Source: Halodesulfovibrio sp.
GTDB lineage: Bacteria; Desulfobacterota; Desulfovibrionia; Desulfovibrionales; Desulfovibrionaceae
Direction: 5' to 3'
DNA: 36,144 bases
NCBI RefSeq assembly: GCF_015482765.1
Contig: NZ_JADMLB010000009.1
Span: forward strand, 1-36,144
This document shows, piece after piece, positions 1 through 36,144 of the stretch. Each line of letters starts with the position of its first letter. The stretch's first letter is position 1. Under the pieces are notes generated by a model. The model had not been told where the DNA came from and did no database searches. It was given only the letters and a program-made list of their open reading frames with translations. The position numbers and the translations under genes are program-made.

Positions 1-235
1 TCCCGCCTGTTATCGCCTTGTTACAACGGAATATCCATGAAAGGAGAATCGCCATAAGAGGGTTAGTCCCAATTTGAGGCCACGTGGCAGAAATTAATCC
101 CAAAATGCAGGCGAGCGTGACCTTTGGGACAGACGTACCTTTGGTTAATTCCTGAATAACCGGTTCACGAACTCTTCTGCGCCAGAAGCGAGTAAACCAA
201 TTTGTTTTATGCGGTGTAGAGGATACCATTTGCAT
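1..235 (-). CDS. DUF2062-like small membrane protein (N-terminal part, runs off left edge)
   Basis: An open leftward frame of 78 codons has no stop before the window edge. The visible protein carries the pattern FWRRRVREPVIQELTKGTS followed by a hydrophobic stretch with the pair WPQIGTN. This resembles the start of DUF2062 proteins (W-R-R-x5-P, then a short GxS segment and a membrane helix). The ATG at 235 has an AAAGAG ribosome site about six bases upstream. An in-frame ATG at 265 would add ten residues (MFPRLKKEHT) but lacks a clear ribosome site. The gene diverges from the dehydrogenase gene at 313, leaving under 80 bases for both promoters. The biochemical role of DUF2062 is not established. 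The assignment rests on remembered family pattern only. Confidence 0.55.
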   Translation of the reverse strand, partial: MQMVSSTPHKTNWFTRFWRRRVREPVIQELTKGTSVPKVTLACILGLISATWPQIGTNPLMAILLSWIFRCNKAITGG

Positions 236-312
236 AGTATGCTCTTTTTTCAGCCGTGGAAACATGCTAAACTTCGAAGTGCATCTCACTTTTTACTACG
301 GGGAATAAGGCT

Positions 313-1086
313 ATGCAGCATGTACAAACTATTTGGCTTACAGGCGCAACCAGTGGAATTGGTGAAGCTTTAGTGACAAAATTTCTGGCTGAAGGGAAAC
401 GGGTCGCTCTTACTGCTCGGAACGATCAAAAGTTGTCTGAGATTGCTTCCCGGCATCAAGCCGGAGAAAATTTAATGTATGTAGCCGCAGATGTTCGGAA
501 TGAAGATGTGCTTGCTGATGCCTACGACAAAATTAAGGCCGAGTGGGGTGTTCCCGATTTGGTTATGGCAAATGCCGGAACACACATAAACATGACAGCC
601 AATGAAATCTCTATGGAAGCATGTAGGCATTTGTTTGAGATAAATCTTTACGGTGCTGTTAATACGTTACTCCTGCCGTTGCCTGATATGATTGAACGTG
701 GAAGTGGGCATCTTGTAGGAGTTGGGTCGCTATCATCATACAGGGGACTTCCCTGGGCAGCGGCATACGGTGCAACAAAAGCGGGTCTTAATAACTTTCT
801 GCAAAGTCTCAGGTTTGATGTTGAGACCTATGGGGTGACTGTTACTGCGGTGAACCCGGGATTTGTTGAAACACAGCTCACAAGTTTAAATCCTTTCCCC
901 ATGCCTATGATTGTGAGTGCAGAGCGGGCAGCAGAGTATATTTGGAAAGGGCTTTCTCACAAGAAGATGGAAGTACACTTTCCTCCACTTTTTTCATGGG
1001 CGTGCAAGTTTATGCGAATATTGCCATACCCGATATATCACCAAATTATCCGCCGCGTAACCGGAAGCGCTAACAGGAGAGGCTGA
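313..1086 (+). CDS. Short-chain dehydrogenase/reductase (SDR) family oxidoreductase
   Basis: This is a 257-residue classical SDR, the usual length for the family, predicted to be a cytoplasmic NAD(P)-dependent oxidoreductase. The cofactor-binding glycine motif TGATSGIG lies at residues 10-17, NAG at 87-89, a catalytic-type Ser near 139-141 in SLSSYRG, and the catalytic Y-x3-K pair at Tyr152/Lys156 in AYGATKAG. The C-terminal 30 residues are hydrophobic and basic, which may give membrane contact. The substrate cannot be told from the sequence. The stop codon overlaps the start of the next gene (TGATG), so the two are almost certainly co-translated. SDR genes next to DUF3833 genes recur in lipid-modification clusters of marine gammaproteobacteria, so a lipid-related role is an inference. 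Confidence 0.9.
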   Translation: MQHVQTIWLTGATSGIGEALVTKFLAEGKRVALTARNDQKLSEIASRHQAGENLMYVAADVRNEDVLADAYDKIKAEWGVPDLVMANAGTHINMTANEISMEACRHLFEINLYGAVNTLLLPLPDMIERGSGHLVGVGSLSSYRGLPWAAAYGATKAGLNNFLQSLRFDVETYGVTVTAVNPGFVETQLTSLNPFPMPMIVSAERAAEYIWKGLSHKKMEVHFPPLFSWACKFMRILPYPIYHQIIRRVTGSANRRG

Positions 1087-1619
1087 TGGATAAAATTATT
1101 TGGCCACTATGTGCAATGATGTTGGTTGGATGTTCGAATATTTCTCCGAGCGAAAATGCTGTGGGAGGGGCTCCTTTTGTCCTTGAACAATTCTTTTCAG
1201 GAGAATTAAAGGCGCATGGTGTGATTTTAGGGTTCAGTGGTAAAGTTCGCCGCTCGTTTAATGCCGTTATGCATGGTGAATGGCATGAAGAAGCTGGAGT
1301 GACGCATGGCATACTTACAGAGCAGTTCATTTTTGATGACGGCGAAAAGCTAGAAAGGCGTTGGGAATTCAAGAAAATTGGTGAGAATCAATTCGAAGGA
1401 ACAGCAGCTGATGTAGAAGGTCTCGCAAAACTTGAAGTATCCGGCAACGCTTTGAGGATGGACTACGCCTTGCTTGTACCTGTTAAAGATAAGACAATAC
1501 CTTTGCAGGTAGAGGATTGGCTTTGGTTGATGGAGCCAAATGTTGTGGTGAACAAAAGTATTATGCGTAAATGGGGTTTTAAAGTTGGCGAGATTATCAC
1601 GACAATTGTTCGTGAATAA
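1086..1619 (+). CDS. DUF3833-family lipoprotein
   Basis: A 177-residue protein with a short N-terminal hydrophobic segment ending in a lipobox LVGC with Cys16, so it is predicted to be lipid-anchored after signal peptidase II cleavage. The body matches the DUF3833 pattern as I recall it: an early FxLExFFxGxLKAHGVI segment, a central GxGTxTExFxFDDGEKxxRxWxF-like block (here TEQFIFDDGEKLERRWEF), and a late DWLWLMEPNVVVNKS block. The role of this family is unknown. It overlaps the SDR gene by one base and should act in the same process. The following region (1620-1732) contains no other gene and no convincing manganese riboswitch. Confidence 0.75.
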   Translation: MDKIIWPLCAMMLVGCSNISPSENAVGGAPFVLEQFFSGELKAHGVILGFSGKVRRSFNAVMHGEWHEEAGVTHGILTEQFIFDDGEKLERRWEFKKIGENQFEGTAADVEGLAKLEVSGNALRMDYALLVPVKDKTIPLQVEDWLWLMEPNVVVNKSIMRKWGFKVGEIITTIVRE

Positions 1620-1732
1620 GGAAAAGCAATGCTGCTCTTCAACAACTTGTTTATTTAAAAAGCATAAAATACCCCCTTGTCAAAAAATAGGTTCCCCAGT
1701 ACCTCTTGCAAGAACTCAATCAGGGAGATTGT

Positions 1733-2299
1733 ATGGGTGGGTTTGAACTTATTACTATTGCGATTGCTCTTGCTATGGACGCGTTCGCAGTTGCGATTGC
1801 AACAGGTGTTGCATTAAAAAAGGTAACCTCTCGTCAGACATTCAGGCTGGCTTGGCACTTTGGCCTGTTTCAGGCTCTTATGCCCATTCTGGGTTGGTAT
1901 ATGGGCAGTACAGTCCGTTCATCAATAGAGGCATATGATCATTGGATTGCTTTTGTTCTTCTTGGGTACATTGGCGCGAAAATGATTCGTGAAGCTTTTG
2001 AAGAAGATGAGGATTCGCAAGGAGACCCTACAAAAGGAATGACCCTAGTTGTCCTTTCAGTAGCAACAAGTATTGATGCTCTGGCAGTGGGATTAAGTCT
2101 TTCCATGCTGGGACTCTCTATCTGGTGGCCTGCTCTTGTAATTGGTATTGTTGCGTTGCTATTTACTGCAGCGGGACTACATTTTGGAAAGACCTTTTCT
2201 AGGGCTACAAGTGTCAGTAAGTATGCTGAATTGCTAGGTGGAGTTGTCTTGATAGGAATTGGAATAAAGATATTATGGGAACATGGGGTATTTACATAG
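1733..2299 (+). CDS. mntP: Manganese efflux pump MntP
   Basis: This is a 188-residue inner-membrane protein, exactly the usual MntP length, with six hydrophobic helices. The two family signature helices are visible: AMDAFAVAIATG near the N-terminus and SIDALAVGLSL in the second half, each with the membrane aspartate thought to line the Mn(II) path. The ATG at 1733 is preferred over an upstream TTG at 1706 because AGGGAG lies six bases before it and the protein then begins directly with the first helix. It probably exports excess Mn(II). The yybP-ykoY manganese riboswitch that often precedes mntP was not seen. A strong terminator follows. Confidence 0.9.
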   Translation: MGGFELITIAIALAMDAFAVAIATGVALKKVTSRQTFRLAWHFGLFQALMPILGWYMGSTVRSSIEAYDHWIAFVLLGYIGAKMIREAFEEDEDSQGDPTKGMTLVVLSVATSIDALAVGLSLSMLGLSIWWPALVIGIVALLFTAAGLHFGKTFSRATSVSKYAELLGGVVLIGIGIKILWEHGVFT

Positions 2300-2339
2300 T
2301 TTCTATGTTCATACGAATTACCATCTTGCTGTAAAAAAG

Positions 2340-2374
2340 CGACTTTAGAGAGTACTCTCTGAAGTCGTTTTTTT
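2340..2374 (+). terminator. Rho-independent terminator after mntP
   Basis: The arms CGACTT-TAGAGAG and CTCTCTGAAGTCG form an almost perfect stem with a two-base loop, followed by seven T residues at 2368-2374. It lies 40 bases past the mntP stop codon. Confidence 0.85.
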
Positions 2375-2421
2375 ACGTCTTGTGAAATTGCATGATGAGA
2401 AGGTTATGTGTGGCTTCTGTT

Positions 2422-2471
2422 AAAAAAATAGACATCAATACCTGCTGCCTTTAAACAGGTGTCTATTTTTT
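2422..2471. terminator. Second, bulged hairpin with A/T flanks (possible bidirectional terminator)
   Basis: The arms AAAAAATAGACA and TGTCTATTTTTT pair perfectly. The inner CCTG/CAGG pairs continue the stem after a six-base bulge (TCAATA) on the left arm. It lies in the 397-base gap between mntP and the efflux operon, where no gene is seen. The A-tract on one side and T-tract on the other would let it work in both directions. A small-RNA 3' end is another possibility. Confidence 0.45.
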
Positions 2472-2592
2472 AGACAGTTCTATTCTTCTGATATGTTGAG
2501 AAGTTTTGTTACAAGTAGATATCTGACTAAAATAGTACGAATTAATACAGTTGGTCTTTAATTTGCTGCATAACAAGAAGGAAATTGAGTGA

Positions 2593-2622
2593 TTGTAAAA
2601 ATTTTATACAGGCAGATATAAA
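2593..2622 (+). promoter_or_regulatory. Candidate promoter of the Cus-type efflux operon
   Basis: TTGTAA (2593-2598) and TATAAA (2617-2622) are separated by 18 bases, about 75 bases before the TolC-like start. The surrounding DNA is very AT-rich, so chance matches are likely. No CueR/MerR-type dyad was recognised nearby and no regulator gene is adjacent. Confidence 0.35.
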
Positions 2623-2696
2623 TATAATAACTCCATAATAATTATTTGAATATATTCTTTTTATTTGTTGGTCGCACTACGTCTTGGAGAGAAGTT

Positions 2697-4028
2697 ATGG
2701 GTAAACGCATTGTTTTTGCAGTAATGCTCTTGTTGTTTGTGGTGGGAGATTTATATGCAGAGGAGAGAGAAGCTGATCCGTTAACAGGGTATTTGCAAAT
2801 AGCCGCTGAAAACAATGGTGAATTGCAGGCTGCGTTCAGTAAGTGGCGGGCAGCAGTTCAAAAAGCACCTCAGGTGTCGACGCTTCCGGATCCACAGCTG
2901 AGTTTTGGAGTTTATATTGTCCCTGTGGAAACTCGAGTCGGTCCCCAAAGAATGAGTTACGGACTCACTCAAAAATTTCCTTGGCTCGGTAAGCTCGATG
3001 CCAAAGAGAACGTCGCTTTACGAGAAGCCGATGTTTTGAAGGCACGAGCTGACAGCATTAAAACTAGAATTTTCCGAGATGTTAAAGTTTCCTACTATGA
3101 ATTGTTATATGTAACGCGCGCAATCCAACTGACAAGTGATCAAATTGAATTATTAGAATTCATGGAAGCAACAATTCGTGCTCGATATTCAGCAGGCAAC
3201 GCGTTGTATGCAGATGTCCTACAAACACAAGTAGAGCTTGATTCAGCGCGGAATAGAAAAGCTTCTCTGAAGGATATGGTGTTACCACTTCAAGCTCGGG
3301 TAAATGCTGCTATGGGGCGTGCGGTTGATGATGTTGTTCATCTTTCAGAAGTTGCCAATTTGCAGTTGGATGTTGAAATCGAGAAGTTGAAAAAGCTGCT
3401 TGAGCAAAAGAATCCCGAATTACTTAGCTTTAATCAGCAGCTGGCAGGGGCTGATGCCCAAATCGTATTAGCTGAAAAGAATTATTATCCAGACGTTACG
3501 CTGGGGATAAAGTCAATCTACACAGATAAAGCTCGATCCGGTGATCCAAGTCAAAACGGAGATGACCCAGTTATAGCGAGTGTAAGTATAAATATTCCGT
3601 TATGGCAGGAAGCTCGCGATGCTGCAGTAGAAGAAGGTCGAGAGAAACGGCTGGTAGCCATCCAAGCGAAAAAAGGGCGTAAAGATGCTCTTCTCGCAGA
3701 CTTAGAGTTGGCGTTGTATCGCTATCGTGATGCGATGCGACAAATAGATTTGTATGATGAAAGCCTAATTCCTAAGGCAGAACAATCAGTGGAAGTGAAC
3801 CTTGAAGCTTATCAAAGTGGTGAAATTGATTTGCAACAGGTTATTGCAGCTGAGAAAACATATTTCGAATTATACATTGCCCAAGCGCGTGCACTTACAG
3901 ATCAAGCACAGCGTATAGCACAGCTTGAGCAATTGGTTGGTACGGAACTCCCTGTTGTCCGCAAGGATCTAACTGGGTTAACAGAGTTATCCTTACCACA
4001 AACCGAACTCAATGTAACAGTTGAGTAG
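2697..4028 (+). CDS. TolC/CusC-family outer-membrane efflux protein
   Basis: A 443-residue protein with a cleavable-looking signal peptide (MGKRIVFAVMLLLFVVGDLYA, then EERE). Two homologous halves rich in long amphipathic helices are typical of the OEP family (PF02321), including a LPDPQLSFGV segment followed by QKFPWLGKL, seen often in CzcC/CusC-like proteins. It should form the trimeric outer-membrane channel for the pump encoded downstream. The ATG at 2697 is chosen because GGAGAG lies just upstream and the signal peptide starts there. The longer frame from a TTG at 2646 has no ribosome site. There is no obvious lipobox, unlike E. coli CusC. It is the only TolC-like gene in the window, but its position ties it to metal efflux, not to the secretion operon further right. 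Confidence 0.85.
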   Translation: MGKRIVFAVMLLLFVVGDLYAEEREADPLTGYLQIAAENNGELQAAFSKWRAAVQKAPQVSTLPDPQLSFGVYIVPVETRVGPQRMSYGLTQKFPWLGKLDAKENVALREADVLKARADSIKTRIFRDVKVSYYELLYVTRAIQLTSDQIELLEFMEATIRARYSAGNALYADVLQTQVELDSARNRKASLKDMVLPLQARVNAAMGRAVDDVVHLSEVANLQLDVEIEKLKKLLEQKNPELLSFNQQLAGADAQIVLAEKNYYPDVTLGIKSIYTDKARSGDPSQNGDDPVIASVSINIPLWQEARDAAVEEGREKRLVAIQAKKGRKDALLADLELALYRYRDAMRQIDLYDESLIPKAEQSVEVNLEAYQSGEIDLQQVIAAEKTYFELYIAQARALTDQAQRIAQLEQLVGTELPVVRKDLTGLTELSLPQTELNVTVE

Positions 4029-4050
4029 CACAGTAAAACGAGGAGATGAG

Positions 4051-4311
4051 ATGAAATCAGTATTAAAAACATGTGTCCTTGCATTCGCTCTTGTTGCGTT
4101 TGCAGTGCAGGGAACAGCTGCATTTGCAGGAACACCGCAAACGAAGTGTCCAGTAATGGGGAATGAGATCAACAAGGATCTGTATGCAGATCACAATGGT
4201 AAGCGTGTGTACTTCTGCTGTCAGATGTGCCTGCCGAAATTCAAAAAGAACCCTAAAGTATTCATCAAGAAGCTTGAAAGTCAGGGTGTTGAGTTAGAAG
4301 TCGTTAAATAA
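4051..4311 (+). CDS. Secreted YHS-domain protein, probable periplasmic metal (copper) binder
   Basis: An 86-residue protein with a signal peptide ending at about residue 27 (FAVQGTAAFA). The rest is one YHS/TRASH-like domain: KCPVMGNEINKDLYADHNG, then KRVYFCCQMCLPKFKKNP. The cysteines in CPVMG and FCCQMC are candidate metal ligands. GAGGAG lies before the ATG at 4051, and an upstream in-frame TTG at 4021 overlaps the previous gene and is rejected. In E. coli the gene between cusC and cusB is cusF, an unrelated small copper chaperone. Position and export suggest this protein fills that place, which is inference. Confidence 0.8.
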   Translation: MKSVLKTCVLAFALVAFAVQGTAAFAGTPQTKCPVMGNEINKDLYADHNGKRVYFCCQMCLPKFKKNPKVFIKKLESQGVELEVVK

Positions 4312-4320
4312 TCGCACATG

Positions 4321-4351
4321 CGCGCTCTCTGGTGCGGTATTGGAGAGCGCG
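4321..4351 (+). other. Intercistronic hairpin between the YHS gene and the adaptor gene
   Basis: The perfect nine-base arms CGCGCTCTC (4321-4329) and GAGAGCGCG (4343-4351) enclose a 13-base loop. Only a short T-run follows, so full termination is unlikely. Partial attenuation or 3'-end protection of the upstream message would raise output of the outer-membrane and YHS proteins relative to the pump. Confidence 0.55.
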
Positions 4352-4373
4352 TATGAATTTTTAGGAGAGTGAG

Positions 4374-6545
4374 ATGCAGCTACCTCGTTATATAGGTAAA
4401 GTTGTTTTTGGTGCAGCTGCAATTGCGTTAGTCGGGGGCATTTGGGCATCAGATATTTGGGTTGCTCATGATCATGACGATGCCAAAGCTACAAAAGTAA
4501 CGAGTGCAAAGCAGGGGGCAGATACTGAGAAGGCAACCGGTAAAGTTGTGTGGACATGTTCCATGCATCCACAAATTCAGCTGCCGCAGCCGGGGAAGTG
4601 TCCTATTTGCTTTATGGATCTGATTAAGCTTGAAATTGATGCAAACAAAGCACTTGCAGAAAGCTATCGCCAAGTTGAACTTGATAGTGCTGCTCGAAAA
4701 CTGGCTGATGTTGAAGTTACCCCTGTTTCACGCCAGTCTGTTACGTCCGCCGTGCGTATGGTCGGTAAGGTTGATTATGACGAATCGCGTGTGGAAACAA
4801 TCAGTGCATGGACAGCCGGCCGTATAGATCGTCTTCTTATTGCAAAAACAGGCAGCGTGGTGCGTAAAGGACAGCCCATGGCTGTTATCTATAGCCCGGA
4901 GCTGTACTCCGCTCAGGCAGAATTGATTCAAGCTGTTGCAGCAGAGTCTCGTCTTTCCTCAAAAAGTTCTTCTATTATCCGTCGTTCAGTCGCTAATAAT
5001 ATAGCGGCTGCCAAAGAGAAATTACGCCTTTTAGGGTTATCTGAAGGACAAATCGCTTCTACCGCAAGACAAAGCACTCCTTCTAAAAATATAACTGTCT
5101 ATGCTCCCCAATCCGGCATTGTTATTCGTAAAGATGTTGTTGAAGGGGCGTATGTAAAAGCAGGTGAACCTCTGTACTCAATAGCAGACCTTTCTATGGT
5201 CTGGGTAGTGCTTGAGGCATACGAAACTGATCTTCCGTGGATTGCTGTCGGAGATGCTGTAACCTTTACAGCAGAGGCTCTTCCCGGAAAAACATTCAGC
5301 GGTAAAATTGTCTACATCGATCCTGTCGTTAGTCAGAAAACTCGCACTGTAGCTGTACGTATTGAGGTCAAGAACCCTAACGATCAGCTTAAACCGGGCA
5401 TGTTCGTTCAGGCTTCACAACAACAGTCTGCGAAAGGCAAAGATGATGCTTTAGTTATCCCTGCATCTGCTCCTTTGATCACCGGTAAGCGAGCCATTGT
5501 GTATGTACAGAATCCCGATAAAGAAGGCGTTTATGAAGGTCGGGAAATTGTTCTAGGAGCAAAGAATAACAATTCATACGTCGTAAAAAGCGGGCTTCAT
5601 GAAGGAGAGCTGGTTGTAAGTAAAGGAGCTTTCAAGCTCGATAGTGCTCTTCAGATCATGGCAAAGCCGAGTATGATGAGTGATACAACGGCTGCACATA
5701 CGTCTTCTCATGCTTCCCATGACCACAAAGATACTGACCATCTTGGCGCACCGCCTATCCTTGTGTCTAAATTGTACTTCATGAATACTGATTTCGAATC
5801 GCTGAAGCGTGCTTTACAGCAAAGGAATATCGAACAAGCTCAAGCGCTGTTTGCTAAGATAGGACAAAAGCTTGGCTCTATAGAAACATGGATGCTTGAA
5901 GGCGATGCTCTGTTGGCTTGGAAAGAGAACGGAATGCTGCTTGCGAATGATTGCATCCTTGGTGCAGAAGCAGAGTCTTACAAACGTCAGCATGAACTGT
6001 TCGCTTTGGCATTAGCACATTACTCTGCATTAAAAGAGGCTTTCGGTGTAAACAGTATTGCCAAGTCTCTTACTCCGGCTCTTGATGCTCCGCAAAAATT
6101 TAAAATGGAAATTGGATCGGCTCTTACAAAATATGTCGGTGTTTCAGAAGCATTAAGTAACGATGATGCCGAAGCAGCGCGTATTGCATTGAAAGACTTT
6201 TCTGCAGCTGTACATGCTGTCTCCAGTGCGGGGCTTTCAGAAAAGGCTAAGTCTTTCTGGCAAACACAGCAGCAGGTTATCACTTCCGGCATTGCTGAGA
6301 TGCGTAATGGAAAAGATATCGAGATCATGCGTAAAGGCTTTTTCACTATTTCAACGGCAATGTTGGAAATCGTGAAACGCATGGGAATTTCCCTCAACGG
6401 TGAGCTTTATGAAATCCATTGCCCAATGGCTTTTGATAACAAAGGAGCTGGCTGGTTGCAGCAGGATGAGAGTATCCGTAACCCTTACTTTGGCGCAAAA
6501 ATGCTTAATTGTGGCGAAGTTAAAAAGCAGCTTGCTGTAGAGTAA
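4374..6545 (+). CDS. cusB: CusB-like RND periplasmic adaptor with heavy-metal-binding and DUF3347-like domains
   Basis: A 723-residue adaptor, long for the family (E. coli CusB is about 400). An N-terminal membrane segment at about 8-28 is followed by a heavy-metal-binding motif at 59-86: WTCSMHP, then PGKCPICFMDL with Cys62, Met64, His65, Cys76, Cys79 and Met81. The CusB core follows (VGKVDYDESRVETISAW, lipoyl-like GRIDRLLIAKTGSVVRKGQ, and the GMFVQAS barrel). A His/Asp-rich linker (SHASHDHKDTDH) leads to a C-terminal domain of about 150 residues ending in YEIHCPMAFDNKGAGW and IRNPYFGAKMLNCG, the DUF3347 signature. The ATG has TAGGAGAG upstream. It should link the pump to the outer-membrane channel and bind Cu(I)/Ag(I). 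The gene ends ten bases before the pump gene. Confidence 0.9.
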   Translation: MQLPRYIGKVVFGAAAIALVGGIWASDIWVAHDHDDAKATKVTSAKQGADTEKATGKVVWTCSMHPQIQLPQPGKCPICFMDLIKLEIDANKALAESYRQVELDSAARKLADVEVTPVSRQSVTSAVRMVGKVDYDESRVETISAWTAGRIDRLLIAKTGSVVRKGQPMAVIYSPELYSAQAELIQAVAAESRLSSKSSSIIRRSVANNIAAAKEKLRLLGLSEGQIASTARQSTPSKNITVYAPQSGIVIRKDVVEGAYVKAGEPLYSIADLSMVWVVLEAYETDLPWIAVGDAVTFTAEALPGKTFSGKIVYIDPVVSQKTRTVAVRIEVKNPNDQLKPGMFVQASQQQSAKGKDDALVIPASAPLITGKRAIVYVQNPDKEGVYEGREIVLGAKNNNSYVVKSGLHEGELVVSKGAFKLDSALQIMAKPSMMSDTTAAHTSSHASHDHKDTDHLGAPPILVSKLYFMNTDFESLKRALQQRNIEQAQALFAKIGQKLGSIETWMLEGDALLAWKENGMLLANDCILGAEAESYKRQHELFALALAHYSALKEAFGVNSIAKSLTPALDAPQKFKMEIGSALTKYVGVSEALSNDDAEAARIALKDFSAAVHAVSSAGLSEKAKSFWQTQQQVITSGIAEMRNGKDIEIMRKGFFTISTAMLEIVKRMGISLNGELYEIHCPMAFDNKGAGWLQQDESIRNPYFGAKMLNCGEVKKQLAVE

Positions 6546-6555
6546 GGGGATATCT

Positions 6556-9500
6556 GTGACTGATAAAGAAACTATTACAGAGAAAAAAGATATCGAATCT
6601 GTTCCAGCTGTAAAAGGTGAGTCTACAGATGGTATCGTCCCACGTACTTTCACTGAAAAGCTTATCTATTTTTGTCTAAAGCGTAAGCTTGTGGTGGTGC
6701 TTCTCACCGTGCTTTTACTCGGGTGGGGGGCTATGGTTGCGCCATTTGACTGGGATTTAGGAGGGCTTCCTCGCAATCCGGTTCCTGTGGATGCAATTCC
6801 AGATATCGGTGAAAACCAGCAGATAGTCTTTACAGCATGGGATGGTCGTTCTCCGCAGGACATGGAGGATCAGGTTACATATCCTCTGACGGTCTCCCTC
6901 TTGGGTATTCCGGGAGTAAAGACCGTACGAAGCTACTCCATGTTTGGCTTTTCCACGATCTACGTCATTTTTAATGAAGATGTAGAATTCTATTGGTCGC
7001 GTTCACGTCTGTTGGAAAAATTGAACAGCCTTCCACCGGGAACCTTGCCGCAAGGTGTGCAGCCGACATTAGGACCGGATGCCACTGCACTGGGGCAAGT
7101 CTTTTGGTATACGCTTGAGGGACGCGACTCTGAAGGCAACCCGACTGGAGGCTGGGGGCTGGATGAACTCCGGAGCGCACAGGACTGGCTTGTCCGTTAT
7201 GGCTTGCTTTCAGCAGAAGGTGTGTCTGAAGTAGCATCCGCTGGTGGGTTTGTTAAAGAGTATCAAATTGATGTGAACCCTGATGCCATGAGGGCATACG
7301 GTGTTACTCTTCAACAGGTAATTTCCGCCGTTAAGCAGTCAAACTTAGATGTTGGCGCGCGAACGATGGAGATAAACAGCGTTGAGTATATTATTCGCGG
7401 GGTAGGCTTTGTAAAGACGCTGGAAGATCTCGAAAAAGCCGTTATCAAAGTTGAGAACAATACACCGATAACCGTGAAGGATGTCGCTTCAGTTACCCTC
7501 GGCCCTGCAACACGGCGTGGAGCGTTGGATAAAAACGGCGCAGAAGCTGTGGGTGGTGTTGTCGTAGTCCGCTACGGGGAAAATCCACTTGAGGTCATCA
7601 AAAATCTTAAAGAAAAAATCGCGACGATCAGTGCAGGGCTTCCAAGTAAGACGCTAGCTGACGGCACTGTGTCAAAAATTACCATTGTCCCGTTTTATGA
7701 TCGAAGCGGGCTTATTCAAGAAACGCTAGGGACATTGGACAGTGCACTTACCGAAGAAATTCTGATTACTATCATAGTTGTTCTTATTGCGGTCATGCAC
7801 TTCAAGAGTTCCCTTGTAATTTCTTCGCTTCTTCCCCTTGCTGTGCTTATGTGCTTCATTGCTATGAAGACCATAGGGGTTGATGCCAATATTGTGGCTC
7901 TTTCAGGCATTGCTATCGCCATTGGTACAATGGTGGATATGGGCATCATTATTTGTGAAAATATACTTAAGAAACTTGAAAAAGCTCCAGATGGTGCAGA
8001 TTCGTTACGACTGGTCTTTGACGGCGTTGCGGAGGTAGGCAGTGCTGTAATGACCGCTGTTGCCACTACAATAATCAGCTTCTTACCTGTGTTTGTAATG
8101 GATGGCGCAGAGGGGAAGCTGTTTAAACCGTTGGCGTATACAAAGACATTTGCGTTAGGTGCTTCCATTCTGTTGTCTCTTACTGTGTTGCCAATGCTTG
8201 CGCACCTGCTTTTTAAAGCCAAAAAATCCGGTGGAGTAGTAAAACTTAAGGCCTGGCTCATACCTGCTTTGATGGTTCTTTTTGGTATAGTGGCTAGTGT
8301 AACAATTGCTTGGTGGCTTGGGCTAGTTATCGCATATATCGGCATTAGAAGAGTTTTGCGAGAATACTTACCAGACACAGCTCAACACATTTTGGAGCGC
8401 ATAGAAAACTGGACGGTAATTATAGCAATTACCGTGGTTCTTTCTCAACACTGGCTGCCGCTTGGGCCAGAAAAAGGTTCATTGCTGAATATACTATTCG
8501 TAGGCGGAACTATTGGTGGCCTAATGAGCTTTTTCTACGGCTTCCAGAAACTTTACCCAACATTGCTTAGTAAGTTCTTACGTTACAAAGCAACTTTCAT
8601 GTTGGTTCCACTTACTATTACAGCTTTCGGTATGTGCGTTTGGCTTGGTTTTGGTACGCTAACAAGCTGGCTGCCTGACTCTATCCGTGCGACCGCACCA
8701 ATGGCAGCGTTAAATCATGCACTTCCGGGGTTAGGCAAAGAATTTATGCCTCCATTGGATGAAGGCTCATTTCTCTATATGCCTACAACTATGCCGCATG
8801 CTTCAATTGGTGAAGTTCTGGATGTCCTAGCAAAGCAAGATAAAGCCATTCAACAGATTCCTGAGGTTGAAAGTGCTGTAGGTAAGCTCGGTCGAGCAGA
8901 AACTCCGCTTGATCCAGCTCCCGTCTCCATGATTGAAACGGTTATCAATTACAAGCCGGAGTACTTTTTGGGAACTGACGGTAAGCGCATGCGGTTCAAG
9001 TATGATGAATCAAAAAAAGATTACATGCGGTCAGTGGATAACAAACTGCTTCCTGCAAATGATGGATACCCGTACCTCGTTCAGGGGTATTATGAACGTG
9101 ATGCAGCAGGGCATTTGATTCCTGATCCTGACGGTCGGCCTTTCAGAATATGGAGGATGGCGCTTGATACAAAGCTTAATCCTGACCGAGATGCATGGAA
9201 CGGTGTACGTTCCACAAACGACATATGGGATGCTATTGTTATCGCCGCACAGATGCCGGGGGTAACGAGTGCGCCTAAGCTGCAACCGATTGCAGCGCGA
9301 ATAGTTATGCTTCAATCGGGAATGCGTGCACCTATGGGAATAAAAATTAAGGGCCCGACACTTCCTGTAATTGAAGAATTTGGACTGCAGCTGGAACGCT
9401 ACTTAAAGCAGATACCGTCAATTATGCCTGCCGCTGTGACTGCGGATAGGATTGTTGGCAAGCCGTATATTGAAGTCGTGATAAACCGTGATGCGATTGC

Positions 9501-10506
9501 ACGGTATGGCATTACAGTCACAAAAGTTCAAAACGTCATCGACAGTGCCGTTGGCGGGCGTGTAATTACAACCACAGTAGAAGGGCGTGAGCGATATCCA
9601 GTGCGAGTGCGGTATCAGCGAGAATTGCGAGACTCCATAGAAGGGCTTGAGAACATTTTGGTTGCTTCACCAACAGGAGAGCAAATTCCCTTATCGCAGT
9701 TGGCAGATATCCAATATGTTCGGGGACCTCAGGTTATTAAAAGTGAGGACACATTCCTGATTGGATATGTTCTTTTTGATAAACAACCAGGGTATGCTGA
9801 GGTAGATGTTGTAGAACAGGCACGCGATTTTCTGGATCAGAAGATAGCCATCGGGGAATTGAAGATCCCTGCAGGAGTATCATTTGAATTTGCCGGAAGT
9901 TATACAAACCAAATTCGCGCTCAAAAGAAACTGGCCGTCATCTTACCGTTGGCATTGTTTGTTATCGTTATTGTTCTGTATTTGCAGTTTAATGCGATTA
10001 CAACAACATTGATGGTGTTTTCAGGTATCATTGTTGCTTGGTCGGGTGGCTTCATCATGATCTGGTTATATGGACAGGATTGGTTCTTGAATTTTTCAAT
10101 TTTTGGAACACACATGCGTGAACTTTTCCAAGTTCACCCTATTAACCTGTCCGTAGCCATCTGGGTTGGTTTTCTAGCATTATTCGGCATTGCGTCAGAT
10201 GACGGCGTCATCATGGCAACGTTTCTTGATGAATCAAAAGGCAAAAAGCAACCAACGACCGCAGAAGAGGTACGTGCCTTTGTTGTTGAAGGGGCCAAAC
10301 GGCGAATTCGACCTGCATTAATGACTTCAGCCACAACGTTACTCGCGTTGTTGCCAATCCTTACATCAACAGGGAAGGGCGCAGATATTATGGTTCCGAT
10401 GGCAATACCGTCTTTTGGTGGCATGACGATAGCACTTCTTACGGTCTTTGTTGTCCCTGTGTTTTATTGTTGGGTTGAAGAGCGCAAACTGAAAAGAAAA
10501 CGGTAA
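6556..10506 (+). CDS. cusA: CusA-like HME-RND copper/silver efflux pump, enlarged
   Basis: A 1316-residue inner-membrane proton/metal antiporter, some 270 residues longer than E. coli CusA. HME-RND features are clear: [35 protein letters not shown] written in part as PDIGENQQ and [12 protein letters not shown], and the transmembrane [19 protein letters not shown] with the proton-relay Asp. The three substrate methionines of CusA (573, 623, 672) align with Met742 (LYMPTT), Met792 (VSMIETV) and Met918 (RIVMLQSGM). The first two keep the 50-residue spacing. Extra material lies at the N-terminus (about 30 residues), at about 560-680 (several added hydrophobic helices) and between Met792 and Met918 (about 77 residues more than in CusA). 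The start is GTG with AAGGGGAT upstream. Confidence 0.9.
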   Translation: [1316 protein letters not shown]

Positions 10507-10526
10507 ATTGGGCTACGATAAAAAAC

Positions 10527-10572
10527 AAAAAAGCTGTCGAATACGTATATCTACGAATTAGGCAGCTTTTTT
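10527..10572 (+). terminator. Terminator of the Cus-type efflux operon
   Basis: The arms AAAAAAGCTG and CAGCTTTTTT pair perfectly across a 26-base loop that may itself fold (TACGTATATCTACG). The downstream arm ends in six T residues. It lies 20 bases after the pump stop codon. Confidence 0.75.
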
Positions 10573-10694
10573 GTTATTAAAAGTAATGATGAAAGAAGTG
10601 CACAAGCTTATTTCATGTGATGAAAGTTTTTTCGATTGATGACAGTTAAATTTAAAAAATAAAAATTATTATTACAAACTGTTATATCGATATA

Positions 10695-10710
10695 ATCGTT
10701 TAAAGACGAT
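10695..10710. promoter_or_regulatory. Candidate ArsR operator 1 (upstream of arsR promoter)
   Basis: ATCGT-TTAAAG-ACGAT is a palindrome with five-base arms and a six-base centre. It shares its arms with two sites before acr3. It sits seven bases upstream of the -35 box at 10718, next to another palindrome ATATCGATAT (10684-10693). Confidence 0.6.
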
Positions 10711-10717
10711 GCTTTTG

Positions 10718-10746
10718 TTGACAAATATTGTGAGTGGCTTTAATTA
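10718..10746 (+). promoter_or_regulatory. Probable sigma-70 promoter of arsR
   Basis: A consensus -35 TTGACA (10718-10723) and a -10-like TAATTA (10741-10746) are separated by exactly 17 bases, about 50 bases before the chosen arsR start. It is the best promoter match in the window. Confidence 0.65.
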
Positions 10747-10796
10747 ATCGTCAGACGGCGATGAATGATGTCGCATTACAAAAAAAGAGAAAAAAT

Positions 10797-11141
10797 ATGT
10801 CTGAATGTATAGCATCCACGAACGCTGCCTTTTCTACCTCAGAGCAAGATGAGTGTAATGAGAAAGAAATTGCGAAGCTCGCAAAAGCACTGGCACATCC
10901 TGCTAGAGTTCGAATTATGCGTGTCCTTAACACACTTCATAATGCTGGCGGATGTTTGAATAGCAGCCTTGTTTCTGAATTAGGACTTGCTCAATCTACC
11001 GTATCAGAACATTTACGGATTTTAAAAGAAGCGGGTCTTATTACGGCAGAACCTAATCCACCGAAGGTTTGCTATCATATTAATCAAGAAACAGTTCATC
11101 TGTTTCAAGAGCTTATTACTGAAAATTTACAAGAAAAATAG
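10797..11141 (+). CDS. arsR: ArsR/SmtB-family metalloid-responsive transcriptional repressor
   Basis: A 114-residue winged-helix regulator. AKALAHPARVRIMRVL opens the DNA-binding fold, the recognition helix is LGLAQSTVSEHLRILKEAGLI, and a wing with KVCYHIN follows. This is classic ArsR architecture. The canonical ELCVCDL arsenic site is absent: the cysteines are Cys4, Cys20, Cys53 and Cys92. Cys53 lies before the recognition helix and Cys92 in the wing, so sensing geometry must differ from E. coli ArsR. The ATG at 10797 has an AAGAGA element upstream. A longer frame from 10734 would overlap the -10 box and is rejected. It should repress itself and the Acr3 gene and release on As(III)/Sb(III), as inferred from position and repeated operators. 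Confidence 0.88.
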   Translation: MSECIASTNAAFSTSEQDECNEKEIAKLAKALAHPARVRIMRVLNTLHNAGGCLNSSLVSELGLAQSTVSEHLRILKEAGLITAEPNPPKVCYHINQETVHLFQELITENLQEK

Positions 11142-11157
11142 GCGCAAGCCTTTTTTT
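11138..11157 (+). terminator. Short GNRA-loop terminator overlapping the arsR stop codon
   Basis: AGGC-GCAA-GCCT forms a four-base stem with a GNRA tetraloop, followed directly by seven T residues (11151-11157). The stem is short, so efficiency may be modest. If active, it separates the arsR message from acr3. Confidence 0.5.
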
Positions 11158-11169
11158 ATTTATACTAAA

Positions 11170-11185
11170 ATCGTCTTTCGACGAT
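11170..11185. promoter_or_regulatory. Candidate ArsR operator 2 (upstream of acr3 promoter)
   Basis: ATCGTC-TTTC-GACGAT is a perfect palindrome with six-base arms. It matches the arms of operator 1 and nearly duplicates operator 3, which lies 56 bases downstream. Confidence 0.65.
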
Positions 11186-11195
11186 ATACGATATT

Positions 11196-11225
11196 TTGTC
11201 GAGTTAAAAATTTTTTAAATAGATT
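11196..11225 (+). promoter_or_regulatory. Candidate promoter of acr3
   Basis: TTGTCG (11196-11201) and TAGATT (11220-11225) are 18 bases apart. Operator 3 begins one base after the -10 box and operator 2 lies just upstream of the -35 box, so a bound repressor would bracket the promoter. Confidence 0.45.
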
Positions 11226-11241
11226 ATCGTCTTTCGACGAA
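11226..11241. promoter_or_regulatory. Candidate ArsR operator 3 (over acr3 transcription start)
   Basis: ATCGTC-TTTC-GACGAA repeats operator 2 with one mismatch in the last base. It lies directly downstream of the proposed -10 box. A wider dyad ATTATCG...CGATAAT surrounds it. Confidence 0.6.
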
Positions 11242-11262
11242 AATCGATAATGAGGAGAAAAA

Positions 11263-12333
11263 ATGCAAAGTCGTCTTAGCTTTTTAGACAGATATTTAAC
11301 AGTGTGGATATTTGCGGCAATGGCTTTAGGCGTTGCCCTTGGAGTAATTTTCCCGCAAATGCCAGAATGGAATGAATCCATGTCCGTTGGCAGTACGAAC
11401 ATTCCGTTGGCTATCGGTCTAATTCTCATGATGTACCCACCGCTCGCTAAGGTTAACTACAACCTTCTAGGTACAGTCATGAAAGATAAAAGAGCCGTAA
11501 GCCTTTCTTTAACGATGAACTGGCTTGTCGGCCCTGTGTTAATGTTTGCATTGGCATTAATTTTCCTTGGAGATCATCCCGGTTACATGACAGGGGTCAT
11601 ATTAATCGGCCTTGCACGCTGTATTGCAATGGTTCTTGTGTGGAATGACATCGGTGGTGGTAACAAAGAATACGCAGCAGCATTGGTGGCATTAAATAGT
11701 GTTTTCCAAATCGTAACGTATAGCTTCCTTGCTTGGCTCTTCATTACCGTTCTTCCACCATACTTTGGTTTTTCCGGATTTGAGGTGAATATTTCCATAA
11801 TTGATATTGCTGAAAGCGTTTGTATTTATCTTGGAATTCCCTTCCTCGCTGGATACCTCAGCAGAAGAGTGCTGGTGAGCAGTAAAGGCGAAGAATGGTA
11901 CAATACTAAGTTTATTCCCGCTATTTCTCCAATTACTCTTATTGCATTGTTAGCAACAATTGTACTGATGTTCAGTTTGAAAGGAGAAATGATAGTTGAA
12001 CTTCCTTTTGATGTGCTTCGTGTAGCGATCCCTCTTGTAATCTACTTTGTAGTTATGTTCTTTATCAGCTTTTTTACTGCCAAAAAGATGGGCATTCCTT
12101 TTGATAAAAACGCATCCATTGCATACACCGCAACCGGCAATAACTTTGAACTTGCTATCGCTGTAGCCATTGCTGTCTTTGGCTTGAACTCAGATCAGGC
12201 TTTTGCCGGAGTAATTGGACCACTCGTTGAAGTACCGGTTTTAATAGCTCTAGTTAACATCTCGCTTCGTCTCAAAAAAAGTTATGGAAAACAGCGAGTT
12301 CAGCTTTCTGCACAAGAATCTGCCGCCCGATAA
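11263..12333 (+). CDS. acr3: Acr3-family arsenite efflux permease
   Basis: A 356-residue inner-membrane protein with about ten hydrophobic helices, the normal length for bacterial Acr3. Family landmarks are the early [11 protein letters not shown] segment, the [14 protein letters not shown] helix with the conserved Cys120 known to be needed in Acr3 transporters, [17 protein letters not shown], and the late [13 protein letters not shown] helix with its conserved glutamate. It exports As(OH)3 coupled to the proton gradient. GAGGAG lies seven bases before the ATG. Two ArsR-type operators precede it. No arsC reductase gene is present here, so arsenate reduction, if any, is encoded elsewhere. Confidence 0.93.
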
Positions 12334-12368
12334 ATGAGGTAACGATACATTTATGGGAAATGTGGCAT

Positions 12369-12393
12369 CCGCCCCCTGAATAAAGGGGGGCGG
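12369..12393 (+). other. GC-rich intercistronic hairpin between acr3 and the DUF190-like gene
   Basis: The perfect arms CCGCCCCC (12369-12376) and GGGGGCGG (12386-12393) stand out sharply in an AT-rich region. No T-run follows, so it is more likely an RNA-stability or translation-tuning element than a terminator. Confidence 0.6.
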
Positions 12394-12421
12394 GACATAT
12401 AGAAAAAATTAGGAGAATACC

Positions 12422-12766
12422 ATGAGCACAACAATTGAAAAAATTACCTGCGTGACTATAGACTTTGAAACATACAACGGGCAGCCTTTATATAAAGCGT
12501 TATTGGAAGTGGCGGGTGGCACTAACGTCCTTCAAGCTACTGCGACAAAAGGGCTTGGGATAGTAAACAAGGATACAGAATTTACCAACAATTCAGCTTT
12601 TAAAAACCCACCACATCCTATTTTTGTGCACGTTATTGGGACAGAGGAAGATAGTGCCGCGTTTTTGAAAAAGGCTGCACCAATGGTGAAAAACCATGTT
12701 GTACTTAGAGAAAAGCTAGAATTATTTTCCAATGAAAGTACCCCGTCATTATCAGTAGCTATCTAG
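12422..12766 (+). CDS. Small DUF190/PII-like protein of the arsenic unit
   Basis: A 114-residue cytoplasmic protein with no signal peptide. The order of segments recalls DUF190 (PII-like fold): a first strand ITCVTIDFET, then GQPLYKALLEVAGGTNVLQATATKGLG, then HPIFVHVIGTEEDSAAF and a last strand VVLREKLELF. The family pattern (GxPLYxAxxExA, then ATxxxGxxG, then an acidic VxxxEExxAFL segment) fits, but identity is modest. TTAGGAGA precedes the ATG. It follows acr3 after a hairpin and has its own terminator, so it is probably co-transcribed with the permease. PII-like proteins often sense a nucleotide and bind a transporter, so regulation of Acr3 is a guess. CutA-like folds are an alternative. 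Confidence 0.55.
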   Translation: MSTTIEKITCVTIDFETYNGQPLYKALLEVAGGTNVLQATATKGLGIVNKDTEFTNNSAFKNPPHPIFVHVIGTEEDSAAFLKKAAPMVKNHVVLREKLELFSNESTPSLSVAI

Positions 12767-12829
12767 GAAAACTAAACCGTCTCGTTAAGAGCAAACCGAA
12801 TTATAGCCCTTTTACAAAATAGAAGGGGC

Positions 12830-12867
12830 AAAAAAAGACCTGCCGTATCAACAACAGGTCTTTTTTT
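12830..12867. terminator. Bidirectional terminator between the convergent arsenic and secretion operons
   Basis: The arms AAAAAAAGACCTG and CAGGTCTTTTTTT are perfectly complementary. The A-tract on one side and T-tract on the other allow termination in both directions: after the DUF190-like gene rightward, and about 110 bases past the stop of the giant leftward gene. Confidence 0.85.
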
Positions 12868-12977
12868 GTATAGGTTGACTACTTTTAATGATCTTTTTCA
12901 GAAGCATGATGCTTTCGTGTATGTATTAATGGAAATAGCATCTATAGATTGTCGTCTTTTTGTAGGTGCTTTAGTTT

Positions 12978-15900
12978 TTACTGTTGTTCGTCTTCACCTG
13001 TAGAAGTATCCGCGGTAATCTCAGAATCTGCATTCGGTGCTTCAGGTCCCGGTTCAGGCAGAGCTTCTTTTCCCTGCGTTTTAGGAGTCTCACCTCCGAG
13101 ATCATCAGGTTGCTGCTGGCCTTCATCCTGAGTCATCGTATCTAAGTCAGAGCCGATAGAGCCTGCTCCGTTAAGATTAGTGTCCAATTGCTGAGCAACT
13201 AATACTTCATTCGGATCATTTTCATCTTCTTCAACAGGAAGTGAGTCCATATATTCTGCCACCTCTTGACTGGCTTCAATTGGTGGCTCTTCTTCGGCAT
13301 CTGACGCCATTATTGCCATGTATGGTGCAGCTGCAAAGCTGAATGGAGCAGGAGGAGCACTCACAGTCACATCAAGGCTGTCTGTTACATCAAGGGTATT
13401 TCCATCTTGCTCAACTGTTGCAGTAACTCCTAGGTTGATAACACCTGTAAAAGAAGCAGGTGGCGTGATTTCAAGTCCGGACAAGTCAGCCGGATCAAGA
13501 GTCCATGAGCCGTTCATATTGTCTGTTCCGGCATTGAGCGTTGCACCGGTTGGAACACTATCAATTGTGACACTGAGAGTTTCTCCCGGTGCTGTCGTTT
13601 GTGCCTGAATATCTAAGGCAATAGGAGTATCCTGTGTTCCATTTGAATCCTGAACTGTAAATGCCGGAGCGTCTGGTTGACCTTCAACGTCTACAACAAG
13701 GCTGGAAGTTGAAACAGCCTGATCTGTACCATCTGTACTGGTCGCGGTGACGTTCAGTGTAATATTACCTGAAAAATCAGGTTCAGGAGTCAGCGTCAGT
13801 CCTGCCAAGTCGCCTGCATCTAGTGTCCACGAACCATCCATATTGTCTGTTCCAGCGCTGAGAGTAGCACCGGACGGGATACCATCTATTGTGACAGATA
13901 TTGTTTCACCGCTATCTGGTGAGCTAGCCTGTATATCCAGCGGAATAGCTGTATCTTCATCCCCGCTGGCAGGTGAGGTCGACAACACTGGAGTATCCGC
14001 AACAGGATCTACCGTAACGGTCAGCTGCTCCGAAGTTTGCGCGGTGTCATTATTGTCTGGTTCAGTACTTACGGCTGTCACATTTAAATTAAATGTCCCG
14101 CTCGCTTCAGGTGGTGGTGTAAAGGTAAGCCCACTCAGTTCCGCAGGTGTAAATGTCCATGAACCATCAGGGTTTTGGGTACCGGCTGAGAAGGTGGAAC
14201 CAGATGGCACGTTATCAATAACAACGGATAGCGTTTCACCAGAATCTGTAAGTGCAGGTTGAATATCTAAAGCAATAGGAGTGTCTTCATCGCCGCTAGT
14301 CGGCTGAACCGTTAGTGTTGGAGCGTCCGCAACTGGAGTGACAGTAACCGTAACATTTTCAGAAGTGACAGAAGTATCCCCGTCATTTTCTTCATTCAGG
14401 AAATCAAGAGTAAGAGGAATATCTCCTGAGAAGTTTTGAGCTGGGGTGATTGTTAAGGAACTCAAATCTGCCGGATCAACAGTCCATGTTCCGTCTGGGT
14501 TTTGTGTACCAGCGGAAAGAGTCGCACCCACAGGTACACCCGATACAGTAATTGCGGTTACTGTTTCAGATCCATCTGTATCCTGATAGGCAAAGCTGGC
14601 TGTAATTGGGATACTGGATTCTTCGTCTCCGGTTGTATCAGTAGCTGTTATTGTTACAGGGTCAGCTACTCCCTGAACGTCAACATCCAATGTCGCTACG
14701 GTTTGCTGTGTTTCGCCTGTTTGCGGTTCTTCGCTGGTTGCTGTGATCGTAAGTGTAAAGTCAGAGTTGTCATTTGTAGGCGGAGTTACAGTTAATCCAG
14801 CAAGATCCGCAGGATCAACCGACCATGTTCCATCAGGATTTTGTGTACCGGCTGAGAGCGTCGCTCCCGCAGGTACACCTGCAATAGAAACAGTAAGTAC
14901 TTCTGAAGGGTCAGTAAGCGCCGCCTGAATATCTAAATTGATTGGTGTGTCTTCGTCTCCGGTCGCAGGAGTAGTGCTTAATTGAGGAGCATCCGCAACA
15001 GGTGTGACCGTTACTGTAAAGTCAGTTCCTTCAGTCAACGAATCACCATCTGTTTCTGTTGTCGTAATATCCGCATGAACATTGATGTCACCTGAAAAAT
15101 GAAGTGGAGGCGTAATCGTTAACGTAGCTAAATCATTTCCATCAACAAGCCATGAACCATCCGGCTGTTGGGTACCAGAGGATAGGGTAGAGCCCGCAGG
15201 AATACCTGTTAAAACAGCTGTTACGGTTTCAGAACCGTCTGTATCTGTCTGGGTAAATCCTAAAGTCATTGGTATAACGGTATCTTCAGCTCCTGTAGAG
15301 TCTTGAGAATCAACGATAAGAGTGTCCGCGACACCTGTAACGGAAACAGTAAATGGTGCTGTAGTTGTCACCACTTGGCCTGTTGATGTTTCCATGGTGA
15401 ATGCAGTGAGTTCCATGTTGATATCACCATTTGCATTAGGTGGCGGTGTGAATGTAAGCCCTGATAGTTGGGCCTGCGTGAATGTCCAAGATCCATCACC
15501 GTTGTTAGAACCAGCTGAGAACAGCGCACCCGATGGAACTCCGGTAATTGTTGTAGACATTACTTCAGAGCCGTCTGTGTCTACTAACTGTGCATCAAGA
15601 GTAAGGGCTATAGCAGTATCTTCATCACCTGTTGCGTCTGTGGCTGTAAGAATTGCAGGATCTGTTACAGCGGCAATGTTAACCCCGACGTTCTGGCTAA
15701 AACTGCCAGTAACGGTTCCAGAGTCACTAATCACCGCATCAACCGTAAAGTTAAAATTACCATGGCCATTTGGCGGTGGGGTAAACTGTATATCGTTGAT
15801 GTTTGCTAAATTGACTTCGTAGGTTCCGTTTCCAAGATCGGTCACACCGGTACCACTTAACGTGGCTCCAGATGGAAGGTTGCTGATGGTTGCCGATGTC

Positions 15901-18900
15901 ACGGATTCAGAACCGTCAATGTCCGTTGGGTTAATATTTAAATCGATATTAAATGGTGTATCTTCAGTACCATTTGTTGTTCCTAATGTTATGTTAGGCG
16001 TATCAACAATCGGATCAATATCTGCAGTCACGGTTTGACTATCTATCAACGTGTTTCCGTTGTTACCAGTTTTCACAGCCGAGATTGTAAAATCAAATGT
16101 TCCGGAGAAGTCAGGTGGTGGCGTAATTTCCAGATTGTTGAGAACAGCAGTATTTGATCCATCAATAATCCAACGATCATTGATAGGGTCATAAAACCCT
16201 ATGTTCGGACTCGCACCTGGAGGGAGGTCTGATATGATTACTGCATACTGACTTCCGTCTGTACCGAAATCAACAGAGACTCCCACAGGAAAATCTAGAT
16301 CTTCATCACCGGTAGGCGGTGGAGTTACGGTAACAGTAGGTGGTGTAACAGGGGGGCCTCCAGGACCTCCACCACCGCCACCAGGTGTCGTGGTAATGGT
16401 AAATGTTGCTGTATTGGTGGCTTGGTCACCTTCGGTTTCAGTCGAAATTGCAGTAACAGTGACTGGAACGTCTGTGTCTGGGCCACCACCTTGGTCATGG
16501 AAAGCGAGGGTCGGAAGAGAACTTGCGTCAATAAGCCAATTTCCGCCACCAAGGTTTAATCCTTCTGTTGGAATAATTCCCGTGCCTGCAAGTCCTCCAA
16601 TAATAAGTTTCAGAGACTCAGAGCCGTCAATATCGTTTAATGAGCTGGCGATTTGAGCTGGAATATCTGTGCCTACAGGGCCGGTAATATCTTGCGCTGA
16701 AACGTTCGGTATATCGGCATCTGCTTCTACAACGACTCGAAGAGTTCCGGAACGTACTTCCTGACTTCCATCTTGTTCTTGAATGAGTGAGCTGACTTGT
16801 AATGTAAAGTCATCGCCGGAATCTGGAGGCGGTGTAATTGTCAACCCAGAAAACTCCGCAGGAGTTAGCCTGAACACACCGGAGCCCGGTGAAGTTTCTG
16901 TTCCAGCAGAAAGAATTGCACCAGTAGGAATATTTGAGATTTCTACCCATTCCGTTGTTTCTGACCCATCGGAATCTCGAGAAGCCGGATCAACCTTTAA
17001 GTTGATAGCGGTGTCTTCTAGTCCTCTAGCTGTCGGGTATGGACGAATACCATCAATAACCGGAGTCACCTCAACAGGGTGGGTGTAACTGAAGGTAGAT
17101 TGTCTACCATCATCTTCCTGTACAACAACGTCAAATGACACATCAAAATTACCTGCAAAATCCTGAGGCGGTGTAATTGTCAGTGACTGAAGTTCCGAAG
17201 GAGTAAGAGAATATTTTCCATTTCCTATAAATGTGCCTACATTGATCGACGCGCCGTTAGGCAAATCGTAAATAACATAGCTGAGCGTTTCAGAGCCATC
17301 TGTGTCGCCTGAAGCTACCTCAAAGTTGACTGGAATTGCAGTGTCCTCATCGCCGACGGTGCTGTTTGAGATAATAACCGGAGCATCAGGCACACCGCGT
17401 AATGAAATACTGATCGGCAACGGTGCAGAATAGGCTTGATCTCCGTCACTTTCCACAGAAAGAGCTTGAACATTAATAGTAAAGTCTACGTTCGAATGTT
17501 CAGGGGGTGTGATTGTTAAGTTTGAAAGATCAGCGGCAGGAACTCGCCAGTTCCCATTAGGCAACTGTGTGCCTGCGCTGAAACTTGCACCTGCCGGAAC
17601 ATTAGAAAATTCAACAAAAAGGCTCTCTGATCCATCGGTATCAAACAAATTAGCCCGAATAGTAAGTGGGATGGCTGCGTCTTCGTTACCATGTGCATCA
17701 AGTGCAACGAGCCCCGGTGTATCAGCAACACCGACAACATGAATATTAAAGGTAGCGCTATTTGTTGCTGCATCTTGGTTGGAAGCTTCAGTGCTTGTTG
17801 CTTCTAACGTTAGAGGGATGTCACCAGAAAAGTTCAGAGGCGGAGTAAAGCTTAAACTTCCAAGATCAGCAGGATCAATAGTCCATGTTCCGTTACCGTT
17901 ATCAACACCAGCAGATAGAACAGCACCATTCGGAACGCCTGAGATAACAAGCGTTAATGATTCAGAGCCATCAACGTCCGTAAGTTGTGAGTCTAAGTTT
18001 AAGGCAACAGCTGTATCTTCGTCTGTAACCTCGTCTTGCACAGTCACGGTAGGCTGGTCTGCAACAGCCCTGAATGAGGCACTGAAATTGCGAGAGCGAA
18101 CAGCTGTGTCACCGTTAGAAGGTTCAACGGTGGTTACTCTGAATTGTAGGTTTACTGTACCGCTGAAATCTTGCGGTGGCGACAGTTCAATAGTTCCAAG
18201 CTGGTCAGCAGGAACCTCCCAAACGCCACCTCCTAGATCTGTACCGTTTATGACTGTGAATCCACTTGGCACGTTGCGGATGACAGCAGATTGAATTTCC
18301 TCGGAAGGGTCACGTACGTTAGCTGAAAGGTTCAGCGCAAGGTCATTATCCTCTACGCCATTTACATTTCGCGCAACAACGCGAGGGCGGTCTGCAACTG
18401 CGTCAACTGTGACGGTTATCGGAGCAGAATTTGTTGCAACATCACCATCATTTTCTGTCGCAACTGACGTTGCAGTAATATCGAATGTACCACTAAAGTT
18501 TCCCGGAGGGCGTATGCTCAGGTTTCCAATGTCACCGGCACTTATAGTCCAGCTTCCATCCGGCTGTTGTGTTCCCAGATTAAGTTGAGCACCGTTTGGT
18601 AACCCGTCAACGATAAAACTTAAAGTCTCTGAACCATCAACATCTGTAAGGTTACCGCTGATAGTAAGTGGTATCCATGTATCCTCATTCCCCGAGGCAT
18701 CGCTGGTTGCAATACCGGGGAGGTCTGCATCACCTAAGATTGAAACAGGAAGGCTTGCCACATTCTGTGCTGTACTGCCATTAGGCTCAACTGCTATTGA
18801 AGTGACCGTTAGAGTAAAGTCAACGTTGCTGTCCGGTGTAGGGGAGAGTGTTAAACCTGTAAGTTCGGCAGGAGTAAGCTCCCACTGGCCGGCAGAAACT

Positions 18901-21900
18901 TCTGTACCGGCAGAAAGAGTCGTGCCAGTCGGTACACCAGTAATAATGATTTTAGATATTGACTCAGATCCAGTGATGTCAGTGGTTGCGGTACTGATAT
19001 CAAGCGGCACAGAGTTATCTTCAAGAGTTGATGCCGGAGTAACGGTTAATGCAGGAATATCAGCAACAGCGTTGACAGTTACTGGAACAATATTTTGTGT
19101 ATCGGCTGTTGATCCATCCGGTTCTGTAGCAGTAGCAGTAACAGTAAGATTGAATGTACCTTTATAGTCTTGTGGCATGGACATAGTAAGTCCATTTAGC
19201 TGTGCAGGAGTAAGCGACCATTCTCCGCCACCAAGATCTGTCCCAGCGCTCAATGTAAAGCCGTTAGGGACACCCTCAATACGTAAAGAAAGTGTCTCTG
19301 AACCGTCTGTGTCAACAAGCGACGAAGTTATGTTGAGATCCAACGGGATGTCTTCATTACCAACAATAGGTGGTGTCGCTAAGTTTGGAGCATCCGGAAT
19401 TGGAGCTACCGTTACAATAAATGGATTGGTTACAGTAGTGCTGTCTCCAGTCGCTTCTGTGCTGGTCGCTTCAAGAGTCATGTTAATGGTGCCGGAAAAA
19501 TGTAATGGAGGCGTTACTTCAAGCGTTGCCAAGTCGGCTGGATCAACACTCCATTTTCCGTTCCCCAGATTTGTTCCCGAGCTAAGCGTTGCACCTGTAG
19601 GTACCCCTGTAATAACAGTCGTCAGTGTTTCTGAACCGTCTGTATCTGTTAAAGCCGCGGAAAGGGCTAATGGAATCTGAGTATCTTCATCGCCTGAAAC
19701 ATTGCTGACACTTGTTGACGGAGGGTCAGCCACACCGCCAAAAGTTCCGCTTACTGGTGTAGAAACAGTCGCGGTGTCACCGTCGGCTTCTGTTGTGGTT
19801 ACAGAAACTGTTAATAGAACATCACCAGAGAAGTTGGCAGGAGGAACAAGTTCAAGGTTTGCTAGCTCAGCAGGGGTTAATGAATACACTCCACCGCCTT
19901 GATCTGTACCTGCTGTTAGCGTGAATCCGTTTGGAATGCCGCTGACTTCATAACTTAATGTTTCAGAACCATCTGTATCAACAAGAGTCCCCGTAATATT
20001 AAGAGGCATGTTTTGATCTTCATCAACAGGACTAAGACTTGCTGTCAAACCCGGAGTGTCAGCAACGCCAACGACGTGGACATTAAAAGGTGCACTGTTG
20101 GTTGCTGTTGTTCCGTCAGACTCAGTTACTGTTGCAACAAGTGTGAGTGGTATGTCACCTGAAAAATGAAGCCCCGGAGTAATTGTTAAGCTGCCAAGGT
20201 CTGCAACATCAACCTGCCATTGTCCTCCGCCAAGGTCGGTTCCGCTGCTTAATGTTGCACTAGAAGGTACACCTGTGATTACGAGGGAAAGTGTCTCTGA
20301 ACCATCTGTATCAACAAGAGACGAAGAGAGAGTAAGGGGGATTGCGGTGTCTTCATCCCCAGTAACATTTGTTGCCCCAACATTTGGTACGTCAGGAACC
20401 GGGGCAAATGATGCTGTAAAATTAGCTGAGTTAGTTGCAGTTACACCACCTGTATCAGTTGCTGTAGCTTCCACTGTGAGCGTGACTGAACCACTGTAAT
20501 GCTGCGGTGCAGAGAGAGTGAGTGTGCTTAATTGAGCTGGTGGAATTGACCATTGGCCACCACCTAGGTCTGTACCTGCATTAAAAGTAAAGCCGTTTGG
20601 GACGCCCGAAATAACAACCTGTGTGATTGACTCGGAACCATCTATGTCCGTTGCGGCAGCTGTGAGCTGAAGAGGAAGAGCAATATCTTCAGTCCCGTTA
20701 ACATCTTGTGCAGTAACGTCTGGAATGTCCGCTACTGCCGCAATCTGTACGGGCAGTGTTGCAACATTTGTAGCAACGTCTCCATCCGCTTCTGTAGCTG
20801 TGGCTGTAACTGTTAAATCAAAATTCCCGCTAAAATCTTGTGGAGCAGTCAAAGAAAGACCAGTTAAATCTGCCGGAGCCAATGTCCAAGTTCCGTTTCC
20901 GTTGTCAGTTCCTGCAGAAAGGGTAAAGCCGTTTGGTACACCGGCTATGGTAAGCTCCAGTGTTTCTGACCCATCAAGGTCATTAAGTGCTGAGGTAATA
21001 GAAAGTGGTGTGACTATATCTTCTGTGCCGCCTGCTGGTACGACAGTTAAATCAGGAGTGTCAGCAACACCAGTAACATGAACATTAAAGGGATTGCTTG
21101 AAACAGCCTGCGAGCCATCAGGCTCAGTGCTTGTAGCAACGAGCGTTAACGGAATATCCCCTGAAAAATCATTAGGGGGGAGTATCGTAATGGAACCAAG
21201 ATCAGCGGGGCTGACTTCCCATCTGCCACCGCCAAGGTCAGTACCGCTGCTGAGAATAGCACCGCTTGGTACTCCCTCTATAACCGTTGTCAGCGTCTCT
21301 GAGCCGTCTTGGTCAACCAAGGATGCAGAAAGTTTGAGAGGGATCTGCGTATCTTCAAACCCTTTGACATCCTCAACAGAAGCATTCGGAGTGTCTGCAA
21401 CTGGGTCATACACGGCAGTTACAGTTGTTGAGGCACGCGCGACGTCACCGTCATCTTCAGTAGCAATAGCAGTAACAAGCATAGAAACACTGCCGGAAAA
21501 ATGGAGCGGAGGAGTAAATTGGAGTCCTTGAACTTGGTCTGCTGTAAGCGTCCACGTTCCGTCGCCGTTATCTGTTCCCGCAGAGAGCGTTGCGCCACTC
21601 GGTACATTGGAAATAAGGTATGTGAGAGTTTCAGAACCGTCTGTATCAGTCAATGCTCCGTCGATGGTGAAATTTGCTGCAATATCCTCGTCACCGGAGG
21701 CTAGTTGTGCTTGGAGCAAAGGTGTGTCTGCTACACCGATAACATTGACTGGCAATTGAGCACTGATCGTTGCGATATCCCCGTTGCTTTCAGTGCTCGT
21801 AGCCGTAACCGTAAGAGTGAAATCTACGTTAGAGTCTGGTGGTGGAGTGATGGTCAATCCACTAAGTTCGGCAGGAGTTAAGACCCATATTCCATTCCCT

Positions 21901-22619
21901 AGTGGCGTACCATTTGAAAGAACTGCGCCGTTAGGTACACCGGAGATTTGTATAGACAGAACTTCTGAACCGCCATCGGAGTCCTGAAGAGCAGAAGAGA
22001 TATCCAAAGGAATTGGAGAATCTTCAAAACCTGTTGCCGGCGCGACATTCAAAGAAGGAGCTTGCGCTTCAGGGACAAGCACGTTCTGTTGGGTTCCTGA
22101 CGTCGGTGGTGTAGGGCCTGTAGGCTCTCCGCCAGTTTCAGTAGGCGGTACTGTAGAAGGTTCTATTGGTTCAGAAGGAATAGGGCGCTCTATTCGAACA
22201 CTACCTTCATCTGCATTAATATTTCGTTCTGGGAACGTTGCACCACCCCCGCCAGCGCCAACCGCCGAACCGCCTCGGCCTCCAGTACCTTCTTGAGGGC
22301 TACCAGAATCAGGTGAAAAAACTGTTCCCGCGGTTTCTTCTTGTGCAGCATCTGAGGAACCACTGTCCGTAAAGTCTTGATGCTGTCCACCTTCACCGTC
22401 AGGTCTGTCATAATAGGCTATTTCATCTTCTCGAGTGCCTATAGGCTGCTCTTCAAAGCCGTAATCAGGACCAGATTGAAGAAACTCTTCAGCATCAAGA
22501 GCCTTAGCGTCCTGATTTACTTGTTCAGCCTGTTCTGCTGCCTTTGAATCCTGCTCACGACGTAATGATTTATCAGATTCTGCATCTATATTTGTAGGTG
22601 CTTTTTTTTTATCAGCCAT
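12978..22619 (-). CDS. Giant repetitive cadherin-like surface/secreted protein, probable type I secretion cargo
   Basis: A 3213-residue, very acidic protein. Residues 1 to about 185 are low-complexity, rich in Asp, Glu, Gln, Gly and Pro, without a signal peptide. About 26 tandem repeats of roughly 110 residues follow (about 186-3090). The repeat pattern is: EDT-x-IPL near the start, DTDGSETL, GVPxGATLSAGT, DGTWTLxPADLxGLTITPP, FSGDIxLTVTATSTE, and a VADTP linker. The Asp-rich DxDGSE motifs suggest Ca(II) binding, as in cadherin-like and T1SS-143-type repeats. A Gly/Pro hinge separates repeats 17 and 18. The last 123 residues are acidic and disordered-looking, with no RTX nonapeptide (GGxGxDxL). 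The ATG at 22619 has a GGGGGAAA ribosome site, and a GTG at 22634 abutting the previous gene is rejected. Last gene of the ABC-ABC-HlyD operon, hence probably its cargo, with a role in adhesion or biofilm. Confidence 0.85.
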   Translation of the reverse strand: MADKKKAPTNIDAESDKSLRREQDSKAAEQAEQVNQDAKALDAEEFLQSGPDYGFEEQPIGTREDEIAYYDRPDGEGGQHQDFTDSGSSDAAQEETAGTVFSPDSGSPQEGTGGRGGSAVGAGGGGATFPERNINADEGSVRIERPIPSEPIEPSTVPPTETGGEPTGPTPPTSGTQQNVLVPEAQAPSLNVAPATGFEDSPIPLDISSALQDSDGGSEVLSIQISGVPNGAVLSNGTPLGNGIWVLTPAELSGLTITPPPDSNVDFTLTVTATSTESNGDIATISAQLPVNVIGVADTPLLQAQLASGDEDIAANFTIDGALTDTDGSETLTYLISNVPSGATLSAGTDNGDGTWTLTADQVQGLQFTPPLHFSGSVSMLVTAIATEDDGDVARASTTVTAVYDPVADTPNASVEDVKGFEDTQIPLKLSASLVDQDGSETLTTVIEGVPSGAILSSGTDLGGGRWEVSPADLGSITILPPNDFSGDIPLTLVATSTEPDGSQAVSSNPFNVHVTGVADTPDLTVVPAGGTEDIVTPLSITSALNDLDGSETLELTIAGVPNGFTLSAGTDNGNGTWTLAPADLTGLSLTAPQDFSGNFDLTVTATATEADGDVATNVATLPVQIAAVADIPDVTAQDVNGTEDIALPLQLTAAATDIDGSESITQVVISGVPNGFTFNAGTDLGGGQWSIPPAQLSTLTLSAPQHYSGSVTLTVEATATDTGGVTATNSANFTASFAPVPDVPNVGATNVTGDEDTAIPLTLSSSLVDTDGSETLSLVITGVPSSATLSSGTDLGGGQWQVDVADLGSLTITPGLHFSGDIPLTLVATVTESDGTTATNSAPFNVHVVGVADTPGLTASLSPVDEDQNMPLNITGTLVDTDGSETLSYEVSGIPNGFTLTAGTDQGGGVYSLTPAELANLELVPPANFSGDVLLTVSVTTTEADGDTATVSTPVSGTFGGVADPPSTSVSNVSGDEDTQIPLALSAALTDTDGSETLTTVITGVPTGATLSSGTNLGNGKWSVDPADLATLEVTPPLHFSGTINMTLEATSTEATGDSTTVTNPFIVTVAPIPDAPNLATPPIVGNEDIPLDLNITSSLVDTDGSETLSLRIEGVPNGFTLSAGTDLGGGEWSLTPAQLNGLTMSMPQDYKGTFNLTVTATATEPDGSTADTQNIVPVTVNAVADIPALTVTPASTLEDNSVPLDISTATTDITGSESISKIIITGVPTGTTLSAGTEVSAGQWELTPAELTGLTLSPTPDSNVDFTLTVTSIAVEPNGSTAQNVASLPVSILGDADLPGIATSDASGNEDTWIPLTISGNLTDVDGSETLSFIVDGLPNGAQLNLGTQQPDGSWTISAGDIGNLSIRPPGNFSGTFDITATSVATENDGDVATNSAPITVTVDAVADRPRVVARNVNGVEDNDLALNLSANVRDPSEEIQSAVIRNVPSGFTVINGTDLGGGVWEVPADQLGTIELSPPQDFSGTVNLQFRVTTVEPSNGDTAVRSRNFSASFRAVADQPTVTVQDEVTDEDTAVALNLDSQLTDVDGSESLTLVISGVPNGAVLSAGVDNGNGTWTIDPADLGSLSFTPPLNFSGDIPLTLEATSTEASNQDAATNSATFNIHVVGVADTPGLVALDAHGNEDAAIPLTIRANLFDTDGSESLFVEFSNVPAGASFSAGTQLPNGNWRVPAADLSNLTITPPEHSNVDFTINVQALSVESDGDQAYSAPLPISISLRGVPDAPVIISNSTVGDEDTAIPVNFEVASGDTDGSETLSYVIYDLPNGASINVGTFIGNGKYSLTPSELQSLTITPPQDFAGNFDVSFDVVVQEDDGRQSTFSYTHPVEVTPVIDGIRPYPTARGLEDTAINLKVDPASRDSDGSETTEWVEISNIPTGAILSAGTETSPGSGVFRLTPAEFSGLTITPPPDSGDDFTLQVSSLIQEQDGSQEVRSGTLRVVVEADADIPNVSAQDITGPVGTDIPAQIASSLNDIDGSESLKLIIGGLAGTGIIPTEGLNLGGGNWLIDASSLPTLAFHDQGGGPDTDVPVTVTAISTETEGDQATNTATFTITTTPGGGGGGPGGPPVTPPTVTVTPPPTGDEDLDFPVGVSVDFGTDGSQYAVIISDLPPGASPNIGFYDPINDRWIIDGSNTAVLNNLEITPPPDFSGTFDFTISAVKTGNNGNTLIDSQTVTADIDPIVDTPNITLGTTNGTEDTPFNIDLNINPTDIDGSESVTSATISNLPSGATLSGTGVTDLGNGTYEVNLANINDIQFTPPPNGHGNFNFTVDAVISDSGTVTGSFSQNVGVNIAAVTDPAILTATDATGDEDTAIALTLDAQLVDTDGSEVMSTTITGVPSGALFSAGSNNGDGSWTFTQAQLSGLTFTPPPNANGDINMELTAFTMETSTGQVVTTTAPFTVSVTGVADTLIVDSQDSTGAEDTVIPMTLGFTQTDTDGSETVTAVLTGIPAGSTLSSGTQQPDGSWLVDGNDLATLTITPPLHFSGDINVHADITTTETDGDSLTEGTDFTVTVTPVADAPQLSTTPATGDEDTPINLDIQAALTDPSEVLTVSIAGVPAGATLSAGTQNPDGTWSVDPADLAGLTVTPPTNDNSDFTLTITATSEEPQTGETQQTVATLDVDVQGVADPVTITATDTTGDEESSIPITASFAYQDTDGSETVTAITVSGVPVGATLSAGTQNPDGTWTVDPADLSSLTITPAQNFSGDIPLTLDFLNEENDGDTSVTSENVTVTVTPVADAPTLTVQPTSGDEDTPIALDIQPALTDSGETLSVVIDNVPSGSTFSAGTQNPDGSWTFTPAELSGLTFTPPPEASGTFNLNVTAVSTEPDNNDTAQTSEQLTVTVDPVADTPVLSTSPASGDEDTAIPLDIQASSPDSGETISVTIDGIPSGATLSAGTDNMDGSWTLDAGDLAGLTLTPEPDFSGNITLNVTATSTDGTDQAVSTSSLVVDVEGQPDAPAFTVQDSNGTQDTPIALDIQAQTTAPGETLSVTIDSVPTGATLNAGTDNMNGSWTLDPADLSGLEITPPASFTGVINLGVTATVEQDGNTLDVTDSLDVTVSAPPAPFSFAAAPYMAIMASDAEEEPPIEASQEVAEYMDSLPVEEDENDPNEVLVAQQLDTNLNGAGSIGSDLDTMTQDEGQQQPDDLGGETPKTQGKEALPEPGPEAPNADSEITADTSTGEDEQQ
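16325..16400 (-). other. Gly/Pro-rich hinge inside the giant repetitive protein
   Basis: The minus strand encodes a run of six glycines followed by PGGPP and several PP pairs (TTTPGGGGGGPGGPPVTPP) around residue 2075. It lies between repeat 17, whose usual ED pair is replaced by GPVGTD, and repeat 18. It divides the stalk into arms of about 17 and 9 repeats. Confidence 0.7.
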
Positions 22620-22634
22620 AATTTCCCCCTGCAC

Positions 22635-23951
22635 TTACCGTTCTGTGAATCCCTTTTCTGTCAGCGTAAATATTGGCTTCAGTAGGTATTGTAGTACGGT
22701 TTTTTGTCCGGTAGTAATGTCCACTTCTGCGGTCATCCCTGGGAAAATCTGGCGTTTTGCGGACTTGTCTCCTATGTAGCTTCGTTCAGGGACTACTTCA
22801 CCTACATAGTACAACTCTCCGTTAGGTCCTGTAAACGTTGTCGGGCTTATATGGTCTAATGTTCCGGGCAATGCTCCGTATCTGGAGTAATCAAATGTAT
22901 CTATACGAATGGTTACAGGCTGCCCGACTTCGACAAAGCCAATGTCACGAGGGGAAATTTGAACTTCTACGATCAAATCCACATCAACAGGTACCACTTC
23001 AGCGACAATTTCACCCGGTGTTACAACAGCTCTTGGGCTTTGGAACGGTAGCTCTTTGACAATGCCTTTCGCAGGAGAAACTATGATGTGGCGCTGCAAA
23101 CTTGAACGACGTTCTTTAAGACGCAGTTTTGCTTCTGCAAGCTCAAGCAGAACTTTTGACCGTTCGCGTTGCGCTTCGGTGTAAATACCTTGTTTGGCGT
23201 TTTCTATCTGCTGTTTGACTTCCTCAATTTCTTTCAAAAGAACTTGTTGAGTACCTTTAAGCTCCGCCATTTCTTTGCGGAACTCAGCCTCACGCTGTTG
23301 AGCATTTAATAATTCAAGTTTTGATGTAATGTTCTGCTTGCCCAACGCCCTGTATAAACTGGAGACCTCAGCAGAGGATGTAAGCTGTCCACGAAGAACC
23401 GGAAGCTTTGCATCAATTGCGGCCAGTGTTTTTTCTTTCTGTTTCAACTGTTCATTCAAAGCCAATAGGCGGGTACGCATTTCTTCTTTTTGTGCGTAGA
23501 GCACCTGACGTTCTTGTAAAACAAACGGGTAATATGCTTTGCTGAATTTTGAAAAGTCTGCATTTCGACCTTCAACAAAGGCTGCCAAGCGCTCAGCTTC
23601 AAGTTCAAGATAAGCTGTACGGGAAACCAACTGATTTACATCTGTTTCAGCTTTTATCGGTTCAAATCGGGCAAGTACTTGTCCCTTGGATACTTCTTGT
23701 CCTTCTCTGACAAAAAGTTCAACAAGCTGGCCGCCTTCCAGCGCTTGAATCGTGATGATATCTCCAACAGGAATAACTTGTCCTCTAGTTCTGGCTACTT
23801 CTGGAACTTTAGCCAAGGAAGCCCAAAATAACATTCCAAAAACAAACATGATAATAAACCACGTAACTACCCGTAACGGGGAAGGGCGTCGGTGAGGCAT
23901 AACGCTTCTTTCTCGGAACATACTGTCGTGCTGTGATGATTTTGTATTCAT
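22635..23951 (-). CDS. HlyD-family type I secretion membrane-fusion protein
   Basis: A 438-residue adaptor with a cytoplasmic N-terminus of about 27 residues and one membrane helix (about 28-46). A first lipoyl half follows (QALEGGQLVELFVREGQEVSKGQVLARFEP), then long coiled coils with many Glu, Lys, Leu and Gln (about 105-290), a second lipoyl half (HIIVSPAKGIVKELPFQSP, PGEIVAEVVPVD) and the conserved C-terminal barrel (GQPVTIRIDTFDYSRYGALPG, FPGMTAEVDI). This is the LapC/HlyD layout at normal length. It should bridge the ABC exporter and a TolC-like channel. The ATG at 23951 has GGAGAAGAGGA upstream. It starts 12 bases after the second ABC gene and ends 15 bases before the chosen start of the giant gene, so it is in the same operon. 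Confidence 0.93.
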   Translation of the reverse strand: MNTKSSQHDSMFRERSVMPHRRPSPLRVVTWFIIMFVFGMLFWASLAKVPEVARTRGQVIPVGDIITIQALEGGQLVELFVREGQEVSKGQVLARFEPIKAETDVNQLVSRTAYLELEAERLAAFVEGRNADFSKFSKAYYPFVLQERQVLYAQKEEMRTRLLALNEQLKQKEKTLAAIDAKLPVLRGQLTSSAEVSSLYRALGKQNITSKLELLNAQQREAEFRKEMAELKGTQQVLLKEIEEVKQQIENAKQGIYTEAQRERSKVLLELAEAKLRLKERRSSLQRHIIVSPAKGIVKELPFQSPRAVVTPGEIVAEVVPVDVDLIVEVQISPRDIGFVEVGQPVTIRIDTFDYSRYGALPGTLDHISPTTFTGPNGELYYVGEVVPERSYIGDKSAKRQIFPGMTAEVDITTGQKTVLQYLLKPIFTLTEKGFTER

Positions 23952-23963
23952 TCCTCTTCTCCA

Positions 23964-26093
23964 TTATGCCGTTGCTGGTGGCTGTGGTGAATTGTTGTCG
24001 TCGCTTGCTTTTTTACTGGCTATCTTCCCGAAACTTATTGGCTCACCTCGATCAAGGATGAGCACTTTGTCGCATCGTTCAAGAATACGAATGTCATGAG
24101 ATGCAACGATAATTGTCCTGTTTCCTCTAGAATTATTTAAAAATTCCAAGAAGTTTTTCATGTATTTTTCACCATGGAATATTGGTGTATCCATAACGAG
24201 AAGTGGTGGTTTCTTCAGCAACATGCGTGCAATACAAACGGCTTGCTGCATGTCCTGCGGGAGGGTGAATCCTCTCTCAGTTACCATAAATGTATCCAGT
24301 CCGTGAGAAAGTGTGTCGAGTAAATCACCCGCACCAGCTTCTTTCAGTGCTTCTTTTATGTTTTCATCCGTTGCACCGGCTTTTGCTAAAAGCATGTTAC
24401 TACGTAGCGTACCACGGAATAATGTATCGTTTTCCGGCATAAATCCAAGCCATGAGCGAAGGTCTTCAGGGCTAAACTGACGAATATCGCGCCCGCCGAT
24501 CTGAACGCTTCCCGCCTGTGGCTGTAACAGCCCGGTTATAACACTAAGCAGTGTTGTTTTTCCGCTACCGTTTGGACCGGTAATTCCGATAACTTCTCCT
24601 TCTTCAACTTGGAAAGAAACTCCGCCAAGAGCCGGATCTCTGTCAGCTACATGTCGAAGTACAACCCTGCTGATACGAACGGTGGCTGGCAGTCTTTTCA
24701 ACGGAGAAATAAGAGAAGGATCAAGCTTTTCACCTTGCAGTTGCATTAAGCGGTCAATTTGCTGTGCAGAAAGACGTAGCTGGTAATAGCGACTGAATGA
24801 GGCTGCAAAACTTTGAACCGGAGCTGTAATGCGCCAAATAAGCATCATAGAAGCAATAAGACCACCTGGCGTTGTAGTTCCATTAAGTACCAGCAACAAA
24901 CCAATTCCAAGCGTTGCCAGTGCCAGTAAGGAAGCAGCTGTGCGCACGATAACTCGTAACGCAGAGGCAAGCATGGAGTATTTCTTATTGGCAACGGCAG
25001 AACGAATGATGATGCGATAAAAGTTTGTTATCCAAATTTCTTCAATGCCTGTTGCCACTAAATCTTTATATTTATCAATGGTGTCTTGCTGTATTGAGCT
25101 GCGTTCTGCATTTAAGGAAGCAGCAAAACGCATAGCTTTATCTTCCATAATACTGAGTATCGGAATTATGATGGCGTAAAAAGCAAGGCCGATAATTGGA
25201 ACGAGAACTAAAGGGCCGCCTAAGATGCCGATGGCTATAAAGTAAATTACGATAAAAGGGGCATCTAATATTGCTGTTGCAAGGTTCCCAGAAACAAATT
25301 CCCGTACTCTTTCAAGGTCACGTAAGCGGAGGATATGTGAGTTTGTGCTTGAGCGAAGAAGGACAGAGAGGGGGAGGGAGAGGATTTTACCAAAGGACTC
25401 TGTACCTGAAAGATAAGCTAATCTTCCGGCAGAATAGGTTTGCATGCGAGATCGTACGATTCTAAAAAGTGTTCCAAACGCAATTGCCAGAATTACTCCT
25501 GCCCCAAGATAGAAAAGGGAACTTACGGAGTAAGCAGGGATAGCCCGGTCATAGACGTAACGCATAAAGAATGGCAGTGCGAGACCGACTATGTTTACAA
25601 AGAAGCTGGCTAGGAATGCTCCGTTTATTTGTTTACGCATCGTAGACATAGTCCACGAAAGCCATGAGGTATTAGGTGGTGGCTTAATAGCTTCTAGCTG
25701 TGGATAAACTAAGACCAATAGGCCATCATTAGGTATTTCAGTGTCTGGCATTACAGCAGAAATAGTACCGTTTGAAGCTAAATGCAGACCATGGCCGGCT
25801 ATTTTTTCATAAGTGCTGGCGTCATGAACGCTTGTCTCAAGCCCGAGACGCGCAAGCGTATCGCACAGCCCTTCAAGACTATACGAATTATCGACAGGGA
25901 GTGCTGCCAAAAGTTGCTTTGAGGTACCGTCCCAACAAATTGCAGGGAGAAGTTCGCTAAGCGCTTCAGCATAGGGTGTGCCGTTCAGTTTGGCATTTGC
26001 AAGTGTGATAAGGAAATTGCCATCACAAACTACATCATCGTCACACCGAGATGCTGTCCGAAATTGATACTGCTCCTGAATATTCACAGTCAT
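23964..26093 (-). CDS. Type I secretion ABC transporter with C39-like domain (LapB-like), altered ATPase motifs
   Basis: A 709-residue half-transporter. Residues 1 to about 140 look like the inactive C39-peptidase-like domain of LapB/HlyB-type exporters. Six membrane helices follow (about 150-430), then the nucleotide-binding domain. Walker A is intact (GPNGSGKT, Lys512) and the H-loop His666 is present (ASHD). The signature LSGGQ is replaced by LPQDM (611-615), the Q-loop Gln by Glu (FMPEND), and the catalytic Glu after Walker B Asp635 by Thr636 (LLVMDTP). The ATG at 26093 has AGGGGA seven bases upstream and starts ten bases after the previous stop. An upstream start at 26138 would overlap that gene and is rejected. 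It probably pairs with the ABC protein encoded just before it. Confidence 0.9.
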   Translation of the reverse strand: MTVNIQEQYQFRTASRCDDDVVCDGNFLITLANAKLNGTPYAEALSELLPAICWDGTSKQLLAALPVDNSYSLEGLCDTLARLGLETSVHDASTYEKIAGHGLHLASNGTISAVMPDTEIPNDGLLVLVYPQLEAIKPPPNTSWLSWTMSTMRKQINGAFLASFFVNIVGLALPFFMRYVYDRAIPAYSVSSLFYLGAGVILAIAFGTLFRIVRSRMQTYSAGRLAYLSGTESFGKILSLPLSVLLRSSTNSHILRLRDLERVREFVSGNLATAILDAPFIVIYFIAIGILGGPLVLVPIIGLAFYAIIIPILSIMEDKAMRFAASLNAERSSIQQDTIDKYKDLVATGIEEIWITNFYRIIIRSAVANKKYSMLASALRVIVRTAASLLALATLGIGLLLVLNGTTTPGGLIASMMLIWRITAPVQSFAASFSRYYQLRLSAQQIDRLMQLQGEKLDPSLISPLKRLPATVRISRVVLRHVADRDPALGGVSFQVEEGEVIGITGPNGSGKTTLLSVITGLLQPQAGSVQIGGRDIRQFSPEDLRSWLGFMPENDTLFRGTLRSNMLLAKAGATDENIKEALKEAGAGDLLDTLSHGLDTFMVTERGFTLPQDMQQAVCIARMLLKKPPLLVMDTPIFHGEKYMKNFLEFLNNSRGNRTIIVASHDIRILERCDKVLILDRGEPISFGKIASKKASDDNNSPQPPATA

Positions 26094-26103
26094 GATGATT
26101 CCC

Positions 26104-27753
26104 CTAGTTTGCTTTGGAACGTATGTTACAGATTTCATCCATAGAGAGACGGTGAGGGAAATTGTTAAGAATAATAGGATCAGTAGAGAATATAATAACA
26201 GTCAGGTCTGTAAGAGAATTAAGCAGGTTAACAATCTGTTTTTTACCGGAAATATCTATTCCTTCATCTGCTTCATTTAAAATGAGGATTTTGGGACGGT
26301 TTATTAGTGCACGAATGATTGCAATACGCTGAATCGTCCCCGCTTCAAGCGGGCCACCTAGCATATCACCAACTCGTGTTTGAAAGCCGTTGGGAAGAGA
26401 GTAGATAAACGGTGATAATCCAATATCTTCTGCTAACTCAAGTGCCGGACGCTCGTTCGTAGGTGTGTATAAAGAGATATTTTCAAGAATTGAGCCGCGG
26501 AATATTTCACTGCGTCTGGTGACATAGCCAACAGATTTGCGATAGGTGGTCCTGTTGTAGGCTGAAAGTGCATGTCCCCCAACAAGGAATGTTCCTTCTT
26601 TTGGAGCGACCGTGCCGATCATAAGCCCCGTAAACAACGGGAGACATAGCCCAGAAGAAGGGTTGAAACTAATCTTTTCTCCATTTGCAACAGAAAGAGA
26701 AAATGCAACATCTGACTTATCGCGGGTCACAAGAGCGTTCTCTAGATAAATTGAACCGTCAATAAGTGTCGTTTCAGATTCTGCATCAAATACGTCTTGT
26801 TCTTCGGTCTTCCAAAAATCTTCAATATGTTCTTTGGCAACCCAAGTTCTCTGTACTTGCGTCCACACAACAAGAAGAGCGGTAATAGGCGCAAGGCTTC
26901 GGCCGGCAAGGATAGTACAGGCGGCTAATCCCCCTGTTGTCAGATGTCCGTTGATGACAAGTAACGCACCGACAATAACGGTCAGCACTGTTGTTAAAGA
27001 ACCGAGTAGAGCAACAAATGCACCGAACTGCTGACTCAATCTGTCCAATCGAGTACGCTTCGTCACAAGTTTTTGTGTTTTATCACGGAAAATTCGTGCA
27101 GACATGCTTTCTCCCCCCAAACTTTTAATCGGGGTGAGAGCATTAAGAATATTTGTCACATAGTTCATCCGATCATCTTCTACTTCACTTGTTGCTTTAT
27201 ACGCTTTGTGCAGCGCTGTACCTGCATAAAGAGTGGAGTATGCTGCTACAACAAAAAGAAGAAGTGGGACGAAAACCAGTGTGCCGCCAATGTACCAAAT
27301 GGCTGCAAGAAAAAGCACAGAAAAAGGTAAATCAATCAGAGCAAGTGAAGTTTGTCCCGCATAATGATCACGAAGACTGCTGATATCACTAAAGCGTTGC
27401 TTTAGAGAGCCGCTGCCTAAATTTTTAACTGAGGCGACACTGCAACGGAATATCTTCCTCATGGCTTGTACGGCTGATTCACATTCAAATGCTTCAGCAT
27501 AGAGAGTTAGCAGATAGGTGCGGATGAAACGCAGTCCACCCTCAAGCAGGATAGCTATCGTAGCACCCAAGAAGAGCATGGTTGCGGTGCTAAAAGCTTT
27601 ACTGGGAAGTATCCTGTCATATACTTGCAAAAGAACAACAGGAATAGCCAGACTGAGTATATTAATGAGCGTGCTTAGTAGGATAATGTCAACACGTATC
27701 CCTAACTCAGGCTTTTTAAAGGACATTTTCGCTTTGGAAGCGTCTGGATACAT
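26104..27753 (-). CDS. ABC half-transporter with degenerate ATPase domain, first gene of the secretion operon
   Basis: A 549-residue protein with six membrane helices of the ABC exporter type (RVDIILLSTLINILSLAIPV, LQVYDRILPSKAFSTATML near the N-terminus) and no C39-like domain. The C-terminal nucleotide-binding domain is degenerate. Where Walker A should be is NPSSGLCL (364-371), with Cys370 in place of the lysine. The signature is LEAGT (469-473). The Walker B Asp is Asn493, while the following Glu494 is kept (ILILNEADEGID). The H-loop His is Thr524 (FSTDP). The overall fold remains readable and there is no frameshift, so this looks like a maintained non-hydrolysing partner, not a pseudogene. 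The ATG at 27753 has AAGGAG five bases upstream, which is preferred over the frame start at 27798. Confidence 0.88.
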   Translation of the reverse strand: MYPDASKAKMSFKKPELGIRVDIILLSTLINILSLAIPVVLLQVYDRILPSKAFSTATMLFLGATIAILLEGGLRFIRTYLLTLYAEAFECESAVQAMRKIFRCSVASVKNLGSGSLKQRFSDISSLRDHYAGQTSLALIDLPFSVLFLAAIWYIGGTLVFVPLLLFVVAAYSTLYAGTALHKAYKATSEVEDDRMNYVTNILNALTPIKSLGGESMSARIFRDKTQKLVTKRTRLDRLSQQFGAFVALLGSLTTVLTVIVGALLVINGHLTTGGLAACTILAGRSLAPITALLVVWTQVQRTWVAKEHIEDFWKTEEQDVFDAESETTLIDGSIYLENALVTRDKSDVAFSLSVANGEKISFNPSSGLCLPLFTGLMIGTVAPKEGTFLVGGHALSAYNRTTYRKSVGYVTRRSEIFRGSILENISLYTPTNERPALELAEDIGLSPFIYSLPNGFQTRVGDMLGGPLEAGTIQRIAIIRALINRPKILILNEADEGIDISGKKQIVNLLNSLTDLTVIIFSTDPIILNNFPHRLSMDEICNIRSKAN

Positions 27754-27817
27754 AAGCGCTCCTTGTAGGCATTCGTAGTTACTACGATTACTATACAACT
27801 AGCGTTTATCTTTTACA

Positions 27818-27847
27818 GTATTATCTATGGGTATAATATGACTACAA
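27818..27847 (-). promoter_or_regulatory. Candidate promoter of the type I secretion operon
   Basis: Read leftward, TTGTAG (27847-27842) and TAATAC (27823-27818) are 18 bases apart, about 65 bases before the first ABC start. The region is AT-rich and other pairs are possible. The terminator at 27890 insulates it from the gene upstream. Confidence 0.35.
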
Positions 27848-27889
27848 AATTTATTATACTTTGTATTAATATTCTGATTTTACAACTAA

Positions 27890-27923
27890 AAAGGCTAGCA
27901 CAATAAAAAGAGTGCTAGCCTTT
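27890..27923 (-). terminator. Terminator after the aldehyde dehydrogenase gene
   Basis: The perfect 12-base arms AAAGGCTAGCAC and GTGCTAGCCTTT enclose a ten-base loop. Read leftward the second arm runs into TTTTTAG. It lies just past the dehydrogenase stop and separates the catabolic cluster from the secretion operon. Confidence 0.8.
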
Positions 27924-27935
27924 GATATTATTATG

Positions 27936-29438
27936 TTAATTCAGATCGATCCAGAGTGTTTTGGTTTCTGTATACTGATCATGAGCCTGAATGCCGTTGT
28001 CTCTACCTCCGAAGCCGGACATCTTGTAGCCGCCAAATGGTGTAGTAGCGTCACCTTCGCAGAAGCAGTTAACGGAGACTGTTCCGGCTTTCAAAGCTCG
28101 TCCATATTGATGAGCTTTTTTTACGCTATCTGTAAACAGCGTTGCTTGTAAGCCATATTCAGTGTCATTTGCGAGGGCAAGAGCCTCTTCATCTGAATCA
28201 ACAGGCATAATTGCTGTTACAGGGCCAAAAATTTCTTCTTTAGCTATGGTTGCATCTTTCACGACGGATTCAAATACTGTCGGAGGAATGAATAAACCAC
28301 TTCCGATTGCAAGAGGTTCACCACCAGTTAGTATTTTCCCACCTTCCTTTGTACCCTGCTCAATGTAGGACATAACCGTTTCAAAATGTCCTTTGCTGAC
28401 CATAGAACCTAAATTATGAGTTGGCTCGAAAGGATCGCCAGTACTCCAGTTTTGTTCTATTTCTTGGAGGAACAATTCAACAAATTCATCCTTTCGACTA
28501 CGCGGAATAATTAATCGTGAGTTACCAGTACAATTTTGTCCCATATTCCAAAATGATGCCGCCGCAGCATTTTCAACAACTTTTGAGTAGTCTTTCACAT
28601 CATCCAGAACCACAAACGGACTCTTACCACCAAGCTCAAGAACAATCTTTTTTAAGTTACTTTGCGATGAATATTGTAAGAATTTTCGCCCGACAACTGT
28701 TGAACCTGTAAAAGATACTACATCTACATCAGGATGTAATCCTAACGCTTCACCGGCAATTCCCCCAGGACCTGGAAGAACGTTAACAACACCATCGGGA
28801 ATACCGGCTTCTGAAGCAAGTTCCGCAATACGTAACGTACTTAACGCCGTCACACTCGCAGGCTTAACAACAACGCTGTTTCCTTCTGCCAATGCAGGAC
28901 CCATTTTCCACCCAGCCATCATGAGTGGAAAGTTCCATGGAAGAACGCATGCAACAACGCCAATGGCTTCACGAACAATTAATCCGACTGCATCCAGTCC
29001 TGTAGGAGCAAGAGAGTCATACCGTTTGTCAGCAATTTCGGCATGCCATTCAAATGAATGAATTGTTTCTGGAAGATCTACTGTCAAGCATTCTGAAACT
29101 GGCTTTCCGCTATCATAACTTTCCAAAACAGCAAGTTCGACCATATTGGCTCGCATCAGTTCACAAAACTTGTGGAGAATTTCTTTTCTTTCTGTCGGGT
29201 GCTTTTGACTCCAGTCCCCACGTTCAAAAGCGGCTCGGGCGCATTGTACTGCGTAGTCAACGTCTTCAACACCGCATGCAGCAATTTCTGCGATTATATT
29301 TCCGGTAGCTGGGTTTACAGTTTCCATTCTTTTCCCAGAACGTGCCGCAACAAATTCACCGTTAATGAATGCCTCTGTTGGAAGGGTGAGATGTTCAGCT
29401 ATGTTCTGATATTCAGCTCTTGTAAGAAAGTCGGACAT
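27936..29438 (-). CDS. NAD(P)-dependent aldehyde dehydrogenase
   Basis: A 500-residue soluble enzyme of the ALDH superfamily at standard length. Cofactor motifs PWNFPLMMAGWKMGPAL and FTGSTVVG are present, with the general base Glu268 in ELGGKSP and the catalytic nucleophile Cys303 in GQNCTGN, at nearly the same positions as in well-studied ALDHs. EEIFGPV and PFGGYKMSGFGRD-like (here PFGGYKMSGFGGRD) blocks close the domain. It resembles PuuC-like and betaine- or semialdehyde-type enzymes. In this cluster it may oxidise a semialdehyde product such as 2-oxoglutarate semialdehyde, which is inference. The ATG at 29438 has AAGGAG upstream, and an upstream frame start at 29486 is rejected. It follows the TRAP permease gene by 87 bases containing inverted repeats. 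Confidence 0.92.
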   Translation of the reverse strand: MSDFLTRAEYQNIAEHLTLPTEAFINGEFVAARSGKRMETVNPATGNIIAEIAACGVEDVDYAVQCARAAFERGDWSQKHPTERKEILHKFCELMRANMVELAVLESYDSGKPVSECLTVDLPETIHSFEWHAEIADKRYDSLAPTGLDAVGLIVREAIGVVACVLPWNFPLMMAGWKMGPALAEGNSVVVKPASVTALSTLRIAELASEAGIPDGVVNVLPGPGGIAGEALGLHPDVDVVSFTGSTVVGRKFLQYSSQSNLKKIVLELGGKSPFVVLDDVKDYSKVVENAAAASFWNMGQNCTGNSRLIIPRSRKDEFVELFLQEIEQNWSTGDPFEPTHNLGSMVSKGHFETVMSYIEQGTKEGGKILTGGEPLAIGSGLFIPPTVFESVVKDATIAKEEIFGPVTAIMPVDSDEEALALANDTEYGLQATLFTDSVKKAHQYGRALKAGTVSVNCFCEGDATTPFGGYKMSGFGGRDNGIQAHDQYTETKTLWIDLN

Positions 29439-29471
29439 TAAGATTCTCCTTGTAAGATACAAAACTGCTTT

Positions 29472-29496
29472 GTTCATCGTGAACATTCGCTCACGA
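29472..29496. promoter_or_regulatory. Compound inverted repeat before the aldehyde dehydrogenase gene
   Basis: GTTCA-TCG-TGAAC (29472-29484) is a perfect dyad. Overlapping it, TCGTGA (29477-29482) pairs with TCACGA (29491-29496). The site lies 35-60 bases upstream of the dehydrogenase start and looks like a regulator-binding site, for instance for a GntR-type repressor. No regulator gene is visible nearby. Confidence 0.45.
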
Positions 29497-29525
29497 ATGG
29501 TGAATATAATATTTTGTTCAGCGTG

Positions 29526-30830
29526 CTAAAATTTAACACCCAATAATACTCTAGGAAGGAAAAGGGACAGATCTGTCCAGTACGTAGTAAGGAGCAACGT
29601 CGGAAGCCATGCGAAAATGATCATATAGAATGTCGGGGAAAGCATCTTTGTCACCTTACAACCGGCAACTCGTGCTCCGAGGTATAGCATTGGGGCTGTA
29701 GGAGGAGTAACTAATCCCATGCCTAAGTTCACACCGAGAATCGCTGCAAACTGCACAGGATGAATACCTAAATGTGTTACTACTGGAAGTAACACAGGGG
29801 TACACAATAATGTACCGCTTGTATCATCCATAAGCATTCCAATGATCACCATGAAAAGGTTAACCATCAGCAGCATAACGATTTTACTGTCAGATACTGA
29901 GTTGAGGAAAGTAAGAATGGTTCCTGGAAGATCTTCAAGGACATAGATACGACTTAAGATCATAACGACAAACAACATGCACATAACAACACCGGATGTA
30001 ACAGATGTTTTGACGAGCACTTTGGGAAAGTTTTCTTTGTTAAGACCTTTGTAGACCCAAAATCCTACAGGAATTGAGTAGAGAACCGCAATGCCTGACG
30101 CTTCTGTAGGAGTCATAATTCCTGCATAAATACCGCCCAGTACAATTACTGGCATGAGTAAAGCAGGGGTGGCTCCGCCAACACGTTTACTCATTTCTTG
30201 CAGCTTTGCTGTAACAGATTGCGGTTCAGAGAGAACTAAGTTCTTTTCGTTACGTAATAGCACTGCGTTAACGATACATAAAAGAATGGTCAGTAGAATA
30301 CCGGGGCCAACGGTTGCCAAGAAGCAACTTAAAACAGACTGGTATGAAATCCATGCATAAATAATTTGAATACAACTTGGAGGTATCAGTAAGCCAAGCG
30401 GGCACGCGTTAACCAGCAGTGCCGCAGAAAGACCTTCAGGATAGTTGGCTTTCTTCATTTCAGGCAGCATTACTGCTCCGATACAGGAAAGAGTCGCTGC
30501 CGCAGCGCCCGAAATGGAACCGAAAATTGCGCTTGCTGCAACCGCAACAGTACCTAAGCCACTTTTTCTGTCGCCAATTAAAATCTTAATGAGATCAACA
30601 AGGGGCTTTGCAATTTTACCACGCTCCATTAATCCGCCTGCCATAATGAACAATGGAACAGCAAGAAGCGCTACCGTATTCATTTTACTGTATCCAACCG
30701 GGAGCAAGGATGTGACATTGTAGTCTCCAGTGAAGACCATCCACATAATGGTTGCAGTAAAGCAAAATGGAACAGGGATACCAATGAGCAGGGTGCCGAT
30801 AAGAATTACGATCGAAATTAGGACGTCCAT
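29526..30830 (-). CDS. dctM: TRAP transporter large permease subunit (DctM)
   Basis: A 434-residue inner-membrane protein with about 12 hydrophobic helices and typical DctM landmarks: AVPLFIMAGGLMERGKIAKPLVDL, AAASAIFGSISGAAAATLSCIGAVMLPEMKKA-like stretch (here AASAIFGSISGAAAATLS), NYPEGLSAALLVNACPLGLLIPPS, and GVNLGMGLVTPPTAPMLYLG near the end. It carries substrate through the membrane with the sodium gradient. It overlaps the DctQ gene by 13 bases, indicating translational coupling. GGAGAG lies six bases before the ATG. The substrate is not predictable from this subunit. Confidence 0.93.
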   Translation of the reverse strand: MDVLISIVILIGTLLIGIPVPFCFTATIMWMVFTGDYNVTSLLPVGYSKMNTVALLAVPLFIMAGGLMERGKIAKPLVDLIKILIGDRKSGLGTVAVAASAIFGSISGAAAATLSCIGAVMLPEMKKANYPEGLSAALLVNACPLGLLIPPSCIQIIYAWISYQSVLSCFLATVGPGILLTILLCIVNAVLLRNEKNLVLSEPQSVTAKLQEMSKRVGGATPALLMPVIVLGGIYAGIMTPTEASGIAVLYSIPVGFWVYKGLNKENFPKVLVKTSVTSGVVMCMLFVVMILSRIYVLEDLPGTILTFLNSVSDSKIVMLLMVNLFMVIIGMLMDDTSGTLLCTPVLLPVVTHLGIHPVQFAAILGVNLGMGLVTPPTAPMLYLGARVAGCKVTKMLSPTFYMIIFAWLPTLLLTTYWTDLSLFLPRVLLGVKF

Positions 30831-31372
30831 TCTGAACTCTCCTCTACAGGCTTAATGAGATAACTTTTATGAATAATCGCCTGTACTGCCTTGCAGCAAT
30901 GAACTGCGGCGTAGAATGTCATAAGAATAAATCCAATTGCGATAGCACTTTGAGGAACAATCAGTGGTATTCCCCAGCCCATGGTTTTTCCCGAAAATTT
31001 AAGCTGCCATGAAATGAGTGACCATCCCCAATAGCTAATATTGGCTGCAAAGATCACTTCTAGAAGCCGCGCTATTAAGTTTACGTATGCCGCGGCCTTG
31101 GGGTGGTTGTTAATTAAGGCAATTTGAATAATATCTGCTTTAATTTGTGAATCTTCATAACTTCCGTATGCTGCGCCAATAAAGTACATCCAGAAAGCAA
31201 CGATCATTACGAGCTCATCATAGGCAAAAAGATCTGTTTTCAGCACATACCGCATAAAAACAACTCCGCTTATGATGGCAACAATTGACAAGCTGGTTGT
31301 TATTAGAATTGCGCGTTCAAGTTTAAGAAGTAATTCATATAACGCGATGCAGATTTTCTTAAAATATTTCAT
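30818..31372 (-). CDS. dctQ: TRAP transporter small permease subunit (DctQ)
   Basis: A 184-residue protein with four hydrophobic helices, typical of DctQ: a first helix after LLKLERAILITTSLSIVAII, then FMRYVLKTDLFAYDELVMIVAFWMYFIG with the conserved WxxFIG-like region, and a late GWGIPLIVPQSAIAIGF helix. The ATG at 31372 has AGGAGC upstream. A frame start at 31462 would add 30 residues through a hairpin and is rejected. It should form the membrane complex with DctM. Confidence 0.88.
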   Translation of the reverse strand: MKYFKKICIALYELLLKLERAILITTSLSIVAIISGVVFMRYVLKTDLFAYDELVMIVAFWMYFIGAAYGSYEDSQIKADIIQIALINNHPKAAAYVNLIARLLEVIFAANISYWGWSLISWQLKFSGKTMGWGIPLIVPQSAIAIGFILMTFYAAVHCCKAVQAIIHKSYLIKPVEESSEWTS

Positions 31373-31441
31373 TAAAGCTCCTGCGGTTAGGCAGAAATAG
31401 CAGTTCGCTATAACTAGGCGTAAGTTTGCTAAGGTAAGGTG

Positions 31442-31488
31442 CTGCCGACTGGTCCGACGCATTTATTAACGATGAACCAGTCGGGCAG
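31442..31488 (-). other. Hairpin between dctP and dctQ
   Basis: CTGCCGACTGGT (31442-31453) pairs with ACCAGTCGGGCAG (31476-31488) with one bulged G. No T-run follows. It sits in the 153-base gap after the binding-protein gene, where such a stem can protect the dctP message or cause partial termination, allowing more binding protein than permease. Confidence 0.6.
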
Positions 31489-31525
31489 TAATATGTTTTG
31501 GTGGGGTCGGAACCAAATCCGCTAA

Positions 31526-32530
31526 CTAGATTTCACCAAGATCTTTACGTACTGCGTTAAAGATCTCTTCGCCGTACAGTGAGTACAGTTGCGGCCAAAT
31601 TTTCTGATGCATGAAATCAGCCATAGCTTTTGACTGTTCAGGGGTAGGACGCAAGATAGTCAGACCGGCTTCTTCCATTTTTTCCATGTAGAAGTTGTCT
31701 TGTTTTTCTGCCAACGCAAAGCTTGCAGCCGCCGTTTGTTTAAAAACATCACGAACGATTTGAGCATCAGCGCCAAGTTTTTTGTAGATGTCTTTGCCCA
31801 TGATGAATGCGTTACATTCTACAAAGCTATTGTACGCTACATAATATTTTTGAATATCTTTAAAGGTAAGGTAGTTAACATCTGGAGTGCCACCAATCCA
31901 ACCATCGCAAACACCTGTCTGCATGGCACTGTAAATGTCTGCCCAGTTAATTGTTGTTGTACGGAAATGCATTTCTTTTCCAGAAAGTTGGAACACTTTC
32001 ATAGGAGGGACTCGGATAAGAATACCTTTATCAACATTCGGGTTAAACGGATCTTTAGGCTCGACTTTACTGCCTAATCCGATAAGACCGATGACATTAA
32101 AGCCAAAAAATTCAATATTCTTCTCATCAAGAATTTTTTTGAAAACATTACTGAAGTTAGAGTCGTATGAGAAAACTTTTGGAATGTCTGCGTAGTCCTT
32201 AACAATGTAAGGAATGCAGTGAGATTCGAGGCGGATGTCGTATTCACTAGGAAGGTTTACCTGTCCCATATCGACAGAGCCGCGCATGATATCTTGGAAG
32301 AGCAGGGTGTAGTCACCAAGCTGATCAGCAGGGTAGATTTTAATTTTTACGCGTCCGTCTGTTTTTTGTTCTACTTCAGCAGCTGCCTTATAAAGCAACT
32401 TTGTAGACGGATGTTCCTCTGGGTAGTGACCTGCAAACTTGATTGTGATCGCAAATGCGGAACTTGCTAAAAAAACAAACAATAATGCTGATACAGCAAC
32501 AGCTGCAAAATACTTCTTGATATCTCTCAC
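31526..32530 (-). CDS. dctP: TRAP transporter periplasmic solute-binding protein (DctP)
   Basis: A 334-residue exported protein with a signal peptide (about 1-27, ending SSAFA). DctP features include ITIKFAGHYPEEHPSTKLLY at the mature N-terminus, VEQKTDGRVKIKIYPADQLGD, the IMRGSVDMGQV segment, and IRVPPMKVFQLSGKEM carrying the family arginine that usually contacts a ligand carboxylate. MQTGVCDGWIGG follows. A carboxylate-bearing substrate is therefore likely. The start is GTG at 32530 with GGGAGGAT upstream. It lies 72 bases after the serine-dehydratase-like gene and before the two permease genes. Confidence 0.92.
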   Translation of the reverse strand: MRDIKKYFAAVAVSALLFVFLASSAFAITIKFAGHYPEEHPSTKLLYKAAAEVEQKTDGRVKIKIYPADQLGDYTLLFQDIMRGSVDMGQVNLPSEYDIRLESHCIPYIVKDYADIPKVFSYDSNFSNVFKKILDEKNIEFFGFNVIGLIGLGSKVEPKDPFNPNVDKGILIRVPPMKVFQLSGKEMHFRTTTINWADIYSAMQTGVCDGWIGGTPDVNYLTFKDIQKYYVAYNSFVECNAFIMGKDIYKKLGADAQIVRDVFKQTAAASFALAEKQDNFYMEKMEEAGLTILRPTPEQSKAMADFMHQKIWPQLYSLYGEEIFNAVRKDLGEI

Positions 32531-32602
32531 GATATCCTCCCGAAAGGTAATACGTTTTCTTTACAAACCCTCTGTATATATTTTGGAACAGACTCGTATG
32601 AG

Positions 32603-34186
32603 TTAACTGTTTTTCCCGGAGTTAGATCCGTATGTTTGTAGTAGGTTTTGAGCGGTAGGGCTTTGAGCAAGTCCACCTAAGCCGGTACATCTAAGCTCCA
32701 GCGGCATTTGCTGAGAAATTTGTTGTAAAGCCTCTATTGTTTCATCAAGAGGGATACTATTTGTAAAACCTGCCTGAATTATTGCGGCACATGAGACCGC
32801 GTTAACTGCACCAAGTATATTTCTTCCCAGACAGGGAACTTCAACCCGATCACAAATTGTGTCGCAGACAATCCCGAGCATGTTTTGTAATGCCATTGAC
32901 GCAGCATCCACGGCCTGCTGTGCGGAACCTCCGAGAAGGTTAACTATTGCGGCAGCTGTCATGGCACTGGCAGAGCCACATTCAACCTGACAGCCACCTT
33001 CTTCTCCGGCGAACGTGGCTGTTTCAGCGATAAACACACCTACAATTCCAGCTGCTAATAATGCCTCGGCTACTTCCTGTTCGTTCTTCTCAAACTCTTC
33101 AGCAACCGCCCATACTGTTCCGCCAAGAACTCCGCAGGCACCGGCAGTTGGAGCAGCGACTATTACTTCCATGGCACTTTTACAGTCCATGATGGCAGTT
33201 ACATTTGTTGTCACATTGTGAAGACAGGAGCCTAATAAAGGAGAGGAGCCTGCTTGCAGTAAAAGAGGACTTTGTGCCGTTAATATTCTGTCTGAATAGG
33301 TTGTTCCTTTCCTTCCGATCTCAATGCTTTGCCGCATTGTTTGGGCGAGCTCTGTCATCAAAGAAGATAATTCAGATCGACTCTTCCAGCTTCTTGCCGC
33401 TTCATAATCACAGGCAAGATCACTAAGCGTTATGTGTGGGTCAGAGGTTGAAGACAGCATTTCTTTCGCCGTCCGGAAAGGAACAGGTGAATCAAATGCC
33501 AATACAGGCATAACAGGGGACATTTTTTGAATAGTAATTGTTTCAAATGCAGTCGAAAGCTGAGTAATTGTTTCAGCAGTAAGCGGAGATACACTTGTAA
33601 CAACGTAAATACGGTGAGTTGCTGTTTCTGTGGGAATCACCTGCAAAATGTTTGAAGGAAGAGAGTCCGCCTCAAACAAAACCAAATCACTTTTTGCAGA
33701 AGTAAAGATGGTTGTGTATGTGTCCCCGAAGAGTGATACAGAAGCGCCATTAATTGTTCTGATTTCAATAGCACCGCCGCCTAGTGATACCGCTTCCATT
33801 GTTTGATACTGTTGATCGCTGCCTTCTTCATAAAGCTCTAGAAGATAGGTATTAGGATGTGATGTAGAAACGTCTTCAACTTTGAACTCTACATGGATAC
33901 CAAGCTCAACAGCTCTTTTCTTTGCAAAAGGAAGCAGCTCACTGTCTGGTGAATCTCCAAGTAAACCTCCAACAAAGCCCATTGCTGAACCTTGCCCATC
34001 GTAACTCAGACTCAGTGCTTCAGATTTATCAAAGCGAACAATAGCTCTTTCCGGTTGTCCATTCAGAAAATCACGAGCAAGTAACCCAATACGAAGTGCT
34101 GCAGCAACATGTGAGCTTGAACAACCACGCATCACTGGTCCTATTACTTCATTGAAAATACTGGCAGGAATTAATCGGGAAGCCAT
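32603..34186 (-). CDS. Fused iron-sulfur L-serine dehydratase-like enzyme
   Basis: A 527-residue protein with both domains of type 2 L-serine dehydratase in one chain. The beta-like domain comes first (SIFNEVIGPVMRGCSSSHVAAALRIG in part, resembling the GPSSSHT motif), then an ACT-like central region and the alpha catalytic domain (KGTTYSDRILTAQ, APTAGACGVLGG, GGCQVECGSASAM, GIVCDTICDRVEVPCLGRN). The Cys in PTAGACG and the CD...VPC pair 11 residues apart match the [4Fe-4S] ligands of the family. Deviations are GCSSSHV for GPSSSHT and CDTICDRV for CDPVAGLV, so the substrate may not be serine. Two adjacent ATGs exist; the second (34186) is six bases from AGGAG and is preferred over 34189. It probably performs a beta-elimination or deamination step. 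Confidence 0.8.
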   Translation of the reverse strand: MASRLIPASIFNEVIGPVMRGCSSSHVAAALRIGLLARDFLNGQPERAIVRFDKSEALSLSYDGQGSAMGFVGGLLGDSPDSELLPFAKKRAVELGIHVEFKVEDVSTSHPNTYLLELYEEGSDQQYQTMEAVSLGGGAIEIRTINGASVSLFGDTYTTIFTSAKSDLVLFEADSLPSNILQVIPTETATHRIYVVTSVSPLTAETITQLSTAFETITIQKMSPVMPVLAFDSPVPFRTAKEMLSSTSDPHITLSDLACDYEAARSWKSRSELSSLMTELAQTMRQSIEIGRKGTTYSDRILTAQSPLLLQAGSSPLLGSCLHNVTTNVTAIMDCKSAMEVIVAAPTAGACGVLGGTVWAVAEEFEKNEQEVAEALLAAGIVGVFIAETATFAGEEGGCQVECGSASAMTAAAIVNLLGGSAQQAVDAASMALQNMLGIVCDTICDRVEVPCLGRNILGAVNAVSCAAIIQAGFTNSIPLDETIEALQQISQQMPLELRCTGLGGLAQSPTAQNLLQTYGSNSGKNS

Positions 34187-34213
34187 CATCTACTCCTTTA
34201 CTTCTTCGTCAAT

Positions 34214-35599
34214 TTAGTTTGACGAAGCGTCAGTACGGGCTATTTCACCAAGTGACACAGGGAATATTGGAGGTTGAATATGGTACGTCGGGATACTCTC
34301 AGGCTCTAACGCGCATTCTTGTGCAATAATTTCAAGAATGGCCTGTTCACACATTCTTCCCTGACATTGTCCCATGCCGGTTCTCAGTTGTGATTTAATC
34401 CCATCTGGCGTGAGGAAGCCTTGCGCTATTGTTTTTCGAATTTCCCCTGCTGTTATCTCTTCACAACGACAGACGATGGTTTCATCAGTTGGAACCAATT
34501 TTGAAGGGATTGGAGCAAAACAAGTATCTATCAGGGGCTTCGTTGAAGTCACTTTTTTAAGTTTCCGGAACGTGGCTGATGCTTTTTTATCCCGTTCTTT
34601 TTTGGTTATTTTCTTAAGAGAGCGAGCGCATTCAAGTCCTGCTAACGTTCCCTGAAGGGCAGCTGCTTCTGCACCGTAAACAGCAGCACCATCACCAATG
34701 GTGTACACTCCTTGCTGAGTTGTTTCTCCCCAGCATGTTGTGCGCGGATACCAATAGCGTTGAAGTGAATTCCAATCATGAAGGCAACCCGTTAAGCGAG
34801 TTAACCGTGTGTCTGGAATGACTCCTTCATGTAGCAGTACCGTCTGTCCACTGAGGGAATGTGACTTTCTGCCGCGAGAGAATGAGGCCATCAGTTGTTT
34901 ATCTTCATGGGAGAGAGACAGGTCTCGTACATTAAAAAATACTGGAGCCTTGCTACCAAGTGTTTTGAGGAACATATGCATTCCTTCAAATAAATACGTC
35001 GGACGCATAAGAGCTTGCGGCATACATGGCAGTGAAGAAATGAAGTTTCTATAGGAGGCTGTGAGCAAGATTCCGGCAATAGGAATATCTAATTGTTGAA
35101 GATGAACGACGGATTGAAGCAACAAGGGGCCATTGCCGTAAACAATGACTGGAGCATCTAACGTCAGCCCCGAGTCTTTAAGTAGAAGATCAGCAGCACC
35201 TGCGCCCATAACATTAGGTAATGTCCAGCCGGAAACAGCGACAGGTCGTTCTACAGCTCCTGATGCTATGATGATGTGCGTACTGCAAAAAGACATGGCA
35301 GCCCCATTACAGCTTACGTTCACAGTGCCGTTCTCAATACTCCAAACAGTTGCATTTGTAATAAGTTTAGCAGGGCAAGAATGAAACTCTTCGGCAATAC
35401 TAAGGCCGTGCGTATAATGCTTTCCAAGAAAGTTCTGTAATTCAGAGGAGGAGTGTTCTATATTGCGGTAAATTTGTCCGCCGACTGCAGACTGTCTGTC
35501 CAAAACTGTTACGGACAGCCCACAACGTGTTGCAGCAATTGCTGCACTCATACCGGCCGGTCCGGCACCAATAATAACTATATCGCTGTATACAGGCAT
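34214..35599 (-). CDS. HcnB-like FAD-dependent amino/imino acid dehydrogenase subunit
   Basis: A 461-residue flavoprotein. An FAD-binding GAGPAG lies at residues 11-16, a GGQIYRN segment follows, then IIASGAVERPVAVSGWTLPNVMGAGAAD and a second dinucleotide fold (VIVYGNGPLLLQSVVHL). YTIGDGAAVYGAEAAALQG marks the late FAD contact. The C-terminal 90 residues hold a BFD-like [2Fe-2S] domain with VCRCEEIT and LRTGMGQCQGRMC. This is the layout of HcnB, of opine/octopine oxidase subunits and of hydroxyproline dehydrogenase subunits. It starts one base after the small [2Fe-2S] gene. A third flavin subunit (HcnC-like), if present, would lie to the right of the window. Confidence 0.88.
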   Translation of the reverse strand: MPVYSDIVIIGAGPAGMSAAIAATRCGLSVTVLDRQSAVGGQIYRNIEHSSSELQNFLGKHYTHGLSIAEEFHSCPAKLITNATVWSIENGTVNVSCNGAAMSFCSTHIIIASGAVERPVAVSGWTLPNVMGAGAADLLLKDSGLTLDAPVIVYGNGPLLLQSVVHLQQLDIPIAGILLTASYRNFISSLPCMPQALMRPTYLFEGMHMFLKTLGSKAPVFFNVRDLSLSHEDKQLMASFSRGRKSHSLSGQTVLLHEGVIPDTRLTRLTGCLHDWNSLQRYWYPRTTCWGETTQQGVYTIGDGAAVYGAEAAALQGTLAGLECARSLKKITKKERDKKASATFRKLKKVTSTKPLIDTCFAPIPSKLVPTDETIVCRCEEITAGEIRKTIAQGFLTPDGIKSQLRTGMGQCQGRMCEQAILEIIAQECALEPESIPTYHIQPPIFPVSLGEIARTDASSN

Positions 35600-35600
35600 G

Positions 35601-35906
35601 TTATAAACCTTCGTGGATAGAAATTACAGGGGCTGTATGTTGTCGTGTTACCTGCATGCCTTCAGAGACCTTTACTAAACATCCTTGCTGGTTTGGCACG
35701 CCATCGATAGTTACGAGGCATTCAAAACACACTCCCATTTGGCAATAGCCAGAACGTTCCTGTCCTGAAAGGGGAGTTGTGCGAATGTACGAGTGACCGA
35801 CCTCCATGACTGCTGCCGTAACAGTGATCCCAGACGGGACAGAAACCTTCACGCCGTCAATCGTAATAGAAACAGTTTTTGGACTCGAAAACGCTGCCTT
35901 AGGCAT
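35601..35906 (-). CDS. HcnA-like [2Fe-2S] ferredoxin-type subunit
   Basis: A 101-residue soluble protein with a plant-type ferredoxin-like pattern Cys55-x4-Cys60-x2-Cys63-x12-Cys76 (GYCQMGVCFECLVTIDG, then QQGC). That matches HcnA and the small subunits of opine and hydroxyproline dehydrogenases. It would pass electrons from the flavin subunit encoded immediately downstream. AGAGAG lies seven bases before the ATG. The leader upstream contains two overlapping hairpins. Confidence 0.88.
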   Translation of the reverse strand: MPKAAFSSPKTVSITIDGVKVSVPSGITVTAAVMEVGHSYIRTTPLSGQERSGYCQMGVCFECLVTIDGVPNQQGCLVKVSEGMQVTRQHTAPVISIHEGL

Positions 35907-35933
35907 TGCGAACTCTCTTTATGCAAGAATTTA

Positions 35934-35986
35934 TGCGTATGGGTTGATACGCAGCCTTTCTCAACTACGCCTTTGAGAAAGGCTGC
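35934..35986 (-). promoter_or_regulatory. Two overlapping hairpins in the leader before the HcnA-like gene
   Basis: TGCGTAT (35934-35940) pairs with ATACGCA (35947-35953). GCAGCCTTTCTCAA (35951-35964) pairs with TTGAGAAAGGCTGC (35973-35986). The two stems share the three bases 35951-35953, so they compete at their ends. The larger stem has 14 perfect pairs and an eight-base loop but no T-run, so it may be an RNA-processing or attenuation element between the racemase gene and this gene. Confidence 0.5.
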
Positions 35987-36004
35987 TCACAGTAACAACA
36001 GTTG

Positions 36005-36144
36005 TTAGCAGACGTGGAACCCATCCTTTAGCGGATCATTAGGATCAACGATGAGTTTTAATTTCCCTGTAACATGTGCTGTACCTGTCACTTCAGGAAC
36101 ACCGCCTTTACATGGCCCAACTTCAACAGGCTCTACAATTCGTG
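36005..36144 (-). CDS. Proline racemase / hydroxyproline 2-epimerase family protein (C-terminal end only)
   Basis: The last 45 codons of a leftward gene enter from the right edge and end with TAA at 36005-36007. The residues include RIVEPVEVGPCKGGVPEV followed by TGTAHVTGKLKLIVDPNDPL and a final GFHVC. The G-x-A-x-V/I-T-G...DP-x-DPL-x-x-GF ending is characteristic of proline racemase and 4-hydroxyproline epimerase family enzymes. The catalytic cysteines cannot be seen. Family members commonly sit beside HcnA/HcnB-like genes in hydroxyproline catabolic clusters, which fits here. Confidence 0.7.
   Translation of the reverse strand, partial: RIVEPVEVGPCKGGVPEVTGTAHVTGKLKLIVDPNDPLKDGFHVC

Follow-up and report, generated by a model that had tools for sequence, protein, structure and literature searches.

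Paired ABC proteins with complementary loss of ATPase motifs, encoded beside giant adhesin genes, appear to form a secretion pump of a type not described before

Two adjacent ABC half-transporter genes of Halodesulfovibrio sp. (assembly GCF_015482765.1, contig NZ_JADMLB010000009.1; the window is the whole stretch analyzed, 36,144 nt) probably encode the inner-membrane motor of a type I secretion exporter dedicated to a giant adhesin; the two proteins would work only as an ABC-A:ABC-B heterodimer, with one ATP site between them. The motif losses in the two proteins recur in relatives, where the genes are inherited together and in some cases fused, and purifying selection acts on the degenerate ABC-A NBD in those relatives that allow its measurement, this genome not being among them. 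Both ABC ORFs are intact at the position given by the initial annotation, all four genes of the locus are open, including the 9.6-kb adhesin gene, and the TMD precedes the NBD in both ABC proteins. The features are as follows.

26104..27798 (-), ABC-A, exporter half without Walker A and predicted donor of signature and D-loop; 564 aa from TTG 27798, 549 aa from ATG 27753 (45 nt inside the TTG-started ORF)
26638..26664 (-), ABC-A, stretch replacing the lost Walker A (NPSSGLCLP)
26335..26349 (-), ABC-A, signature LEAGT
26272..26277 (-), ABC-A, Walker B Asn-Glu, Asp lost and Glu kept
26254..26256 (-), ABC-A, D-loop Asp, kept
26182..26184 (-), ABC-A, H-loop position, His replaced by Thr
23964..26138 (-), ABC-B, 724 aa, exporter half with the Walker A/B-bearing NBD and an N-terminal extension of ~150 aa; inner ATG 26093
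24552..24578 (-), ABC-B, Walker A GPNGSGKTT, intact
24432..24434 (-), ABC-B, Q-loop position, Gln replaced by Glu (PEND)
24249..24263 (-), ABC-B, signature position LPQDM, signature lost
24186..24191 (-), ABC-B, Walker B Asp650-Thr651 (635-636 in the initial annotation, whose ABC-B numbering begins at residue 16 of the 724-aa ORF), catalytic Glu replaced
24096..24098 (-), ABC-B, H-loop His, kept
22635..23951 (-), HlyD-type periplasmic adaptor, above the curated TIGR01843 cut-off
12978..22634 (-), presumed cargo, tandem-95-repeat adhesin, 3218 aa; the start common to relatives is ATG 22619

The residues named in the initial annotation were each found where it put them, namely Cys370, Asn493, Glu494, Thr524 and LEAGT in ABC-A and Lys512, Asp635, Thr636, the Q-loop Glu, LPQDM and His666 in ABC-B. 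The loss of Walker A that it reported is real, with PSSGLCLPL replacing the P-loop, but its assignment of Cys370 to the Lys position is one residue too early: both the HlyB alignment and MAFFT alignments put Cys370 on the preceding Gly and Leu371 in the Lys column, which holds Leu in all five close-clade members, this genome included. A Lys-to-Cys exchange as in Pdr5 was thereby ruled out. The ABC-A motif losses recur in 5/5 close-clade members, where the signature is itself non-canonical (LExGx), and the Q-loop Gln of ABC-B is lost in the same five. Given this recurrence and the purifying selection in measurable relatives, the ABC-A losses are more than chance. The ABC-B Thr codon is ACA in this genome and GAA or GAC in four close relatives, a difference of at least two bases and so not one miscalled base. 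AlphaFold2 with two-row alignments (this genome and L092) gave mean pLDDT values of 40.7 for ABC-A and 38.4 for ABC-B, too low for the models to be used.

We tabulated 34 ABC-A and 33 ABC-B proteins from 24 genomes of the order, one further genome of the phylum, four Azospirillum plasmids and five Vibrio plasmids; the pieces of the G207 ABC-B, split over two frames, were tabled apart and excluded from trees and counts, and a sixth Vibrio plasmid with a partial match (NZ_CP117031) stands outside the tabulated five. The Walker A Lys is present in 33/33 ABC-B rows and in 9/34 ABC-A rows, and the Walker B Asp is kept in all 33 ABC-B rows. The second Gly of the signature shows the opposite distribution (34/34 ABC-A, 5/33 ABC-B), as does the D-loop Asp, found in all 33 ABC-A rows with a letter there (the 34th is truncated) and in 11/33 ABC-B rows. 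Among controls, nine canonical LapB-type rows keep every element; of the 13 rows from other T1SS-type ABC proteins, none has lost Lys, Gln, Asp, Glu, the D-loop Asp or His, and 12 have the second signature Gly. By ABC anatomy, these motifs suggest that an ATP site can arise in most A/B pairs only between A and B, and just once per pair. In four pairs (G047, G069, G074 and G055), A has not lost its Walker A Lys, nor B its second signature Gly, so that "only one site" is not valid for the whole A/B family.

This pattern agrees with the initial annotation in that one composite site keeps Walker A, the Walker B Asp and the partner's signature Gly, with the other dismantled to varying degrees; complementary loss defines the group better than the "split catalytic residues" by which it was described. 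The proposed distinct subclass also stands, as a wide but sparse A/B lineage. The missing catalytic Glu does not serve as its mark, as the four closest ABC-B orthologs carry Glu in two cases and Asp in two. The refuting condition set by the initial annotation, intact motifs in homologous pairs and hence private decay, gave a mixed outcome: in the fused pairs of one genus, each half has Walker A and Asp-Glu, but most pairs share the degeneration. In the four Azospirillum pairs, ABC-B has Lys, Gln, Asp, Glu and His, and ABC-A, reading LPRGA, keeps the second signature Gly. Within protein secretion the family forms a graded series, from pairs whose two halves each have Walker A and Asp-Glu, through intermediates (Azospirillum, G433), to one-site states missing one of the two residues Glu and His.

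The pair is not private to this genome, and the recurrence search proposed with the initial annotation found A/B with HlyD in 34 loci, in every one of which HlyD adjoins ABC-B or the fusion. Spacing measured in 20 unfused loci ranges from an overlap of A and B to a gap of 1351 nt; in G055 the two genes sit on two contigs. Both halves form one ORF in 7/34 loci, comprising three Desulfovibrionales genomes (1315-1329 aa) and four Azospirillum plasmids (1354-1378 aa), and these natural fusions in two lineages favor a heterodimer. The order A-B-HlyD-giant adhesin is found in 5/5 close-clade loci, two of the adhesins being cut off, and an Ig-like or VCBS gene of 9.7-17.3 kb lies beside 9/9 plasmid loci read. 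The presumed cargo adhesin is acidic and Cys-free; tandem-95 repeats occur in both adhesins scanned, and GGxGxD repeats numbered zero in the five cargo proteins scanned, two of them incomplete. The HlyD adaptor scored 375.7 bits against TIGR01843 (cut-off 208.65), placing it in the T1SS adaptor family.

A genome scan with conserved peptides returned four loci, one in a close relative (Desulfovibrio sp. UBA2564) and three partial, at 21-24% identity. A profile search of the phylum listed 45/395 genomes, with this genome at 751 bits, G433 at 554 bits and the remaining matches listed at 288-369 bits in frames of at least 702 aa. The latter scores are at the level of this genome's canonical LapB (366 bits). 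Within the genus, the pair is present in 1/10 genomes.

ABC-A (20 rows) and ABC-B (19 rows) form separate clades with support of 100/100 and 100/99. For the careful tree, motif columns were removed and 47/89 rows were kept, without 31 named and 11 other-T1SS rows; 10 other-T1SS rows were left out of one further tree and count. Purifying selection on the ABC-A NBD is evident from dN/dS values of 0.069-0.098 in three pairs of relatives and 0.080-0.189 in four Vibrio pairs. For this genome, dS is saturated in 14/16 comparisons and above 2 in the remaining two, so dN/dS has no estimate. The ABC-B tip of this genome is 0.33 in the careful tree, compared with 0.27, 0.27 and 0.41 in relatives, and 0.31 in a second tree, compared with 0.34 for G222 and 0.27 for G137.

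Type I secretion is usually presented as homodimeric, MARTX apart. The initial annotation's statement that known exporters are homodimers is incomplete, since the MARTX system uses two different ABC proteins, RtxB and RtxE (PMC3034196), and the heterodimeric TmrAB is classed as a T1SS in one review (PMC8277102). LapB/LssB, HlyB and PrtD likewise combine an exporter TMD and NBD with HlyD, with a giant adhesin as the presumed cargo here, but the A/B pair has two different subunits and, judged by motif, one ATP site. LssB is the best NCBIfam model for both proteins, though ABC-B (368.5 bits) and ABC-A (305.7 bits) fall below the TIGR03375 (LssB/LapB) cut-off of 693.1, which is passed by the LapB of the same genome (945.2) and by the fused homolog L076 with both halves together (771.0). 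Both also fall below the cut-offs of TIGR01846 (HlyB; ABC-B 245.1, ABC-A 216.8, cut-off 725.55) and TIGR01842 (PrtD; ABC-B 248.7, ABC-A 222.4, cut-off 510.15). The RTX repeats that precede the C-terminal signal in Lap-type RTX cargo are lacking, in that no GGxGxD was found. The MARTX locus resembles the A/B locus in its two ABC proteins, HlyD-type adaptor, tolC outside the locus and giant cargo, and differs in its RTX cargo and in an rtxBDE operon divergent from the toxin operon (PMC3034196); the A/B locus differs by its A-B-HlyD order and its cargo, and the accessible part of the MARTX account does not mention complementary motif loss. The literature searched yielded no description of this one-site A/B exporter type.

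TM287/288, TmrAB, TAP1/2 and BmrCD likewise have one consensus and one degenerate composite site, with polarity by subunit, and, as in these systems, two different half-transporters are encoded together in this genome and 33 relatives. They differ in exporting small molecules or peptides and in having a degenerate site that still binds ATP (PMC7756269), whereas the Walker A Lys is gone in 25/34 ABC-A rows; unlike theirs, the better site in this genome lacks the full consensus, ABC-B being without the catalytic Glu and the Q-loop Gln. In extent of loss the pair also resembles the fungal PDR transporter Pdr5, a single-chain drug pump of reverse topology (NBD-TMD) whose second site is canonical; in both proteins here the TMD precedes the NBD, and the likeness is at most convergent. 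To our knowledge, Pdr5 represents the most extensive dismantling of one ATP site. Its NBD1 Walker A Lys, Walker B and H-loop and the NBD2 signature (LNVEQ) are all changed, and the same source calls it unclear why many ABC transporters retain a dead ATP site (PMC7756269).

In the mechanism we favor, ABC-B would provide Walker A, the Walker B Asp and the H-loop His, and ABC-A the signature and D-loop from the opposite side of the ATP site. The second site, without P-loop, Walker B Asp, H-loop His or signature, would probably never be loaded with ATP, and the rest of the conduit would consist of HlyD and an unlinked TolC-type channel. The single site of this genome also lacks the catalytic Glu; ATP could still drive NBD closing, but reopening should be slow, relying either on the His-dependent route considered for HlyB or on residual hydrolysis at a low rate. 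A closed (outward-open) state that persists for long would plausibly suit the threading of one 3200-residue chain.

Among 33 ABC-B rows, Thr replaces the catalytic Glu only in this genome; Vibrio ABC-B has Asn in 5/5. Glu and His are both present in 8 rows, Glu only in 17, His only in 8 and neither in 0. The losses fall on few branches, with at least two changes each, so "never both lost" may reflect history rather than constraint. In the branch of the close clade and Vibrio, the only Walker A site is without Glu in 8/10 pairs. On other branches the reverse is seen, with Glu kept and His lost. Both Asn and Glu of the ABC-A Walker B are invariant in the five close-clade rows, and simple relaxation does not explain the invariance of Glu494 in a dead site. 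By ABC anatomy, a residue there should not serve the other site, and Glu494 was rejected on these grounds as the base of the good site. We tentatively consider, at somewhat less than even chance, that this branch has glutamate-free exporters of giant adhesins with one ATP site, which would consume no more than one ATP per cycle, whether through the H-loop His or as a slowly resetting ATP-gated conduit. For HlyB, the relative importance of Glu and His in catalysis is debated; the H-loop His-to-Ala change leaves <0.1% activity, and Glu has been argued not to be the base (PMC6222333).

Several readings compete with the heterodimeric motor. Rather doubtful, though the most credible of them, is a conduit that a single site opens by binding ATP, with little hydrolysis and the energy mostly from adhesin folding or ion binding outside. 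The prevalence of Glu-free sites in the close clade and Vibrio and a presumed cargo of one giant chain fit this idea, and a D-loop change is described as having made TAP a nucleotide-gated facilitator (PMC7756269). However, His, Lys, Asp and the partner's signature Gly are conserved in that branch, as if hydrolysis mattered, and the five cargo proteins scanned showed none of the GGxGxD calcium repeats. Decay is improbable as an account, with the exporter losing function in this strain by a private Glu-to-Thr change and still working in relatives. The single occurrence of Thr, the restriction of the pair to one of ten genomes of the genus and the saturated dS would suit it, and a D. vulgaris lab strain is reported to have lost biofilm through one change in a T1SS ABC ATPase domain (PMC5646257). 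Against it, all four genes are open, the ABC-B tip is not long and loss of Glu is tolerated elsewhere, as Asp in two orthologs and Asn in all five Vibrio pairs; the ABC-A tip (0.45-0.51) exceeds those of G222 and G137 (0.33-0.38), yet is like or under those of G278 and G171 when counted from the same fork. Given the recurrence and the dN/dS in relatives, we judged a private pseudogene reading of the pair unlikely.

Very improbable is a role for ABC-A as a non-ATPase accessory to an ABC-B homodimer, or the partnering of both with further ABC proteins, for example the canonical LapB; on another contig of this genome, the LapB gene is grouped with genes for a LapG-type peptidase, an HlyD and an outer membrane channel. 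ABC-B lacks its own signature Gly in all but five rows and mostly the D-loop Asp, ABC-A keeps exactly what ABC-B lost, and the fusions and regular pairing also speak against it. We give equally little credence to a relocated carboxylate, in which the ABC-A signature Glu470 (initial numbering) would replace the lost catalytic Glu in trans. In its favor, Glu occupies the signature Ser position in 5/5 close-clade ABC-A rows and 0/29 others, and for HlyB the quantum region defined around the ATP site included S607 of the opposite chain (PMC6222333). Against it, Vibrio pairs with Asn in B have Ser at that position in A, two orthologs carry both carboxylates, and the signature Ser touches the gamma-phosphate rather than the in-line water.

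With an obligate ABC-A:ABC-B heterodimer, type I secretion would gain a heterodimeric class, linked to giant adhesins in sulfate reducers, in Azospirillum and in Vibrio. Some of the one-site states are single fused chains, purifiable as one protein. The fused pair of Azospirillum sp. B510 lies on pAB510c.

The operon is transcribed from the minus strand in the following order:

26104-27798, minus strand, first gene: ABC-A, an ABC exporter half
23964-26138, minus strand, second gene: ABC-B, the adjacent exporter half, which either overlaps ABC-A by 35 nt or begins at an internal ATG
22635-23951, minus strand, third gene: HlyD-type adaptor
12978-22634, minus strand, fourth gene: adhesin of 3218 amino acids, the presumed cargo

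Domain searches matched ABC-A to ABC_membrane and weakly to ABC_tran, and ABC-B to both domains, and the adaptor exceeded the TIGR01843 cut-off (375.7 vs 208.65 bits). Models of type I secretion (T1SS) permease/ATPases matched both halves with scores far below the model cut-offs; the LssB model was passed (945.2 bits) by a canonical LapB encoded elsewhere in the window genome. Every residue named in the initial annotation, which had proposed that neither ATPase domain (NBD) is complete, was present at its number. The Walker A Lys of ABC-A is lost as claimed, but comparison with HlyB and the MAFFT alignments both place Leu371, not Cys370, in the Lys column. ABC-B keeps Lys, Asp and His, carries Thr (codon ACA) in place of the catalytic Glu and Glu instead of the Q-loop Gln, and reads LPQDM at the signature position.

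The observation proved real and recurrent, since the same pair is found in relatives. Searches covered the window genome with 58 relatives and order-wide sets of 297 and 348 genomes. ABC-A relatives were detected in 24 of the 348, with scores above 980 bits in five genomes (the window genome, G222, G137, G278 and G171; the close clade) and below 350 bits in the remainder. Gene order A-B-HlyD-giant adhesin is common to the five close-clade loci, the adhesin gene being incomplete in G278, where the contig ends, and G222, where the stretch read ends. An ortholog in Desulfovibrio sp. UBA2564 has 53-54% identity. Within the window's own genus, only the window genome of 10 carries the pair, and in a phylum sample of 395 genomes only it and G433 passed the threshold of the order search. 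Translated searches of 72,556 plasmids yielded ten matching plasmids, nine of which were read: relatives are on four Azospirillum plasmids, with A and B fused into one gene, and on six Vibrio plasmids, with two separate genes in the five read. All nine loci read include HlyD and an adjoining Ig-like or VCBS gene of 9.7 to 17.3 kb; the Vibrio proteins are annotated in the records as 'ABC transporter transmembrane domain-containing protein'. The two genes overlap in 8 of the 20 unfused loci that were measured and are 424-1351 nt apart in the other 12. At one locus (L145), on a V. navarrensis plasmid typed conjugative, the pair lies directly downstream of a group II intron reverse transcriptase and a transposase gene, and thus the exporter may move between strains.

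Trees were built from alignments stripped of the motif columns. ABC-A and ABC-B each formed one clade in a careful 47-row IQ-TREE run (support 100/100 and 100/99), as in the full-row tree of 34 A and 33 B rows (SH-aLRT 100 and 98), both separate from canonical LapB. Sub-clades are mirrored between A and B: the window's clade, a large Desulfovibrionaceae-level clade, a fused one-genus group, Azospirillum and Vibrio. The window's clade is sister to Vibrio (100/99 for A, 89/89 for B) at a node where long branches meet; in a tree without Vibrio, the window's A clade joined the fused proteins (89). The tree requires two changes or more to explain loss of the Walker A Lys in A.

The same 34 A and 33 B rows were scored for motif elements. 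At the site formed by the B Walker side and the A signature side, the Walker A Lys and Walker B Asp are kept in all 33 B rows, the second signature Gly in 34/34 A rows and the D-loop Asp in 33/33 (one truncated row left out). The opposite site retains, on its A side, Lys in 9/34, Walker B Asp in 26/34, Glu in 13/34 and His in 4/33, and on its B side the second signature Gly in 5/33 and the D-loop Asp in 11/33. Outside the window's clade and some Vibrio, A mostly retains its Walker B Asp, a point against a clean sweep of this site. At the A-loop position of the close clade, B has Tyr (one row) or His (four) and A has no aromatic. All elements are kept in nine canonical controls and, except for the second signature Gly in one, in 13 other T1SS-type rows, several of which have an altered first signature Gly or Ser. 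Two genes appear broken, possibly through decay or assembly faults:

12657-14845 of locus L064: ABC-B of G207, in two frames
14929-16491 of locus L066: ABC-A of G153, which stops ahead of the H-loop

Two different adjoining ABC proteins with HlyD also occur at other loci, L085-L089 and L091 (G011:C24, 5412-8890); those of L091 fall outside the A and B clades and have signatures LPLGV and LPVGI, the other motifs being intact in both proteins.

Motif states differ from group to group. The fused one-genus proteins (G047, G069, G074) have Walker A, Asp-Glu and an LPxGxxQ-like signature in each half, and the B H-loop His is Gln in G074 and G055. In G433, both proteins retain Walker A. Its A protein has Gln replaced by Glu, the catalytic Glu by Asn and His by Asp; its B protein also retains Gln, Asp and Glu, but the signature Gly is gone and His is replaced by Glu. 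Lys, Gln, Asp, Glu and His are all present in Azospirillum B, whose signature reads LSPSL; in Azospirillum A, Lys and Glu remain, and His, Gln and two of the Walker A Gly are missing. In the large clade (15 A and 14 B rows), A is without the Walker A Lys, the Glu (now Arg, Lys or Gln) and the His (one row having no letter there), and B has Asn for His in 14/14, lacks the second signature Gly in 13/14 and keeps Glu in 14/14. Close-clade A proteins have lost Walker A, Asp and His; their B partners have lost signature and Gln and kept His. The proposed absence of the catalytic Glu holds for the window genome, but not as a group trait: compared across sequences, its Thr reads as one state within a trend that includes Glu (G222, G137) and Asp (G278, G171) in the close clade and Asn in Vibrio B (5/5, His kept in 5/5). 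Glu and His are both present in 8 of the 33 B rows, Glu only in 17, His only in 8, and neither in none; since the losses sit on few branches, this pattern is no more than suggestive.

Given general ABC anatomy, as outlined in PMC7756269, and the close-clade motif losses, a P-loop would be missing from an A homodimer and a signature from a B homodimer, such that A:B alone would yield an ATP site, and one only. We consider it likely, from sequence comparison, that the pair is a new form of T1SS exporter, probably heterodimeric, with one ATP site and adjoining giant adhesins, although our confidence is slightly lowered because selection is not measurable in the window genome. A search of titles and abstracts, largely confined to open literature, gave none dealing with complementary NBD loss in T1SS exporters. 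Published accounts describe secretion of MARTX by RtxB/RtxE (PMC3034196), degenerate-site exporters and Pdr5 (PMC7756269), TmrAB, termed a T1SS (PMC8277102), a pair of ABC proteins at one Legionella locus (PMC6959600) and DVU1017, a Desulfovibrio T1SS (PMC5646257).

A Glu-less site might work in several ways. According to PMC6222333, HlyB H662A has < 0.1% activity, and the case is made that E631 does not act as the base, E631 and H662 elsewhere being termed a catalytic dyad; by analogy, it is conceivable that a Glu-less, His-bearing site works as a slow ATPase. Such His chemistry makes the His-less, Glu-bearing large-clade B proteins hard to explain. That the exporter is instead an ATP-gated conduit seems to us rather unlikely, and that a carboxylate from the A signature stands in for the lost Glu very improbable, even with a signature Glu in 5/5 close-clade A rows and 0/29 others.

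Where measured, the A NBD is clearly under constraint. Nei-Gojobori dN/dS over the last 230 residues of ABC-A was 0.098 (G278/G171), 0.069 (G016/G187), 0.092 (G181/G339) and, in Vibrio, 0.080, 0.107, 0.164 and 0.189; the last 230-235 residues of ABC-B gave ranges of 0.042-0.064 and 0.056-0.152. Whole fused proteins gave 0.173 and 0.211 (Azospirillum) and 0.103 (a Desulfovibrionales pair). All these values are rough, dS being above 1 in several. In the pairs measured, the A membrane domain (TMD) evolves somewhat more slowly than the A NBD. When the window genome was compared with its four orthologs, 14 of the 16 comparisons had saturated dS and the other two gave 2.3 and 3.3, so dN/dS is uninformative on selection in this genome; window ABC-A shares 44-50% identity with orthologs in the NBD and 53-60% in the TMD. 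Several signature residues of close-clade ABC-A are invariant (5/5) and the Walker A columns variable. The run N-E-A-D-E-G-I-D (window 26254-26277), which includes Glu494, is also invariant in 5/5 rows, in a dead site, although the A Lys, Asp and His are gone.

The five close-clade adhesins, two of them incomplete, all begin with MAD and carry the motif EQP(F/I)G near the N terminus. Acidic residues make up 13-18% and basic residues 1-2% of their sequences, which contain neither Cys nor GGxGxD repeats; tandem-95 repeats occur in both adhesins scanned. The conserved EQP(F/I)G region (window 22300-22634) may be an anchor or an element recognized in secretion. The operon has no outer membrane channel gene. 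Six open frames in the window genome encode OEP domains. One adjoins the canonical LapB on contig C54, together with a LapG-type peptidase; another lies inside the window and adjoins a metal-efflux set. This heavy-metal set (2646-12333) comprises a TolC-type protein, a CusB-like adaptor (723 aa, heavy-metal-binding and DUF3347 domains), an RND pump (1316 aa, ACR_tran match split into three stretches), an ArsR-type regulator and a permease of the SBF family, possibly for arsenite export. On the other side, a catabolic cluster (27936-35906) adjoins the exporter, with an aldehyde-dehydrogenase-like gene, a serine dehydratase, a TRAP-type transporter (with a DctP domain and, judged by eye, two probable membrane parts) and an FAD/BFD-2Fe-2S oxidoreductase that has a sarcosine-oxidase A3 domain and a small subunit probably of ferredoxin type.
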